NCBI RefSeq assembly: GCF_000153045.1
Contig: NZ_CH724159.1
Location: forward strand, 1,067,228-1,131,227
DNA: 64,000 bases
DNA from: Synechococcus sp. WH 5701
Lineage (GTDB): Bacteria; Cyanobacteriota; Cyanobacteriia; PCC-6307; Cyanobiaceae
Direction of reading: 5' to 3'
In this document: positions 1-64,000 of the stretch, piece by piece
Layout of the letters: every line of letters begins with the position of its first letter
How positions within the stretch are numbered: the stretch's first letter is position 1
Translations under genes and position numbers: made by a program
Notes under the pieces: model-generated
Seen by the model: the letters and a program-made list of their open reading frames with translations, nothing else
Told to the model about the DNA's origin: nothing
Database searches by the model: none

Positions 1-630
1 GCGCCGGTCGGAGCGACCCTTGCCGCCGCGGTTGCCGCGCTGGGCCACCGGACCGATCACCTCGAAGTGCTCCACCTGGAGGTGGTGGCCGATCCGGCGC
101 AGATCGAGGGAGACGAAGTGGCGCAGATGCTCGAGGGGTACCTCGCCGCTGAGGGGCAACTTGAACGGCTGGGGGCGGCTGCCATCGGGTCTGGGGCGCT
201 GGCGCACCTTCACCACCAGCTCTTTGGACTCGGGGCGGGTGTAGATGAGCTCGCCCCGCACCGAGAAGTAGTCATCGCCTTCGGGGAGACCATCGGCGGG
301 AGGCACTTCTTCAGCACCGGGCACCGCTTCAGGGTCGGGCTCGCTGAGGGTGCTGGGTTCCCAGACCCCCACCATCTGCAGGTGCAAGGCGCCGGCTTCC
401 CGGCAGCGGGGATACACCACCCAGAGGTGGGAGCGCTCCAGATCGAGGTGGCGGCGCACCAGGCTGAGCACCCGGCCGAGTACGACGGCATCGATCTCGG
501 TGCCGTCGTCGGTGCGGATCAGCCCACGAGTGAGCTGCTCGGGGTCGGAGGGCACGTACTGACCTCGCACCACGCCGATGGCCCGGTACTGAAGCGGTTC
601 GGTGACCGGGGAAATGGGGTGTTGACGCAT
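1..630 (-). CDS. Conserved hypothetical protein (C-terminus outside window)
   Basis: An open minus-strand frame of 210 codons starts at the ATG at 628-630 and runs off the left window edge. The protein begins MRQHPISPVTEPLQYRAIGV and has no signal peptide or membrane segment. Its middle (about residues 95-115) is acidic and Pro-rich, and the visible end turns basic and Gly/Arg-rich (NRGGKGRSDRR), which could suit nucleic acid binding. I do not recognise a named family. The third-position GC pattern follows this frame, and the long forward frame over the same bases (67-978) reads as its antisense shadow. It is divergent from the TPR gene starting at 713, so the 82 bases between probably hold promoters for both. 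Confidence 0.7.
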   Translation of the reverse strand, partial: MRQHPISPVTEPLQYRAIGVVRGQYVPSDPEQLTRGLIRTDDGTEIDAVVLGRVLSLVRRHLDLERSHLWVVYPRCREAGALHLQMVGVWEPSTLSEPDPEAVPGAEEVPPADGLPEGDDYFSVRGELIYTRPESKELVVKVRQRPRPDGSRPQPFKLPLSGEVPLEHLRHFVSLDLRRIGHHLQVEHFEVIGPVAQRGNRGGKGRSDRR

Positions 631-712
631 CGTGGTGGGGGCAACCAGAGGCCCGGAGCGCAATCTAGCCAGGGCTCCAGGGGTCAGACTTGCAGGATCC
701 GGAACAAGGTCG

Positions 713-1570
713 ATGCCACCGCGCCCCTCCACCGCTGCCGTGGGCTCCCGCCCACGCGTCTGGCTGGTGCTGGGGGCGGCGTTGCTCACGGTCGTTTCTT
801 TGATGGCGGGCTGGTGGCTGGGGCAACTCAGACTGGGCAGCCGCCCGGTGGACCGCTCGCGGCTGGAGCTGGAGAAACAGGCAATCCGCCTGCGAGCGGA
901 CGTGAGCCGGGGTCAGGCCAGCGAGGGCCAGCAGCAACGGCTGCTGCAACTGTTGCTGGCCCTCGACGACAAGGCTGAAGCCACGGCACTGCTGGAACGC
1001 ATGGCCGACCAGCAGCCCGAGCGCTGGAGCCTGCGCCTGATGCTGGCGGAGCTACGCCGCGACCAGAAGGACCCCAGCGGGGCGGAGCGGGAGGTGCGCC
1101 AACTGCTCAACCTCAAGCCTGACCGGATCGAGGCCCTGCAGCTGATGGCTCTGCTGCAGCTGGAGCAGGGCCGGGGCCCGGAAGCGGAAGCGCTGCTCAC
1201 CAAGGCCTATCAGCAGGCCAGTCGGGAGAAAGCAGGCGCCAAGTCCCTGGCGATCGGGCTGCTGCTGGCCGATCTCCAGCAGCGCAGGGGCCAGATTCCA
1301 GCCGCCGACAACCTCTACAAGCAGCTCACCGCCGCACACCCGGAGGATCCCCGGCCGCTGCTGGGACAAGCGATGCTGCGCCAGCAGCAAGGCAAGACCC
1401 GTGAGGCGCTGGAGCTCCTCGAGCGCGCCCGCCGGCTGAAGCCCAATCAGCCCGATACCCGCCTCGATGACGTGGCGGCGGCCTGGGGACTGGAACCCCT
1501 GCGCCGCGCCAAGGGAGCGAAAACGCCTCAGGACGCCATTAAGGAGCCGCCTGGGCGTCGAGATCCTTGA
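713..1570 (+). CDS. Membrane-anchored TPR protein
   Basis: Protein of 285 residues. Residues about 16-37 form one hydrophobic segment (VWLVLGAALLTVVSLMAGWW) after a short basic N-terminus, so it is probably a single-pass inner or thylakoid membrane protein. The rest is alpha-helical with degenerate tetratricopeptide repeats from about residue 65 to 255, such as EATALLERMADQQPERWSLR and LELLERARRLKPNQPDTRL. TPRs usually bind partner proteins; the partner is unknown. The ATG at 713 is preferred to 632 because the 27 extra residues are low-complexity and precede a good signal-anchor. The last 32 bases overlap the convergent gene ending at 1539. Its 3' end (AWGLEPLRRAK...) is duplicated at about 7229. 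Confidence 0.75.
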   Translation: MPPRPSTAAVGSRPRVWLVLGAALLTVVSLMAGWWLGQLRLGSRPVDRSRLELEKQAIRLRADVSRGQASEGQQQRLLQLLLALDDKAEATALLERMADQQPERWSLRLMLAELRRDQKDPSGAEREVRQLLNLKPDRIEALQLMALLQLEQGRGPEAEALLTKAYQQASREKAGAKSLAIGLLLADLQQRRGQIPAADNLYKQLTAAHPEDPRPLLGQAMLRQQQGKTREALELLERARRLKPNQPDTRLDDVAAAWGLEPLRRAKGAKTPQDAIKEPPGRRDP

Positions 1571-1820
1571 GGGCCTGATCGATCGCATCCCCGGGCTGGG
1601 TGGCGTTGTCGAGGGCGCTGTTGCGCCGGAGCTTGTTCATCAGCTCCATCGGATTTCCCGATTCGAGAATCCCGCCGCTGGGGCGGCCGGTGGGGCTGTT
1701 GTCGTAGATCTGCTGCTCCTGGATCGACTGCCCGTAGGAGGGCAACTGGGCCTGGGCCGGCGGGGCGAGCAGGGGAGCCGCGAGCAGGGTGAGGGCCGCA
1801 AGGGCCAGGTGACGGGCCAT
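1539..1820 (-). CDS. Small secreted hypothetical protein
   Basis: Protein of 93 residues with a clear signal peptide: a basic start (MARH), a hydrophobic core and an AQA cleavage site near residue 24. The mature part (about 69 residues) is polar with no recognised domain; it includes QIYDNSPTGRPSGG and ends DAIDQALKDLDAQAAP. It probably acts in the periplasm or thylakoid lumen. Convergent and overlapping by 32 bases with the TPR gene. The coding sequence for its C-terminus (GDAIDQ) is copied at about 7335-7390, which marks it as part of a duplicated block with xth. Confidence 0.65.
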   Translation of the reverse strand: MARHLALAALTLLAAPLLAPPAQAQLPSYGQSIQEQQIYDNSPTGRPSGGILESGNPMELMNKLRRNSALDNATQPGDAIDQALKDLDAQAAP

Positions 1821-1890
1821 GGCAGGCGTGCGACGGGACAGGATGGTGCCTTGATGCTAAGGGCCACCGGGGGTGGCTGATATTTGCGGC

Positions 1891-2742
1891 ATGCAGATCG
1901 CCACCTGGAACGTGAACTCCGTGCGCAGCCGGCTGGAGCAGGTGGTGGCCTGGCTGGAGCTGGAACGCCCCGAGGTGCTCTGCCTACAGGAAACAAAAGT
2001 GGAGGATGCGGCCTTCCCCGTCGGGGCGTTCAGCGACCTGGGCTACAGCGCCGTGATCAGTGGCCAGAAGGCCTACAACGGAGTGGCCATCCTCAGCCGG
2101 CTGCCGCTGGAGGATGTGCGCATCGGCTTCGACGCCCTGCTGCCCGATGAGCCGGCCGTGGCGCTGGCGGAGCAGAAGCGGGTGATCAGCGCCCGCATCG
2201 AGGGAGTGCGCGTGCTCAACCTCTACGTGCCCAACGGCTCGGCGCTGCGATCGGAGAAGTACGCCTACAAGCTGGCGTGGCTGGCCTGCCTTGAGCGCTA
2301 CCTGAAGGTCCAGGACGCCGACGGCGATCCCGTCTGCATGGTGGGGGATTTCAACATCGCCCTCGACGACCGCGACATCCACGATCCCAAGCGGCTCAGC
2401 GGCGGCATCATGGCCAGCGATCCCGAGCGGGACGCGCTGCGCCTGGCGCTGGATGAGCGGCTGGCCGATGTGTTCCGCCTGTTCGAGCCCGAGCGCGGCC
2501 ACTGGAGCTGGTGGGACTACCGCAGTGGCGCCTGGGACCGCGACAGCGGCTGGCGCATCGATCACATCTATCTCTCACAGGAGCTGCAGGAGCGGGCCAC
2601 CGGCTGCCTGATCCACAAAGCAGTACGCGGCAACGACAAACCCAGCGACCATGCGCCGGTGGTGGTGCAAGTGCAGTGGCCGCCGGAGGCTGAAGACGAT
2701 GAGCGGGATGAAGAACTGGAAGCTGAAGGCTGGACTGCCTAA
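1891..2742 (+). CDS. xth: Exodeoxyribonuclease III
   Basis: Protein of 283 residues of the exonuclease III/AP endonuclease (EEP) family, normal length. It cleaves DNA at abasic sites and removes 3' blocking groups in base excision repair. Visible family motifs: WNVNSVR near residue 6, the metal-binding Glu in LQETK (about 34), NLYVPNG, GDFNIA and the C-terminal SDHAP with the catalytic Asp-His pair. The start at 1891 gives the canonical MQIATWNVNS; an ATG six codons upstream is less likely. After SDHAPVVVQVQWPPEAE comes a variable acidic tail. This is the only complete copy; two partial copies of the 3' region lie at 4137-4290 and 7229-7812, making this gene the apparent anchor of the unstable region downstream. 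Confidence 0.95.
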   Translation: MQIATWNVNSVRSRLEQVVAWLELERPEVLCLQETKVEDAAFPVGAFSDLGYSAVISGQKAYNGVAILSRLPLEDVRIGFDALLPDEPAVALAEQKRVISARIEGVRVLNLYVPNGSALRSEKYAYKLAWLACLERYLKVQDADGDPVCMVGDFNIALDDRDIHDPKRLSGGIMASDPERDALRLALDERLADVFRLFEPERGHWSWWDYRSGAWDRDSGWRIDHIYLSQELQERATGCLIHKAVRGNDKPSDHAPVVVQVQWPPEAEDDERDEELEAEGWTA

Positions 2743-2825
2743 GCTCAAAACAAAGCTGGCGCTTGATTCGTTGCAGGAAGGAGCCAAACCAGAGGTAAGG
2801 CAACAGGTCGACGATCTCAAGATTC

Positions 2826-3270
2826 CGGCGTCTTCAGTGGCGTTATGGCCGGAGCTTGGAAGCTGCTACGACCAGCGGATCAAGTCGATTCAATGATCAA
2901 CAGAGGTGGCCACGGCTGAGGAGCGGGCGGCAGCGATTGAACTGTTCCTCCAGCTGGGGGACCTAGCAGGCGCTCAAGGGGCTGTCCTGAACTGGCTTAT
3001 GGATTGGTTGAGGGCCATGCCCCAACGGTGAAGTCGCCAGGAGGTACTCCAGAACCATCTGTTGCGTTGTCTGGCCGATGGGGCTGAGCTCAGCAGTGAT
3101 CAGGGACTTTTGCAGTTCTTCTGGCAGGAGTTGGAATAGCTTTTTCCGCCCCTGCCAGCACCTGGGGTATTGCCCCGGGTGGGAGTGCCGGTGCTGAACC
3201 GTCCCGATCTGCTGAAGGATCTGATCATCTGTGGACATGATGCTCGTTGGCAAGATCAATACTCTTCCGA
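2826..3270 (+). pseudogene. Decayed GT2-like glycosyltransferase fragment
   Basis: No intact frame, but pieces in different frames match the gene at 8142-9227. WPELGSCYDQRIKSIQ corresponds to WQELGRRYGDQVKAIG, LFLQLGDLAGAQGAVLNWL to LLRLGDRRGARDLVLAWL, and RVGVPVLNRPDLL to LVGVPVLNRPDLL. The match stops just after the start of the GT2 fold, so the catalytic part is missing, and stop codons and frameshifts interrupt the rest. It follows xth directly, as the intact copy follows the third xth fragment, so it belongs to the same repeated block. Nothing else was seen in 2743-3309. Confidence 0.7.
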
Positions 3271-3309
3271 CCAAGCCGCTCAGCCGGGGCCGCTGCGTAG
3301 GGCAAGGGA

Positions 3310-3735
3310 TCAGCCATAGGATTTTTCTTCAATAATCAACGATCCAGCGGCCAGACTGATCGATCGCTTCAAGGCTGCCCGTGAATCGTTGAGCAGATAG
3401 ACGCATCGCGCCATCCAAACGAATCGTGCATCAAAAACACGCCTATGTTCACTCCTCCGCAGGCTTTCCTCCACCTCCCAGAGACTGGCATTGACGGTAA
3501 GAATCGCGATCATCAAGGCCTCAATAGTGCTCTGGACGCCCTCCGGGAGGTTCGCGATTGCAGAATCGAGGGTCGCGGATAGGTCGTCTTTCTCAGCGAG
3601 GATGTGGGGCCGCTTAAGGGAGTCGGTGATCCTATCCTCCTTGATGGACAGGATGGTGATCCTGTCGATCACTTCGCCCATGGCAACGGAAATCATGATG
3701 CTGGGGGGATCGTGGTCCATCGCGGCACAGTTCAC
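3310..3735 (-). CDS. DUF6165-like protein
   Basis: Protein of up to 141 residues. The core MISVAMGEVIDRITILSIKE, then helices with NASLWEVEESLRR and a C-terminal stretch with SLIIEEKSYG, resembles the small helical DUF6165 family (about 120-130 residues), often found among glycosyltransferase genes. The reaction is unknown. The true start may be the ATG at 3720 (MDHDPPS) or 3696 (MISV), which would match the family N-terminus better than 3735. It sits alone on the minus strand between two remnants inside the repeated xth blocks. Family assignment is from memory of the pattern. Confidence 0.6.
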   Translation of the reverse strand: MNCAAMDHDPPSIMISVAMGEVIDRITILSIKEDRITDSLKRPHILAEKDDLSATLDSAIANLPEGVQSTIEALMIAILTVNASLWEVEESLRRSEHRRVFDARFVWMARCVYLLNDSRAALKRSISLAAGSLIIEEKSYG

Positions 3736-3887
3736 GGCGAATCACGTCAGAATGCCGCATCCGGGTCCTTGCCTTGTCATCCCCGCGCCACGAGCCTCAG
3801 CCCCAACGAGTCCGTTCTGGGGCATGGAGTGGTGGATTAGCACTCTGGAACGTAGGTCTGAGACTGTTGAAATAATGGGGACGTGAC

Positions 3888-4136
3888 ATGGCAATCACGT
3901 TCTGCGCCACCTGTGGTACGGCTCCCAGGCTTGTGGCCACGTCCCACTGGGATGCGCTGGGCCTTGAGCAATTGCTGTTTGGAGAGTGGCCTGTTGGAGG
4001 TGGAATCCGCGCACGGCTATTGCCCGACGTGAACACCACTCTCGACGATTGGCCCTGCCTGGAGGATGTCCTGGAGGGAGGTTCCTTTCATGCCACCAGT
4101 GATTGGTTGCAGCTGCTGAACGGCCTGACCGAAGAC
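3888..4136 (+). pseudogene. Unrecognised gene fragment fused to an xth remnant
   Basis: An open frame starts at the ATG at 3888 (MAITFCATCGTAPRLVATS) and runs into the second xth fragment at 4137, where it continues out of the xth frame. The first 83 residues include LLPDVNTTLDDWPCLEDVLE, faintly like the end of spermidine-synthase-like methyltransferases (a Thr-Asp-x-Pro-x-Leu-Glu pattern), but this is too weak to name. I read it as the 3' end of a lost gene joined to xth by a deletion or recombination. Bases 3736-3887 show nothing else. Confidence 0.35.
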
Positions 4137-4290
4137 CTGCAGGAGCGCGCCACCGGCTGCCTGATCCACAAAGCGGTGCGCCGGCAACGACAAACCCAGC
4201 GACCATGCCCCGGTGGTGGTGCAACTGCAGTGGCCGGCGGAGGCTGAAGACGAGGACGACAACGACGACAACGCGGAAGGACTGGAGTAA
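4137..4290 (+). pseudogene. xth 3' fragment, copy 2
   Basis: Starting at the LQERATGCLIHKAVR coding sequence, these bases are nearly identical to 2582-2700 of xth. An insertion of two bases after the AVR codons (near 4181) breaks the frame. If corrected, the frame gives the SDHAPVVVQLQWPAEAE ending and then a different acidic tail (DEDDNDDNAEGLE) with its own stop at 4288. The independent tail suggests it was once the end of a distinct xth allele, not a simple copy of the local gene. A small membrane protein follows, as after copy 3. Confidence 0.85.
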
Positions 4291-4340
4291 ACCGAATCCA
4301 CAGCTGGGAACCCCAACAATGGGTCAAACCGCTGCAGGGT

Positions 4341-4640
4341 ATGGACAACAAGCAGCTGAATCAGAAGCAGCTGGAGCGCCACCAGCTGGGGGAAGCACAC
4401 AAGCCAGCAACGGCCGGCCAGCGCGGCGGGCTGTGGGGGATGGGCGGCGGCGGGCTGGTGGTGGGCCTGACGCTGGCGGTGCTGATCGGGCTGCAACTGG
4501 GAGCGATGCCCTGGCGCTTTCGCCGCCAGATGTTCCAGCTGCAGGGGGCGCTGGCCGGTGGGCTGGTGGGTTTTGTGGTGGGCTGGGGCGTGGGACGCAG
4601 CCGCAGGCCACCGGGCGGTGGTGAGCCCAGAAGGCTGTGA
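4341..4640 (+). CDS. Small membrane protein (copy A)
   Basis: Protein of 99 residues. A polar N-terminus (MDNKQLNQKQLERHQ) is followed by two hydrophobic Gly-rich segments at about 40-55 and 70-85, separated by QLGAMPWRFRRQMFQLQG, and by a basic tail. Probably a two-pass inner-membrane protein. It is paralogous to the protein at 7815-8108 (VQLGAIPWRYRRQFWQLQG). Function unknown. Both copies directly follow an xth 3' end, so xth plus this gene looks like an inherited pair. The minus-strand rfbC remnant ends one base downstream. Confidence 0.6.
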   Translation: MDNKQLNQKQLERHQLGEAHKPATAGQRGGLWGMGGGGLVVGLTLAVLIGLQLGAMPWRFRRQMFQLQGALAGGLVGFVVGWGVGRSRRPPGGGEPRRL

Positions 4641-4641
4641 A

Positions 4642-5195
4642 TCAGCCCAGACGCGGCAGCTGCTCCGCGCTCGGCTGGGCCAGTGCTGGATTGGCGAGGT
4701 CCTTGGCTGAGAGCTGAGGCTCCACGCCAGCGGGCAGCTGGGGCCAGGTGATACCCACAGCTGGATCATTCCAGGCGATGCCCTGCTCCGAGAGGGGGTG
4801 GTAGTAATCGGAGCAGAGATAACAGAAATCAGCCAGATCGGAGAGCACCAGAAAGCCATGGGCGAAGCCCGGCGGCACCCAGAGCTGGTGATGGGTCACG
4901 TCGTCGAGGATGGTGCCCACCCACCGGCCGAAGCTGGGGGAGCCCTGCCGCACATCCACCGCCACATCGAAGACGGAACCCTGGGAGCAGCGCACCAATT
5001 TGCCCTGGGGTTGCACCAGCTGATAGTGCAGCCCGCGCAGCACACCACAGCAGGAGCGCGACTGGTTGTGCTGCAGCAGCGGTGGGATCCCGGCGTCGAT
5101 GAGGACTCCTGGCGGGCGGTTTCCACGAAGAAGCCACGCTCATCGCCAAACACCTTCGGCTGCAGCAGCAACACCTCAGGGATCAGCCTTCAGAG
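4642..5195 (-). pseudogene. rfbC: dTDP-4-dehydrorhamnose 3,5-epimerase, frameshifted copy
   Basis: Homologous along its length to the intact rfbC at 12437-13012. The 5' part reads LIPEVLLLQPKVFGDERGFF from about 5195. A loss of about one base after the ETARQ codons (near 5117) shifts the frame; from there VLIDAGIPPLLQHNQ through LRGLHYQLVQPQGKLVRCSQ to the stop at 4642 is open. The usual N-terminal Met is absent, the homology starting at the fifth or sixth residue of the family. Catalytic-region motifs (GLHYQ, DVAVD, PPGFAHGF) survive in the second frame. With an intact copy 7 kb away it is probably redundant and non-functional; a sequencing error could explain the shift but not the lost start. 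Confidence 0.85.
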
Positions 5196-5329
5196 CCTGG
5201 CAGCGGCCTCGCCAATGCCCTCTGAAGTTGCCCAGCCAGCAACATCTCCAGCGCCGCTCCTGTTACTGATGCACTTGCGGAAACCACGGCCTTCTGCGAT
5301 GGTCCGCAGACCAACAAGACATGGCGCCA

Positions 5330-6291
5330 ATGCCGAAAACCACTCTGATCACGGGCATCTCAGGGTAGGACGGCTCTTATCTGGCTGAGCTGCTGCTCGA
5401 GAAGGACTATGTGGTGCACGGCATCAAGCGGCGGGCAAGCAGCCTGAACACGCAGCGGATCGATCATCTGTATCAGGATCCCCACGAAAGCGATCCACGC
5501 CTGATGCTGCACTACGGGGATCTCACCGACAGCACCAATCTGATCCGCATCGTGCAGCAGGTGCAGCCCGATGAGATCTACAACCTCGGTGCCCAGAGCC
5601 ACGTGGCGGTGAGCTTCGAGAGCCCTGAGTACACCGCCAACTCCGACGCCCTGGGGACGCTGCGGATCCTGGAGGCGATGCGCATCCTCGGCCTCACCCA
5701 AAAGACGCGCATTTACCAGGCCAGCACGTCAGAGCTCTACGGGCTGGTAAAGGAGATCCCCCAGAAGGAAACCACGCCGTTCTATCCGCGCAGCCCCTGT
5801 GGGGTGACCAAGCTCTATGCCTACTGGATCATGGTGAACTACCGTACAGCCATGTGCTGCCGGCGTTGATCCGTCGCTTCCACGAGGCGGCCGGGCGCCC
5901 TGATCACGGCCGCGGCACCAGCGTGACCTGCTGGGGCACGGGCACGGCCCTGCGCGAGTTCCTGCATGTGGACGACCTGGGCGAGGCCTGCGTGTTCGCC
6001 CTGGAGCACTGGAGCCCCGAGGCTCCCGGCGCGCTGAGCTACCTGAACGTGGGCACCGGAGTGGACCTCAGCATCCGTGAGCTGGCGGAAGCGGTGGCGG
6101 CGGCCACGGGCTTTGCCGGCACGATCGAGTGGGACACCAGCAAGCCCGACGGCACGCCGAAGAAACAACTCGACGTGAGCCGTCTGGCGGCCCTGGGTTG
6201 GCGGGCGCGCATCCCCCTGGCCGTGGGGCTGGCCGCCACCGTGGCCAATTTCCGCGAGCGGCTGACGAACGGCCAGCTAAGGGCGGTGTGA
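5330..6291 (+). pseudogene. gmd-fcl deletion remnant (GDP-fucose pathway)
   Basis: The 5' half is GDP-mannose 4,6-dehydratase: from the ATG at 5330, MPKTTLITGISG, then an in-frame TAG at 5366-5368 where the family has Gln in the GxTGQDG nucleotide-binding loop, then about 160 good gmd residues ([41 protein letters not shown]). At about 5847 it jumps, with a frame change, to the last 145 residues of GDP-L-fucose synthase ([45 protein letters not shown]). One deletion has removed the end of gmd and the start of fcl, which are normally adjacent. The point stop and the deletion together abolish both enzymes. Bases 5196-5329 show nothing else. Confidence 0.9.
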
Positions 6292-6320
6292 GAGCTGGCT
6301 GCTGATCGTAGGCTTAATCC

Positions 6321-6692
6321 ATGTTGGTGAGCCCAGCCCAACGCCGGATCTGGCGCCAGCGCCGGCATGAGGCGATCGCCTTGGCCCAGGCCCGGGAGCG
6401 GGCGGCCCGCCGCCTGGCCGCTCAGGCAGCGTCGAGACTGCGCCAGGGCTGGCCGGGCATTGAGGGCGTCTGGCTGTTCGGCTCGGTGGCCGAGGGCCGC
6501 ACCCAGAGCAGCTCCGACATGGACCTGGCGGTGGCGGGTCTGCCACCGGAGGCGCTGCTCACCGCCAGGGCAGAACTCGACAACCTGGCGGCAGCCCGCC
6601 AGGCTCCGTTCATCCCGATCGATCTGGTGTGTCTGGAAAGCCTGCCGCCCCACTGGCAGCAGCGCATCCGGGAGCGGGCCATCGTGTTGTGA
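6321..6692 (+). CDS. mntA: MntA-type nucleotidyltransferase antitoxin
   Basis: Protein of 123 residues, a minimal nucleotidyltransferase with an exact GSx10DxD motif (Gly54-Ser55, Asp66, Asp68: GSVAEGRTQSSSDMDLAV). In the HepT-MntA type VII systems this enzyme AMPylates a Tyr of the HEPN toxin and silences it. A basic helical N-terminus (about 40 residues) precedes the fold, longer than in minimal MntA proteins. The HepT gene begins 13 bases downstream, so they are probably one operon. The pair sits between the gmd/fcl remnant and the third xth fragment, both degraded, yet is itself intact. Confidence 0.85.
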   Translation: MLVSPAQRRIWRQRRHEAIALAQARERAARRLAAQAASRLRQGWPGIEGVWLFGSVAEGRTQSSSDMDLAVAGLPPEALLTARAELDNLAAARQAPFIPIDLVCLESLPPHWQQRIRERAIVL

Positions 6693-6705
6693 TGCTCAAG
6701 CTTTG

Positions 6706-7203
6706 ATGGCCTCCCTTGATCCCTGGCAGCGGCGGCTGAGCGATCTGCAGCTCGATTTGCGCATCGAGCGCGACAGACTCTCAGAACTGGTGGGCAGCCT
6801 CAAGAGGCTCGAGGGCTTCATGGAGGCAGGCAAAGGCAGCAGTGAAACGGTCGACTCGGCTGCCCTGCGGCTCCAGAGTCTCTACACCGGCGTGGAGCGG
6901 TGTCTGCTGTTGATCGTGAGGGTGCTCAACGGGGGAACACCTGAGGACAGCGACTGGCATCGACGGTTGCTGGATCGTATGGCCGTCGTCACCGATTCGA
7001 GGCCTGCCGTGCTGAGCCCGGCGGTGAGGTTGGGATTGGCGGAACTGCTGGCTTTCCGCCATGTGGTGCGCCACCTCTACGCCTACGAACTGGATGCGGA
7101 TCGGGTGCGCCTGCTGCTTGAGCGGGCCATCGCCATGTGGCCGGGGATCGAGGAGGACCTTGAGCGCTTTCAAGCTTGGCTGGAAGAACTGGTCGCCGCG
7201 TGA
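6706..7203 (+). CDS. hepT: HepT-type HEPN ribonuclease toxin
   Basis: Protein of 165 residues, all helical. Residues 118-125 read RHVVRHLY, which is the RX4HXY motif of HEPN toxins (Arg118, His123, Tyr125); Tyr125 is the predicted AMPylation target of the upstream MntA. HepT toxins cut RNA when not modified. The ATG at 6706 is chosen because it follows the mntA stop by 13 bases and gives MASLDPWQRRL; the frame is open further upstream only inside mntA. The protein is complete with all key residues, so the system could be active. Confidence 0.85.
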   Translation: MASLDPWQRRLSDLQLDLRIERDRLSELVGSLKRLEGFMEAGKGSSETVDSAALRLQSLYTGVERCLLLIVRVLNGGTPEDSDWHRRLLDRMAVVTDSRPAVLSPAVRLGLAELLAFRHVVRHLYAYELDADRVRLLLERAIAMWPGIEEDLERFQAWLEELVAA

Positions 7204-7228
7204 AGCTGTTGATCGCTCTAGCCCGCAA

Positions 7229-7812
7229 AGCGGCCTGGGGCCTTGAACCGCTGCGGCGCAGCCAGGAGATCAAAGCTCCTCAGACCACTCCTCAGAACGC
7301 CCCTAAGGAACCCTGGGCCTCCAGGGACCTGATGGCCTGATCGACGGCATCTCCGGGCTGAGTGGCGTTGTCGAGGGCACTGCTGCGCCGCTACCTCGAC
7401 GCCCAGGACGCCGACGCTGAACCCCTCTGCATGGTTGGTGATTTCAACATCGCCCTCGATGACCGCGACATCCACGACCCCCAGCGACCCCGAGCGGGAC
7501 GCGCTGCGCCTGGCGCTGGATGAACGGCAGGCCGATGTGTTCCGCCTGTTCGAGCCCGACAGCGGCCACTGGAGCTGGTGGGATTACCGCAGCGGCGCCT
7601 GGGATCGCGACAGCGGCTGGCGCATCGACCACATCTATCTCTCAGAGGAGCTGCAGGAGCGGGCCACCGGCTGCCGGATCCAAAAAGCAGTACGCGGCAA
7701 CGACAAACCCAGCGACCATGCGCCGGTGGTGGTGCAGCTGCAATGGCCGCCGGAGAGTGAAAAGAACGAGGACCTGGATTGGGAAGAGCAGTGGCTGGAT
7801 GGAGCTGGATAA
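7229..7812 (+). pseudogene. Duplicated TPR-end / secreted-protein-end / xth block, copy 3
   Basis: A collapsed copy of 1483-2742. Bases 7229-7310 match the end of the TPR gene (AWGLEPLRR), 7320-7390 the end of the small secreted-protein gene, and from about 7390 the sequence jumps into xth at the LERYLKVQDADGDPVCMVGDFN region. A second small deletion removes KRLSGGIMA. From there xth is colinear to SDHAPVVVQLQWPPE and ends in its own tail (SEKNEDLDWEEQWLDGAG) with a stop at 7810-7812. The open frame from 7435 lacks the N-terminal half and the first metal-binding Glu and cannot be an active nuclease. Confidence 0.9.
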
Positions 7813-7814
7813 AA

Positions 7815-8108
7815 TTGGTAGCATCAAACGAAGATCCCGGCAAATTGCCCGATTCCGTCGCACCGTCGCGTCCCGAGGGCAACAAGCTGGCGGAGCACAG
7901 CCCTGAACAGCGTGGGGGCATGGCCAGGTTGGTGGGAGGTGGCAGCCTTGCTCTTATCCTGGCCTTGGTGGTTGGAGTTCAATTGGGGGCGATTCCCTGG
8001 CGGTACCGGCGCCAGTTCTGGCAATTGCAAGGGGCCATGGCCGGTAGCTTGGTGGGCTACTTGGTGGGCAGGACCATGGGCAGGGGTCGACGCGACGAAA
8101 GCCTTTAG
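7815..8108 (+). CDS. Small membrane protein (copy B)
   Basis: Protein of about 97 residues, paralogue of the one at 4341-4640: a polar N-terminus, GGGSLALILALVVGVQLGA, the shared linker IPWRYRRQFWQLQGAMAG and a second Gly-rich hydrophobic segment, then a basic end. Two membrane passes are likely. No ATG starts the full homologous length; a TTG at 7815 with GGAG ten bases upstream (7801-7804) fits, and an internal ATG near 7920 (MARLVGGG) is the alternative. It overlaps nothing and is followed by the GT gene. Confidence 0.55.
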   Translation: MVASNEDPGKLPDSVAPSRPEGNKLAEHSPEQRGGMARLVGGGSLALILALVVGVQLGAIPWRYRRQFWQLQGAMAGSLVGYLVGRTMGRGRRDESL

Positions 8109-8141
8109 CCTGACGTCCCATTCACGAGCGATGGAATCAGG

Positions 8142-9227
8142 TTGGAACAGGGTGAGGGAGACCTGACCTCGCTGGCCGCAGCGGTCACGACCTGGCAGGA
8201 ACTGGGACGTCGCTATGGGGATCAGGTCAAGGCGATCGGCTTGACTTGCGATGCCGCAAGCCCGATCCGTGCTGTGAGCGTGGACCAGTTGCTCCGCCTT
8301 GGCGATCGCCGTGGAGCAAGGGATCTGGTGCTGGCTTGGCTGCATCAGGAATTGGCGATGGTGCCCATGCAGACCGACCCAGAAACTCTGCTATCGGCGG
8401 ATTTGCTGCGCTGTCTGGCTGATGTGGTGGAGACCACCAGTGATCAGCCACTGCTGGAACAATTCTGGCGAGGTCTGGAGCGCTTCTCGCCACCACCACC
8501 AGACCAAGGATTGCTGCCGCTGGTAGGCGTTCCGGTGCTGAACCGACCCGATTTACTGGAACGGTTATTGGCCAGCCTGGATGTGCCAGTGCAGACCCTG
8601 GCGATTGTTGACAACAGTTCCGGACGCGTGGGAGACGATGCCAAGGCAATGCGCAACCTGTTGGATCGATTGGATCAAGACGGATGGCCTGGCGTACAGC
8701 ACGTGCGCATCGCCCGTGCGTTTGGGAATGCTGGGGTGGCTTCTGCCTGGAATCAGATTCTCCTGGGATTTCCTGATGCCAGCCTGGCCCTGATCGTGAA
8801 CAACGATGTAGCATTCCCACCTGGGGTACTCGGCAAGGCACTCGAGACAATCGATTCCAGCCGGGCCCAGTTCATGCCGTTGCTACCTGATGGGCAGGCC
8901 TTTTCTGCCTTCCTGATCACGGCCCAGACCTGGGACAGAATCGGTCTGTTTGACGACAACTTCCATCCCGCCTACTGCGAGGATATGGATTATCGTGATC
9001 GCTTACTGGCCTGTACTGACATTGACTTGCTCGACGGCTCTTTTGTCCATGAATCCATGGCAAGCATCAATCAGGTCACCAGTGCTACTGTGGCCAGTGA
9101 TCCCAACTTGGCGAAGACCAACAGCCGCAGCTATCAACTGAATCGACTCTGGTATCTCAACCGTCGCAGGCATCAGCTGGGCGACAAAGGTCGCTGGCGG
9201 CGCCGCTGGCTGAACCACTGGCGCTGA
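8142..9227 (+). CDS. GT2-like glycosyltransferase
   Basis: Protein of about 361 residues. The N-terminal 120 residues are helical and unrecognised. From about residue 125 a GT-A fold is readable: GVPVLNRPDLLERLLASLD, IVDNSS, then LALIVNNDVAFPPG (NND near the metal-binding position) and IGLFDDNFHPAYCEDMDYRD, the late ED motif of GT2 enzymes. It would transfer an unknown activated sugar. The start is weak: a TTG at 8142 preceded by AGG; no ATG in frame gives the same N-terminus, although the shared homology with the remnant at 2826 supports coding from near here. Probably co-transcribed with the small membrane protein 33 bases upstream. Confidence 0.75.
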   Translation: MEQGEGDLTSLAAAVTTWQELGRRYGDQVKAIGLTCDAASPIRAVSVDQLLRLGDRRGARDLVLAWLHQELAMVPMQTDPETLLSADLLRCLADVVETTSDQPLLEQFWRGLERFSPPPPDQGLLPLVGVPVLNRPDLLERLLASLDVPVQTLAIVDNSSGRVGDDAKAMRNLLDRLDQDGWPGVQHVRIARAFGNAGVASAWNQILLGFPDASLALIVNNDVAFPPGVLGKALETIDSSRAQFMPLLPDGQAFSAFLITAQTWDRIGLFDDNFHPAYCEDMDYRDRLLACTDIDLLDGSFVHESMASINQVTSATVASDPNLAKTNSRSYQLNRLWYLNRRRHQLGDKGRWRRRWLNHWR

Positions 9228-9290
9228 GATCAATCCCTCGGAAGGGATCGTAACTGCAGTATCTGATTTTCATCCAGTTCTCCATTCGGC

Positions 9291-10130
9291 ATGGCCAATC
9301 TTCCCCAAGACTTTCAGTTCACGATAGCATCGGACATCTTTAATCCCGGCGAGCCGATCCTGATTGATTCAGCGACACAAACTAGATGGGGCGCTGACCA
9401 AATCATCGGGACTGGCGGGGACTATGGAATCATTGTGTTTGAAACCACCCTTCGCACAGGCTTAGGCAGAGATACGGTCAACGGCAGCGGGGTTGGGAAT
9501 GGTATCCTGGTTTTCAATGCAACCATTGATACCGGCTGGAATTCAGACACCATCTCTGGATTCAACAGCACCAATGGGATTTTTAACTTTAATGGCAATA
9601 TTCAAACGGGTCTCGGGAATGACTTGATCTCAGGCGTGGGTTCTGACTCTGGAGTCGTCAACTTTGGGGTGATCAACACCGGATTTGGCCGCGACACCAT
9701 CACTGGAAGCGGCTCACTCTTCGGCATCCTTAACGACGGCACCATCAATACAGGCCCCGGCAATGACACCATCACAGGTATCGGCGGAGTTGCGGGAATC
9801 CTCCTCTCCGGAGGGGAGATCAATACGGGCTTGGGTAACGACGTAGTGGATGCCTTGAATGGAGGCTTCCTCGGCAGTGGCCTTGTTAACCTTGGGTGGG
9901 GCAACGACACACTGAAGGGGTTCGGGAGTGGGCAATTCCATGGGGGGGCAGGTTTTGATCAGCTCCAGTTCAATCCCGGCAGCTACTCGATCCTGAGCAG
10001 CGGTGATGGCTTCATCATCGGCTCGATCATGGCGATCTCCGGCTTTGAAGCCATTGGCAGCAACCTGGCGTCCATCCGTGAGGGAATCGTCAGCATTGGA
10101 TCGGATGGCGCAGCCACGTTTGCTATTTGA
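9291..10130 (+). CDS. RTX-like repeat protein, candidate type I secretion cargo
   Basis: Protein of 279 residues with no N-terminal signal peptide. From about residue 28 to 215 it has seven spaced motifs of the form TGxGxDxIxG (TGLGRDTVNGSG, TGLGNDLISGVG, TGFGRDTITGSG, TGPGNDTITGIG and others) separated by about 25-30 residues rich in Gly, Asn and aliphatic residues. These resemble single turns of RTX calcium-binding repeats, but much more widely spaced than the nine-residue tandem of classic RTX proteins. The C-terminal 60 residues are non-repetitive and could hold an uncleaved secretion signal. Extracellular location is inferred from the repeats and from the type I exporter genes at 46-51 kb. 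Confidence 0.7.
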   Translation: MANLPQDFQFTIASDIFNPGEPILIDSATQTRWGADQIIGTGGDYGIIVFETTLRTGLGRDTVNGSGVGNGILVFNATIDTGWNSDTISGFNSTNGIFNFNGNIQTGLGNDLISGVGSDSGVVNFGVINTGFGRDTITGSGSLFGILNDGTINTGPGNDTITGIGGVAGILLSGGEINTGLGNDVVDALNGGFLGSGLVNLGWGNDTLKGFGSGQFHGGAGFDQLQFNPGSYSILSSGDGFIIGSIMAISGFEAIGSNLASIREGIVSIGSDGAATFAI

Positions 10131-10304
10131 TGAGTCCTCAGCAGAAGTCCAATAGACCGCCAGCCTTGTCTTCGACTTCATGGCAACCGGCCTGATGCAT
10201 TGAGCGATACCAGATCGAAGGCAGCAACTGAATGCAAATGTATCTTAAGGCACAATCGATGCTGAACATCGCCTCTATGATTACAGTTGAATGGCCGAAT
10301 TCCA

Positions 10305-11207
10305 GTGGCATCACTCACCTACTCCAATTACTACCGCGTCGAATTCGACAGTCTGGGTGTTTTAACAGTAATCAGCAACGACCGTTCCAACGGCGACGTT
10401 ACGATCACACCTGTGGTCGACGATGGAATCCTATCCAACGGTGAACGCGCAGCCGTCAACTTTCAACGCTCCAACAACACCACTGTCAATCAGAATGCCC
10501 GCTATGCCGGCAGTGTTGCCGGAGGTATCCTGCTTCAGCGAGGCACAAACTTCTTCCTGGCCACCAACACGCCTAACTTAGACGGCCAAGTAATCGGTAC
10601 CCCGTCCTTTGCTTCGACCCCTGTTTGCATCCTGGCCGGCACCCTCCTGGCCACCCCCTCAGGCGATCGGGCGATCGAAAGCCTCAAGCCTGGCGACCAG
10701 ATCATCACTGCCGATGGGGTCATGGCCGTGCGCTTCATCAGCCGCACCTGCCACACGCCTGAATCCCTCGAAGAGATCGATTCCATGCCGATCCTCATCA
10801 AGCAGGATGCACTTGGGAACGGTCTGCCGTGCCGTGACCTGTACGTGAGCCCCGATCATGCCGTTCTAGTGGATGGTCATCTCCTGCACGCCTCCGTGCT
10901 GGTGAACGGTCACAGCATCGTTCAGACGACAAACAAAGATTGGCGTGACCGTGACCTGCTGACCTACCTGAACGTGGAGCTGGAGGTCCATGCAGTGATC
11001 AAGGCTGAGGGGTTGGACGTCGAGTCGTACATCGACAACCGCCCCCGTTCCGACTGGGACAACTACGTGGCCTATCTCTCCCTTTACGGCAAAGACGAAC
11101 AGCCCATCCAGGAACTCCCGCTTCCCCGGATCAAGTTCAAGCGGCAGATGCCTACCAGCATCCAGGCCAAACTGGCCGCAGCCAAACCCGAGGCGATTGC
11201 TCTCTGA
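10305..11207 (+). CDS. Hint-domain protein (Hint_2 type), paralogue 1
   Basis: Protein of about 300 residues. The N-terminal 110 residues are beta-rich and unrecognised. From about residue 112 a Hedgehog/intein-type Hint_2 domain is clear: CILAGTLLATPSGDRAIESL, KPGDQIITADG, LPCRDLYVSPDHAVLVDGH and LNVELEVHAVIKAEGLDVES. The leading Cys and the SPDHA His are present, as in self-cleaving Hint folds. The GTG at 10305 is chosen because it gives MASLTYSNYYR, matching MATVTYQALYR of the paralogue at 11409; a TTG at 10287 is in frame. No signal peptide is seen. A strong terminator follows at 11243. Bases 10131-10304 show nothing clear. Confidence 0.8.
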   Translation: MASLTYSNYYRVEFDSLGVLTVISNDRSNGDVTITPVVDDGILSNGERAAVNFQRSNNTTVNQNARYAGSVAGGILLQRGTNFFLATNTPNLDGQVIGTPSFASTPVCILAGTLLATPSGDRAIESLKPGDQIITADGVMAVRFISRTCHTPESLEEIDSMPILIKQDALGNGLPCRDLYVSPDHAVLVDGHLLHASVLVNGHSIVQTTNKDWRDRDLLTYLNVELEVHAVIKAEGLDVESYIDNRPRSDWDNYVAYLSLYGKDEQPIQELPLPRIKFKRQMPTSIQAKLAAAKPEAIAL

Positions 11208-11242
11208 GCGGCATCAGCAAACGGTTCTTTTAGCGTTTCTCT

Positions 11243-11270
11243 AACCCGACCCAACGGTCGGGTTTTTTTT
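11243..11270 (+). terminator. Rho-independent terminator
   Basis: Perfect nine-pair stem AACCCGACC / GGTCGGGTT with a four-base loop, running into eight T. It lies 36 bases after the first Hint gene and separates it from the second, so the two paralogues have their own transcripts. Confidence 0.9.
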
Positions 11271-11408
11271 GAGCAGGCATCAGACTGATGGTGACTTGCC
11301 GTAATCCGCACGTGCTGAGAACCTTGAAAAATGGTGATCCTTGCTACCAAGCCATGTGCAGATTGTTCGTCTTTCGCTTAGGATGGTAAAGTCTTTATTG
11401 TTACATCA

Positions 11409-12359
11409 ATGGCAACGGTAACTTACCAGGCTCTTTATCGCCTAGACGGACCATCTGGAAATGATAAAGTTACCGGAAGTGATCTGATTACTAGTGGCTC
11501 TGTGGTATTCACGGAGACCAGCAACAATTCTCAGCTGAGTCCGGGAGAAGCGGTCACATTTCAGCTCATACAAGAAGTAGGTAATACTCTGTACTTCCAG
11601 GGGACGATGAAGTTCGGAAACACGATTGTTCCTGTTTTCAGTAGCACTTCTACTGGAGGTGTTCGTTATGTGGCTAATACAGCAAATTCCAGTCCCGGCA
11701 ACGGTACAGGGGTGTATACGGCGGCTGCAAGCCTCCTCACGCCGTTCGTGTTCTGCTTCCTCTCCGGAACCAGCATATCCACTCCCCATGGCTCTGTGCC
11801 GATCCAGGATCTTGAGGTGGGCCAATTGATTCACACCAACAACGGCCCCAAGCCTGTGCGCTTTGTAAGCCGCTCGGCCTACCAGCCCTACATGCTTGAT
11901 CTCTGCGAGTCCTTGCCGATTCGCATTCAGGCCTGTGCCCTTGGCGAAGGCCTTCCTTGCGAGGATCTTTACGTCAGCGGTGACCACGCCATTCTGGTGG
12001 AGGAGCATCTGGTGCACGCCTCGGCGCTGGTCAACGGAGCGACGATCTCCCGCACAAGCATCGATGACTGGGAACCCTCCCACTCGATCGTTTACTACAA
12101 CATCGAGCTGGATGAGCACATGATCATCGAGGCCAACGGCCTCAAGGCGGAATCCTTCATCGACAACGCACCTCGCAAGACCTGGGACAACTACGAGGAG
12201 TACCAGGCTCTGTACGGTGAGGAGCGTTCGATTCAGGAGATGTCACTCCCCAGAGTCAAGTTCGCCCGTCAACTGGGCTCGAGCCTGCGCCTTACCCTCA
12301 GACACAACGCCTTGACTAGGGGCCTGCCGAAAAAGGAGCGAGAACTGGCTGCCGTGTGA
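11409..12359 (+). CDS. Hint-domain protein (Hint_2 type), paralogue 2
   Basis: Protein of 316 residues, same architecture as the gene at 10305. A beta-rich N-terminal 115 residues (MATVTYQALYRLDGPSGNDK) precedes the Hint_2 domain: CFLSGTSISTPHGSVPIQDL, EVGQLI, LPCEDLYVSGDHAILVEEH and YNIELDEHMIIEANGLKAES. The SGDHA His and the leading Cys are kept; the N-terminal regions of the two paralogues differ greatly while the Hint parts are alike. The C-terminus is extended and basic. Upstream, TTGTTC and TAAAGT with an 18-base spacer (about 11367-11396) could be its promoter. Function unknown; related domains sit on secreted or surface proteins. Confidence 0.8.
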   Translation: MATVTYQALYRLDGPSGNDKVTGSDLITSGSVVFTETSNNSQLSPGEAVTFQLIQEVGNTLYFQGTMKFGNTIVPVFSSTSTGGVRYVANTANSSPGNGTGVYTAAASLLTPFVFCFLSGTSISTPHGSVPIQDLEVGQLIHTNNGPKPVRFVSRSAYQPYMLDLCESLPIRIQACALGEGLPCEDLYVSGDHAILVEEHLVHASALVNGATISRTSIDDWEPSHSIVYYNIELDEHMIIEANGLKAESFIDNAPRKTWDNYEEYQALYGEERSIQEMSLPRVKFARQLGSSLRLTLRHNALTRGLPKKERELAAV

Positions 12360-12388
12360 TCCCTGCGGACATTTCTGCACTCAACACA

Positions 12389-12416
12389 AGCCGGCCCCTC
12401 CAAGGGCTGGCTTTTT
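12389..12416 (+). terminator. Rho-independent terminator
   Basis: Stem AGCCGGCCC / GGGCTGGCT (one G-T pair) with a six-base loop and five T after it, 30 bases past the second Hint gene. It lies between convergent genes and faces the end of rfbC. Confidence 0.8.
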
Positions 12417-12436
12417 GTTGACCCGGAGTTCTGAGC

Positions 12437-13012
12437 TCAGATCAAAAGAGCTCCAGCAGCGGGCAGATGCTCAGCAGGCTGCTGGGCCAACCTGGGGTTG
12501 ACCAGATCCTTGGCTGAGAGCTGGGCCTCCACCCCATCAGGGAGATCCGGCCAGGCGATGCCCAACTCGGGATCATCCCAGGCGATCCCCTGCTCGGAGG
12601 GCGGGTGGTAATAGTCTGAGCAGAGATAACAGAAATCCGCCACCTCACTGAGCACCAGGAAGCCATGGGCAAATCCCGGTGGCACCCAGAGCTGATGGTG
12701 ACTCACGTCATCAAGGATGGCGCCCACCCACTGACCGAATGTGGCTGACCCGCGGCGTACATCCACCGCCACATCGAACACCGCGCCGCGGGAGCAGCGC
12801 ACGAGTTTGCCCTGGGTCTGCACCAGCTGGTAGTGCAGGCCACGCAGCACACCGCAGCGGGAGCGCGACTGGTTGTGCTGCACCAGCGGCGGGATGCCGG
12901 CCTCGTCGAGCACGCTCTGGCGGGCGGTTTCCACGAAGAAGCCACGTTCATCGCCGAACACCTTCGGTTGGAAGAGCAGAACTTCAGGGATCGACTGGGG
13001 AATGATCTGCAT
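12437..13012 (-). CDS. rfbC: dTDP-4-dehydrorhamnose 3,5-epimerase
   Basis: Protein of 191 residues, the usual length. It epimerises C3 and C5 of dTDP-4-keto-6-deoxyglucose, third step of dTDP-L-rhamnose synthesis in the cytoplasm. Family motifs: FxDxRGFFxE (VFGDERGFFVE), RGLHYQ with the catalytic His, GxVxDVAVD and PPGFAHGF. It is the last gene of the minus-strand operon rfbA-rfbD-rfbB-rfbC; its ATG lies one base past the rfbB stop. A damaged paralogue is at 4642-5195. The C-terminal 20 residues are variable. Confidence 0.95.
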   Translation of the reverse strand: MQIIPQSIPEVLLFQPKVFGDERGFFVETARQSVLDEAGIPPLVQHNQSRSRCGVLRGLHYQLVQTQGKLVRCSRGAVFDVAVDVRRGSATFGQWVGAILDDVSHHQLWVPPGFAHGFLVLSEVADFCYLCSDYYHPPSEQGIAWDDPELGIAWPDLPDGVEAQLSAKDLVNPRLAQQPAEHLPAAGALLI

Positions 13013-13013
13013 C

Positions 13014-14087
13014 TCAGGCGAGGCGAGCGGCGTACTGAGACTCGAGATAGCTGGCGTATTCCGCCGACAGCAGCGGTTGCCACCACTCGCGGTTGGCGAG
13101 GTACCACTGCACAGTGCGGCGCAGCCCCTCCTGAACGGTCACCTGGGGCTGCCAGCCCAGCTCCTCGCGGATGCGCGTGGCATCGATGGCATAGCGGCGG
13201 TCGTGGCCGGGGCGATCGGTCACGAAGCGGATCAGCTCCCGGCTGGGGCGCACCGGCAGATCCGGGGCGAGTTCATCCATCAGTGCGCAGAGCATGCCCA
13301 CCAGATCGAGATTGGCGACCTCGTTGCAGCCGCCGATGCAATACGTGCGGCCGGGCTCGCCGGCCAGCAGGATGCGATCGAGAGCTCGGCAGTGGTCTTC
13401 CACATACAGCCAGTCGCGCACGTTGGAGCCATCGCCATACACCGGGATGGGCCGACCCAGCAGGATGTTGATCAGGGTGAGTGGAATCAGCTTTTCCGGA
13501 AAGTGAAAAGGCCCGTAGTTGTTCGAGCAGTTGCTCACCAGCACCGGCAGGCCGTAGGTGTGTTGCCAGGCGCGGGCGAGATGGTCGCTGGCGGCCTTGC
13601 TGGCGGCGTAGGGGGAGCGGGGGCTGTAGGCGGTGGTTTCACAGAAGGGCGGATCGCTGGGCTCGAGGCTGCCGAACACTTCGTCGGTGCTCACGTGCAG
13701 AAAGCGCCAGTCGGTGGGAGAACCAGCCGAGAGCCAGTGATCACGGAAGGCCTCCAACAACGTGAAGGTGCCGTTCACGTTGGTGGCCAGGAAGGCTCCG
13801 GGGCCCGTAATCGAGCGGTCCACGTGGGATTCGGCCGCCAGATGGGCCACATGGGTGATGGCGTGCTCCGCCAGCAGGGCGTCCACCAGCGGACGATCGC
13901 CGATGTCGCCGTGCACGAAGCGGATGCGGCCGGACTCGATCAGTGGTTGGATCGTGGCGCGGTTGCCGGCGTAGGTGAGGGCATCGAGCACCACGATCCG
14001 GTCGCCTGGATGGTCAGCGGCCCAGTGGTGGGTGAGGTTGCCGGCGATGAAGCCGGCGCCGCCGGTGATCAGCAGATGACGGGTCAT
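13014..14087 (-). CDS. rfbB: dTDP-glucose 4,6-dehydratase
   Basis: Protein of 357 residues, extended short-chain dehydrogenase. It converts dTDP-glucose to dTDP-4-keto-6-deoxyglucose. Visible: GGAGFIAGN dinucleotide loop at the N-terminus, STDEVFG with the catalytic Asp-Glu pair after Thr, YAASKAASD with Tyr and Lys of the YxxxK motif, and YGDGSNVRDWLYVEDHC. The ATG at 14087 (MTRHLLITGGAGF) fits the family; a start 16 codons upstream only adds unrelated residues. It lies between rfbD (54 bases upstream) and rfbC (1 base downstream). Confidence 0.95.
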   Translation of the reverse strand: MTRHLLITGGAGFIAGNLTHHWAADHPGDRIVVLDALTYAGNRATIQPLIESGRIRFVHGDIGDRPLVDALLAEHAITHVAHLAAESHVDRSITGPGAFLATNVNGTFTLLEAFRDHWLSAGSPTDWRFLHVSTDEVFGSLEPSDPPFCETTAYSPRSPYAASKAASDHLARAWQHTYGLPVLVSNCSNNYGPFHFPEKLIPLTLINILLGRPIPVYGDGSNVRDWLYVEDHCRALDRILLAGEPGRTYCIGGCNEVANLDLVGMLCALMDELAPDLPVRPSRELIRFVTDRPGHDRRYAIDATRIREELGWQPQVTVQEGLRRTVQWYLANREWWQPLLSAEYASYLESQYAARLA

Positions 14088-14141
14088 TGGGCCAGAACAA
14101 AGGACAGGGTGGTTCGTTGAGCAGTCATGACCCAAGGCAGA

Positions 14142-15074
14142 TCAGGCCCATGCGCGCAGGCAGGTGCGGAGATCCTCGCGCCAATCGGGAGGAGGGATGT
14201 CAAAGGCAGCACGGAATCGGCTGGTCTCCATTCGGGAATTGGCAGGGCGCTGCGCCGGGGTGGGGTAGGCGCTGGTGGGGATCGGGGTGAGGTCCGGGGC
14301 ACGGGCCAGCAGACCCAGCGCCACCGCTTCGGCAAAGATCGCTTCGGCGAAGCCATACCAGCTGACGGCCGGTTCGCCGGCGTAGTGGTAGGTGCCCCAG
14401 GGGAAGGGCAGATCGGGATCCAGTTGCGAGCGGTTGGCAATGGCTGCTTCGGCCAGGCTGAGCCAGGTGGTGGCGATGGCCTCGGCGCTGGTGGGGCCGC
14501 CGATCTGATCGGCCACCACCGAAAGGGCCGGACGCTCGGCTCCCAGACGCAGCATGGTGCGCACGAAGTTGGCGCCTTCCACGCCGAACACCCAGCTCAC
14601 CCGCAGCAACAGATGGGGACCTCCGGCGGCACGCAGGGCCCCCTCGCCCCCCAGCTTGCTGGCGCCATAGACGCCGAGGGGGCCGGTGGGATCGTCCTCC
14701 CGCCAGGGGCGCTCCCCGCCACCGGCGAAGACGTAGTCGGTGGAGAGGTGGAACAGGGGCAGGGAGCGGGCGGCACAGGCGCGGGCGAGCACGCCCACGG
14801 CGGCGTTGTTGATGGCCGCCGCCAACTCGGGTTCGCTCTCGGCCTTGTCGACGGCGGTGTAGGCAGCGGCATTGAGCACCAGGGCGGGCTGGTGTTGCTC
14901 CAGGAGCTGCTCGACGGTGGCGTCCAGCTCAGGGGCGGGGGCGGCCAGATCCAGCTCGGGCCTGGCGGCCAGCAGCAACGGACGCTGGGTCAGCAGTGTT
15001 GGTGCTAACCGCCGCAAGGCGGAAGCTACCTGGCCGGAGCGGCCGATCACAAGCACGGGGGAGAGGCTGGACAT
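14142..15074 (-). CDS. rfbD: dTDP-4-dehydrorhamnose reductase
   Basis: Protein of 310 residues, short-chain dehydrogenase family, reducing dTDP-4-keto-L-rhamnose to dTDP-L-rhamnose. Motifs: VLVIGRSGQVASAL at the N-terminus (GxxGQ loop), LNAAAYTAVDKAE, LSTDYVFAG and YGASKLGGE (YxxxK). The ATG at 15074 follows the rfbA stop by four bases; the frame is open upstream for 76 more codons but only in antisense to rfbA coding. Complete. Confidence 0.95.
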   Translation of the reverse strand: MSSLSPVLVIGRSGQVASALRRLAPTLLTQRPLLLAARPELDLAAPAPELDATVEQLLEQHQPALVLNAAAYTAVDKAESEPELAAAINNAAVGVLARACAARSLPLFHLSTDYVFAGGGERPWREDDPTGPLGVYGASKLGGEGALRAAGGPHLLLRVSWVFGVEGANFVRTMLRLGAERPALSVVADQIGGPTSAEAIATTWLSLAEAAIANRSQLDPDLPFPWGTYHYAGEPAVSWYGFAEAIFAEAVALGLLARAPDLTPIPTSAYPTPAQRPANSRMETSRFRAAFDIPPPDWREDLRTCLRAWA

Positions 15075-15078
15075 AGCC

Positions 15079-15987
15079 TCAGAGCCCCTCCTGGAGGAGA
15101 GCTTCGAGGTAGGCCCCGTAGCCCGACTTACGCAGGGGTGCTGCCAGGGCTGCAAGCTGCTCGGAGCTGATCCAGCCCTGCCGCCAGGCCACCTCCTCCG
15201 GGCAGCCGATCTTGAGGCCCTGACGGTGCTCGAGGGTGCGGATGTAGCTGCCGGCTTCGTGGAGGGAATCGCAGGTGCCGGTGTCGAGCCAGGCCATGCC
15301 ACGGCCGAGCAATTCCACGCGCAGGTCGCCGCGGTCGAGGTAGAGCTGGTTGAGGGTGGTGATCTCCAGTTCGCCGCGGGCCGAGGGCCTCACCTGGCGG
15401 GCCAGCTCCACCACATCGGGATCGTAGAAATAGAGGCCGGTGACGGCGTAGTTGGAGACTGGCTGGAGGGGCTTTTCCTCCAGCGACACCACCCGTTGAT
15501 CGCCGTCGAAGCCCACCACCCCATAACGCTCGGGATCAGCGACGCGATAGGCGAAGACGGAGGCACCGGAGGGCCTGGCACTGGCGGCCTGGAGATTGCG
15601 GGAGAGATCGTCGCCGTAGAAGAGGTTGTCTCCGAGGATCAGGGCCGCTGGATGTCCAGCAAGGAAGTTTGCACCGATCAGGAAAGCCTGTGCTAACCCA
15701 TCCGGGCTCGGCTGCTCGGCGTAGGACAGCTCAATGCCCCAGTGATGGCCGTCGCCCAGCAAGGAGCGGAACTGGGGCAGATCGCGGGGGGTAGAGATGA
15801 TCAGGATCTCATTCAGCCCCGCCAGCATCAGGGTGCTGAGGGGGTAGTAGATCATCGGCTTGTCGTACACCGGCAGCAACTGCTTGCTCACCGCCTGGGT
15901 GATGGGATGGAGGCGGGTGCCCGAGCCTCCGGCGAGAATGATGCCCTTCCGGCTGCTGGTGAGGGGTGATTTGGGCTCAGAGGGCAT
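15079..15987 (-). CDS. rfbA: Glucose-1-phosphate thymidylyltransferase
   Basis: Protein of 302 residues, sugar nucleotidyltransferase that makes dTDP-glucose from dTTP and glucose-1-phosphate. Motifs: [16 protein letters not shown] with the signature loop, [28 protein letters not shown] with the metal Asp, and EEKP. First gene of the rhamnose operon. The ATG at 15987 (MPSEPKS) has AAAGG about ten bases upstream; an in-frame ATG 11 codons earlier is less likely. Confidence 0.95.
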
Positions 15988-16233
15988 ACGTGGTGAACCT
16001 TTCACCCGTCCTTGTACCACGATTCATCCGGATGGTCGGTGCCGCCGTGAGTATTCCAACGTAAGGGGGCGTAGTTCATGCCCCAGCCGCCGATCAAGAT
16101 CACAAAGAATCAGGAGGTGAGCGGGTAAGCAGGTGAGCCGGATCATTGGCTCCCGCGATGCCCTACGCATGGCGGTGGAGCGCGAGTTGCTCGCACCAGT
16201 ATCTCGTATCAACTGCTGGAGTGGAGACTAGTC

Positions 16234-16671
16234 TCAGCTGCGCAGGGATCTTGACATCAGACCGATGCCTACGCCCACCATCAACATGATGGTGATGAAG
16301 CCCAGGAATGGGTCCGGGCGAATGCCGAAGATCAGGCTCGGGAGCACCACCGCAGACACCGCCATCGCCACCGCCATGGTGCCCACCAACAGCAACCAGC
16401 CCAGGCCCCTGGTGGTCTTCGACAACAGCAAGGCAAGGCCGATCGTGAAAGAGATGGTCAGCAGCCAGAGACCCTGACTGGGGTTCGTTGCAAACGGGAT
16501 GGCAAACCAGAAGCAGGAACTTTCGGCGGCGGGGCCGTTGCCCAAGCGTCCACATCCAACGACTCTGTTGTAGAACATGAGCAGCTCAAGAATGGATAGG
16601 TAGACGCCAGCCGATAGCAAGGTCCCTCCGATCAGTACCAGGACGAAGTTCAGGGAGGAGTTGCGTGCCAT
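16234..16671 (-). CDS. Four-pass membrane protein
   Basis: Protein of 145 residues with four hydrophobic segments at about 8-30, 60-83, 90-110 and 115-137 and little soluble sequence apart from a loop with two Cys (GCGRLGNGPAAESSCFW). No family recognised. It stands alone: 246 bases lie between its end and the rhamnose operon start, with no clear gene in between. The segment pattern and absence of stops support coding. Confidence 0.6.
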   Translation of the reverse strand: MARNSSLNFVLVLIGGTLLSAGVYLSILELLMFYNRVVGCGRLGNGPAAESSCFWFAIPFATNPSQGLWLLTISFTIGLALLLSKTTRGLGWLLLVGTMAVAMAVSAVVLPSLIFGIRPDPFLGFITIMLMVGVGIGLMSRSLRS

Positions 16672-16703
16672 GGGCTCTGGGTGGTGCAGATATCAGTCCA
16701 TCG

Positions 16704-17130
16704 TCAGATCTTGCGTCGAATCAAGAGACGGTTCGCTGAATTATTACACATCGGTGCAGCCCAGGTTCCATCCTGGATCTTCACTGGCGTCTGAAGATGA
16801 AAACTGATCCGACGGCTGAGCTGATGCTGGGTGAACAGATGCAGGTCGATGAAGGTGGCCGCCGTTTCACTGCAGAGCAAGCGGTGGGCGAAGGAGGGAT
16901 TGCTCTGTGGTGCGGGGCTGAGGCCTGAGAGGGGTCATGGCCAGTGGCTCGGCCAGGCCATCCAGCCGGGCAAGGAGACGGGAAAGGCCTGGAGGTGCTC
17001 CTGCAGAATTTTTGCCGCCTGCTCAAGGTGCCCTGCCTGCCGGTGATGGCGGGCGGAGTGGGCCACCAAGGTGTGATTGGCGGGATACGACTCCACGACT
17101 TGGACCAATGCAGTGAGGGATTGAACGAAC
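16704..17130 (-). pseudogene. TPR-glycosyltransferase remnant with core deletion
   Basis: Pieces match the protein encoded at 23884-26394. A TPR-like piece (HRQAGHLEQAAKILQEHLQ) is followed, in another frame, by NPSFAHRLLCSETAATF (intact copy: NPAFTHRVFGTETAAAY). This joins directly to LFTQHQLSRRISFHLQTPVK (intact: LLTQHQLSRRISFHLQTPVK) and a stop at 16704. The whole catalytic core with the DxD motif, about 130 residues, is missing between the last two pieces. Bases 17131-17412 hold no recognisable gene. Confidence 0.75.
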
Positions 17131-17412
17131 TGAAGATGAATTGAGAAGGATGGCTAAGATTGGATGAATGTAGCCACTAACATCATTAACTCCGGACAGA
17201 ATAACAGGATTAAACTGATGATAGGGCCTGGTGAGGGGCCACACACAGCAATACCCTCAGTGGGAGCGGGGCAGGTTGATCTCGGCTTCGCAGTAATCGC
17301 TGGTTCGCTTCCCCTTGATGTGGTGTGCCTCAGGAGATTGGATCGTCCTTTCAGCTTTGAGAAGCCCTTGATCTGAAGAAGCCCCAGTGGGTCAACCGGG
17401 CTGTGGACGGTG

Positions 17413-19224
17413 TCATGGGAGCTGGGTTGTGTGCAGGATAACCAAAGGGATGAACACGGCATAGAGGACAGAGAGCGGCCAGCCGAACCGCAGGAAATCA
17501 AGGAAGCGATAGTTGCCGGGCGCGAACACCATCAGGTTGGTCTGGTAGCCGATCGGCGAGAGGAAGCTCTGGCTGGCGGCGAACACGACCACATAGATGA
17601 ACATCAGCGGGGGCTGATGCAGACCCTCGGCCAACTTGGCCACCACGGGCAGGAGCAGGACCACGGTGGCGCCATTGCTGAGCAGTTCGGTGCCCACAAG
17701 GGTGACGAAATACACTGCCACCAGTGCGCCATACACCGGCCAATGCTCCAGGCGTGAGAGCAGGACGTCGGCCGCCAGCTGGGCCAGGCCGCTCTGCTGC
17801 AGAGCGGCGCTGAAGCTGAACAGCCCCCCCAGCAGCAGGTACACATCCCAGCGGATGGCCCGCAGGGCGCTGCTGGCATCGAGGCAGCCGCTGATCACCA
17901 GCACGCCCACCCCCAGCAGCACCGCTGATACCAGGGGCATGATCTTCAGGCCTGAGAGCAGCAGCACCGCCAGCATGGTGAGCACCGCCAGGCCCTTGCG
18001 GTGGGTGGTGGGCAGATCGCTCTCGAGTTCATCAAGCACCACCAGCTCGCTGTTCTCCTGGAGGCCGCGGATGGAGTCGAGCGGCGCCTGCACGAGCAGC
18101 AGGTCGCCTTCCTTGAGCGTGAGGCGCCCAAGACGGTCCTGCAGGGTGGTGTTGGCCCGTTTCACGGCCAGCACAGTGGCGTTGAAGCGCTGGCGGAAGC
18201 GCAGATCGCGCAGGTTGGTGCCGGCCAGCTGGGACCCGGCAGGTAGCAGCACCTCGGTGAGACGGATGCCTGAGGCCACGCTGGAGTCGATCTCTCCGTC
18301 GGGGGCTTCCAGCAGGGTGCCGGCCAGGGCCACCATCTGATCCTGCTGCAGGCGCAGCAGTTCACCACGGCTGCAGCGCAGCAGCAGGCGGTCGTGGGCC
18401 TGGAGACGCAGCTCGGCCAGGGGCGGCTGCAGCTTCTGGCCGCCGCGGTGCACCGCCAGTACGTCCACGTCGAAACGGCGCTGCAGGCGGCTGGCGTGGA
18501 GCGTGCGGTTACAAAGAGGCGAGCGGGAGGGCAACACCACCTCGGTGAGGTAGCCCTGGCGGGTGAGTTCGGTGAGGGTGGTGCTCCCTTCGTGGCCGCG
18601 ATCGGGCAGGAAGCGGGCAGCCAGCAGCAGGTAGAGGCTGCCGATCAGCCACACGGGGATGCCGATTGCCGTGAAGGAGAACAGCTGGAATTCGCCGTAG
18701 CCGAGTTTGGCCGCCACGTCGCTGGCCAGCAGGTTGGTGGAGGTGCCGATCAGGGTGAGGGTGCCGCCGGTGATCGTGGCGATCGAGAGAGGGATCAGCA
18801 CCTTCGAGGGGCTGACGCCGCGGCGGCGGCACCAGCCTTCGATCACCGGCAGCAGGATGGCCACGATCGGCGTGTTGGGGATGACCCCCGAGAGGGGGGC
18901 CACCACGCCGGCCAGCAGGGCCACGAGCCGCTGGGGGGAGCGGATGCGCGGCGAGCCGAGCAGTTCACGCAGGCGATCGAGGGCGCCGCTGTGCAGCAGG
19001 CCTTCGGAGAGCACGAACATGCCCAGCAGGGTGATCAGGGCAGGGCTGCCGAACCCGGCCAGGGCATCGCCGGCCTTGAGCACGCCGGTGGCGATCAGCA
19101 GCCCGGCGGCGACCAGGGCCACGATCTCGGGAGCGAGCCAGCCGCCCACGAATACCACGATCGCCGCGAGCAGCACCGCCAGGGTGATCCAGCCGGAGGG
19201 AGTGATCAAAACCAGCTCCGGCAT
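17413..19224 (-). CDS. SLC13-family anion permease with TrkA-C domains
   Basis: Protein of 603 residues. About six hydrophobic segments, a soluble middle of about 200 residues made of two TrkA-C (RCK_C)-like domains, then further membrane segments: the classic layout of bacterial SLC13/DASS permeases. Substrate-site signatures occur twice: IPNTPIVAILLPV with IGTSTNL in the first half, and LLSNGATVVLLLPV with SPIGYQTNLMV in the second. Members carry sulfate or other di- and tricarboxylate anions, usually with sodium; the substrate here is not determined. The start at 19224 places Met just before the first segment; an upstream GTG (19275) or ATG (19305) would add a polar tail. Confidence 0.85.
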   Translation of the reverse strand: MPELVLITPSGWITLAVLLAAIVVFVGGWLAPEIVALVAAGLLIATGVLKAGDALAGFGSPALITLLGMFVLSEGLLHSGALDRLRELLGSPRIRSPQRLVALLAGVVAPLSGVIPNTPIVAILLPVIEGWCRRRGVSPSKVLIPLSIATITGGTLTLIGTSTNLLASDVAAKLGYGEFQLFSFTAIGIPVWLIGSLYLLLAARFLPDRGHEGSTTLTELTRQGYLTEVVLPSRSPLCNRTLHASRLQRRFDVDVLAVHRGGQKLQPPLAELRLQAHDRLLLRCSRGELLRLQQDQMVALAGTLLEAPDGEIDSSVASGIRLTEVLLPAGSQLAGTNLRDLRFRQRFNATVLAVKRANTTLQDRLGRLTLKEGDLLLVQAPLDSIRGLQENSELVVLDELESDLPTTHRKGLAVLTMLAVLLLSGLKIMPLVSAVLLGVGVLVISGCLDASSALRAIRWDVYLLLGGLFSFSAALQQSGLAQLAADVLLSRLEHWPVYGALVAVYFVTLVGTELLSNGATVVLLLPVVAKLAEGLHQPPLMFIYVVVFAASQSFLSPIGYQTNLMVFAPGNYRFLDFLRFGWPLSVLYAVFIPLVILHTTQLP

Positions 19225-19350
19225 GGGCGCCACCAGGATGTCAGCACGCCATGGGGAAGCCGTGTCCGTGGTCACTAGCGTGAGAACAGGCTGACGGGGC
19301 ACCACACCAGATGTGGTGTAAGGATGGCTCGGTGCGTGTGCGAGCTGTGG

Positions 19351-19400
19351 CCCAGTTGGATCTGGCCTATCTCCAGGGGCTGGAGAGGGGCCTGTCGAGG
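19351..19400 (+). pseudogene. AbrB-type antitoxin 3' scrap
   Basis: The bases coding LDLAYLQGLERGLS match the antitoxin at 20540-20719 (WELAYLQGLERGLS). No DNA-binding N-terminus remains. Around it, 19225-19678 shows no other gene I can support. Confidence 0.5.
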
Positions 19401-19678
19401 GGCCTTCCCCAACCCTGTCTGGTGCGCTTCAAGTGGTTCACCCTTCTGGATGGGCGGGGTGGGTGACCGGGCGTGACCAAACCCAGCGGGCATCGCGCCG
19501 CAGCTCGGTGGCGAAGCGTGATCCGGCCGCCAGCAACACTCCCGAACACCGTCACTCTCTCCAGGGAAGGAACACGGGCAGCCTGCACGCCCGTCCAGGC
19601 TTTGACCTGGCGCATCACCTGATCGGGCTCAGGAACAAGACGGCTTGATCTCTTCCATCAACAAAGCCAAGGCTTCGC

Positions 19679-20105
19679 TCAGCTGGAGCCGGTTGCGGGC
19701 GGTGTCGGCGAGGAGGAATCGGCACTGAGCAACAAGGCATCGAGCCTGGATTCGAGATCGGCGAGCCGCTTGTTCTCTTGATCGAGCTGATTGATCTCTT
19801 TCTCGAGCAGCTTCGTTCGCCTCTCACTCTCGAGCGCTCTGATCTGCGCATCGATCGTTGGATGCCAGTTTAACTTCGCCAAGAAGCGCCGCCATGGCGG
19901 CAACGAGGACAGGAATTCCGATTTGCTGATTGACGCTGAAGCGGATCCCGAGGAGATCGACATGGCTGTAGGAGGTAAAGAACGTGATCAGAACGACCAG
20001 GCAGCCGCCGACGAGTGAGGCGCAGCCGGCGCGATCAAGGAAGGGAAACGGATCGGGCTGAGCCGAGGAAACCGGCGCTTCGTTCTCTGCCATGACCGTA
20101 GCCAT
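19679..20105 (-). pseudogene. Membrane/coiled-coil protein split by a frameshift
   Basis: Two overlapping minus-strand frames complement each other. The upstream one (from an ATG at 20105 or 20093) has a hydrophobic hairpin, AGCASLVGGCLVVLITFFTS and IGIPVLVAAMAALLGEVKL, then loses coding character. The downstream frame takes over with KLNWHPTIDAQIRALESERR and a coiled coil (KEINQLDQENKRLADLESRL) to 19679. A one-base shift near 19870 would join them into one protein of about 140 residues with two membrane passes and a C-terminal coiled coil. Either a decayed gene or a sequence error. Function unknown. Confidence 0.45.
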
Positions 20106-20215
20106 AAAAATCCTAAACCGATCCATGAATAGTACTTCAGTACCATGAGCGCAAGCATCCGTAGTTTCTCAGAGTGGCCCCAGGCGTCTGCAAAATGCGG
20201 AGAGCGAAGGACGCG

Positions 20216-20374
20216 CTACCTGCGGCAAGCGGGCAGACCGCTCATCAGGTTGCAGAGGGGTTCGTGCAGCGGTGATGAGGGGGGCAGCCAGATCGTGCTG
20301 GCACCCCTGAACACAGACAGGCCGATCAGGAGTGCCCAGAGCCAGATGAGCCGTGGCCTGCCATTGAGGATCAT
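20216..20374 (-). CDS. Small single-pass membrane protein (doubtful)
   Basis: Frame of 52 codons starting MILNGRPRLIWLWALLIGLS: a basic N-terminus, then one hydrophobic segment. Its ATG overlaps the TGA of the upstream frame (ATGA at 20371-20374), which suggests translational coupling. No family known and the C-terminal half is unremarkable. Confidence 0.35.
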   Translation of the reverse strand: MILNGRPRLIWLWALLIGLSVFRGASTIWLPPSSPLHEPLCNLMSGLPACRR

Positions 20375-20535
20375 TCGCGGATTCCGTCCAGCAATTCGAG
20401 GATGTCGGTGATGAAGGTGTCGGGGAAATAGCGCTGCCAGAGTCGGCGCAGGCCGGCGCGCTTGGCGGCGAGCAGATCGGGGTGGGCGGCCCATTGACGG
20501 GTGAGCTGTCCGATGGCCGAAACGCTCGGTTGGCC
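20371..20535 (-). pseudogene. 3' end of an unrecognised gene
   Basis: The frame reads IGQLTRQWAAHPDLLAAKRA, GLRRLWQRYFPDTFITDILE and LLDGIRE before the stop at 20371: a helical piece with natural composition. No start codon precedes it on this side; upstream the frame enters the antisense of the AbrB antitoxin gene, so the 5' part was probably lost at a junction near 20535. Confidence 0.4.
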
Positions 20536-20539
20536 ACCG

Positions 20540-20719
20540 ATGGACGTCGCCACACTCACCGTCAAGGGGCAGGTCACGGTGCCGAAGGCCGTGCGTGAAG
20601 CCCTGGGATTGCGGCAGGGCGACCTGCTCAGTTGGGAGCTGGCCTATCTGCAGGGGCTGGAGAGAGGCCTGAGCGAATGGAGCAGCCCGGCGGATGAGAA
20701 CGCGTTCCGCGATCTGTGA
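20540..20719 (+). CDS. AbrB/MazE-like antitoxin
   Basis: Protein of 59 residues. The N-terminal swapped-hairpin DNA-binding motif is clear (ATLTVKGQVTVPKAVREALG, then LRQGDLLSWE). The acidic C-terminus (EWSSPADENAFRDL) would bind the toxin. ATG at 20540; a longer frame from 20501 adds antisense residues. The stop overlaps the GTG of the truncated toxin by four bases. With no whole toxin next to it, it is an orphan antitoxin. Confidence 0.75.
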   Translation: MDVATLTVKGQVTVPKAVREALGLRQGDLLSWELAYLQGLERGLSEWSSPADENAFRDL

Positions 20720-20823
20720 GCGCCTTCGTGCCGTACACGGTGGTCCGGGTGCCGTTCCCATTCACGGATCGGCAGGCCCAGAAGCAGCGAGGCTGTGGCC
20801 ATCTGCTGCCCACCGGGACCTGA
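20716..20823 (+). pseudogene. Truncated MazF/PemK-like toxin
   Basis: GTG at 20716 overlaps the antitoxin stop. The first 25 residues (SAFVPYTVVRVPFPFTDRQA) are a MazF/PemK N-terminus: the first strands and the VPFPFTD loop. After AQKQR the frame leaves the family and stops at 20823, 35 codons in all, against about 110 in the family. Not functional. Confidence 0.7.
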
Positions 20824-20827
20824 TCCC

Positions 20828-21214
20828 TCAGGCCAGCCACTCCTGAGCGAGAGTGTCGATGGCCTGAAACTCCGGGTCTTTGTGCAGCAGGGTGGCGCCG
20901 CAGTGGAGAGCAGCCGCGGCGATCCAGGCTTCCGCCAGGGACAGGGCATGGGTGGCCTTGATCTGCGCGGCAGAGATCAGCAGGGGCTCACTGGCTTCCA
21001 GCCAGTCGATCGGTAGCGCCTGCAGCTGCTCGTAGGCCAGACGGCCGGCCCGTTCACCCTCGTCTGTCCAGACGCGGTAGAGCACCTCCATCCGGGTGAT
21101 GAAACAGGCCGTGCAACGCACAGGAGACTCCAGGGCCTGCTCGACTTGGTCGGCACCGGGCTCGTCATCTCGCAGGGTGAGCAAAGCCGACGTGTCGAGG
21201 CAGAACCGGGTCAT
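20828..21214 (-). CDS. vapC: VapC-type PIN toxin
   Basis: Protein of 128 residues, a PIN-domain ribonuclease. Acidic site: Asp7 (LDTSALL), Glu43 (TRMEVLYR), Glu95 where Asp is more usual (SLAEAWIAAAAL) and Asp113 (LHKDPEF). Normal VapC length and complete. Its ATG overlaps the stop of the upstream antitoxin (ATGA), so expression is coupled. It likely cuts specific RNAs when the antitoxin is lost. Confidence 0.88.
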   Translation of the reverse strand: MTRFCLDTSALLTLRDDEPGADQVEQALESPVRCTACFITRMEVLYRVWTDEGERAGRLAYEQLQALPIDWLEASEPLLISAAQIKATHALSLAEAWIAAAALHCGATLLHKDPEFQAIDTLAQEWLA

Positions 21215-21447
21215 CGCGCCTCCAGGGCAGCATCAGCCAGTCGATCGGCCAGCTGGCGCTGGGTGGAGCCCCCGAGCTTCCCCTGCCCCCGGAAGGCCTT
21301 CACGGGAGAGATGGCAACCGGAATGACCCGAATCGAGCCATCAGCCTCCACGACCCACTCCAACCGCTGAGAGGGGCCGAGCGCGAAGCGCTCACGGATG
21401 GCTGCCGGGATCACGGTCTGACCGCGGGACGTGATCGTGCTTCTCAT
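21211..21447 (-). CDS. vapB: AbrB-type antitoxin of the VapBC pair
   Basis: Protein of 78 residues with the AbrB/SpoVT DNA-binding fold at the N-terminus (STITSRGQTVIPAAIRERF, then GPSQRLEWVVEADGSIRVIP). The C-terminal helix (DRLADAALEAR) would cover the toxin. It overlaps vapC by four bases. A perfect inverted repeat just upstream (21460-21488) is a good autoregulation site. Confidence 0.88.
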   Translation of the reverse strand: MRSTITSRGQTVIPAAIRERFALGPSQRLEWVVEADGSIRVIPVAISPVKAFRGQGKLGGSTQRQLADRLADAALEAR

Positions 21448-21459
21448 GATCGTCGACTT

Positions 21460-21488
21460 GAATTACCATTTAGCCTACCCAGTAATTC
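21460..21488 (-). promoter_or_regulatory. Candidate operator of the VapBC pair
   Basis: Perfect seven-base inverted repeat GAATTAC ... GTAATTC with a 15-base spacer, half-sites 22 bases apart (two helical turns), starting 13 bases upstream of the antitoxin ATG. AbrB-type antitoxins bind such sites in their own promoters. The AT-rich spacer could hold the -10 element. Confidence 0.5.
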
Positions 21489-21513
21489 GCTGGCGGCCGC
21501 CTGCCCCCTCACC

Positions 21514-22398
21514 ATGCCCGCCACGATCTACCTGCACTGGGCCGCCACGCCCTACACCTGGGTGCGCTCCGGGCACTACCACACGATCATCAGCGGCGAC
21601 GGCCGCCTCAACCGCCTGCACGCCTACAGCGTGGATCTGCCGGCCCACACCTACCGGCGCAACAGCAATTCCGTGGCCCTCTCCTGCGCCTGCATGGGCG
21701 GCCAGCCCGACCCCTGGACGATTCCACCCACCGAGGCGCAGCTGGAGGCGATGTGCCAGGAGGCAGCGCGGATCGCCGCCAGCTGGGGCTGGAGTGCGGG
21801 CGACATCTCGCTTCAGACGGTGATGACCCACGCCGAGGCCGCCTCCAACCGTGATGGCCACTGGATGCACGACAACTACGGCCCGGTGATCTGGGGCGGC
21901 AGCGGCGAGCGCTGGGATTTCCTGCAGCTCAGCAGGAACGGTCCACCCACCGGCGGCGATGAACTGCGCCAGCGCATCCGCCGCTATCTGAGCGAACCGG
22001 AGGCGACCGCCTCAAGCCGGCTGGAGTTCCGCCGCGCCAGCACCATGAAGGCCTGCGGCCGGGAGCTGGTGGTGGAGATTGATGCCAACGGCACCTCCTG
22101 GGCCCTGGCGGCCGAGCTGCTGGAGCTCTACGAGATCCCCTACGAATGGGAGGCGAGCCGCCGGCGCATCCTGATCGGCAGCCTCGATGTGGCGCCCACG
22201 TTTCAGGACGATCAGGTGCAGCCCTCGGTGGGCTGGCCGCTGTTCGAGATGGGCCTGCAGCGGGGGGATGCGCCGCTGATCCTGCGGGGCATCGTGCGTG
22301 AGAACCGGGCCTGGTGCCGGGTGCTGGAATTCGCCGAGGAATTCGGGATCAGCGTGAGCTACGAGCCGTTCATGCTGTGGGAACGGCGGGGCGGGTGA
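21514..22398 (+). CDS. Amidase-like peptidoglycan-binding protein
   Basis: Protein of 294 residues. The first 160 resemble N-acetylmuramoyl-L-alanine amidase/PGRP domains: YLHWAATPYTW, SGHYHTIISGDGRLNR with His residues at the zinc-ligand region, SNSVALSCACMGG, and VMTHAEAA with a late His. The C-terminal 120 residues are a separate mixed alpha/beta part without recognised motifs. No signal peptide is seen, so it may be phage-derived or act after lysis or export by another route. Flanked by two toxin-antitoxin loci. Confidence 0.55.
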   Translation: MPATIYLHWAATPYTWVRSGHYHTIISGDGRLNRLHAYSVDLPAHTYRRNSNSVALSCACMGGQPDPWTIPPTEAQLEAMCQEAARIAASWGWSAGDISLQTVMTHAEAASNRDGHWMHDNYGPVIWGGSGERWDFLQLSRNGPPTGGDELRQRIRRYLSEPEATASSRLEFRRASTMKACGRELVVEIDANGTSWALAAELLELYEIPYEWEASRRRILIGSLDVAPTFQDDQVQPSVGWPLFEMGLQRGDAPLILRGIVRENRAWCRVLEFAEEFGISVSYEPFMLWERRGG

Positions 22399-22513
22399 GG
22401 CTGGCCTGCGCCCTTTATCCTGCCCGTCCTGAGCGAGACCCTCACTGACGGTGGTGAGCGCCGAGAGGATGCGATCCGTGACACTCACGGCCGGGCCTGC
22501 AGCAGAGGTTACT

Positions 22514-22537
22514 AAGCTAGCCAGATCAGCTAGCCTT
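22514..22537 (+). promoter_or_regulatory. Candidate operator of the Phd-PIN pair
   Basis: Two GCTAGC palindromes seven bases apart (22516-22521 and 22529-22534) within a larger imperfect dyad, AAGCTAGC ... GCTAGCCTT, four bases before the antitoxin ATG. Phd-type antitoxins repress from such short palindrome pairs. An upstream TACTAA could be part of a -10. Confidence 0.45.
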
Positions 22538-22540
22538 GTC

Positions 22541-22801
22541 ATGGACGCCGTGTGGACGCTGCAGGACGCCAAGAATCGCTTCAGTGCAGTGGTGGATGCG
22601 GCCGCCCGGGGGGAACCGCAGAAGGTGACGCGGCGCGGCACGTGGGTGAGTGTGGTGCTCTCGGCCGAGGAGTACGAGCGGCTGCGGCGCCTCGACCAGG
22701 CCAACGCCCCATCACTGGCGGAGCTGCTCCTGCAGATGCCGCAGGACGACGAGACCTTTGAGCGTCTGCCCCTGGCGGCGCGGGATTTCCCGTGTTCCTG
22801 A
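22541..22801 (+). CDS. Phd/YefM-type antitoxin
   Basis: Protein of 86 residues. The N-terminus WTLQDAKNRFSAVVDAAARG, then PQKVTRRGTWVSVVLSAEEYERL, is the Phd/YefM fold. The C-terminal third (LLLQMPQDDETFERLPLAAR) is the toxin-binding tail. The ATG at 22541 is preferred to 22451 because it matches the family N-terminus and leaves the palindromic operator upstream. Its end overlaps the toxin start by ten bases. Confidence 0.88.
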   Translation: MDAVWTLQDAKNRFSAVVDAAARGEPQKVTRRGTWVSVVLSAEEYERLRRLDQANAPSLAELLLQMPQDDETFERLPLAARDFPCS

Positions 22802-23211
22802 TTGACACCGTGGTGCTCTCCGAGCTGCGCAGGCGCCAAAGAGATCCAGGCGTGGTGGCCTGGATCGGCAGCCAGCGGCAGGAGGATTGTTTTCTGAGTG
22901 TGGTGAGCATCGGCGAAATCGAACGCGGCATTGCCCGCAAGCGCACGACCGATTCCAGATTTGCGCAGCAGTTGGCCGGATGGCTGGATCAGCTGCTGCG
23001 GCTCTATGGCGATCGGCTGCTGCCGGTGGATGTGGGGGTGGCGCGTCGCTGGGGACAACTCTCGGCCGAGCTCGGCCATGACGGAGCCGATCTGCTGATT
23101 GCTGCCACGGCGCTGGAGCGCGGCCTCACGGTCGTGACGCGCAACCTGCGCCACTTCACGCCCACTGGGGTTCAGACCCTGGACCCATGGAGCCGGGAGG
23201 CTGGCATCTGA
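22792..23211 (+). CDS. VapC/FitB-type PIN toxin
   Basis: Protein of 139 residues with a GTG start inside the antitoxin gene. PIN-domain acidic residues: Asp5 (LIDTVVLSEL), Glu11, Glu42 (SIGEIERGI), Asp97 and Asp100 (HDGADLLIAATAL). FLIDTVVLSELRR and TVVTRNLRHF are typical of the FitB subgroup. Complete; a probable ribonuclease held by the Phd-type partner. Confidence 0.88.
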   Translation: MFLIDTVVLSELRRRQRDPGVVAWIGSQRQEDCFLSVVSIGEIERGIARKRTTDSRFAQQLAGWLDQLLRLYGDRLLPVDVGVARRWGQLSAELGHDGADLLIAATALERGLTVVTRNLRHFTPTGVQTLDPWSREAGI

Positions 23212-23261
23212 GGCGACAAACCACCTCGCCCATAAACTGAGCGCATGAAACCAGTGCACGC

Positions 23262-23528
23262 ATGAACACCCCTCGACCGGTCGCCAAGAAAGTGGGAGCA
23301 AGCGGGCAGATCTCCCTGGGCAAGGAGTTTGCCGGGCGCACCGTTCTGATCGACAGCAGCGAGCCAGGGGTGTGGGTGATCAAGACCGCCCAGACCATCC
23401 CGGATTCCGAACTCTGGCTGCATCAGCCGGCGGCTTCTGCACGCCTCGATCGCGCCCTGAAGGCGATCACAGCCTCCCCCGTGGCGGCGGATCTCGAGGC
23501 CTTGGAGCGCCACCTGGGCAAACGGTGA
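23262..23528 (+). CDS. Putative antitoxin
   Basis: Protein of 88 residues: VAKKVGASGQISLGKEFAGR and TVLIDSSEPGVWVIKTAQTI suggest a small ribbon-type DNA-binding protein, and the C-terminus is helical (ADLEALERHLGKR). Its stop overlaps the GTG of the next gene (GTGA), the usual antitoxin-toxin layout. I take it as the antitoxin of the truncated toxin downstream; the named family is unsure. Confidence 0.6.
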   Translation: MNTPRPVAKKVGASGQISLGKEFAGRTVLIDSSEPGVWVIKTAQTIPDSELWLHQPAASARLDRALKAITASPVAADLEALERHLGKR

Positions 23529-23776
23529 TTCAGCTTGATCTGAACAATCCCGAATTTCAGGCCAATCTGCTGTCACTGGACAAACCGGAAGCCTGGGCTG
23601 TGCTCAAGACGTTGAGACTCCTACAGCCGTTGCCTGGCGCGGCGGTTGGGCAGCCACGCAGTCCGTGCATGTCTCTGTCGCCTTCATCCCTCCATACAGC
23701 TGCTGCCAACGGTGTTAAACGGGTGCGGAGACCTCCAGGGTCCGGCAGACGTCAGCGCCGGTCTGGCCCTGATTGA
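23525..23776 (+). pseudogene. Truncated toxin partner
   Basis: GTG at 23525 overlaps the antitoxin stop. The first 36 residues (IQLDLNNPEFQANLLSLDKP, then EAWAVLKTLRLLQPL) look like the N-terminus of a RelE-like cyanobacterial toxin. From about 23640 the frame turns into Ser/Pro/Arg-rich sequence unlike any toxin. In another frame 23720-23805 reads ADVSAGLALIEELLLTKSGR, the end of an unrelated gene, so the toxin 3' half was replaced. Nothing further to 23883. Confidence 0.55.
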
Positions 23777-23883
23777 GGAGCTTCTCCTGACCAAGTCTGG
23801 CCGGTAGGGAAGCTCTCATATGTACTGGTTCAGTTTCTGGGGTCCACGTGAGGGTGTCACTGATGAGAGTGTGGGGCAGATCC

Positions 23884-26394
23884 TCATCGCCGCCGCCGCA
23901 TCAGCCGCTGGTGACCGGCCTGACCCCTTGGCGCACTCCAACTGCCTTCGCTCACCTTCACTGGGGTCTGGAGGTGGAAGCTGATGCGGCGGCTGAGTTG
24001 GTGCTGGGTCAGCAGACGCAATCCCGGGGGCGGTGGGGCCGCGGGGTTGGCCAGGGCTTCGCCGTAGAGCTCCACGAAACTGAGGCTCATCACACCGGGT
24101 CCGGTGAGGAACCAGGACGTGTCACCCTGGGCCTCGAGCACGTTCTTGCAGGCCATGGCCAGGGCCCGCTCGATCAGGGGGTGGCCAGGGGCTGAGGCGA
24201 TGAAGTTGTTTCCGATCGAGCCGATGTCCTCCTGCTGAAGCACCAGATCGATGCCCTCGCCCAGGAGAGGAACCAGGGATTTGCGGCAGCGGTCGTCGGC
24301 ATCGGCGTAGATGCCGCCGTGATGGACCAGGTAGGCGAGGCGGAACAGATCCGCCTGGAGCACGGGGCTGAGGGCGGCAGCGAAGGCGTCCTGCACATCG
24401 CGGGAGCCATGGGTGGCGAGGTAGGCGGCGGCCGTCTCGGTGCCGAACACCCGATGCGTGAAAGCAGGATTGGTCTGGGGCCAGCTCTGCATCAGCGCGC
24501 GCACCCCATCCGGTGGCGGCGAGCTGTTCCAGAACTGGACGACGACGCGCGGGATCGGACCCTCCACGGGGGCCGTGCTGGCAGGGATCTCCACCATTGA
24601 GCCCTCCCAGGCGTCGAGCCCGCCGGCATGGCGGGCGGCGATCAGGAGAGAGATGGCGGCGGCACTGGAGCCGGGTTCGCTGGCCACCAAGGCCGCCAGG
24701 GGCGCCAGGCGCTGGGCGGGCGGCTGGCTCCAGAGGCCCCGGATCGTGGAGGTCACGGCCAGGTTGGTGTTGAACTCCTCGATCAGACAGCGATGAAGGC
24801 CATGGCGGGCCGTTTCCACCAGGCGGGGGTTGCCGCTGGCCGCCTTGGCGTTGCGGATGCGGGCAAAGAGAGCCAGGGCCTGATCGAGGTCCATCAGCAT
24901 GGTGTGGAGCAGGCAGGCCAGCTCGGCGGCGGCAAAGTCGATCGGCTCGGCCTCCAGCAACGGTGCCAGTTCGGCTGCGGCCTGATCGAAGCGGTAGACG
25001 TTCCGCAGCCACTCGGCGCGGCAGAAGGACTGCACACGCTCCTGCTCGGGTCCCTCCGGATCGATCGCCCCCACGGCCTGCTCGGCGCGGGGATCGCCGA
25101 GCTGCATCAGCAGCTGGGCCCGCTGCACCCGGGCGTGGAAACCTACGCGGTCATCGGCTGCCAGCCCATCGCTGATGGCCAGAGCCGCCTCGAGATCGCC
25201 CGCGCCGCGGTAGAAGGTCACCTTGGCGAACTGCAGCCAGGGCTGGTGGCCCAGACCCTGCGCAGCTCCAATGCTGCGTTCGCACTCATGGAGCATGGAA
25301 AGCCCCTCATCGAAGGCGCCGATTTCCGCCAGCAGGCTGGCGAGCGCCGCGGGGTAATCGGGGCAGGTGGGATCAACCTCCACGGCGCTGCGCAGGGCGT
25401 TGAGGCCTTCGGGCAGCCGGCCCCACTCCCGCAGCAGCAAACCCCTGGCATGGAAACCCTGAGCCTGAAGGGCAGCATCGTCTCCAGGATCGAAGGCCTC
25501 CAGAGCGATCAGAGCCTCCTCGAAGCGCTGTAACTGACGCAGCAGATGCACATGACTGAGGTGATGCCAGGGGGTGGCGGGGTCCACCGCGAGCAGCTGC
25601 TGGGAAAGGGCCAGGGCCTGCTCCAGTTCGCCGGAAGCGGCATGGAGATCCCGACGGGCCACAAGCAGGGTGGGCTCGTGCGGACTGTCGCGCAGGGCGT
25701 GCTCCAGCAGCTCCTGGGCAGCGGCCCACTCGCCTGAGCGGAGCAGGCAGAGGGCCAGGGTGGCGCGCAGGGCCTGGTGGTCGGGCCGCTGATCGAGGGC
25801 AAGGCGGTACCAGCGAATCGCGGCGGCGGGCTGTTGGCGATGGTCTTCCAGTTCCGCCATGCCCAGCAGGGAGGAGAAGTGGGTGGGTTCCTCCTCGAGC
25901 AAGGCCGCCAGGATGGCTTCGGCTTTCTTGTGCTGGCGGAGTTCCCGGTGACAGCGGGCGGTGGCGGCTCTGAGGTCGCGCTGGCCGGGGGACTGCTCCA
26001 GGGCGCGCTCGAAGCTGGCCAGTGCGGTGCGGATGTCGCCCTGAGAGTAAGCCTCTTCAGCGATCTGGATCAGAGAACTCAGATCGATGGGCTTCGACAC
26101 CCGGCGCCGCTCCAGCAGGGCGATGGCAGAGCGGGCACCCAGGTGATCAGGCGCTAACGCCAACACGGTGCGGTAGGTATCGATTGCTTCACTGAGCTGT
26201 CCGGCGGCGCGGGCGGAGGCCGCGTGAGCGAACAATGCGCTCAGCGTCTGGACGCTGGAGAGGGCAATGGCAAGGGTATTGAAGCGCGCAAATAGATTAG
26301 GGCAAGCGAACAGGAACGGAAGGGTCTCCGGAGACAAACCAATAGGGTGAAGAGATTTGATGGCGTTGATGTCGCCTATGATCGGCAATTTCAA
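23884..26394 (-). CDS. TPR protein with GT32-like glycosyltransferase domain
   Basis: Protein of 836 residues. Residues about 60-480 are tandem tetratricopeptide repeats (for example AAIRWYRLALDQRPDHQALR). From about 645 a glycosyltransferase of the sugar-binding DXD type (OCH1/GT32-like) begins: PRVVVQFWNSSPPPDGVRAL, then LSPVLQADLFRLAYLVHHGG and IYADADDRC with the DxD metal site, then SIGNNFIASAPGHPLIERAL. It would add hexoses to a surface glycan or protein, with the TPRs binding a partner. A deleted relative is at 16704-17130. The start is uncertain over the first 50 residues, which lack TPR character. Confidence 0.85.
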   Translation of the reverse strand: MKLPIIGDINAIKSLHPIGLSPETLPFLFACPNLFARFNTLAIALSSVQTLSALFAHAASARAAGQLSEAIDTYRTVLALAPDHLGARSAIALLERRRVSKPIDLSSLIQIAEEAYSQGDIRTALASFERALEQSPGQRDLRAATARCHRELRQHKKAEAILAALLEEEPTHFSSLLGMAELEDHRQQPAAAIRWYRLALDQRPDHQALRATLALCLLRSGEWAAAQELLEHALRDSPHEPTLLVARRDLHAASGELEQALALSQQLLAVDPATPWHHLSHVHLLRQLQRFEEALIALEAFDPGDDAALQAQGFHARGLLLREWGRLPEGLNALRSAVEVDPTCPDYPAALASLLAEIGAFDEGLSMLHECERSIGAAQGLGHQPWLQFAKVTFYRGAGDLEAALAISDGLAADDRVGFHARVQRAQLLMQLGDPRAEQAVGAIDPEGPEQERVQSFCRAEWLRNVYRFDQAAAELAPLLEAEPIDFAAAELACLLHTMLMDLDQALALFARIRNAKAASGNPRLVETARHGLHRCLIEEFNTNLAVTSTIRGLWSQPPAQRLAPLAALVASEPGSSAAAISLLIAARHAGGLDAWEGSMVEIPASTAPVEGPIPRVVVQFWNSSPPPDGVRALMQSWPQTNPAFTHRVFGTETAAAYLATHGSRDVQDAFAAALSPVLQADLFRLAYLVHHGGIYADADDRCRKSLVPLLGEGIDLVLQQEDIGSIGNNFIASAPGHPLIERALAMACKNVLEAQGDTSWFLTGPGVMSLSFVELYGEALANPAAPPPPGLRLLTQHQLSRRISFHLQTPVKVSEGSWSAPRGQAGHQRLMRRRR

Positions 26395-26639
26395 CCAGTC
26401 GCGATTTCAGCCAACCGATTGAGGAGATGAGGCTCTCAATCCTCTCTCAGGGTGACCGGGTTCTGGTGCGCCGATCAGCGTGGCATCATCCGGAAGCATC
26501 GGAACCGAGTCCGAACGAATGGCCTCACAGGGGAGTGTGGATCGTATCGGTGGGGATGATGTGGCTGTCTGATAAACCGCAGATTCATGCCCGACTGCAG
26601 GACGACAGCTCGATGGGCATGTCCTTCTCGGCTTATTGA

Positions 26640-27110
26640 CTGCATGCCGAGATCCTTCGCTCCAGCGCGCTGCTGGTCGGCAACTGCCCGTGCCTGTCCG
26701 TGCTCGCCGACCTCGCGTCCCTCTCCGCCAGGAAATCGATCGCCCAGCGTTGCCGCACCAGGCGCAGCAATACTTTTGGGCTGGTGCGCCGGGTGGTGAT
26801 GTAGACGCAGTCGGCCGGAGGCCGTAGTAGTGGACGTGGTGAAAAGGCTTGCCATCGCGCCGGCCGGTGCTCACCAGCTCGATGATCCAGCTGGCGCCCA
26901 CCCAGCGCTCACGAATGGCCTCAATGGCGTTGCGGGCTCGGAGAGTCCAGCGCACCCGGCGGCCATGGCTGGCCTCGACATCGCATATCACTACAGGAAA
27001 GTGCCGGTGGCCGCGGAACTGGGAGACGATCTGCTGATACAGCCGGCGCTGGTTGTTTTTGACCGTCAGGAGCAAGTCGGCGCCCTGCTCGGCGGCGAGC
27101 TGAAAAACGC
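26640..27110 (-). mobile_element. ISAs1-family transposase fragment
   Basis: The minus strand reads FQLAAEQGADLLLTVKNNQR, RLYQQIVSQFRG, VRWTLRARNAIEAIRERWVG and, after a frame change, SPKVLLRLVRQRWAID: the middle of an ISAs1 (H-repeat) DDE transposase, from the LTVKxNQ motif to the RxRWxIE motif. Both ends are missing and no terminal repeats were seen. Its upstream edge cuts the GT61-like gene. Bases 26395-26640 hold no recognisable gene. Confidence 0.75.
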
Positions 27111-27116
27111 TGGCGA

Positions 27117-27758
27117 GGTGTGCAGCGCAACTCCTTCGGAGAAGGCTGGGCCTACCGCCTGGATCAGCACGCCCTCGAGCTCCAGCGTGCTCAGCAAAGC
27201 TTTCTGCGCTGCGCGCTCTTGGGATTCTCCGGTGTCAAACGAGGTCTGCGCGATCGCCACGCCAAGCTCACGTGCGCAGAGCGTGACCTGGGTGACAAAT
27301 CGCGTGGCTCCATCGGCGTCTAGATGCAAGATACAGCGATGTGGAGCAGGAACGATCTGGGATAATGCAATTCCGGCTCGGAAGAGCAATTCTAAAAATG
27401 TTTTGTTTTTTGTAAGATAGGCCTCAGGAACGATGATGCGACCATGCGGAACGTGTTGAAGAAACAGCATGGCACGCGGAAGATTGTGACCTATAAAATG
27501 CCCCCAGGTGCCAGCACCTTCATTGCAGATTGAAAAGGCAGGTCCTTCGACGCGAATTTCTGCCTCAATCGGTTCTGCAACGGCGTCGCCTGCCAGCTTG
27601 AGAACATGAATCTGAGAGGCCTCAGAATTGTGCCTTAGGGCGACGACCAACGAATGGGCGAAAAGTGGAGCATTGGCTTGGATCAAGCATGACCGAAGGG
27701 CCCCTTCCTGATCGCAGCAGCCGCGTCGGTCCGATTCTGCGGATAAAAAGATCGTCAA
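27117..27758 (-). pseudogene. GT61-like glycosyltransferase, 3'-truncated
   Basis: An AT-richer frame coding about 210 natural residues. EGPAFSICNEGAGTWGHFIG, then HNLPRAMLFLQHVPHGRIIV and PEAYLTKNKTFLELLF, resemble DUF563/GT61 enzymes, where a GNYYHWLxDxLPR-type motif precedes a VP strand. The frame ends in the ISAs1 fragment (last 14 codons out of the transposase frame), so the C-terminal half of the enzyme is gone. The 5' end is also unclear. Composition suggests transfer. Confidence 0.55.
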
Positions 27759-27975
27759 AGCTTGCCTTCAGGTTTTTTGGCCTTTGGCGGCAAACCATAT
27801 TGCTGTAAACGTGGGAAGCCCACCCAATCATTCCTCGATTTGGCCTAACAACGACATTGCTCTTCCCAGAAAGCAATTGATGAACCACGATCTGACATCA
27901 TTAAGGATCTTAACATAGACTAGTGCCTCATCAAGATGATTTCTAGCTGTGTTTTCTTACCAAGTCAATCAGCGA

Positions 27976-28262
27976 TCAGCAGCCGCTGGAGGGACTGCTG
28001 AGGCGTAGTACACCGAGAGCCATGTGGCACTTGTGGCCATTATAGATCCCCAGATAGCGGGGTAGCCAGTGGTGGAGTTCAGCCGATGTCTGGTAGGCGA
28101 TGACGTAGGCCCATTCCGCCAGGAGAGTCTTGATGAACCGTTCCACTTTTCCGTTGATCTGCAGTGTGTAGGGCTTGGTGCGAATGGGTTTGAGATCAAA
28201 TGCCCGACAGGCCTTTCGCCAGTCACCGGAGCGGTAGGAGGCCGTTATCCGAGAGAACCCGG
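27976..28262 (-). mobile_element. IS481-family transposase 3' fragment
   Basis: The minus strand reads LSDNG, then after a one-base shift GDWRKACRAFDLKPIRTKPY, TLQINGKVERFIKTLLAEWA and YVIAYQTSAELHHWLPRYLG, ending SPSSGC at a stop (27976). This is the end of the integrase core of IS481-type transposases, including the Asn-Gly-Lys-x-Glu motif with the last catalytic Glu. The 5' two thirds are absent. The 214 bases on its left (27759-27975) show no gene. Confidence 0.8.
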
Positions 28263-28323
28263 CGGCAGGTGATCCACTGCTCAGAGAACCCCGAGTTACA
28301 CCACTTGCTGGGACGCTGCTAAG

Positions 28324-28539
28324 TTGACAGTCAGGTCAGTGATCACGGCTGTGAACGGCGGCGTACATCTGTATCGCGGGAATGGCGCGGACGCGATGGC
28401 GGCATTACGGACAGCGGCTTTGAACCTGCTGAGGCTGGCTGGATTTCAGCCGATCCGAGCTGGCATGCAGGCCGTAACTCGCGACATCACGACGATACTG
28501 GCGATGGCGACGAGAAAGCCAGAATCAAGCACGGGTTAA
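28324..28539 (+). mobile_element. ISAs1-family transposase C-terminal fragment
   Basis: The plus strand reads RGNGADAMAALRTAALNLLR, LAGFQPIRAGMQAVTRDITT and ILAMATRKP, the C-terminal end of ISAs1 transposases (xNxPxxxAxLRNxALNLLR). It lies in the opposite orientation to the fragment at 26640, so the two are separate insertions or an inversion has occurred. No inverted repeats recognised. Confidence 0.65.
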
Positions 28540-29400
28540 GCCTTTGAATTGCCCTGATGTCCAGGCTTCGATACGTTTATTCATAGCGTTGAAGGCCAGC
28601 AAGCTTGTCGTGATGCAATTCAAATATCCTACTGAATTCTGGCGTCAATTGAGCCTCCCATTTCTTTACGGTGGATGACAGGCTCCCACTAGTCATGTGC
28701 TGCTTATCACTAACAGACCTTGGCTGAATGGCAGTTAAAGTATTGTTTATCAATGAATCTGAAAGCTCTAATTCCAAGAAAGTGCAAAGTGATAAGATGA
28801 CACCACTCGGGTTTTCAACTAAATCTTCGTAGTGAACAAGGCAAGAGTTTAACTGGGAGGAAACTTCCTGCAGCTGCCTTGAAAATGCGCAGATAATGCG
28901 ATATAGCATCTCATCATCTCCAGTATCATTAAATGTTCTAAAGCCTCGCTTATGGTTAAACTGCTTCACCGAAAGAAATACGTCTCTTGGATCTCGCAGA
29001 AGCAGAATTGGACGTAGCTGATTCCTAGGGATAAAACCTGAAATACTTTGAAGTAAATCTATTCCAATAAATTTTTCAGCAAGCGAACTCTCGCCTTGCA
29101 TACAAAGCTGCTTAGTGTATTCAAGAAAATGTGGGAATAAATCCGTTAGCTGCTGCTGGCCAGAGGCAATTAAGTGTGAATTGAAGAATGGAACTTTGGC
29201 AATAACATCTTGAATGTTGACATTTGAGTTGACTATCGAATTCAATCCACCAAGACTTGCAAGATGGCTAAGGAATGCCATTTGACATGTTCTATCTTCA
29301 TACGGAGGGCCATTATGAACCATGCAACCTAGTGCTTTCAGTGCTTTCATGAAAACCGTAGAACCACTCCGTCCATAGGAAACCAGAGGGACAATCTTTA

Positions 29401-30645
29401 GGGCACCTCGAAATATTGCCACTACCCAGGCTGCCTTGAGAAGCAAAATGCTCATCCTCTGCACGTGCAGATCCGCCTGATGACTGACATTCATGACTTA
29501 AATGCGGGATAATTATCCCGTTGCCGAATGATCAGACAGCCAGCATTGCCTTTGAGTTGCAATGCAGGTATCGAAGAAAGTTGTAAGTCAGATTACGCAG
29601 TCCCCACCAAGCTTTCGTTCTGGCCAGTCCAATCCGCCTTGTCAGCTTGCCGCGCATGCAGGTTGTGATTGCACCAAAGACATGCTCAACCCTGGCCCGT
29701 ACAGTTGATCGGACCTTGTTCCGTTCCTTGGCCTCCTCGCTCAAGGGATGGCAGCGTGAGCCCTTTTCATGAATTCGGCTCTCAAAACCACCCAGGTCCA
29801 GGAGATCCTCAAACTGAGCACCTGCATAGCCAGAATCAGCCCAGACAAAGTCATCCCTATTTTCAGGGTCTAGCACCTGCGTAAGCATCTGGCTGTCGTG
29901 AATATTAGCTGGGGTAATGGCAAATCTGCGAATGAAGCCGTGAGTGGCATCAATGCAGATGCTGTTCTTGTAGCCGTAGTGGTTGACGCCATTCTTCTTG
30001 ACCCAGCGAGCGTCAGTGTCCTTCTGGCGCAAGCGGTTTGGCTTGTCCAACCACTTCTCTGGAATGGCTCCATCCTTGATGGTCTTGTTCTCCTCCCTTG
30101 AGTTTCGCTGTTTGGGAACTGGGACAAGTGTTGCATCGATGATCTGCCCACCACGGGCCTCCAGCCCATGGGTCCGCAGGTGCTCCTCAAAACGTTCAAA
30201 AAGCTCATCGACAACACCCGCCTTGCGGAGCCGCTCGCGGAAGAAGGCAATAGTGGTGGCATCGGGAATGGTGTTCATCACTCCCAGTCCGACAAACTCC
30301 TCGAATGAGCGTCTGTCGTTGACCTGAAATTCCAGCTCCTCATCACTGAGGTTGAACAGCTGCTGCAGCACCAGCATCTTGAAGAGGATGATCGGATCAA
30401 TCCGCTTACGGCCAGCATTGCTCTTGCGTTCATGGCTGTAACCCTGCTCCAGCAGTGGCCTGAAGGCATCCCAGGGAATCGTCTCGGACAGGGTCGCTAA
30501 CGTGGGCTTCTTCTGCTGAAGCCTGTGGATGCGCTTCTCCTCATCCCAGAATCCACGCTGTCCCATTCAGCTGTGTTGAACTGAACCAATTCTATTGCAT
30601 ATTTCATAGGCTGTCAGGGAGCGACGTAGATTTTTCGAGGTGCCC
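29401..30645 (-). mobile_element. IS5-family insertion sequence, complete
   Basis: Element of 1245 bases. Its ends are inverted repeats: left GGGCACCTCGAAATATT, right (reverse complement) GGGCACCTCGAAAAATC, with 13 perfect bases. A four-base target duplication TTTA flanks it at 29397-29400 and 30646-30649. It contains one intact transposase gene. Perfect ends, direct repeats and an intact gene indicate a recent insertion, here into the sulfotransferase gene. Confidence 0.92.
29532..30566 (-). CDS. IS5-family transposase
   Basis: Protein of 344 residues with the DDE fold of IS5 transposases. The N-terminal DUF772-like part (GRKRIDPIILFKMLVLQQLF, LSDEELEFQVNDRRSFEEFV) is followed by IIDATLVPVPKQRNSREEN with the first Asp, FVWADSGYAGAQFED with the second, and RVEHVFGAITTCMRGKLTR with the Glu. 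Complete, with no stops or frameshifts, so transposition-competent by inspection. Confidence 0.95.
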   Translation of the reverse strand: MGQRGFWDEEKRIHRLQQKKPTLATLSETIPWDAFRPLLEQGYSHERKSNAGRKRIDPIILFKMLVLQQLFNLSDEELEFQVNDRRSFEEFVGLGVMNTIPDATTIAFFRERLRKAGVVDELFERFEEHLRTHGLEARGGQIIDATLVPVPKQRNSREENKTIKDGAIPEKWLDKPNRLRQKDTDARWVKKNGVNHYGYKNSICIDATHGFIRRFAITPANIHDSQMLTQVLDPENRDDFVWADSGYAGAQFEDLLDLGGFESRIHEKGSRCHPLSEEAKERNKVRSTVRARVEHVFGAITTCMRGKLTRRIGLARTKAWWGLRNLTYNFLRYLHCNSKAMLAV

Positions 30646-30668
30646 TTTAGACCACTTGGAATTAGCAT

Positions 30669-31197
30669 GGTGCATCTCAGAGACTTGATGGGCTAGGAAT
30701 GAGTTTGAACTGCAGTTGACTCATTATCTTGAATGGCCAGGATATGTTCACTTTTATTAAAGTGAATCAATAGGGCATTTAGCTTGGCAGTGGATTCGCA
30801 ACTTTGAATTTAGCACATTTAGGCCGACTATTCTGGAAGTTTCAAGAAAGCCAAGTAGCAATGATGAAGCAGCTACTATTTCTAGCAGCTTGTTATTGCT
30901 TGCATTTGCCTTGGAGACAAGCATGTGGTGGATAGATAATGATGGACGGGAAGTACAGAAGCTGATTTCAAAAACATGACTTCTCAGAACATTAGAATAG
31001 CTTCTAATACAGATTTGCCTATTAGAAATAATTGAGCATGAAAATCATAAAAAGGTGGCTTCATTATAAAGATCTTGGTGGCCTAGGCGAGGTAGATCAC
31101 GCATTCATAAGCAGTTAGATTCGAGACTTACTCTGAGCGATTATTGATTAGATGAACTATGAAGCAGCTGTAGTGTGACTTAACTGGATGGTCTTGG
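30669..31197. other. AT-rich intergenic region
   Basis: About 530 bases, clearly richer in A and T than the surroundings. One forward frame from about 30770 to 30982 is open without an ATG (HLAWQWIRNFEFSTFRPTIL, then LLLLAFALETSMWWIDNDGR and a stop) and might be the end of a lost gene; the evidence is weak. It may also hold the promoter of the interrupted sulfotransferase gene. Nothing else seen. Confidence 0.4.
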
Positions 31198-31872
31198 TCA
31201 TCCAGTTTCCCCAATAACCGCTATTACGGCATTCAGCCTTTGCGGAGTGACGTCATCCAATGTGAGCATTCTATGGACTTCTCTCGTCACCTCTTCGCCT
31301 ATAGAAGAGAGTTGATATATCAAAGGAAGTGCCTCTTCGCTGAAACCTTCGCTGCACGAATACGTTATCATGACTCCGGCGTAGCGGTAAAACGTCTCAA
31401 GTCGGGTAAATGCATCTTTTGGTTGTAGAAGAATGGAGACTGCAGGCAGAATAACACGCTTTCTGGATACTCCGTCTGCAAGAATCCATTCTGCTAGGCC
31501 AATTGTGGCATCTAATGCGTCACGAACCGAATGAACGGTGCTACGAATGTCATCTGGACATCCGGAATCTAATCTGTCTTCATGGATCCGTGACACTTGT
31601 CGAGCAATTCCATCGGGATCTGCCAGTAGGCATACTGTGCTTGATTTTATCGCCAAGTATTTCCAATAGACAGGTGGATAGCGGTAGCCGATAACGAAGT
31701 GATGTTGGCTGCTGTTACTCATCTCCTCAATCCAACTCTCCGGTTCCGCCTCGTCCATTAGCTCAGCTGGAGGATCCACACAAATATGTCCATTCTGTAT
31801 TGCCATCCGCTCAATAAAACTAAAGAATACCGAATCGAGTCCCAGCGGTGCGGCCACTGTGAGGTGGATCAT
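31198..31872 (-). CDS. Hypothetical protein in glycan cluster
   Basis: Protein of 224 residues, unrecognised. It begins MIHLTVAAPLGLDSVFFSFI and contains HHFVIGYRYPPVYWKYLAIK and KSSTVCLLADPDGIARQVSR; LLADPDGIARQVSRIHEDRL faintly recalls sulfotransferase 3'-phosphate loops (RDP-like), but there is no PAPS 5' loop. AT-richer than the next gene. Its ATG overlaps the stop of the GT4 gene (ATGA at 31869-31872), so it belongs to that operon. Confidence 0.6.
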   Translation of the reverse strand: MIHLTVAAPLGLDSVFFSFIERMAIQNGHICVDPPAELMDEAEPESWIEEMSNSSQHHFVIGYRYPPVYWKYLAIKSSTVCLLADPDGIARQVSRIHEDRLDSGCPDDIRSTVHSVRDALDATIGLAEWILADGVSRKRVILPAVSILLQPKDAFTRLETFYRYAGVMITYSCSEGFSEEALPLIYQLSSIGEEVTREVHRMLTLDDVTPQRLNAVIAVIGETG

Positions 31873-33194
31873 GCCTGACCTCCTAGCGCTAAAGCCACTC
31901 CGTATTCCGCCAGGGCCCGTTTTGGATTGAGCCCTTCGGCCGTTGCATGGGCGGCCTCTGCCATCTGGTTGTAACGCCCCTGCCCCATCTCCAGAAACAA
32001 GGCCATCTTCGCAGTCAGATCGGAAGGGTCACGGGCGATGAAGTTGTATCCATCCACGCCATGCTGCACCCGCTCCGCCAGCCCACCGATCAAGGCTGCG
32101 ATCACCGGCTTGTAACAGGCAAAGGCTTCGGTCACCACCAGCCCGAACACTTCCGGCCAGGTGGAGGGCACAACCACCACATCCACACCGACCATGCGTC
32201 GCACGATCTCGTCGTGGCTGTAGCCGCCCAGCTCGATCACCTCCCCATGCTCCCACTGGCGGCTGTTGTCGATCAGTTCCTGCACCATCTCCTGGAACGG
32301 GCCGGAGGCGAAATTTTTGTTGCCCCCGTTGATCACAATCTGGAAAGGACGCTCCGGCTTGCTGCGGTTCAGCAGCTCGCCCGCCTTCAGCAGGATGTGG
32401 ATCCCCTTGTTGTCCAGAAACTGGCCGAAGTAACCGAAACGCATGGGGGTATGCATCTTCTCCTGTTCCCCTACGGAGAATGGCATTGGGGTGGGTGGTT
32501 CTGCCGGATAGCGCTCCAAATCGATCGGGTGGTTGATTACATGGATCCTTTGGCCGTCGATCCCCATTTCTTTTTGCAACACGGAGCCCAGATGCCGGGC
32601 TGGCACGATGAAGCTGTCGGCCATGTCCATCAGCTCCAGGTTGTGTTTTTTGCGGGCCATGAATGTGTCTGCAGAGAGGTGAGGGAAACACATGGCGCAC
32701 AACTCCGGTTCGGCGCTGCTACAGAGGCCTCCATTGGTTTTCTTCACCATCTGGCCATCGGCCAGGCAGGCAAACAGCATTTCGTGCAACCCCACCGCGA
32801 TGAACACCTCCGGCAGCGCGAAACGCAACAGGGCGATCAGATCCATGCCGATGTGCATGTAATGGGACAGGAACACCGAGCGAGGCTGGAGGTTCTGGAT
32901 GAAGAGGGTGAGGTCCTTGATCCCCCGTGAGTCCACGCAGTTATGCCAAAAGTAATCGTAGGAGCCGGTGAAGAAATAGAACTCGTCTTCAGCGCCAGGC
33001 ACCTTGCGGATGAAGGCGGAAGCTTTGGTATTCAGGCTCGTTTCCGGAGAGGTGGCGCCGATGAAGCACACGCGAAGATCGCTGTACTTCTTCAGATTAA
33101 GGAAGAGATCGTAGGCACACTGCTGCGCCCCTCCGCTCACCACCTTGGGATGGAACAGGCTCAGGATCACCAGGTCATAGCTGTCTGTGGTCAT
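31869..33194 (-). CDS. GT4-family glycosyltransferase
   Basis: Protein of 441 residues, GT-B fold. The N-terminal domain starts YDLVILSLFHPKVVSGGAQQ with the Gly-Gly loop. The C-terminal nucleotide-sugar domain has FGYFGQFLDNKGIHILLKAG, VVVPSTWPEVFGLVVTEAFA (the EX7E region) and KPVIAALIGGLAERVQHGVD. It retains the sugar configuration; the sugar is unknown. A central Cys-rich stretch (GGLCSSAEPELCAMCFPHLS) is typical of some family members. ATG at 33194 chosen; the longer frame overlaps the preceding gene. Confidence 0.9.
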   Translation of the reverse strand: MTTDSYDLVILSLFHPKVVSGGAQQCAYDLFLNLKKYSDLRVCFIGATSPETSLNTKASAFIRKVPGAEDEFYFFTGSYDYFWHNCVDSRGIKDLTLFIQNLQPRSVFLSHYMHIGMDLIALLRFALPEVFIAVGLHEMLFACLADGQMVKKTNGGLCSSAEPELCAMCFPHLSADTFMARKKHNLELMDMADSFIVPARHLGSVLQKEMGIDGQRIHVINHPIDLERYPAEPPTPMPFSVGEQEKMHTPMRFGYFGQFLDNKGIHILLKAGELLNRSKPERPFQIVINGGNKNFASGPFQEMVQELIDNSRQWEHGEVIELGGYSHDEIVRRMVGVDVVVVPSTWPEVFGLVVTEAFACYKPVIAALIGGLAERVQHGVDGYNFIARDPSDLTAKMALFLEMGQGRYNQMAEAAHATAEGLNPKRALAEYGVALALGGQA

Positions 33195-33208
33195 CGCGCG
33201 TCCGTTGT

Positions 33209-35161
33209 TCACAGGGAGTACTCCACCGACAGGTCCATGGCGTCCAGCACCTTTCCCCAGCGGAGCGAAAACAGCATGCGGTTGATGTGGCTCGTGGTGC
33301 CGCTCAGGTGATAGGGCGCCACCGATCCGGTGCCCTCGGCATGGAAGAAGGTGATATCGTTCCATACCTTGATGCCGATCCCCTCCTGTTGTGCCCTGAG
33401 GCACAGATCGAAATCCTCGAAGTGGGCATACACAATCTCTTCACTGAAGCCCCCCAGATGGGCAAACAGCGGCTGGCTCATGGCCATCAACGATCCCGAA
33501 CAGGCCAACACCTTCCCCCGCGTTTGATTACGCCCGATCGAATAGCCGTTGTAGAGCTGGAACGGCTGGGTGCGGGCTGTGGTGAGCCTGGTGGCCGTGA
33601 GCCCTTCCTGCATCAGCGTGCCATCGGTGAAATACTGAAAGGTGCTGTGAATCACATTCGGCTCGTTCAAGGCATGCTGGATCAGCAGCTTGTAATCCAC
33701 CACCGAATCGGCGAACAGATCATTGTTGTGGAAAACCAGGCACTCCCCTGAGGCATGGCGGGCACCAAGGTTGCACCCTGCCGAGAATCCCAAATTACTG
33801 GCCCGGTTGAGAATGCCGATCCTGAAATCAGGCCGAATCCCTGAGAAACGATCAAGCAGGTGAAACGTTTCGGAGAACAGCTCGGGTGAGTTGTTCACCA
33901 CGATGATCTCAAGGGGCAGGTTGGTTTTAGCCAGCTGCAGGATCGCCGGCTTAGCACTGATGAAGCTGCCCAATTGCACGAAGATCACCGAGGCCACCGG
34001 CAGCCCCGTTTGCAGCGGCGGCGACAGCCAGTGCACCTCCACATTCCCGGCTTCTTCGCTCACATGGCGCTCGAACAGCGCCGAGAGTTTCAGGATCGTG
34101 GAGGGGAGGAACAGCCGAAGGGCTTCATGCCAGCGGTTGCAGCTGTCGATCGACACATGAAACACGCCCAAAACAGCCTCGAACACCTTGGAGAGATCGG
34201 TTTCCTCCGCGATGTCCGCCAGGCAGATCTCGGCGGATGTGGCGCGGGTGTCTTCAGCTCCCTCCGCCTGCACCACGAGCCGCAGTTGCCCCAGTTCCGA
34301 CCAGCGATGGAAGCTGGAGACATCGAGCAATGCGGCGAAGCCCAGGCTTTCATGGTCAGGTCGTCCCAACGCCTGGCACACGTCCGGACGCACATAGAAT
34401 GTGCTTCCGCCCACCGCCCGTTTTCCAGGGGCCAGTGGATCAGCCAGGCTGAACAGGCTCCCGTTCTCGAACGGCAGCGAACTCCAACCGATCAGCAGCA
34501 GCAGGGGGCCGCAGCGCAGCATCCGATCGATGTGCACGTTGAGCACGTCGCCCGTTTCCGCACCGGCGCTGGTGATTCCATCCAGGCGCCCGAGGGGCAC
34601 ATCGGCTTCCGCCGTGGTGTTGGCCGCCTCGATCGCCGCCCAAGTGAAATCCGGCTGGATCCCCTTGGCGCGGCGGAAGCAGAGATAGGCCTCCTCCGGC
34701 CGGTCCAAGGCCTTGAGGATCAGGCCCAGCTCAAACGGAATCCAGGCGTTCTCTTCGCTGCTGCCGAACCGTTCCAGCACCTCCATGGCAGTGTCCGCCC
34801 GATCTGTGAGCCGGTAGGCATGGGCGCGGATGAAGGCCAGCATCGGGGTTTCCTGCTCCTCCCCCACGGCCTCCAGCCAGCGCTCCACCGTGCCAATCGC
34901 CGCCTCCATCTGGCCCTCATCCACTTGCTCCTTAGCCCGGCGGAGAATTGCCTCCGCCGTCAGCTGCCGCGGGGCCGGCTGCTCGAACACTCCCCGCGGA
35001 AGAGTCTCCACAGCTGGCTTGAAGCTTGCCTCCACGTGGATGGGGTGAGACCCGCGTGGGCTGGCGACGGCCAGTGCCCGTTCCAGCTGCTCCCAGGCAG
35101 TTGGATTCGCCGGATGCTCAAGCAACTGGCGCTGAAGCGCGCAGACTTCCGCTGTGCTCAT
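33209..35161 (-). CDS. TPR / GT2 glycosyltransferase
   Basis: Protein of 650 residues. Helical TPR-like repeats at about 65-170 (for example AEAILRRAKEQVDEGQMEAA), a beta-rich middle of about 200 residues, then a GT2 domain from about 385: VASVIFVQLGSFISAKPAIL, IIVVNNSPELFSETFHLLDR, SNLGFSAGCNLGARHASGEC, LVFHNNDLFADSVVDYKLLI and YAHFEDFDLCLRAQQEGIGI (ED motif). Typical of rhamnosyl- or similar transferases. Its ATG overlaps the stop of the methyltransferase; the GT4 gene starts 14 bases after its end. Confidence 0.88.
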   Translation of the reverse strand: MSTAEVCALQRQLLEHPANPTAWEQLERALAVASPRGSHPIHVEASFKPAVETLPRGVFEQPAPRQLTAEAILRRAKEQVDEGQMEAAIGTVERWLEAVGEEQETPMLAFIRAHAYRLTDRADTAMEVLERFGSSEENAWIPFELGLILKALDRPEEAYLCFRRAKGIQPDFTWAAIEAANTTAEADVPLGRLDGITSAGAETGDVLNVHIDRMLRCGPLLLLIGWSSLPFENGSLFSLADPLAPGKRAVGGSTFYVRPDVCQALGRPDHESLGFAALLDVSSFHRWSELGQLRLVVQAEGAEDTRATSAEICLADIAEETDLSKVFEAVLGVFHVSIDSCNRWHEALRLFLPSTILKLSALFERHVSEEAGNVEVHWLSPPLQTGLPVASVIFVQLGSFISAKPAILQLAKTNLPLEIIVVNNSPELFSETFHLLDRFSGIRPDFRIGILNRASNLGFSAGCNLGARHASGECLVFHNNDLFADSVVDYKLLIQHALNEPNVIHSTFQYFTDGTLMQEGLTATRLTTARTQPFQLYNGYSIGRNQTRGKVLACSGSLMAMSQPLFAHLGGFSEEIVYAHFEDFDLCLRAQQEGIGIKVWNDITFFHAEGTGSVAPYHLSGTTSHINRMLFSLRWGKVLDAMDLSVEYSL

Positions 35162-36099
35162 AGCCGCTGGGCCTCCATCACGAACACACCCGGGATTTCA
35201 CCACCGAGCACACCATGCTTCCAGGCGGAGATGTAATGGATGACACATCGGCCAAACCCGGCTGATCGGGCGAGGTCAAGCACATCCCAGCCAGGGATCT
35301 GATACACCATCGACCCAACGGTTGGACGCACCGGGTCGCCGTGCAGCTCCACATCGGTGAGCAGCTCCACGTGGCCATCCTCAGGATGGTGGATCGCCTT
35401 CCGGATCGTTTCGGTCTGGCCGTAGGCAAAGGGGAAGGTGCAGATCAACCGCCCCCCCGACGACAACACCCGATGAATCTCACTCAGGGCCATCGGAAGG
35501 GATCGCACATGCTCGAACACATCGTTGGTGATCACCAGATTGAACGATCGGTCATCAAAGTTCAGCCGGCAAAGGTCTTCATGCCGAATTCCATCATGGG
35601 CCGAATCCTCGACCCCTTCCAGATACTCACTTAAAATCACTTGAGGAGACCATTCCTGCAAAATCCTCGAAAAACCTGTGAGGGCTTCCGAAAGATAGAT
35701 CGCTTGGTGGCCAAGAGCCTCCTGGTTGCCATAAACCTGCTGCAACACCATGATCAGAGCTCGATGGCGGCTCAGGCACCCCCTGCCAACAATGCTTTCT
35801 CGATAGTTCGAACCATTGATCAGCAGTTCTTCCGGAGGTAGGTGCCTGCCCGTGAGAGGTTCCAGAATGCCCAGAGTCCGAATGGCACGTTCAGCCTCTT
35901 CGAGATAGAGCGCCTGAGCAAACAGAGTAGGAAGATCTGCCTGAAAATCCTGAAATGCTGTGTACACCTGATGGTGATGATGCAGGGCCAGGCATCCCGG
36001 GGATGGCATCACATTCTTGGTCGATACCGCAATCAAGGCAGAGCTTTCTGGCGTGTCTGTGACCTTACTGCAAGGATCTGAATCGGCAATCGCGAACAT
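35158..36099 (-). CDS. SAM-dependent methyltransferase (type 11)
   Basis: Protein of about 313 residues. The C-terminal half holds a class I methyltransferase: DLCRLNFDDRSFNLVITNDV, FEHVRSLPMALSEIHRVLSS and GGRLICTFPFAYGQT, the post-I, IV and V motifs of Methyltransf_11. The glycine-rich motif I is poorly conserved (SPQVILSEYLEG). The substrate is probably a glycan sugar, by context. The start at 36099 (MFAIADSD) is a choice; the frame is open to 36213. It overlaps the GT2 gene by four bases (ATGA). Confidence 0.75.
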   Translation of the reverse strand: MFAIADSDPCSKVTDTPESSALIAVSTKNVMPSPGCLALHHHHQVYTAFQDFQADLPTLFAQALYLEEAERAIRTLGILEPLTGRHLPPEELLINGSNYRESIVGRGCLSRHRALIMVLQQVYGNQEALGHQAIYLSEALTGFSRILQEWSPQVILSEYLEGVEDSAHDGIRHEDLCRLNFDDRSFNLVITNDVFEHVRSLPMALSEIHRVLSSGGRLICTFPFAYGQTETIRKAIHHPEDGHVELLTDVELHGDPVRPTVGSMVYQIPGWDVLDLARSAGFGRCVIHYISAWKHGVLGGEIPGVFVMEAQRL

Positions 36100-36225
36100 G
36101 GTTCCAAAACAATTGACGGGTTTGACAATTGCCTCAAGCTTTCCATCGCAGTGGAATTCTGAATGTATCCTGGGCTGCCTTCTGGGCTGGTGACTCCCGT
36201 GGTACCGCCGCACATGCGAGGACGC

Positions 36226-38166
36226 TCACACGACCCCGTTGTCGAACAAGGCAGCAGTTTGGTCGATCGCCATTCCCTTGACCCCCTTGCGCCGATGCAG
36301 CTCCAGCAGCAACGGCAACCTCAGCACACCACAATCGGCCACAAGCCAGTCGATGGGATTGACGGCGTGCAGGCCGATGAGCGTCTCCACCAGAGCGGCC
36401 AGTGAAGCCTGAACCCCCAGCGATTCAGGAGGATCCACCCCCCTGAGGCCCTCTTGGCTCAACTTTGCCGACAGTGCCGCCGCACCTGGTGCCACCAGCA
36501 CCACCTGTTGGCCGCCCAACACCTGCCTGAGCTGCTGCGTCGATGGCGGCTGCACCAGATCCGGTCCGCGACAGGCCCCCTCGCTCAGGGCCTGCAACAG
36601 CGGCAGCGCCACCCACCCCGCCTCCTCGTCGGGGGCCCAAAGCACCGCTTCACCCCAGAGAGCTGCCACCGTAAGCGGCCCCAGCACGGCCTCGGCCCAA
36701 GCCTGGCGCTGGGGGTCAACCGGCTGTCCATGGGCGGGCCAGATCGTTTGCTGCACCGCCAGCAGTTCAGCCGCCTCCAGGCTGATCAGAAAGGTCATTC
36801 CCTCTGGTTGCAGCTCTGGCAGCTCGCTCCAGGTCTGCCTGCCCCGTTCGGCCCATTGGGTGCGCCATGCCTGGCCGGCCTGCCTCAGCCGCTCCAGCTG
36901 CTCATTCGGCAGGGTTTGTTCCTTCTCCCACAACCTGCTCAGCGAGCGCATGGCTCCTGCCAAGGCCATCTCGGGCTCAGACGTCATTCCGCCAGGGCGA
37001 AGCTCGCAGGCCAGCTCAACGCCTGCAATGAACCCAGCGACGAGCGGCTCCATCTCCTCCGCCTGCTGATCATCCAGCCAACCCAAGAGGTTCAGCTCCA
37101 GCCAGCCCTCGCGCAACACCACGGGCGGCTGCTGCTCCCGAGCGATCAGGCCAAGTTTGGGGACGCCAGGCGTGAGCTGCACCCCCAGCCAGGCCAGCTC
37201 CTGAATCACCCAAGGTGGACAGTGATGCAGCTGCTCCGCCAGCTGCTGGAACAGAGCCAGCGCACGCTCGCTCGCCCCAGGGATGTGACCCGCCTGAGCG
37301 CACCACAGCTGCGCACCCTCCTGCAGCAGCTGCAGCTCCACCACCGCCAGCCACTCCGGCGGCTCGATCGGCAGGGCGTGGTACCGCTTCAACATCCGCT
37401 CCACTCGGTCGTACAGCCGCGCCCGCACGGCGTCCGGGAGGGAGTGGCCGGCCTCGCCGATCAGCACCGGCTTCAGCCGGTCCACGATCGCGATCACCAA
37501 CGCCGCGTACCCCTCCCAGCGCGCCTGCGATCCGTGGGGGTGGCCCTCATCGAGGCGATGCAGGGTCCGCTCGGCCACCGTCTGTCGCTCCATGGCCAGC
37601 CCCCAGTCGCCACGTTCAAGCGCCTCGCGGCAACAGCGATCGCAACAGAGCGCCAATTTCTCCAGCAGAACCTGGTCGCCCTCCTCATCCTCCAACGCGG
37701 TTTCCAGCTCCTGACACAGCTGCTCCGAACTGAGTTGCCGCAGCTCCAGGCAGGCCAGTCGGATCCAGGCCGGACAGGGATCGAACAGCACCCCCAGGCG
37801 CTCGAACAACTCCAGGGCCCGGGCCCCGGCCTCCTCCTCCAGGCCCACCCTCTCCCTCCAGAGCTGGGCACCGCTGAGCACCAGCTGCTGCTCCAGCACG
37901 TCCAGCCAGTCGGGAAAGGAAAGGTTCCGCTCGCGCCAATCCAGCAGCAGCCGGTGGGCACGCCAGCACAGCTCGGCCCGCCGCAACGGGGGCAGTACCG
38001 GCTCGGGCGGCTCCACCACCGCCCCGTGCAGCTGGGCGATCGCCAGAGCCAGCCGCTCAGCCGTGTCGCTGCCTCCCTCCAGGCGCTCCACCGCGAAGCG
38101 CTCGAAGGTCAGGTCCCAGTTGTCCTGCTCAACGCCCCTGGCTGGGTCGCCCAACTCTGCCGTCAT
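36226..38166 (-). CDS. Large hypothetical protein, paralogue A
   Basis: Protein of 646 residues, mostly helical, rich in Leu, Glu and Trp. It shares the order and motifs of the protein at 40973-42835: PEWLAVVELQLLQEGAQLW / PEWLAVLEQQLVQDGAQYW, CPPWVIQELAWL / CPDWVRLRCEQL, and a C-terminal alpha/beta part (QVVLVAPGAAAL, then PIDWLVADCGVLRLPLLLEL, HRRKGVKGMAIDQ). The C-terminal part recalls GT-D-type glycosyltransferase folds (a Gly-x-Leu-Pro-Leu strand-turn and a final LGxxxxxLFG-like end), which is inference. No signal or membrane segment. It contains what look like two copies of the PxWLxVLExQLVLxGAQLW helical unit (about residues 85 and 270). Confidence 0.7.
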   Translation of the reverse strand: MTAELGDPARGVEQDNWDLTFERFAVERLEGGSDTAERLALAIAQLHGAVVEPPEPVLPPLRRAELCWRAHRLLLDWRERNLSFPDWLDVLEQQLVLSGAQLWRERVGLEEEAGARALELFERLGVLFDPCPAWIRLACLELRQLSSEQLCQELETALEDEEGDQVLLEKLALCCDRCCREALERGDWGLAMERQTVAERTLHRLDEGHPHGSQARWEGYAALVIAIVDRLKPVLIGEAGHSLPDAVRARLYDRVERMLKRYHALPIEPPEWLAVVELQLLQEGAQLWCAQAGHIPGASERALALFQQLAEQLHHCPPWVIQELAWLGVQLTPGVPKLGLIAREQQPPVVLREGWLELNLLGWLDDQQAEEMEPLVAGFIAGVELACELRPGGMTSEPEMALAGAMRSLSRLWEKEQTLPNEQLERLRQAGQAWRTQWAERGRQTWSELPELQPEGMTFLISLEAAELLAVQQTIWPAHGQPVDPQRQAWAEAVLGPLTVAALWGEAVLWAPDEEAGWVALPLLQALSEGACRGPDLVQPPSTQQLRQVLGGQQVVLVAPGAAALSAKLSQEGLRGVDPPESLGVQASLAALVETLIGLHAVNPIDWLVADCGVLRLPLLLELHRRKGVKGMAIDQTAALFDNGVV

Positions 38167-38254
38167 CGGGACACATCACCATTCTGCGCTTTTTCAGTTC
38201 CCCCCCCGGGGCCGCCGCCCCAGCGGATTTGTAAGATTCTCATCGAGTTGAAGC

Positions 38255-39658
38255 ATGAGACTTCATCCGGGACGCCGCTTGATGCAAGAGGGGATCGAGG
38301 TGGCCGCCAGTGCGGTCTGGCAGAACCTGAAGGGACGTCAGACCCCCATTGAGGCCGCCGAACAGCAGCTGATCCTTGATCTGGGCGTGGCCTGTCACCG
38401 CCGCATGCTCGAGATTCATGGCACCGACCCCGACGCCGCCATCGAGCTGGCCCTGACCGGCGAGAAGCTCTACCGCCACCTCCAGGAGCAAGTCCCCGAT
38501 CAGCCTGACTGGGTGGCCGTCCACGACGAGCAATTCTGCCGCTACGGGGCCATCTGGATTCATGACCAGCTCAGCGCCGGGTCCTGCGGGCTCGACCCGG
38601 AGCGGCATGAGCAGCGGCGCCAGCTGGGAATCGCCCTGCTCGATCGCCTCACCACCCTCCACGGCGAGCCCCCCTATTGGTTGCCGGTGATGCGCCAGTC
38701 GCTGGAGCGCCTCGCACCGCCTCCGCCGCCGGCCCCGAGCAGCCGGCTCCAGATCGCTGTGGTGGGCAATTGCCAGACCCATCCCCTCTTTCTGGGCCTC
38801 CAGGAGGCCCTGCCCCACCACGCCATCCACTTCTGCACCCCGGTGCACATGGCCACACCCGCCGATGTGGCCCAGCTGCACCAGGTGCTGGGCGACACCG
38901 ATCTGCTGGTGATGCACCGGATCCTCCCGGGCTACCGCGATGACATCGGCCTCGATGGCCCCACCCTGCGGGCCAGGCTCCCCCCCAAGGGGCGCCAGCT
39001 GGTGCTCCCCAACCTGCACTACGAGGGCTATCACCCCCTGATCGGCTACGCCAACCTCGACCCCGCCCGCCTGGCTGGCCTCGCCGCCGAATCGCCCCTG
39101 GGCGACTATCACGATTTCCTGGCGATGGCCGCCGCCCACCGGGGCCTCGACGCCACCCAGTTGCTGGAGCTGCGGCTTCGGCCATCCATGGCCGAGCGGC
39201 TGCGCCAGTGGCATGCCGCGTCCCTCGACCAGCTGCGTCAGCGTGAGGCGGAGTGCGGCCTGGCCCTCTCCCCCTGGATCGAGCAGCACTGGCGCAGCGA
39301 ACCCCTGTTTCACACCTTCAATCACCCCAGCAACCGTCTGCTGGAGCAGCTGCTGGCGGCCGTGCTGGCCTGGATCCAGCCGGAACAGCCCCCTTCCACC
39401 CCCAGCCTGGGGGACTTCGAATACCTCGGCCAGCACCACCACGGAGTGTTCCCATGGGTGTGGCAGGCGTTGGAGCTCGGCCCCTGGGCCGCGGAAGGTG
39501 GACGCCGGGAGTGGACCTATCCCTGGAGCCTCCGGGATCAGCTCCACGACTCCATTGATTTCTACAACCGCCACCCCTGGATCACGCACGACAACCGGAC
39601 CCTCGCCAAATTCCAGCTGGCCTCTGACCTTCTCGATCTCAGCTCACACTCAGACTGA
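38255..39658 (+). CDS. WcbI-like polysaccharide biosynthesis protein
   Basis: Protein of 467 residues. The N-terminal 160 are helical, then LQIAVVGNCQTHPLFLGLQE starts a WcbI-type domain (VGNCQ motif), with LLVMHRILPGYRDDIGLDGP and RQLVLPNLHYEGYHPLIGYA matching the later strands. WcbI proteins are putative acetyltransferases of capsule synthesis with a CoA site. The C-terminal third is variable. The start may be 38255 or the ATG at 38282. Convergent with the next gene, overlapping by 20 bases, and divergent from the 646-residue protein. Confidence 0.75.
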   Translation: MRLHPGRRLMQEGIEVAASAVWQNLKGRQTPIEAAEQQLILDLGVACHRRMLEIHGTDPDAAIELALTGEKLYRHLQEQVPDQPDWVAVHDEQFCRYGAIWIHDQLSAGSCGLDPERHEQRRQLGIALLDRLTTLHGEPPYWLPVMRQSLERLAPPPPPAPSSRLQIAVVGNCQTHPLFLGLQEALPHHAIHFCTPVHMATPADVAQLHQVLGDTDLLVMHRILPGYRDDIGLDGPTLRARLPPKGRQLVLPNLHYEGYHPLIGYANLDPARLAGLAAESPLGDYHDFLAMAAAHRGLDATQLLELRLRPSMAERLRQWHAASLDQLRQREAECGLALSPWIEQHWRSEPLFHTFNHPSNRLLEQLLAAVLAWIQPEQPPSTPSLGDFEYLGQHHHGVFPWVWQALELGPWAAEGGRREWTYPWSLRDQLHDSIDFYNRHPWITHDNRTLAKFQLASDLLDLSSHSD

Positions 39659-40970
39659 AAGTGGGGGCCAGTGAGGAGGCACGAAACCGCTCCTTCTCCT
39701 CGGGTGCGATCCAGAGGGTGAGCTCCAACAGGTAAGCGACCACATCACCGCTCGGCTCCTCGTCAGGGGCCTCGAGGTTCAGCTCCTTCACCGTCAGCGC
39801 CTCACCCACCCAGGTGTGCTCCGCAGCCCCCTGCTCCAGGCTGAACGGAGCAGCATCCAACCGCAGCGGCACCACCTTCAGCCGCGCACTGCCCGAAACC
39901 GAGAGGGCCACCTGAAGGTCCGTGCCGGGTTCACAGAGCAGATAGGTGGGAACCGAGGGCAGCAGGCTGCCGCTGATCCGCCGCTTCACCCTGTTGCGGT
40001 TGAACGCTCGGCTCAGGTCCTCCTGGCGGCTGGCCACGGCGGCCGGCAGCTCACCGGGTTGCGGCCGGTGCAGCACATGGCCCATCGGGAAGCCGATCGC
40101 ATCCGGCATCGCCCGAGCCAGCACCTCCGTGCGCAGCTCGATTGGATACAACGACTGCCGGAAGAAGTTCAGCGCCTCGGCATACACCCCCTCAAGCGGC
40201 TTCCCCGCCGTTTTGAAATAGAGGCAGTTATAAAATCCATACTTGATGCTGGCCCCATAGGAGCTGCGAATCGTGGTGAGGTGAATGCCATCGCAGAGCG
40301 TGCCGGCCAGGAAATGCTCCGCCGAGGCCGCCTGCTGCTCCACACCCACCAGCCAGAGATAGTTGATGTGCTCCTCAGGGCTGATCGCTTCCCTGCGGAA
40401 GGCGAAGGGCTTCGGCGAAGACAGCGCCGCCCCCGGATGGCTGATCAGCAGCAGATTCAGATAGGTGAAGTTGTAGCAGTTGAACGAGGCGGCGAGGGCG
40501 CTGGATGCTGCGAAGGCTTCCACCATCTCGCGGTTGAGCAGCAGCAGCTCATCCGCATCCACCGACAACACAACCTCACCCCGGGCCTTGCCATAGCCGA
40601 ACAGCCGCTTCTCCCGTTCATCCTCGAACTGATGATAAAAATAGTGAATCGGAACCCCCATCTCAGCCGACAGGCGGCTGAAGACATCCCGGGCACGCCT
40701 TGAAGGCTCGCCCAGATCACGGCCGATCACCGGGCCCAACAGCTCAACCGCATAGGCAAAAGGCCCGTCGTTGATCAGAATTTCATCCACCCAGCTGAAC
40801 TGACGCAGCACCTCTTCAATGAAGTCGAAGTCTTCGAAGAATTGCACCACCACCGAACACAGCATCCCTTCCGTCGGCTCCACGGACAACTGCGTGGACG
40901 AAAGTTCCGAAGATAAAGGTTCAGAAGATGAAGGTTCCGAAGACAAACGACCGATTCGATTAGGCTTCAA
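39639..40970 (-). CDS. GT2-like glycosyltransferase
   Basis: Protein of 443 residues. After a Ser/Glu-rich N-terminus of about 35 residues (repeats of SSEPLSSE), the fold begins LCSVVVQFFEDFDFIEEVLR, EILINDGPFAYAVEL, and the metal site VVLSVDADELLLL (DxD). This is the GT2 subgroup acting on distant targets seen in capsule clusters. The C-terminal 120 residues form a beta-rich extra domain. It starts two bases after the stop of the 620-residue gene, so it is downstream in the same operon. Confidence 0.8.
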   Translation of the reverse strand: MKPNRIGRLSSEPSSSEPLSSELSSTQLSVEPTEGMLCSVVVQFFEDFDFIEEVLRQFSWVDEILINDGPFAYAVELLGPVIGRDLGEPSRRARDVFSRLSAEMGVPIHYFYHQFEDEREKRLFGYGKARGEVVLSVDADELLLLNREMVEAFAASSALAASFNCYNFTYLNLLLISHPGAALSSPKPFAFRREAISPEEHINYLWLVGVEQQAASAEHFLAGTLCDGIHLTTIRSSYGASIKYGFYNCLYFKTAGKPLEGVYAEALNFFRQSLYPIELRTEVLARAMPDAIGFPMGHVLHRPQPGELPAAVASRQEDLSRAFNRNRVKRRISGSLLPSVPTYLLCEPGTDLQVALSVSGSARLKVVPLRLDAAPFSLEQGAAEHTWVGEALTVKELNLEAPDEEPSGDVVAYLLELTLWIAPEEKERFRASSLAPTFSLSVS

Positions 40971-40972
40971 AC

Positions 40973-42835
40973 TTAACCGCTCGGATCGATCGAACGCCAG
41001 TGCTCAGGCCGCCGCTGCAGAGCCCGCCAGGAGGGCTCGCCGGCACGCTCCACACCGAACAACTGGTGCACCTGCGCGCCCAGCGCCAGGCAGGTGACCC
41101 CATAACGGCGGCGGATCTCCTGGCACAGGGGCAGGCGGTAGGCGCCGGCGGCCACCAGCACCAGCGCGAACGGGCGCTTCTGGTGCAGCCGCTCCACCTC
41201 CTCCAGCATCACCTCCAGGCTTTCCTCGAAGCTGCCGTGCGGCCGCTGCGGATGCAGCGACCGTGGCATCGGCAGGCAGCGCAGGCCGAAGGGGTCGATG
41301 TGCCGGTCGTGGAACAGCTGGAAGCTGCTGCCGCTGTGGTGGTGCCGCTCCACCGCCTCCGCCAGCGGGCCCACATACACCACTTCCTGGCCGGCCATCA
41401 GGGGATAGAACTCCAGCGGATCCGGCCCTCGGAACAGCTCGGGCACCCGGCCGCCGGCCCGGGTGATCGCTTGGGAAATCGGCAGCATGAACCAGCCGGC
41501 ACTGGGATCGCTGGGCCACCCCGGGGTCTCGCTCCAGAGCGTTCCCTCGCTGAGGCAGGCCAGGGCTCCACGGCTCCAGCACTCCAGGCTCTCCATCGGA
41601 GCGGCGCTGCCGGCATAGAACCCCTGGTCGCGTTGGAAGCGGCGCAGGCTTTCCACCGCCTGGGTGGGGCGGAACCACCAGTCGGGGCTCTGCTCGCGCC
41701 AGAAGGCCTCGTTGAGATGCTCCCGGCGCAGCACCGCCAGCGCCGGCTCCAGAGAGGCCGGGTCGTACACCACGCTCTGCATCAACGCCAGCTCCGTGGC
41801 ATCCAGCTGCACCAGCAGCGGTTGCTGGGCCAGCTTCAGAGCTGGCAAGCTCGAGGGCAGCAGCTTGCCGCCCAGGCAGCCTGGCCCGGTCATCCGGCTC
41901 CAGCTGGCAGCCGCCTTGTTGAGCAGCGCGTACTGCTCCAGATCGAGGTCCTGGCCCAGGCGCCACAGGTACCCCAGGGATTCGTAGAGATGGCTGCAGG
42001 GCTCGCGCACCTCCAGGGGAGTTCCGTGCTCAAGCTCTTGCAGGGGTTCCAGGAAGGCGGCCATGGCCGTCTCCGGATCCTCATCCGTCCGCAACAGCGG
42101 CGCCAGGTTGAGGTCAAGGCGGCGGGGATCGCGGCTCACCGGCGACTGGTCGGGCACGAAGATCAGCCCGAGGCGCATCACCCCCTGCTCACCGCCATGG
42201 CAGTCGAGCCAGCCGTGCACCTGCTCGGCGATCGAGGGGGGCTCCACAGGGAGGGGATCCGGCAGCGGCGCCTGTTCGGCAGGCTTGATCGCTCTCAGCT
42301 GCTCGCAGCGCAGACGGACCCAGTCGGGGCAGGGATCATGCAGAGCCGCCAGCCGCTCATAGAGGGCCAGGGCTCGGCCCGCGGCTTCGGCCCGCTCGTC
42401 CACCAGCTCCAGCCAGTACTGGGCCCCGTCCTGCACCAGCTGTTGCTCCAGCACCGCCAGCCACTCGGGGGCCACCACCGGCAGCGCCCGATGCTCCCCC
42501 AGAAGCTGAAGCAACTGCCAGCAGATCTCCGCCCGCGGCAAAGCCTGGAGTGCCGGCTCCGCTGTCGTGATCAATACCGGGTGGAGACGCGCCAGTGTGG
42601 TGTTCATCACACCGGCATACAAACTCCAGAGTTCGTTGGAAAGATCACTTCGGAAGCTGACCACATCCTCCACCATCTGTCTCAGTTGAGCCTGTTGCTG
42701 AACCGCCATGAGCCAGTCCCCGCGCTCCAGGGCCTCAAAGCAGGCCTGGCGGCAGTACTCCAGGCGATCCCCGGTGCTGGGGGAACTCTCCGTCGGGGCT
42801 GTTGTCGCTGACAAACCTTGACTCTCCACTGACAA
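40973..42835 (-). CDS. Large hypothetical protein, paralogue B
   Basis: Protein of 620 residues, homologous to the one at 36226-38166. Helical units with PEWLAVLEQQLVQDGAQYWL and CPDWVRLRCEQLRA, a middle domain, and a C-terminal alpha/beta part with QEVVYVGPLAEAVERHHHSG, PFALVLVAAGAYRLPLCQEI and RRRYGVTCLALGAQVHQLFG. The final segment is close to the end of GT-D glycosyltransferase domains (AAGxYxxPLCxxI ... GxxLALGxxxxxLFG). By inference a glycosyltransferase-like enzyme. Transcribed towards the GT2 gene two bases away. Confidence 0.7.
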   Translation of the reverse strand: MSVESQGLSATTAPTESSPSTGDRLEYCRQACFEALERGDWLMAVQQQAQLRQMVEDVVSFRSDLSNELWSLYAGVMNTTLARLHPVLITTAEPALQALPRAEICWQLLQLLGEHRALPVVAPEWLAVLEQQLVQDGAQYWLELVDERAEAAGRALALYERLAALHDPCPDWVRLRCEQLRAIKPAEQAPLPDPLPVEPPSIAEQVHGWLDCHGGEQGVMRLGLIFVPDQSPVSRDPRRLDLNLAPLLRTDEDPETAMAAFLEPLQELEHGTPLEVREPCSHLYESLGYLWRLGQDLDLEQYALLNKAAASWSRMTGPGCLGGKLLPSSLPALKLAQQPLLVQLDATELALMQSVVYDPASLEPALAVLRREHLNEAFWREQSPDWWFRPTQAVESLRRFQRDQGFYAGSAAPMESLECWSRGALACLSEGTLWSETPGWPSDPSAGWFMLPISQAITRAGGRVPELFRGPDPLEFYPLMAGQEVVYVGPLAEAVERHHHSGSSFQLFHDRHIDPFGLRCLPMPRSLHPQRPHGSFEESLEVMLEEVERLHQKRPFALVLVAAGAYRLPLCQEIRRRYGVTCLALGAQVHQLFGVERAGEPSWRALQRRPEHWRSIDPSG

Positions 42836-42886
42836 CCAGGCATGGTCTAAGCCCCTGCCAGCCTTTGTGAAACGGATAGTCCTCGG

Positions 42887-45807
42887 TTGAACCCATCCGT
42901 CCCCCTATCCAGCACCGTTGTGCCGATTCCGTTACCCTCGACACTTCAAGACTTGACCAGGGGTGCCTATGTCGGCGCCTTTGAATCGTTTCTGGAATCA
43001 GGTGCACTCTCCGGCTGGGTCTGCCCCCTGCACAACAGCGAGAGCGATCAGCAACCCCTGCGCGTCAGGCTTCAGCTCGAAGATCTGCTCAATCCCGGCA
43101 TGGCCTGGTCCATCGCCGTGCTCCGTGCCAGCCAGCCCCGGCCCGACCTTCAAGACCTGGGCATCGCCAGCCCTTGCGGCTTTCTCTTTCCCGGCAAGGC
43201 CAGCACCAGCCTGCCTCCCCTCAGCACCGGCCTGGTGTTGCGCGCCCTGGTCGACGTGGAGCCCGCTGTGGAATTGCCCGGCAGCCCACTCCGCCTCGAT
43301 CCGAGCACCTACCAAAGGTTGGAGCGGCTCTGCCGCAGCCACCAGTCCAGCCAGCCCCGCCTGGATCCGGTCCAGGGCCCGTTCCTCAGTGGCTGGGCTC
43401 CCCCGGCCGCCGAGCACGAGCTGCGTCTCGATGGCCAGGTTCTCGATCCCGTCAGCCCGGGCGCCGACGGCCAGTTCCGCCTGCCCATTCCCCCCGCCGG
43501 CTGCGACGGGCGCCATCACCACATCGCCCTGCACAACGCCGATGGCGAGCTCGTCTGCGAGCGCATCGAGTTCACCCCCTTCCAGCTCACCCCCTGGTCG
43601 GCCCTGCAGGAGCACAGCCCCGCCCCCTTCCCCGATCAGCTCAGCCCCCTGGCCCGCGAGCACCACCGCAGCCTCACCACCTGGCTGCAGTGGGCCGATG
43701 CCGACGGCATCCCCCTGCCTCCCAATCTTCCCCTGCTGCAGCGTCTGCTCAGCAGCCCGATCGATCCACCCCACAACTCCGCTCCCGGCCAGGAGGCCGG
43801 ACCCGATGGTGCGCCCACCCCGCGCCTGCCGATCCAGCTCAACCTCAGCGCCGAGCCCCTCGTCTCGGTGGTGGTGCCCGTCCACAACAAGTACGCCGTC
43901 ACCAGACGCTGCCTGGCGGCCCTCGCCTACGCCCCCACCCGGATTCCCTACGAGCTGATCGTCGTCGATGACGGCTCCAGCGACGGCACCGCCTCGGCCC
44001 TGGCCGAAGAGGCCCCGGGCGTTCAGGTGATCCGCCACGACTATTCCCGCGGCTTCAACCAGGCCTGCCACAGCGGCGTGGCCGCCTCCCGCGGCGACTT
44101 CATCGTTCTGCTCAACAACGACACCGAACCCTGCTGCCGCTGGCTGGAGGAGCTGCTCGAACCGTTCCAGCGCTGGTCCGACACCGGCATGACCGGCTCC
44201 CAGCTGATCTATCCCGATGGTCGCCTCCAGGAGGCGGGCGGCATCGTCTGGGGCAACGGTGAGCCCTGGAATTACGGGCGGGGCCGCAATCCCCACCATC
44301 CCGGGGTGGGTTACACCCGCCAGGTGGATTACGTCAGCGGGGCCGCCCTGGCCATCCGCCGCCAGCTCTGGAACCAGCTCGGTGGCTTCAGCCCTGAATT
44401 CTCTCCCGCTTACTACGAAGACACCGACCTGGCCTTCAAGGTGCGCCAGGCCGGTCTCTGCGTGCGCTACGCCGCCCTCTCCCGGGTGATCCACCACGAA
44501 GGGCTCAGCTGCGGCACCGATGCGGATCCCAGCACCAGTGAAGGTCTCAAGCGTTTCCAGACCCTGCATGGCCCCCAGTTCCAGCGCAAATGGGCCGACG
44601 CCTTCGAAGGCGAGCGCCAGCCGAGCTTCGAGGCCGCCGAGCTGATCAAAGACCGCGGCATCCTCGGCCGCGCCCTCTTCCTCGACCACGGCACCCCGCG
44701 CCCCGACCGCGATGCCGGCAGCCATGCCGCCCTGGTGGAGATGGAGCTGGTGCAGGCCCTCGGCTACAAGGTGTCGTTCCTGCCCACCAACCTCGCCTGG
44801 CTCGGGTCCTACACCGAGGCCCTCCAGCGCCAGGGCATCGAGGTGCTGCACGCCCCCTTCACCCTCTCCCTCGAGCAGTTCATGCAGGAGCGGGGCGGCG
44901 AGTTCGATTTCATCTACATCACCCGCTACACCACCGTCCGCGACAGCCTGCACCTGCTCCATCTCTATGCCCCCCAGGCCCGGCTGATCTTCTGCAACGC
45001 CGATCTCCACTACCTGCGCGAGCTGCGCCAGGCCAGGGCCGCCAACCACGAACCCGAGGCCACCAAAGCCCTGCTTGAGGCCGTGCAGGAAACCCGCCGC
45101 CAGGAACTCGAAGCCATCCGGGCCGTCGATCTCACGCTCTCCTACAGCGAGATCGAGCAGGCGGTGATCGAGGCGGAATGCCTCGGCCAGGCGGCCACGG
45201 CCCGCTGCCCCTGGGTGGTGGAGGTGGTGGGCGAGCCCACCACCCCTCTGACCGCAACGGCATCGCCTTTCTCGGCAACTACCAGCACCCCCCCAACCGC
45301 GACGGGGTGACAGCCTTCCTGGAGCAGGTGTGGCCGGGCCTGCGCCAGCGCCTCCCCGACCTCGAACTGCACCTCTACGGCAGCGGCCTCTCCGCCGAGC
45401 AGCACCAGGCCTGGCAGCAGACCCCCGGACTGCGGGTCCACGGCTGGGTCACCGATGCCGCCGTGGTCTACGAACGCCATCGCGTCTTCATCGCCCCCCT
45501 GCGGGCCGGCGCGGGCATCAAGGGCAAGGTGATCGCTGCCCTCGCCCATGGCATTCCCCAGGTGCTCAGTCCCGTGGCCGCGGAAGCTACCGGACTGCGC
45601 CATGGCGGTGAGGTCTTCATCGCCCGCCAATCCTCCGAGTGGGAGCAGGCCATCGCCAATCTCATCCACGACGACCAGCTCTGGACCCGCTGCAGCCAGG
45701 CCGCCCTCGAGCACGCCCGCAGCCACTACTCCCGCCAGCGGGGCCTCGAGTTGATGGCTGACGCCCTCGCCCAGCTCCACCTGCCCATGCGCTCTCTCAC
45801 CCCATGA
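42887..45807 (+). CDS. GT2-GT4 double glycosyltransferase, frameshifted
   Basis: The first frame (42887-45310) codes a beta-rich N-terminal domain, then a GT2 domain at about residues 325-560: LVSVVVPVHNKYAVTRRCLA, LIVVDDGSSDGTASAL, FIVLLNNDTEPCCRWLEELL, YYEDTDLAFKVRQAG. A GT4-type N-terminal half follows (LFLDHGTPRPDRDAGSHAAL). Near 45250, after CPWVVEVVGEP, one base is missing and coding continues in the next frame (DRNGIAFLGNYQHPPNRDGV, APLRAGAGIKGKVIAALAHG) to 45807. Corrected, the protein is about 973 residues with two catalytic domains. Only the GT4 C-terminal half is affected. First gene of the secretion operon; its end overlaps ppiC by four bases. Confidence 0.85.
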
Positions 45808-46607
45808 CCCAGTCCCTGTCGGGGGTTCGGCCCCAGCCCGTCATCGCCATCTGTCCCGGCCACCCTCTGCTGTCCGTGGACGAAACCAATCGCCTGCTCT
45901 GTCAGCAGGGGGTGGCCCTCGCCCTGGCCCAGGGTTTCCTGCTGGATCGGGTCGCCAACACCATTCGCCTCAAACCCAGCGAAGAAGCCGACCTGATCGG
46001 GCTCTACCTCCAGCAGGAGGGCGTCGGTAGTGAAGCGGAACTTCAGGTGTGGCTGAAGGGCAAGGGCTGGAGCCCCGACGACCTCCGCTACTTCGCCACC
46101 AAAGGCGAGCGGGTCCGCAGATACAGCCTCCAGCGTTATGGAGCCGAAGCCGAAATTCGCTTCCTCGATCGCAAACTGGATCTCGATCAGCTCACCTATT
46201 CCCTCCTGCGCGTCTCCGACCGTGATCTGGCCGATGAGCTCTATCACCAGGTGCTCGAGGGTGAGCAAGACTTCGCCACCCTGGCGGAGACCTACTCCGA
46301 AGGCAACGAAACCGTGACCCGCGGTCTGATCGGCCCGATCTCGGCCACCGCCGGCCATCCCCTGCTCATTGAGAAGTTACGGGTGGGCAGCCCAGGCCAG
46401 ATCTGGGCACCCTTCGAGATCGAAAACGTCTGGGTGGTGGTGCGCCTCGAGCAGCGCTTCCCGGCCGAGCTCGATGAGCGCATGCGCCAGCTGATGGTCG
46501 ATGAACTCTTCGGGATCTGGTTCAACGAGCAGGTGATCCTGCTGATGGCGGGCGAGGAGCCCATGGCCATGCCCCCAGCGAGCGAACTCAGCAGCACCAC
46601 CCCATGA
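45804..46607 (+). CDS. PpiC-type peptidyl-prolyl isomerase
   Basis: Protein of 267 residues. The N-terminal helical part (LLSVDETNRLLCQQGVALAL) and the parvulin domain at about 120-225 (YSLLRVSDRDLADELYHQVL, DFATLAETYSEGNETVTRGL, then IGPI) match SurA/PrsA-like proteins. No signal peptide or lipobox, so it would act in the cytoplasm, perhaps keeping the export cargo unfolded or helping it fold. Joined by ATGA overlaps to both neighbours (45804-45807, 46604-46607), so tightly co-translated with the transporter. Confidence 0.85.
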   Translation: MTQSLSGVRPQPVIAICPGHPLLSVDETNRLLCQQGVALALAQGFLLDRVANTIRLKPSEEADLIGLYLQQEGVGSEAELQVWLKGKGWSPDDLRYFATKGERVRRYSLQRYGAEAEIRFLDRKLDLDQLTYSLLRVSDRDLADELYHQVLEGEQDFATLAETYSEGNETVTRGLIGPISATAGHPLLIEKLRVGSPGQIWAPFEIENVWVVVRLEQRFPAELDERMRQLMVDELFGIWFNEQVILLMAGEEPMAMPPASELSSTTP

Positions 46608-49600
46608 CCTCCTCCGTCTCCACCACGCCTCCCCCCCAGCCGGGCCAGTTGCTGCGCAGCTTTCATCCATTCGATCGCCTGCCGCTCGAGGCGGCGGCGG
46701 CCCTGGAGCTCAAGCTCGAGCCGCGCCGCTATCGCCTCGGGCAGATCATCCTGCGGGCCGATGTAATGCCCGAAGGCGTGCTCCTGCTGCGCAGCGGCAG
46801 CCTGCGCTGCCTCGCTCCCGACCCCGACAGCGGCGAGTGGCGCACCATCGACCGCCTCGAAGCCGGAGCCATCGCGGGCTGGTGCTCGATCCTGCGCAGT
46901 GAACCCTTCGAGCAGATCCGCGCCTCCTCCGAGGTGGAGCTGCTGCTGCTGCCGGCGGCGGTGTTCCAAGATCTGCTCGCCAGCCACCACGAGCTCCGCC
47001 TCTGGTTCCAGGGCAACCTGCCCGCCACCGAGCTCCATCTGCTGCTCAGCAGCCTGGCCCAGCAGGATCAGGCCTGGCTGCCCGTGCTGCAGGCCTGGCC
47101 TGCCATTCGTCAGCAGGCCCGGGTCGAGAGCCTGCCGCCTGGCACGGCCCAGACCCTCTCCCTCAACGCCGACTGCCGCTGGTTCACCAGCAGCGGCGGC
47201 CCCCTCGGCCAACCCTGGTCGCTGGCCAGCCAGGCCCCACCAGCCCGGCCCGGTGCCGCCTGGCTGCGGCTGGTGGGTCTGCCCCTCCCCCAACAGGAGC
47301 AACCCCCAGTCCAGCCGCCGGTCGCCACCCCAGCCACCACTCCCGCCGACAACCTGCTGAACATCGGTGCGGCAGCCACCAGGCCGGCTCCAGCTCCCAG
47401 TACTCCTTCCGCAGAGAGCTATGCCATCTCCCCGCCCGAACCCTCGCCCCGCGCCGAGGGCCGGGGCGCTGAACTGCGCCTGAGGCGGGCCAGCGGCCCG
47501 GGGGATGTGCCGCTGGCCATCGCCATGGCCCTGGGCAACTACTTCGGGGTGCCGGTGAATCGCGATTCCCTGCGCGATCAGGTGGAGAGCATCCTCCAGC
47601 GCCAGGGGCACCTCAACCTGATCAACCTCGGCCAGATTCTCGACACCCTCGGCCTGCGGGTGGTGCTCACCAAGCTGCCGGCCGACCGCCTGCAGCGCAC
47701 TGCCACGCCGGCGGTGTTCTTCGCCCAGGGCCATTTCGCCATCCTCGAAGGTGTGGAACCCGACGGGCGCCTGCGCCTGCTCGAGCCCGAACTCGGGCCG
47801 GTGCTGCTGCCTCCCTCCCAGCTCAGCGGCGATGGCGACGGCCTGATCGAACTGCTGCTGCTGCAACGCAAACCCGATGCCAAGGAGCAGCGCTTCAGCT
47901 GGAGCTGGTTCACTCCCTTCATCCAAGACCACAAGCGCCAGTTGATCGAGGTGCTGGTGCTCTCCTTCGTGATCAACCTGCTCCAGGTGGCCAATCCACT
48001 CGGCCTCCAGGCTCTGATCGATCAGGTGGCCCGCCAGCAGAACCTCAATGCCCTGATCAGCATCACCTCCGTGCTGCTGGTGGTGGCACTGGTGAATGCC
48101 GTGCTCAAGACCCTGCGCAGCTACATCTTCACCGACACCGCCAACCGGGTGGACCAGGCCACCAAGGCCACCATCCTCGACCAGCTGGTGCGCCTGCCCC
48201 AGGGCTTCTTCGACAGCCGCCCGGTGGGCCAGATCATGTTCTACTTCGGTGAACTCGATCGCCTGCGCGATTTCCTGCTCGGCTCCAGCCTCACCACCAT
48301 GGTGGATCTGGCCTTCAGCTTCTTCTACCTCTTCATCCTCTTCGCCATCAGCCCCCCGCTCACCCTCGCGGCCCTCTCCACCCTGCCGCTGATGCTGGCT
48401 CTGGCCTTCGTGAGCAATCCGCTGGTGCGCACCCAGATCAAGCGCAAGATCAGCGAATCGATCAACACCTATTCCTACCTGAACGAATCGATCGCTGGCA
48501 TTCAAACGATCAAGTCCCAGAACGCCGAGCTCAAGACCCGCTGGGAATTCCAGAACCGCTACGCCCGCTTCATCGGTGAGGATTTCAAGCTCAAGATCAC
48601 CAGTGAATCGATCAGCAACCTGGCCGGCTTCATCAATGATCTCAACAGTCTGCTGATCACCGGTGTGGGCATCTTCCTGATCATGCGCAACGAACTCACC
48701 TTCGGTGGCTTCCTCGCCTTCCGCATTCTCAGCAGCTTCATCACCGGCCCCCTGGTGAAACTCACCCAGACCTGGCAGGAGTTCCAGCAGGGCACCGCCT
48801 CGATCAAGCTCGTGGCCGATGTAGTCGATCGCACCACGGAGCAGACCGTGGAGGAATCCCAGAACATTCCGATGCCGCCCGTGATCGGCAAGGTGGAATT
48901 CATCGACCTCACCTTCCGATTCAGCGAGGAGGGTCCGTTGATTCTCCGCGGCGTGAATCTCGAGGTGCCGGTGGGCTCCTTCGTGGGCATGGTGGGTGGG
49001 TCCGGCAGCGGCAAGAGCACGGTGCTCAAAATGCTGCCCCGCTTCTACCGCCCCCTAGAAGGCAAGGTGCTGATCGACGGCCTCGACATCAACAAGGTTG
49101 AGCTCTATTCCCTGCGCCGTCAGATCGGCGTCGTGCCCCAGGACAGCATCCTCTTCGATGGCACCATCCGCCAGAATCTTCTGCTGGTCAAACCCGATGC
49201 CAGCGCCGATGAATTGATCCGTGCCTGCCGGATCGCCTGCGCCCACGAGTTCATCATGGGTCTGCCCAAGGGTTACAACTCCGACGTGGGCGAGCGCGGC
49301 GCCGGTCTCTCCGGTGGTCAGCGCCAGCGCATCGCCCTGGCCAGGGCCGTGTTGCAGAACCCACGCCTGCTGATCCTTGATGAAGCCACCAGCGCCCTGG
49401 ATGCCCGCACCGAACGCCAGGTCTGCATCAATCTCTTCGAGGCCTTCCGCGGTCGAACGGTCTTTTTCATCACCCATCGCCTCACCACCGTTCAAACGGC
49501 GGATGTGATCGTGCTGATGGATCGTGGCGCCATCATGGAAGCCGGCACACACCGTGAGCTGCTCCAACGCAAAGGCTGGTATTACGCCCTGTATGAGAGC

Positions 49601-49624
49601 CAGGTTCAAGAAGGAGGCATGTGA
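46604..49624 (+). CDS. Type I secretion ABC transporter
   Basis: Protein of 1006 residues. A cyclic-nucleotide-binding-like domain at about 15-140; a linker; a C39-peptidase-like domain at about 290-425 in which the catalytic Cys region reads ASGPGDVPLAIAMALGNYFG (no Cys), so cargo is not cleaved and carries an uncleaved signal; six membrane helices at about 435-720; and an ATPase domain from about 765 with Walker A (GGSGSGKST, near 797), the LSGGQRQR signature, LLILDEATSALD and the switch His (THRLTT). HlyB-like exporter, inner membrane. N-terminal CNB domains occur in cyanobacterial homologues. No break seen. Confidence 0.95.
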   Translation: MTSSVSTTPPPQPGQLLRSFHPFDRLPLEAAAALELKLEPRRYRLGQIILRADVMPEGVLLLRSGSLRCLAPDPDSGEWRTIDRLEAGAIAGWCSILRSEPFEQIRASSEVELLLLPAAVFQDLLASHHELRLWFQGNLPATELHLLLSSLAQQDQAWLPVLQAWPAIRQQARVESLPPGTAQTLSLNADCRWFTSSGGPLGQPWSLASQAPPARPGAAWLRLVGLPLPQQEQPPVQPPVATPATTPADNLLNIGAAATRPAPAPSTPSAESYAISPPEPSPRAEGRGAELRLRRASGPGDVPLAIAMALGNYFGVPVNRDSLRDQVESILQRQGHLNLINLGQILDTLGLRVVLTKLPADRLQRTATPAVFFAQGHFAILEGVEPDGRLRLLEPELGPVLLPPSQLSGDGDGLIELLLLQRKPDAKEQRFSWSWFTPFIQDHKRQLIEVLVLSFVINLLQVANPLGLQALIDQVARQQNLNALISITSVLLVVALVNAVLKTLRSYIFTDTANRVDQATKATILDQLVRLPQGFFDSRPVGQIMFYFGELDRLRDFLLGSSLTTMVDLAFSFFYLFILFAISPPLTLAALSTLPLMLALAFVSNPLVRTQIKRKISESINTYSYLNESIAGIQTIKSQNAELKTRWEFQNRYARFIGEDFKLKITSESISNLAGFINDLNSLLITGVGIFLIMRNELTFGGFLAFRILSSFITGPLVKLTQTWQEFQQGTASIKLVADVVDRTTEQTVEESQNIPMPPVIGKVEFIDLTFRFSEEGPLILRGVNLEVPVGSFVGMVGGSGSGKSTVLKMLPRFYRPLEGKVLIDGLDINKVELYSLRRQIGVVPQDSILFDGTIRQNLLLVKPDASADELIRACRIACAHEFIMGLPKGYNSDVGERGAGLSGGQRQRIALARAVLQNPRLLILDEATSALDARTERQVCINLFEAFRGRTVFFITHRLTTVQTADVIVLMDRGAIMEAGTHRELLQRKGWYYALYESQVQEGGM

Positions 49625-51091
49625 ATGTCAACACCAAAGTCGTCATTTTCGTTGGTTGAGTTCTACGACAAGGTGCTCTCTCGCCTGCGCTCACCCCGGC
49701 GCCGTGCCGAGTCGAAGCATGAGGTGATTCCCGTGCGGGTGGATCTGGTGGGTGAGGCTGCCGAGACCAATCCCTTCCTGCCCACCAATGGAGCCCTAAC
49801 GGCCAACGGCGGAGGGCCCGACCCCGGCACCCTCGCCCCCAAGGCCGCCGACTGGGAGTTCAACCAGCCGGTCATGCTCGGCCGCAGCCACCGTGCCAGC
49901 GGCCTGATCGCCTGGACCCTGGTGAGCTCCATCGGGATCGTCGTGGTCTGGGCGGCCGTGGCCCCCCTCAGCGTGGCGGTGGCCGTTCAGGGCAAATTGC
50001 AGCCCGGCAGCAAGGTCAAACTGGTCCAGGCTCCAGTGCCTGGCGTGATCGATGCCCTGCTGGTCAAGGAAGGGGAGACTGTGCGCAAAGGGCAGAGTCT
50101 GGTGCGCTTTGATCTGCGGGAAGTCACCAGCAAGCTGGCGGCAGCCGAGGCCATCCGCACCCGCCTGCGCAACGAAAACCAGATCCTGGCGGCCTCCCTC
50201 GGCGATCGGCCCGCTACGGGCCTCACCGCCAACCAGCAGCTCCAGCTCGAGAACCGCAGCGTTGATCTCAGCTCCCGCCGCCAGATCGCCGAACAGGAGC
50301 TGAGGGCTAACCAGGCCCGCATCGACGGCCTGCGCACCAGCCTCGCCACGGCCGAGAACATCCTGGGACGGTTCGACTCTCTCGCCCGTTCGGGTGCCGT
50401 CAGTGAACTCCAGCTCCTCGAAGCCCGCAGCAGGGTGAACGACCTCAACGCCAGCCTGGCCGTTGAGCTGGAAACCTCGGCCAAGCTCAGGGCTGGTGTG
50501 GCGAACTCCGTGGCCTCCCCTGGGGCCGACTTACGCAGCCAGGTGGAAGCCAACCTGCGCCAGATCGCCGACCTGACCCAACAGATCGATGTCGCCCGCG
50601 TGCAGCTCCAGTACAGCGTGCTCACCGCCCCCAGTGATGGCGCGGTGTTCGACATCGATGTAGCCCCGGGCTCCGTGGTCAACACCACCACCCCCCTGCT
50701 GAAAGTGGTGCCGGCCGATGCCCTCGAAGCCAAGGTCTTCATTCCCAACACCGCCATCGGTTACCTGCGGCCCGGCCAGCGTGCCGACATCTCCCTCGAC
50801 ACCTACCCCTCCAACGACTACGGGCGCATCCCGGCCAAGGTGTTGAGCATCGGCTCCGATGCGCTCACCACCGAAGAGATGGCCCAGACCCTGCAATCCA
50901 ACACCCAAGGGCTCTTCTTTCCGGCCATCCTCCAGCTCGAGCGCCAATCCCTCAGGGTCGGCAGCCGCGATGTTCCCCTCAAGCCCGGCATGTCCCTGGT
51001 GGCCGATGTCCAGCTGCGGGAGCGGACCTTCCTCAGCGTGATCGCCTCCTTCCTCAACGACAAACGCCGCAGCCTGGAGCGCCTGAATTGA
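49625..51091 (+). CDS. HlyD-family membrane fusion protein
   Basis: Protein of 488 residues. The N-terminal 95 residues are cytoplasmic, one membrane segment lies at about 98-120 (GLIAWTLVSSIGIVVVWAAV), then a lipoyl-type half (GKLQPGSKVKLVQAPVPGVI, LLVKEGETVRKGQSLVRF), long coiled coils at about 180-320, the second lipoyl half (VLTAPSDGAVFDIDVAPGSV) and beta-barrel domains. It bridges the ABC transporter to an outer-membrane TolC-like channel, which is not in this window. The start follows the transporter stop directly. Complete. Confidence 0.95.
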   Translation: MSTPKSSFSLVEFYDKVLSRLRSPRRRAESKHEVIPVRVDLVGEAAETNPFLPTNGALTANGGGPDPGTLAPKAADWEFNQPVMLGRSHRASGLIAWTLVSSIGIVVVWAAVAPLSVAVAVQGKLQPGSKVKLVQAPVPGVIDALLVKEGETVRKGQSLVRFDLREVTSKLAAAEAIRTRLRNENQILAASLGDRPATGLTANQQLQLENRSVDLSSRRQIAEQELRANQARIDGLRTSLATAENILGRFDSLARSGAVSELQLLEARSRVNDLNASLAVELETSAKLRAGVANSVASPGADLRSQVEANLRQIADLTQQIDVARVQLQYSVLTAPSDGAVFDIDVAPGSVVNTTTPLLKVVPADALEAKVFIPNTAIGYLRPGQRADISLDTYPSNDYGRIPAKVLSIGSDALTTEEMAQTLQSNTQGLFFPAILQLERQSLRVGSRDVPLKPGMSLVADVQLRERTFLSVIASFLNDKRRSLERLN

Positions 51092-51378
51092 TGGCACCAC
51101 CGGATCGGCAACGTCGCCAGGCCGACTGGTCACGGTACGTGCCGCCTGCCCAGCGCCATCAGATCCTGCTGCGCCGCTTCGTCCTGCGCAGCCGCTCTCT
51201 GCTGCTGCGCCGCTCCACGCGCATTCTCATGGCCGTGCTGCTCTACCTGGCCATTTGCTTTGGACTGGTGCTCTGGGGAGGAGCCAGCCTGGGCATGATC
51301 GGCCTTCTCCCCCTGATCCTGGCACCAGCGATCGGCTACCTCGCCTACTGGCTGGTGTGGAGCGAATTCCACCGTTGA
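51091..51378 (+). CDS. Small membrane protein of the secretion operon
   Basis: Protein of 95 residues. A basic N-terminus (PAQRHQILLRRFVLRSRSLL) is followed by two hydrophobic segments at about 45-65 and 70-88. ATG at 51091 overlaps the hlyD TGA by one base (TGATG). No family recognised. Its place as last gene suggests an accessory role in the exporter. A weak hairpin (CCCAGC, three-base loop, GCTGGG at 51383-51397) follows between the convergent genes, without a T run. Confidence 0.65.
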   Translation: MAPPDRQRRQADWSRYVPPAQRHQILLRRFVLRSRSLLLRRSTRILMAVLLYLAICFGLVLWGGASLGMIGLLPLILAPAIGYLAYWLVWSEFHR

Positions 51379-51402
51379 CCGACCCAGCTCAGCTGGGCTG
51401 AT

Positions 51403-52584
51403 TCAGCCAGGCTGGCTGCGGCTGCGCAGGCTGTTGAGTTCCTGAATCAGCCACGGCGGCAGCATCGACTCGGCGCCGCTGAAACTCACATTGGCCGGGG
51501 TGAAGTAGAGCAGGGACGCCATCACGGCATTCAGGGCCAGCGGGTGGCGCATCTCCCTCACCACCTGAGACAGCTGGGCGCGCAACAGTTCCTCCTCGCC
51601 ATCCAGGGGCACGTTGGCGAAGCCACAGCCAATCAGGTTCTGGGTCAACTGACCGAAGGGCGTGCGGTACAACGCCTCCAGTTGTTCCGTGTCCACATCC
51701 AGCCAGATCTGTGCCACCTGCCGGCGCAGAGCGCTGAGCTGGCGCTTCACTTCACCATCACCGGGATCGATCGAGAACAGATTGATCAACCCGCTCATCC
51801 GGCCCAGAAACTCGTTGTCCCTGATCAGCGGCATGCAGGCGTCCCGCCTCGTCTCACAGAGCACGGGCAATTCCGTGTAGGGGGCTCCCCCCGCTGGCAT
51901 CACGCCAGCCGGCTGGGCCATGGCCGCCGGCTGGGCCAGAGCCGCCGGCGCCAGCAGTGCCGGGCTGGCAGCACGGCCGCGCTTGGCCAGGAACTGCGTC
52001 AGTTCGACATCACAGTGCTGGGCATAATCAAACAGAAGCCACTCAGGAACCTGCTGCAGTGGTTCAGCCACGCGCATGCCGTTGAGGCCGTAATACGGCA
52101 TCACGGCCAGCAGCAGACTGATCGTTTCATGACTGCCGAAACCACTGAGCAATCGTTGGGTGAGGGTATCCTTCCACTGCTCTTCCTTCGCCTGCAGAGG
52201 CTGGCTCGGCAAGAGGCCATTCAGCATCTGCCGGTACACCTGACCGAAGGCCCCGGCGTAGAGAACCTCCAGCTGATCCACCGGAGCGGACAGCCAGAAT
52301 CGCGTCATCCTCTCCCGCGAGGCCCTCGCATCCTCCAGCGCCTGAGCCGTTGGCTTGGCATCCAGCTGGCTGAAAATCACCTGCAGCCGCTTCAGCGTCC
52401 AGGGAACCACCTCCATCGGCAGCTCGCCAGCCTCCTCGGGCGGCAGATCGACCAGACGGTTGACGGTGGCAGCGGGGCGAATGGGCTCAAACGACTTCAC
52501 CTCAACCGCTGGTGCACCTCGATAGCTGCCCGAGGGGGCAGCGGCATGATGGTCACGTCCGAACAAACGGCGAAGAAGTGGCAT
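51403..52584 (-). CDS. Hypothetical protein with internal duplication
   Basis: Protein of 393 residues, helical, no signal. Two related units: about 85-190 (FWLSAPVDQLEVLYAGAFGQ, then HETISLLLAVMPYYGLNG, PEWLLFDY) and about 285-385 (IWLDVDTEQLEALYRTPFGQ, then HPLALNAVMASLLYFTPANV, PPWLIQEL). An Ala/Pro-rich linker with repeats (APAALAQPAAMAQPAG) separates them. Family unknown. It faces the secretion operon convergently and the next GT4 gene divergently, which suggests a role with surface structures but proves nothing. Confidence 0.65.
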   Translation of the reverse strand: MPLLRRLFGRDHHAAAPSGSYRGAPAVEVKSFEPIRPAATVNRLVDLPPEEAGELPMEVVPWTLKRLQVIFSQLDAKPTAQALEDARASRERMTRFWLSAPVDQLEVLYAGAFGQVYRQMLNGLLPSQPLQAKEEQWKDTLTQRLLSGFGSHETISLLLAVMPYYGLNGMRVAEPLQQVPEWLLFDYAQHCDVELTQFLAKRGRAASPALLAPAALAQPAAMAQPAGVMPAGGAPYTELPVLCETRRDACMPLIRDNEFLGRMSGLINLFSIDPGDGEVKRQLSALRRQVAQIWLDVDTEQLEALYRTPFGQLTQNLIGCGFANVPLDGEEELLRAQLSQVVREMRHPLALNAVMASLLYFTPANVSFSGAESMLPPWLIQELNSLRSRSQPG

Positions 52585-52667
52585 CAGGTTGCGGGCGTTG
52601 GCTCAATCCGGCGCAGAGCATACCCCTGGGATCTCGTCAAAAGTTGTGGCGCTGATAGCCGACACCG

Positions 52668-53897
52668 ATGCGCTTGCTGTTCATCCATCAGGCCTTTCCG
52701 GGTCAGTTCCTGCATGCCATCACAGGCCTGTTGGCCCGTGGCCATGAGGTCCATGCGATCGGCGCCGGCGAGGCAGCCTTTGTTCCCGAGGGCTGCCACT
52801 ACCACACTTATGCCGTGGTTCAGGCGCAGCAGCTGCCGGCAGGCCTGTGTGACCCCGGCCTGGAGCTCTGCCTGATCCGAGGCGAGCGGGTGGCCGCCCT
52901 CGCCAGGGCACTGGCCCAGCAGGGCTTCGATCCAGCCGTGATCGTGTTCCACAGCGGCTGGGGGGAAGGCCTCTATCTGCGCGAGATCTGGCCGCAGGCG
53001 CTGCTCATCACCTACCCGGAGCTCTACGGCACCCCCTCCCTGCTGGAAACCAGCGATCCAGATGCTCCTCCCCTCGACATCGGCCGCCGCCAGCTGCTCC
53101 AGCGCAACAACCTCGTCTCCCTGGCCGCCCTGGCGAACGCGGATGTGGCGCTCAGTCCAACCCTCTTCCAGCGCAACACCTTTCCGGCGCCATGGCGCAG
53201 CCGCTTTCAGATCATCCACGAGGGAATCGACACCGAGCGGATCAAGCCCAACCACCAGCAGGTGTTCAGGCTTCCGGGCGGGCGAGTCCTGGGCTCTGCT
53301 GACCTCGTGCTGACCTACGTCAGCCGTTCGCTCGAGCCCCTGCGCGGATTCTGCCGCTTCATGCGCGCCCTGCCGGAGCTGCTGGATCGACACCCCAGCC
53401 TGCAGGTGGTGATCGTGGGCGCGGATGATCCCAGCTACAGCCCCCCCAGCTCCCACCCCGGCGGCTACCGGGGCGCCATGCTCGAAGTGCTCGGTGCCGC
53501 CATCGACCGGGATCGCGTCCATTTCCTCGGACTGCTTCAACGCCAGCAGCTCACCGCCCTGCTTCAGGTGAGCAGCGTGCACGCCTATCTCACCTATCCC
53601 TATACCGTCTCCTGGAGCCTGTTGGAGGCCATGGCCTGCGCGGCCGTCGTGGTTGGCTCCGACACCGAAGCGGTGCGCGATGTGATCCGGCATGGAGCCA
53701 ATGGCCTGCTGGTCCCCCTTGACGACACCGCGGCGATCACGGCAGGCCTCGATGCCGTTCTGCGCGACCCTGCGGCCCACGCCCACCTCGGCCTGGCAGC
53801 CCGTGAAACCGTGCTTCGCCGCTTCGAGCGCCAGCAGAGCGTTGCCATGTTCTGCGACTGGATCAACAGCTTGCTCGTGCAGCGCTCCATTCGCTGA
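52668..53897 (+). CDS. GT4-family glycosyltransferase
   Basis: Protein of 409 residues, GT-B fold. The N-terminus MRLLFIHQAFPGQFLHAITG matches the GT4 subgroup with HQxFPGQF. The C-terminal domain: VSRSLEPLRGFCRFMRALPE, PSLQVVIVGADDPSYSP, RVHFLGLLQRQQLTALLQVS, then VSWSLLEAMACAAVVVGSDT with the EX7E-like region. Complete. The sugar is unknown. Converges on the next gene with a 35-base overlap. Confidence 0.88.
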   Translation: MRLLFIHQAFPGQFLHAITGLLARGHEVHAIGAGEAAFVPEGCHYHTYAVVQAQQLPAGLCDPGLELCLIRGERVAALARALAQQGFDPAVIVFHSGWGEGLYLREIWPQALLITYPELYGTPSLLETSDPDAPPLDIGRRQLLQRNNLVSLAALANADVALSPTLFQRNTFPAPWRSRFQIIHEGIDTERIKPNHQQVFRLPGGRVLGSADLVLTYVSRSLEPLRGFCRFMRALPELLDRHPSLQVVIVGADDPSYSPPSSHPGGYRGAMLEVLGAAIDRDRVHFLGLLQRQQLTALLQVSSVHAYLTYPYTVSWSLLEAMACAAVVVGSDTEAVRDVIRHGANGLLVPLDDTAAITAGLDAVLRDPAAHAHLGLAARETVLRRFERQQSVAMFCDWINSLLVQRSIR

Positions 53898-55197
53898 AGG
53901 CCAGCAGCACCGCGTCGATCGCCCCTCCCCAATCAGCGCTCGCCCGCTGGCGAAACAAGCGAAGGCTGGGGTACCAGGGGCTGTCGTCACGCTCCCGCTG
54001 CCAACGGGGATCAGCACCCCATGGCAGCAGAATCCAGCCCGGGGCTCCCATGGCGCCCACCAGGTGGGCCATGGCCGTATCGACACTGATCACCAGGTCC
54101 AACTCCTGCACCACCCGCGCCGCCCGGCTGAAATCAGTCAGCTCCAACCGCGGAGAGGCCAGATCGAGCCCGAGGGCGGCAGCCAGACCCTGATCCTCAC
54201 CGAACTGGAGATTGATCACCCAGGCCCCTTGCGCCCGCAGGCCCACCACCAGGTTCCACAGCACCTGCGCCGGCAGACTGCGCTTGCGGTATTCCCGCTC
54301 CTTGTAGGGATCCTCGTGGTTGCGGCCCGCCGCCCAGACCAATCCCACCCGCCAGGAATCCCCAGGCGGCGGCGAAGGCAGCAACGACAGCGTGGAATAG
54401 CTCCAGAGAGGAGAGCGCAGATAGGGAGCCTCGGGAATCGGTGGTCCCAGCTCGTGGGGAAGGCTCAGAAGCGATCCATGGGCAAGGGGTTCTGAGGCCT
54501 GGGCCGATCCCAACGACTTGTCCACCACCCGCGGAGGGCGAGGCAGCCAGGCCAGCCCTTCACGCAACAGTTGAATCAGAGACGACTCAACAACCAGAAC
54601 CACTTCCCCACTGCCCTCCCATCGCTGCCGTTGGTGCACGAGCACCGGCACCCAGCGCAGGTACTGAAGAATGTCCCCGAATCCCTGCTCACTCCAGATC
54701 CACACACTCAGCCGGGGATCCAGCTTCGGCAACGCCTCATCGCCCCAGCAGGGAGATGGCAGCCATGGGTTCCATGAGGGCAGAGCCGAGCGGTGCTCCA
54801 TCTCCGCATAGGCGGATCGGTAGTCTTCCAGGCCAATGCGCACCTGGCTGCAAGCCCAGGAGATGACGGGGTCCAGCCCTGGACCACTCTCCCTAGCGCA
54901 GCAGGCTGCACGGTCATAGGCCAGCACCGCCTCCTCGAACCGGTTGAGGTCCTTGAGGCAATTCCCCAGCCCCCGCCAGGCCATGGAGTCGTCGGGGGCC
55001 AACTGAACCGCCTGGCGGTAGCAACCCTCGGCGGCGCCGGCGAGATCAGCCAGCCACAGCACATTGCCGAGGCTGATCTGCAGCCGATCGTTGTCCGGCT
55101 CCAGGACCAATGCCTGGGCGTAAACCTGTGCGGCACCCAACCAGTCGTGGACTTGCTCCAACCCATGGGCCTGAGCCACCAGGGACATGAGGCTCAT
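53863..55197 (-). CDS. TPR protein with heptosyltransferase-like domain
   Basis: Protein of 444 residues. Three TPR units at about 1-115 (AAQVYAQALVLEPDNDRLQI, AAEGCYRQAVQLAPDDSMAW, AVLAYDRAACC) precede a GT-B domain of the GT9/GT41-like kind: RLSVWIWSEQGFGDILQYLR, SLPHELGPPIPEAPYLR, SWRVGLVWAAGRNHEDPYKE, then LDLVISVDTAMAHLVGAMGA and DSPWYPSLRLFRQRASADWG. Such fused TPR-GT proteins are common in cyanobacterial glycan clusters. ATG at 55197 (MSLMSL) preferred to 55212. Bases 55198-55523 hold no gene but include a perfect hairpin (55278-55293) and probably the promoter of the next gene. Confidence 0.82.
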   Translation of the reverse strand: MSLMSLVAQAHGLEQVHDWLGAAQVYAQALVLEPDNDRLQISLGNVLWLADLAGAAEGCYRQAVQLAPDDSMAWRGLGNCLKDLNRFEEAVLAYDRAACCARESGPGLDPVISWACSQVRIGLEDYRSAYAEMEHRSALPSWNPWLPSPCWGDEALPKLDPRLSVWIWSEQGFGDILQYLRWVPVLVHQRQRWEGSGEVVLVVESSLIQLLREGLAWLPRPPRVVDKSLGSAQASEPLAHGSLLSLPHELGPPIPEAPYLRSPLWSYSTLSLLPSPPPGDSWRVGLVWAAGRNHEDPYKEREYRKRSLPAQVLWNLVVGLRAQGAWVINLQFGEDQGLAAALGLDLASPRLELTDFSRAARVVQELDLVISVDTAMAHLVGAMGAPGWILLPWGADPRWQRERDDSPWYPSLRLFRQRASADWGGAIDAVLLAFSEWSAARASC

Positions 55198-55523
55198 GGC
55201 AGCACCTTCCACATCCCTTGATCCTGCATGACCCTCCCCCTCACCGCACGACTCGGCCTACCACTGGACAACTTCAGGAGTCTCACAAGACTCAAGGCTG
55301 CTGATGTGAGTTTCACTACCATGAAGCTTGAGATATCCAAAATCCATGACAGGAGGCAAAGGCCTTGTGCCGCAGTGGTTTTGGGGGTGAAAGTGTAGTC
55401 CTTAACACTTCATCCCGTATGCGCGCGGCCATTGGCTCGTTCACATTGAACAATTCTTAAGGACAAACCTTCATTGGGCTGATATGGTCTGTCCATCCAG
55501 CCGGGTATCCCTAAGAACCGCCC

Positions 55524-55847
55524 ATGACCACGCCAATCGGTTCAACTTTTACCGACCTACAAATCACTTTTCAAGCAACCACTTACCAGGGGCCTCCCCA
55601 GGACTTTGTCTCTGTATCTCTAGGCACCAACTTCACGAGCACTGGGTCTGGTGGTACTTTTGTAGCCTCCAGCACTTCGAATGCCGTTGTCTTCGGCTCC
55701 AGCCTTCCTCCGAGCACTACTCTCCCTGCACTGGCCAACCTCGTTCTCTCACCGCTTCCTTCTCAAATCAACGCCCTCTATTCCTTCAGCAACCAACTTC
55801 AGATCGGATCCTCCCCGGTCAATCTGTTCCCGCCCTCTACTCCCTGA
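55524..55847 (+). CDS. Small glycine/serine-rich protein
   Basis: Protein of 107 residues rich in Thr, Ser, Pro and aliphatic residues: MTTPIGSTFTDLQITFQATT, QDFVSVSLGTNFTSTGSGGT. No signal peptide, Cys or charged clusters. No family recognised; the composition would fit a surface or exported protein. It stands alone with a strong terminator after it, which supports a real transcript. Confidence 0.5.
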   Translation: MTTPIGSTFTDLQITFQATTYQGPPQDFVSVSLGTNFTSTGSGGTFVASSTSNAVVFGSSLPPSTTLPALANLVLSPLPSQINALYSFSNQLQIGSSPVNLFPPSTP

Positions 55848-55892
55848 TTTCTTCAGACCACTTCAGGCTAATACCTGGCTCGTTTGCTCAAG

Positions 55893-55929
55893 TTCCCCCC
55901 AGGCCTTTGGCCCGGGGGGAATTTTTTTT
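55893..55929. terminator. Strong bidirectional terminator
   Basis: Stem TTCCCCCC-A-GGCC / GGCC-C-GGGGGGAA with a three-base loop followed by eight T on the plus strand. It lies between the plus-strand gene ending at 55847 and clpB ending at 55956 on the minus strand, so it may serve both. Confidence 0.88.
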
Positions 55930-55955
55930 GATTGGATCTGCGATCCGCCAATGGC

Positions 55956-58583
<2,628 letters not shown>

Positions 58584-58714
58584 GGATGATCTCCTCATGG
58601 GTGTTCGTTGCTGAAAGGCTATGAACGACCCGATGGCCAGCACAGGATGGGTAGGCCGAAACAATTGGCGAATCAACCGAACGGCGGCTCAGACCGGTCC
58701 GTAACGTCAAGCCC

Positions 58715-59206
58715 ATGCCGCGCCGTTACCCGATGCCCAGGACCCGTTCTCTCGCGACGCTCGCAGCCCTTGTCCTGCTGTCAGCGGGCCTGGCCCCCGG
58801 CGCTGCGGCCGCCAGCTGCACCTACCTGCCGGCCGTGGGGGGAGGCAACAGCGTCAGCAAGACGATCCAGTTGAACGGCCCCCTGGTGTTTCCCTTCGGC
58901 CGCACCAACTTCAACACCGACTTCAGCGTGAATCGGGCCTTCTCCAGTTACAAAGTGAACTTCAAGTCCACCTCCACCGAGCGGGGCCCCTACCCCATCC
59001 AGGCCTACCTCAAGTTCAGTGATGGCACCAACCTGCAGGTGGTGAACGAAACCCTCGACGCCCAGCCCGGCCAGTTCCGCCAGTTCGGCCCCTTCTACCC
59101 ACCCGCGGGCAAGCTGGTGACCCAGGTGAACGTGAAGGTGGGCTCGGGCTACAACGCCAACGCCACCGGTTTCAGCTACACGATCTCGGTGTTCGGCTGC
59201 CGCTGA
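58715..59206 (+). CDS. Secreted hypothetical protein
   Basis: Protein of 163 residues with a signal peptide (MPRTRSLATLAALVLLSAGL ... AAAA) cleaved near residue 32. The mature part is a small beta-rich domain with two Cys, one near each end (SCTYLPAVGGGNS and SVFGCR), which could form a disulfide. No family recognised. The start may be 58715 or the ATG at 58733. Divergent from clpB. Confidence 0.65.
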   Translation: MPRRYPMPRTRSLATLAALVLLSAGLAPGAAAASCTYLPAVGGGNSVSKTIQLNGPLVFPFGRTNFNTDFSVNRAFSSYKVNFKSTSTERGPYPIQAYLKFSDGTNLQVVNETLDAQPGQFRQFGPFYPPAGKLVTQVNVKVGSGYNANATGFSYTISVFGCR

Positions 59207-59232
59207 GGAAGCGGGCGCAAAGCAGGCCAGGT

Positions 59233-59541
59233 TCAGAGGTCCAGGCTCGGCAGCGCCCGTGGGCAGAGCTTGAGCGGGCAGCCATCGGCGCTGTACAGGG
59301 CATCCGCCGCCGACAGGCAACCGCCGGCGTTTTTGCGCGGCACCTGCCGTGGCTGGATCCTCAGCGGTTGCAGCACCGAGTCTTTCAGGGGGACCAGCAG
59401 CGGGCAGGAGGCCCCAGGCACCCAGGGCGCGCTGGACAGGGGTGGTACTGCCAGGGGCTGCTGGGCCAGGGCGGAAACGGGAGCGCCGAGCATCAGGGGG
59501 AGCGCCGCCAGGAGTGAACGCATCAACACTGGAGTTGCCAT
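59233..59541 (-). CDS. Small secreted Cys-containing protein
   Basis: Protein of 102 residues with a signal peptide (MRSLLAALPLMLGAPVSALA) and four Cys in the mature part (GASCPLLVP, GGCLSAADALYSADGCPLKL, CPRALP). The pattern suggests two disulfides in the periplasm. The start is either the ATG at 59541 or at 59523. No family recognised. Confidence 0.6.
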   Translation of the reverse strand: MATPVLMRSLLAALPLMLGAPVSALAQQPLAVPPLSSAPWVPGASCPLLVPLKDSVLQPLRIQPRQVPRKNAGGCLSAADALYSADGCPLKLCPRALPSLDL

Positions 59542-59577
59542 GATGACGCCGCGTCAGGCCACGGGCCCAGGGTAGGG

Positions 59578-59784
59578 ATGAGCAACGAGGAGAGGGAAGA
59601 TCTGGTGGGGCGACTGGCGCAGGAATCCCGCGACTTCGAGGGCACCAGCAAGGATCCTGAGCGCAATTGCTGGCTGGTGGTGCACCGCCATGCCCATGGG
59701 GTGCTGCCCAGCGAATACGACATCCGCGACGTGCCCGAAGATCTTTACCTCGAGGTGCTCGCCAGGCGCCGAGAGCTCAGCTGA
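59578..59784 (+). CDS. Small acidic conserved hypothetical protein
   Basis: Protein of 68 residues: MSNEEREDLVGRLAQESRDF, then KDPERNCWLVVHRHAHGVLP. Highly charged and soluble. No domain recognised. Its last 40 bases overlap the convergent gene ending at 59745. Confidence 0.55.
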   Translation: MSNEEREDLVGRLAQESRDFEGTSKDPERNCWLVVHRHAHGVLPSEYDIRDVPEDLYLEVLARRRELS

Positions 59785-60056
59785 GGCTTTCGTCCGGTCA
59801 CGGAACCCATCAGATCGGCCACAGGCTCGATCCTGGACCGGGTCAGGAACCGAGCGGCCTCCTCAGCGGAACAGGCCTGCTCCAGATCGGCCCAGTCGAT
59901 GGCATAGCCCAGGGCCCTGGCTCGCTCGATCAGCTGCCCCCATGGCTGATGGCCCCTGTCGGTGCTCCACTGCTGGGCACCCTGCCGCAGCAAGGCCCTG
60001 AGGTTCGGCTGCTGCTCGGCATCGACCACCAGCCGTCGCAGTTGCTCCAGAGACAT
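59745..60056 (-). CDS. Nif11-like domain protein
   Basis: Protein of 103 residues. MSLEQLRRLVVDAEQQPNLR, then LRQGAQQWSTDR, ARALGYAIDWADLEQACSAE resembles the Nif11 (N2-fixation/leader peptide) domain, a helical module of cyanobacteria also used as leader of modified peptides. No Gly-Gly cleavage site follows and no peptide-modifying enzyme is nearby, so a leader role is not supported. ATG at 60056 chosen by the MSLEQL start. Confidence 0.55.
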   Translation of the reverse strand: MSLEQLRRLVVDAEQQPNLRALLRQGAQQWSTDRGHQPWGQLIERARALGYAIDWADLEQACSAEEAARFLTRSRIEPVADLMGSVTGRKPQLSSRRLASTSR

Positions 60057-60126
60057 CTCAGCCGCTCCATCGGGCCTGCCCACCATCGCGCCGCAGCCAT
60101 GGACAGCACAGCCTCGTGACACAAAG

Positions 60127-60156
60127 ACAAAAAAACCACCCCTGAGGCAGGGGTGG
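60127..60156 (-). terminator. Terminator of petJ
   Basis: On the minus strand CCACCCCTG, a three-base loop, CAGGGGTGG, then a run of T (60127-60135 on the plus strand are mostly A). It lies 63 bases past the petJ stop. Confidence 0.85.
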
Positions 60157-60218
60157 AGAAGTGAAGGCGTAGACGCCGATCAGCTGAGACCAGAGGAGCA
60201 GGTACTGGTGACTCTGGA

Positions 60219-60560
60219 TCAGGCCCAGCCCTTGGCAGCCATTTCCTCGACGTAGGCGGACACATCGGCGATGTCAGTTTCGGTCAGCTTGCCGAGAAAG
60301 GCCGGCATGGCGTTCTTGCCAACGGTGACCTGAGCGGCGATGGCTGCCTCATGGTCGCTGCTGTAGTTGGCCAGGTAGGCCGTCAGGGCATCAGCCTTGA
60401 GGGTGCGCTCGGCGTTCACCACATTGCCGCCACCCATGTGGCAAGCGGCGCAGTTGGCGGAGAAGATCTGGCCGCCGTGGGCAGCGTCGGCGGCAAAACT
60501 GGGAGCGGCTCCCAGCAGCAGTGCCAGGCAGACGGCGAAGAATGAAAGCAGGCGACGCAT
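60219..60560 (-). CDS. petJ: Cytochrome c6
   Basis: Protein of 113 residues: a signal peptide (MRRLLSFFAVCLALLLGAAP ... SFA) followed by a class I c-type cytochrome with the heme site CAACH, and KNAMPAF with the axial Met. It carries electrons from cytochrome b6f to photosystem I in the thylakoid lumen, as a substitute for plastocyanin when copper is low. The start could be 60587 (nine more residues). Same strand as petE, 113 bases downstream of it. Confidence 0.95.
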   Translation of the reverse strand: MRRLLSFFAVCLALLLGAAPSFAADAAHGGQIFSANCAACHMGGGNVVNAERTLKADALTAYLANYSSDHEAAIAAQVTVGKNAMPAFLGKLTETDIADVSAYVEEMAAKGWA

Positions 60561-60673
60561 CAGGGAGGCGAGCAATGGAGCGGGCAACCCGTCAAAAATA
60601 GAGTCCCGCCACCGGAAGAGAGCCGGCGGCGGGAGCGGATCGAAACAATGTCGTTACTGAGCCCCAGCGGGGT

Positions 60674-61066
60674 TCACTCGACGATCACCTTGCCGACCAT
60701 GCCGGCACCGCGGTGGGGCTCGCACCAGTAGTCGTAGGTACCGGCCTGATCGAAGGTTTCATCCCAGCTTTCCCCGGGGGCGAAGGCCAGGGTGGTGTGG
60801 CTGAGCTCCTCATGGCCATCGAAGACGGCGTTGTGGGGGGCCAGCTTGTTGTTGACGAAGTGGACCGTATCGCCCTTGCTGATCGTGATCTCGCTGGGCT
60901 CGAAGGCGAGCATGCCGGCGTCGGTGCCGAGCTTCACTTCAACGGTGGCAGCCTCAGCCGGCTGCACGGAGCTGACGCTCACCAGGACCAGCAGCGCTCC
61001 GAGCAGAGCAGAAGCGGCAACAGCCCGGAAGAGGCGAGCCGCGGAAGCCATCAGACCCTGAACCAT
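60674..61066 (-). CDS. petE: Plastocyanin
   Basis: Protein of 130 residues: a signal peptide ([20 protein letters not shown] ... AEA), then the cupredoxin fold [20 protein letters not shown] with copper ligands in APHNAVFDG (His), [11 protein letters not shown] (Cys, His, Met). It shuttles electrons from cytochrome b6f to photosystem I in the lumen. The ATG at 61066 gives a normal transit peptide; the frame upstream is antisense to the next gene. Confidence 0.97.
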
Positions 61067-61103
61067 CTTGTATTCCTGACACTGAGGGCAGTGTATGACG
61101 TCT

Positions 61104-62114
61104 TCAGATCCTTCCGCGGTGAGGCAGCCCCGCCAGCTCGAACACCGCCTCCAGGCTGGGGGCATGGCTCACCAGATCGAAGCGCTCCGGCGGGCTCACC
61201 GGGTCGTGGATGAAGTGGCGCTGGCGGATGCTGAAGCGATCCCAGGCATTCACCTCGATCGGCAGCACCCGGATCAGGGCTTCGATCCACCAGCCGTTCA
61301 GCGCCAGCCCGAAAGGCGGCCGCCAGCTGCGGCGCCAGCGGCAGAGGCGGCTCACGGTGTCGTCGACGGTGACGGCAGGCTGACCCAGCACGAGCCGGCG
61401 CAGCGGCCCCTGATTCGGCTCCGGATTGGGCTGGTGGGGGTTCAGGGCGAGATGGGAGCAGACCAGGGCGATGTCAGCGGCATGGATGAAATGGAAGCTG
61501 GCCTCGGCCCGCAGCCACTTCGCCAGCCACAGCCAACGCACCGCTTCCTTGAGGCCGGCCGTGAGGTAGCTGGTGGGGTGGGGATCGCCAGGACCCACCG
61601 AGCCACCGAACACGAGCGTGGGAAAGACGGCGACGATCCGCTCGGCCAGGGGATGGCGCTCCAGCTGCTGCAGGCAGAGGGCCTTGGTCTGGATGTACTC
61701 GGTGCCGTAGGCCTCCGCTTCCGGCAGCAGCTGCAACTGCTGGTCAAGGATGCTGGCGGTGGAGAAATAGATGATCTGCTCCAGACGCTCGGGATCGAGC
61801 CGGCCCAGCAGCTCTTTCACAGCCACCACATTCACCTGATGGGCCCGCTCGGGGTCGCCCCAGGCTGTGGCGGTGTGAATCACCCGGGTGGCCGAGGCGA
61901 TCGCAGCGGCATGGGGTGCCTGATCGCGCAGGTCCCCCACCAGCAGGGTGATGCGCGGATGCTGCCGGGGCACGGCCGTCAGCTTGGCGGGATCCCTCAG
62001 CCAGAGCAGCAGCTCGGCATCGGAGTTGCCCAGCAGCTGCTCGGCGATGGCCTGGCCGACGCAACCGCTCGCTCCCGTGATCAGAACCCGGGCGGGTCCG
62101 TTGGCGCTGCTCAA
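61104..62114 (-). CDS. NAD-dependent epimerase/dehydratase family protein
   Basis: Protein of 336 residues, extended [23 protein letters not shown] (Gly-rich NAD loop), [19 protein letters not shown], and [10 protein letters not shown] with the YxxxK pair (Tyr, Lys). Substrate unknown; SDRs of this type next to hemE are common in picocyanobacteria (recollection). Its ATG overlaps the hemE stop by four bases, so they form an operon. Confidence 0.8.
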
Positions 62115-63169
62115 ACGGCTGCCCCCAGCAGCTCGTTCACCGACTTGCCGGCCTCGAAGAACACCCGGGCGTTCTCTTCGGGCGTGCCCGGCAGGATGCC
62201 GTGGCCGAGGTTGAGGATGTGGCGGCGGCCTCGGGCCTTGAGCACGGTGTCGACGATGCGTGCCCTGATCGCTTCCGGCGTGCCGAAGAGCAGACCTGGA
62301 TCCACATTGCCCTGCACACCGAGGTGCTGCGGCAAGCGGGCGCAGCCATCGGCCATGTCAACGGTCCAGTCGAGCGAGATGAAATCGACACCGGTGGTGG
62401 CCATCCGCTCCAGCACACCGGCGCTGCCGGAGATGTAGAGAATCAGGGGGGTATCGGGGTGCTTCGCCTTGACCTGATCCACCACCCGTTTCTGATAAGG
62501 AGCGGCGAACACGTCGAAGTCGATCGGGCTGAGCTGACCGGCCCAGGAATCGAACAGCTGCACCACCTGGGCGCCGCTCTCGATCTGATAGCTCACGTAG
62601 GCGGCGATTGAATCAGCCAACAGGCCCAGAAGGCGGTGCAGCAGCGCCGGCTCCTGGAAGGCCATGGCCTTGATCACGGCGTAGTTCTTGCTGCTCCTGC
62701 CCTCCACCGCATAGGCGGCCAGGGTCCAGGGGGCCCCCACGAAGCCCAGCACCGCCGCCCCGTTGCCCACGCTCTGTCGCAGCCGGCCCAGCACCTCGCC
62801 GACGAACGGAAGTGAGGCCGCCGGCTCCAGGGGCCTCAGCGCTTCCACCTGGGCAAGGGTGCGAATCGGCGGGTCGATGATCGGTCCCTTGCTCTCGATG
62901 ATGTCGAAATCGATCCCCATCCCCGGCAGGGGCGTGAGGATGTCGGAGAAGAGAATCACCCCATCGGGTTGAAAGGCCCGGTACGGCTGCATCGAAATCT
63001 CATAGGAGAGATCGGGCTGCTCCGAGCGTTCCCGGAAGCCGGGATGGCGGTCGCGCAGGTCGCGGTAGACCTTCATGTAGCGCCCGGCCTGGCGCATCAT
63101 CCAGACCGGTGGCCGCTCCACCTGCTCACCTCGGGCGGCGCGCAGCAGCAGGGGGAGCGAGTCGGCCAT
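62111..63169 (-). CDS. hemE: Uroporphyrinogen decarboxylase
   Basis: Protein of 352 residues, the usual length. It decarboxylates uroporphyrinogen III to coproporphyrinogen III in heme and chlorophyll synthesis. Motifs: [13 protein letters not shown] (family signature), [14 protein letters not shown] with the catalytic Asp, [16 protein letters not shown], and GNVDPGLL. Complete. The ATG is at 63169. Confidence 0.97.
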
Positions 63170-63195
63170 GGGTGAAAGGAATGCCAGGGGCGAAC

Positions 63196-64000
63196 CTACC
63201 CGAGCGCACCACCTGTTTCGGCGGCTTCGTCACAGAGGGCCTGGCTGCGTACCGGGTCGCGCTGCAGCACCAGCACGCTCAGGGGCGGCAGGCAGAGGTC
63301 GAGCGACTGGCTGTAGCCATGGAGCGCCCACTCCTCGGTGAATTTCCCTCCCAGATTGCCGAGGTTGCTGCCGCCGTAGCGGCTGCTGTCGGTGTTGAAG
63401 GCTTCGGCGTAGTAGCCCTCCATCGGCACCCCGACCCGGTAATGGGAGTGGCTCTGGGGCGTGAAGTTGGCCACCACCACCACCCAGCGGCCCGTGAGGC
63501 TCTCCCGGCGCATGAAGCTGATCACCGAATGGCGGCTGTCGCTGCAGTCGATCCACTGGAAGCCGTAGTGGTCGAAATCCTCCCTCCAGAGGGCCGGCTC
63601 CTCGCGGTAGTAGCGGTTGAGGTCGTCGACCAGGTTGCGCAGACCCTGATGGGCCTCGAACTGCAGGAGGTCCCACTGCAGGTCGCCCCAGACATTCCAT
63701 TCGGAGCGCTGGCCGAACTCCATGCCCATGAAGATGGTCTTCTTGCCCGGGTGGGTCCACATGTAGGCGAGCAGGGCGCGCACATTGGCGAACTTGTGCC
63801 AGTCGTCGCCCGGCATCTTGTGCAACAGGTTGCTCTTACCATGCACCACTTCATCGTGGCTGAGAGCCAGCATGAAGTTCTCGGTGTAGTGGTACATGAT
63901 CGAGAATGTGACATTGTTCTGGTGGAACTGCCGGAACCAGGGATCCAGCTCGAAGTAATCGAGCATGTCGTGCATCCAGCCCATGTTCCACTTGAGGTTG
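63196..64000 (-). CDS. glgB: 1,4-alpha-glucan branching enzyme (partial)
   Basis: The C-terminal 268 codons; the 5' part is beyond the window. It holds the end of the GH13 catalytic domain ([20 protein letters not shown] with the conserved His-Asp-Glu, [13 protein letters not shown]) and the C-terminal beta domain ([20 protein letters not shown]). It makes alpha-1,6 branches in glycogen. It lies 26 bases upstream of hemE on the same strand. Confidence 0.95.

Follow-up and report, generated by a model that had tools for sequence, protein, structure and literature searches.

The question raised by this locus is why an intact gene should be followed by two broken copies of its own 3′ end, with different genes behind each of them. 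In the window, that is, the whole stretch of 64,000 nucleotides of Synechococcus sp. WH 5701 analysed here, the gene xth (1891-2742, plus strand) encodes a protein of 283 aa assigned to exodeoxyribonuclease III (NCBIfam TIGR00195, E 6.7e-86), and broken xth 3′ ends lie at 4134-4290 and 7389-7812 on the same strand, as a previous sequence-only reading of this DNA had claimed. The other xth DNA matches in the window genome were 7389-7761 (E 4.4e-139) and 4134-4256 (E 7.3e-45), values which make these two repeats incompatible with chance, and a distant match of 30 bases (E 6.8e-4). We consider it likely that at least three versions of a gene island left their heads stacked here by recombining through one homologous and one short-match end, and that decay followed.

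The island between xth and clpB

The gene order that leads to xth is constant in the nine genomes of the genus. It consists of a gene for a TPR-repeat protein (632-1570, plus strand; Pfam TPR families), which precedes xth in all 8 relatives, and a small ORF of 93 aa (1539-1820, minus strand; no Pfam match), placed between the two also in all 8. Downstream of xth the content is variable. The gene directly after it is GT2-like in G001, G003, and G004, encodes a small membrane protein (sTM) in G006, and is rfbC in G002, G005, G007, and G008, and further on the order differs again among the 8 relatives. A constant order after xth, the result that the sequence-only reading had named as telling against its own proposal, was therefore not seen in the other members of the genus. 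The right border is formed by clpB (55956-58676, minus strand; TIGR03346, 1409.9 bits), which also limits the island in G003, G004, G005, and G008; in these 5 of the 9 genomes both borders lie on one contig and the island between xth and clpB measures from 3.6 to 97 kb. Genes of the rml set were found in 8 of the 9 genomes; G007 has only pieces on the stretch examined, and the contig of G001 ends early. The window also holds GT-, sulfotransferase-, and WcbI-like genes, and the product of the island would be a surface glycan.

The stretch with the xth copies represents the left end of a glycan island of the replacement type, bounded by xth and clpB. The island occupies the same place between the same core genes, its content and size differ while the presumed surface glycan function is similar, and both border genes carry marks of homologous recombination. 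The xth of the window is a mosaic with a breakpoint near 2206 (maximum chi-square 19.9, with 0 of 2000 permutations as high). At the right border, the similarity of G005 to G007 is 96.5% at a distance of 17 kb beyond clpB and 91.1% at clpB itself; in this set of comparisons no value was obtained at or beyond clpB for pairs involving G004, G006, and G001. The island-facing 3′ part of clpB in G007 is 94-97% like that of G003, in a comparison that leaves out G004 and G008. A scan of all triples placed 19 of 40 significant breakpoints at 2000-2742 and 15 of 40 at 500-750, so xth is not the sole breakpoint cluster, and divergence across the genus showed no peak at xth. With the upstream order constant, the downstream order varied, and clpB as the second border, the earlier description of xth as the fixed anchor of a variable glycan island is borne out. 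Outside the genus, none of 34 xth loci had rml genes or clpB in the examined flank, and among the loci examined the use of xth as island anchor appears to be peculiar to this genus. Here an ordinary DNA-repair gene, xth, sits at one boundary of a rapidly changing block of surface-sugar genes.

The xth copies and the heads behind them

Copies 1 and 3 are identical at 365 of 419 aligned bases overall and reach 93% over a block of 290 bases, and copies 1 and 2 at 129 of 156, which limits to the core the shared part formerly described as nearly identical. Copy 2 is a 3′ end only, with its frame broken by a one-base insertion, and copy 3 lacks the first 135 codons and has a 26-base deletion. The acidic tails do differ, as was noticed, and this is nothing unusual, each of the 8 related species having its own. 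The sequence-only reading also proposed to ask whether each tail matched the xth of a different strain. Copy 2 answers to this, since with the tails included it shares 141 of 156 bases with G006 against 129 of 156 with the local xth, while the tail of copy 3 was unmatched in the 8 relatives and had no colinear counterpart in 290 family genomes. The body of copy 3 is nearest to copy 1, significantly nearer than to G001, G002, G003, and G008 and with no significant difference with respect to G004-G007; neither body, of copy 2 or of copy 3, showed a significant preference for any other species over the local copy. Because trees of the short xth pieces gave branching without resolution, donors were assigned through informative sites, colinearity, and flanks. 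The copies have different flanks, with different nearest relatives, and only the tail and flank of copy 2 match one species clearly.

The first layer comprises the intact xth, a decayed GT2-like gene, a DUF6165-like ORF, and a truncated ORF. The decayed gene (2813-3226, plus strand) contains in-frame stops, is 46% identical in amino acids to the ORF that starts at 8142, and has 66.7-70.6% nucleotide identity, over spans of 162-401 bases, to the genes placed after xth in G001, G003, and G004 and after the xth remnant in G007; it is of the type of these four, at just 67-71% to any of them. Its assignment to the G004 type, suggested by an 85.8% match with G004 over 5-3217, was rejected: taken by itself, the part 2743-3217 matches G004 at 288 of 470 bases, G003 at 294 of 475, and G001 at 275 of 460, so that only the arrangement, and not the gene, is of that type. 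The next ORF (3310-3735, minus strand) has a weak DUF6165 match below the cut-off of the family (PF19662, E 1e-4) and was unmatched in the examined stretches of the 8 relatives. The truncated ORF (3888-4133, plus strand), fused to xth copy 2, was matched in 6 other genomes of 400, four of them G001, G003, G004, and G007, where its full-length kin adjoins sTM in opposite orientation.

The second layer contains xth copy 2, the membrane protein sTM2, a decayed rfbC, a gmd/fcl fusion, and an MNT-HEPN pair. From 4131 to 5184 it is colinear with the xth-sTM-rfbC arrangement of G006 (85.7% over 1071 columns). The product of sTM2 (4341-4640, plus strand), with no significant Pfam or NCBIfam match, is 81% identical in amino acids to the ORF after xth in G006, and rfbC (also rmlC; 4642-5183, minus strand; PF00908), whose frame is broken near 5100, goes with G006 at 79 informative sites, with the local rfbC2 at 18, and with neither at 9. 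There follow the 5′ part of gmd, for GDP-mannose 4,6-dehydratase (5321-5844, plus strand; PF16363, and TIGR01472 with E 5.8e-75 on the open part 5411-5869), 96.1% identical to G007 over 666 bp, and the 3′ part of fcl, for GDP-L-fucose synthase (5846-6291, plus strand; NF047922, E 6.7e-42, profile positions 179-303 of 308). Both parts were fused by one deletion, which also cut gmd; other species have more DNA between them than the window. Two open frames on the plus strand complete the layer, a MntA-like nucleotidyltransferase (6321-6692; Polbeta PF18765, and NF047752 with E 2.9e-11, below its cut-off) and a HepT-like HEPN protein (6706-7203; PF20797, E 6.6e-29). The region fcl-MNT-HEPN (5846-7240) is 97.5% identical to G007, and the core identities between the window and G007 are 83.8% for the TPR gene and small ORF, 91.0% for xth, 90.1% for clpB with its flank, and 88.4% at 17 kb beyond clpB. 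The beginning of an ABC-transporter-like gene lies at 7202-7240 (plus strand), where it is joined to the TPR end. It matches what follows HEPN in both G007 and G237; the corresponding ORF of G237 has PF00005 plus PF00664.

The third layer runs from a TPR end and xth copy 3, through sTM3, a GT2-like gene, and Hint proteins, to an open rml set and onward to clpB. Copy 3 had been said to carry the ends of the two genes upstream of xth. These ends, one from the TPR gene and one from the small minus-strand ORF, are present at 7229-7390 and are of the G005/G007 type: of the aligned bases, 156 of 162 are shared with G005, 154 of 162 with G007, and 108 of 147 with the local gene. All 34 of the 34 informative sites place this TPR end with G005 over the local gene. 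It seems that the block 5179-7391 arrived already joined to this anchor fragment. The membrane protein sTM3 (7779-8108, plus strand) is 54% identical to sTM2 over 78 aa and had no close match in the 8 relatives or in 290 family genomes. The GT2-like gene (8142-9227, plus strand, open frame) has 55-60% amino acid identity to the genes that follow xth in G001, G003, and G004 and the xth remnant in G007. It gave no significant family model (PF00535 E 0.08; NCBIfam none) and its predicted structure was poor (mean pLDDT 51.5), so the label of glycosyltransferase rests on motifs; copies 1 and 3 are followed by genes of the same type, as was proposed, which presumably are glycosyltransferases. The rml set (12437-16020, minus strand) has four open frames, rfbC2 (12437-13012), rmlB (13014-14135), rmlD (14142-15302), and rmlA (15079-16020), all above the cut-off of their NCBIfam models (TIGR01221, TIGR01181, TIGR01214, and TIGR01207).

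Formation of the stack

The relatives offer simpler forms of the same locus. G005 and G008 have minimal forms, and a single xth is found in G001, G002, G003, G004, and G006, among them xth-sTM-rml in G006, xth-GT-tprP-orf-sTM-rml in G003 and G004, and xth-rml-CitT-gmd-fcl-MNT with a cut HEPN in G002. A second stack, of two layers, is present in G007: its outer head is of the G005 type (96.4% over 279 bp after xth), its inner head is 86.5, 85.6, and 81.5% identical to G003, G004, and G001 over 3.5-3.9 kb, and broken rfbC, gmd, fcl, MNT, HEPN, and an xth remnant follow one another in the same order as in the window. A join of HEPN with the TPR remnant common to both genomes was considered and rejected, since the start of the ABC gene is joined to the TPR remnant in the window and to the xth remnant in G007. 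Behind a constant anchor, the displaced flanks are nearest to different strains, and the xth pieces themselves give no resolution.

Three joins show short stretches shared by the joined sequences: 6 bases GGGATC (mismatched at one position in the G006 allele), 9 bases CTGCGCCGC, located where the end of the small ORF meets xth copy 3, and 4 bases CCAG. They possibly reflect later deletions and not the original joins of entry, and the join at 4134 has no assigned left parent. Under the explanation we prefer, DNA of a related species, entering as foreign linear DNA, would pair with the resident TPR-xth anchor. One end would recombine there by homology, and an intact chimeric xth would be kept for this reason; the other end would join at a short chance match, sometimes within the anchor of the resident, so that the older head would be pushed downstream with a piece of TPR or xth attached. 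Redundant genes would then decay, partly via short-repeat deletions. Leftovers of at least three island versions stand in a row apparently because the new was laid before the old without clean replacement; the newest layer would then lie next to xth, an order that the decay of layer 1, as well as of layer 2, does not favour. DprA and ComEC families were found in the window genome. The proposal of the sequence-only reading that incoming islands brought their own xth allele gains from the flanks, which match different species, and from the stack of G007, and stops short at the xth bodies, which do not discriminate.

A tandem duplication of the xth region within the lineage, with copies that drifted afterwards, is unlikely. 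The body of copy 3 is closest to copy 1 and not significantly nearer to any other species, and the bodies taken alone may be compatible with a local duplicate; the TPR end of G005 type, the colinearity of the copy 2 flank with G006 and the affinity of its rfbC, the near identity to G007 of the block between copies 2 and 3, and the different genes after each head contradict it for the flanks, and it could apply to the body of copy 3 alone. It is conceivable, with appreciable probability short of an even chance, that all or part of the stack took shape in another strain and was acquired in one piece through ordinary homologous recombination, a course that overlaps with our preferred explanation and is compatible with it. 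The block 5179-7391, module and TPR end together, is of the G005/G007 type throughout, and G007 has the same gene order; this accounts for transfer and not for the first formation of stacks, and the differing joins of window and G007 speak against it.

An intact xth in first position with displaced 3′ ends following it, as seen in the window and in G007, would also be expected from a site-specific element that inserts into the xth 3′ end and brings a new tail each time, as some do at tRNA genes. Such an element is very improbable here: the window ORFs scanned with Pfam included no integrase, their sole recombinase-type match being a DDE transposase (29532-30566), and the joins are scattered, at 4134 in xth, near 7229 in the TPR gene, and at another position of xth in G007. 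An assembly artefact or a mixture of strains is equally improbable. The genome is a draft of 116 contigs with 5.11% contamination, but the stretch lies inside a contig of 1.79 Mb with conserved genes on either side, and the stack that the separate assembly G007 has of its own, with a different join, argues against assembly error and for a recurrent process.

Copies 1 and 3 of xth form direct repeats 5 kb apart, and cells of this type often hold several chromosome copies. It is a speculative idea, and a doubtful one, that the locus acts as a slow switch storing earlier island heads, with the open MNT-HEPN pair between the repeats helping to maintain it; if so, recombination between copies 1 and 3 would remove layers 1 and 2 and leave the head of layer 3 behind a whole chimeric xth.

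Comparison with known systems

In a family-wide scan of 400 genomes drawn from a larger group, 11 had more than one xth match, including the window genome and G007. The multiple matches of G118, G146, G172, and G402 appear to be a single gene divided within or between contigs, the second match of G120 and G303 is a distant paralogue (28-31% identity), and in G088 a broken copy lies some 400 kb away from the intact one. G261 and G304 have, in addition to a whole xth, a short 3′ piece (54% and 62%) that ends a different contig. None of these 9 other genomes showed a further stack behind xth, G261 and G304 being possible cases. SCC elements in staphylococci stack at orfX via a site-specific recombinase, and gnd is a housekeeping gene that borders the O-antigen cluster in enterics. 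The locus resembles the former in the stacking behind a fixed gene, and the latter in having a housekeeping gene at the border of a variable glycan cluster; unlike SCC, it has no site-specific recombinase among the ORFs scanned.

Clean replacement leaves little trace, whereas a locus in which old heads persist together with anchor pieces documents past exchanges. This one points to the clades of G005/G007 and G006 as likely donors, and it shows exchange between genomes whose identity is only about 84-91% over the core stretches compared. The nine genomes span minimal, single-xth, and stacked forms, which makes the order of events testable as more strains become available. Surface-sugar islands have been argued to turn over under phage pressure (PMC4033161, in the parts considered here). 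No earlier description of this locus was found in the open-licence literature, and the portions considered of an article on Synechococcus genomic islands (PMC7522525) contain 0 occurrences of xth or clpB.

Both parts of the picture are already known. As far as the consulted sections of the respective papers go, replacement flexible genomic islands have constant borders, strain-specific surface-glycan genes, and homologous exchange in border genes (Lopez-Perez et al. 2014, PMC4033161). The present island shares the constant borders, the varied glycan genes, the homologous exchange in border genes, and the dip of identity at a border gene, here clpB between G005 and G007; that work compares closely related strains, typically above 96% ANI, in which whole clusters are exchanged, whereas here different species are compared and old heads are still stacked. 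In the meningococcal capsule island, according to the excerpts used (PMC5349592), galE1 is accompanied by a truncated galE2 remnant attributed to illegitimate recombination, likewise a polysaccharide island beside a gene with a truncated second allele; that single remnant lies in an inverted repeat permitting inversion, and here there are two, in direct order. Sequential displacement was described for the T6SS effector modules of Vibrio cholerae, for which the authors propose, in the passages considered, homology-facilitated illegitimate recombination, and they also cite Rhs orphan 3′ regions (Kirchberger et al. 2017, PMC5361080). Those arrays also have a constant anchor, new modules before old ones, and displaced pieces nearest to different strains; they are anchored by the upstream part of the effector module and retain the displaced immunity genes, whereas a housekeeping gene anchors the present locus and most of its displaced pieces are broken.

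Architecture of the xth locus in the window and across the genus

The window (G000:C9:1067228-1131227) belongs to a draft picocyanobacterial genome of 3.28 Mb. It holds an intact xth1 (1891-2742) and two broken 3' ends of the same gene, xth2' starting at 4134 and xth3' starting at 7389; the coordinates that the sequence-only reading gave for these pieces were correct, off by a few bases at most. Upstream of xth3' are the ends of a TPR gene and of a small minus-strand ORF, the genes usually preceding xth. The order after xth1 is a GT2-like remnant, a DUF6165-like ORF, orf3888 (fused to xth2'), xth2', the small membrane protein sTM2, rfbC', gmd/fcl, MNT-HEPN and xth3', which is followed by sTM3, a GT2-like gene, the rml set, CitT, more genes and then clpB at 55956. 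Decay was seen in layer 1, the island head behind xth1, as well as in layer 2, behind xth2'. The MNT-HEPN pair (6321-7203) has open frames amid decaying genes, both in the window and in G007, and between the two each gene carries 5 silent and 3 replacing codon changes. This pair may contribute to keeping the layers where they are.

The locus was compared in eight other genomes of the genus (G001-G008). The order TPR gene, small ORF, xth was the same in 8/8 relatives, and the right border of the island was clpB. Downstream of xth, G001, G003 and G004 had a GT2-like gene, tprP, kin of orf3888 and sTM, beyond which G003 and G004 had the rml set and the contig of G001 stops. In G006 xth was followed by sTM and rml, in G005 and G008 by rml and then clpB, and in G002 by rml, CitT, gmd, fcl, MNT and a HEPN gene lacking an inner part. 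G007 had decayed rfbC and rmlA pieces, gmd, fcl and MNT-HEPN and, further on, a second broken xth with a GT2-like gene, tprP, orf3888 kin and sTM up to the contig end. The xth-to-clpB length, taken in five genomes since xth and clpB lie on separate contigs in the other four, ranged from 3.6-3.7 kb (G005, G008) through 50 kb (G003) and ~53 kb (the window) to 97 kb (G004).

Some further features were observed inside the islands. Two neighbouring paralogous Hint_2-domain proteins (10287-12359) are 40% identical, and kin of them precedes rfbC in G003. A stretch of ~400-900 bp (19627-20281), possibly a mobile repeat, had matches at several sites inside the G004 and G006 islands and one match each in G002 and G003. 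At 28577-30566 a DDE transposase adjoins a low-GC (0.42) sulfotransferase-like gene. Deeper in the islands of G006 and G004, rmlA-rfbC-rmlB occurs a second time, oppositely oriented.

Kinship of the pieces and the second stack in G007

Baseline identity between the window and G007 was 83.8, 91.0, 90.1 and 88.4% at four core stretches; at the fourth, G005 and G007 were 96.5% identical, as sisters. The region 4131-5184 (xth2', sTM2 and rfbC') was colinear with G006 (85.7%, 1071 columns), and its rfbC shared 79 informative sites with G006 versus 18 with the local layer-3 copy, rfbC2, and 9 with neither. Identity to G007 was 96.1% at 5179-5844 and 97.5% at 5846-7240. The TPR end before xth3' matched G005 at 156/162 aligned bases, G007 at 154/162 and the local gene at 108/147, and of the sites that separate G005 from the local gene and at which copy 3 carries either base, 34/34 sided with G005. 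The block 5179-7391 probably arrived with its anchor fragment already attached.

It was also possible to see that xth1 is a mosaic: up to position 2200 it shared 234 sites with G004 and 104 with G005, and after it 13 and 26, respectively, with a maximum chi-square breakpoint at 2206 that none of 2000 permutations equalled. For the bodies of xth2' (3 sites with G006, 1 with xth1) and xth3' (11 with G005, 15 with xth1), informative-site counts showed no source; the xth3' body was significantly closer to xth1 than to G001, G002, G003 and G008. A close match to the xth3' tail and sTM3 was absent from the stretches compared in the eight relatives, and among 290 family genomes there were partial matches of 24-125 bases in 10 others, none colinear over the stretch.

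The 279 bp directly after the intact xth of G007 matched G005 at 96.4% identity, and the sequence after its broken second xth was colinear with G003 (86.5%, 3861), G004 (85.6%, 3514) and G001 (81.5%, 3829). Considering that the two flanks have different kin, a G005-type head stands ahead of a G003-type head. The gene after HEPN, called ABC-transporter-like from its kin in genome G237, has different fusion partners, xth in G007 and, in the window, the TPR gene; the two assemblies therefore hold comparable stacks with different joins. These stacks are not fully independent, because the gmd-fcl-MNT-HEPN block is common to both. The island-facing part of G007 clpB was 94-97% like G003, though G005 is the sister, so the right border has undergone recombination as well. 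The far end of this mosaic clpB resembles the window.

xth as a border and the proposed mechanism

Among 400 family genomes, tandem extra xth pieces were shown in 2, the window's and G007; G261 and G304 each had one xth piece that lies unplaced at the end of a contig. In another genus, a broken xth (G088:C1:628730-629277) lies ~400 kb from the intact one. We checked 35 loci, from contigs (28 of 80 named ones) and 7 genomes, one of them G008 itself. Apart from G008, rml genes or clpB stood beside xth in 0/34, the flank being short in some. Among the loci examined, the island at xth was found only in this genus, and xth is a border through position, not function.

The all-triples scan gave significant breakpoints in 40/252 triples, which are not independent; 19/40 fell at 2000-2742 and 15/40 at 500-750. 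The xth region is one breakpoint cluster and others exist. Since breakpoints also cluster outside xth, the term hot spot, applied by the sequence-only reading with xth as fixed anchor, is justified for the locus and, for the gene, holds to a modest degree.

The stack is best read as the likely outcome of sequential displacement at an anchor of homologous sequence. One side of the incoming DNA would recombine within TPR-xth and the other would be joined at a short chance match; when the resident's anchor itself supplies this match, the older head would be left behind. The shared stretches were 6 bases at the rfbC'/gmd join (the G006 allele differs at one of them), 9 bases at the small-ORF/xth3' join and 4 bases at the xth3' deletion join, and some of these short-match joins are surely later deletions. 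G002 retains xth, the whole rml set, CitT and gmd-fcl-MNT, and may be a picture of layer 2 prior to deletion. The window's genome has members of the DprA and ComEC families, a finding compatible with DNA uptake and no proof of it.

Relation to known systems

No earlier description of the xth-clpB island or its stack was found in the open-licence literature searched. By the definition in PMC4033161, the locus counts as a replacement flexible genomic island. Stacking at xth corresponds to what PMC5361080 proposes for T6SS and Rhs loci, and the meningococcal galE2 remnant at the capsule island (PMC5349592) is a one-step case. In the xth stack the layers are unusually legible.
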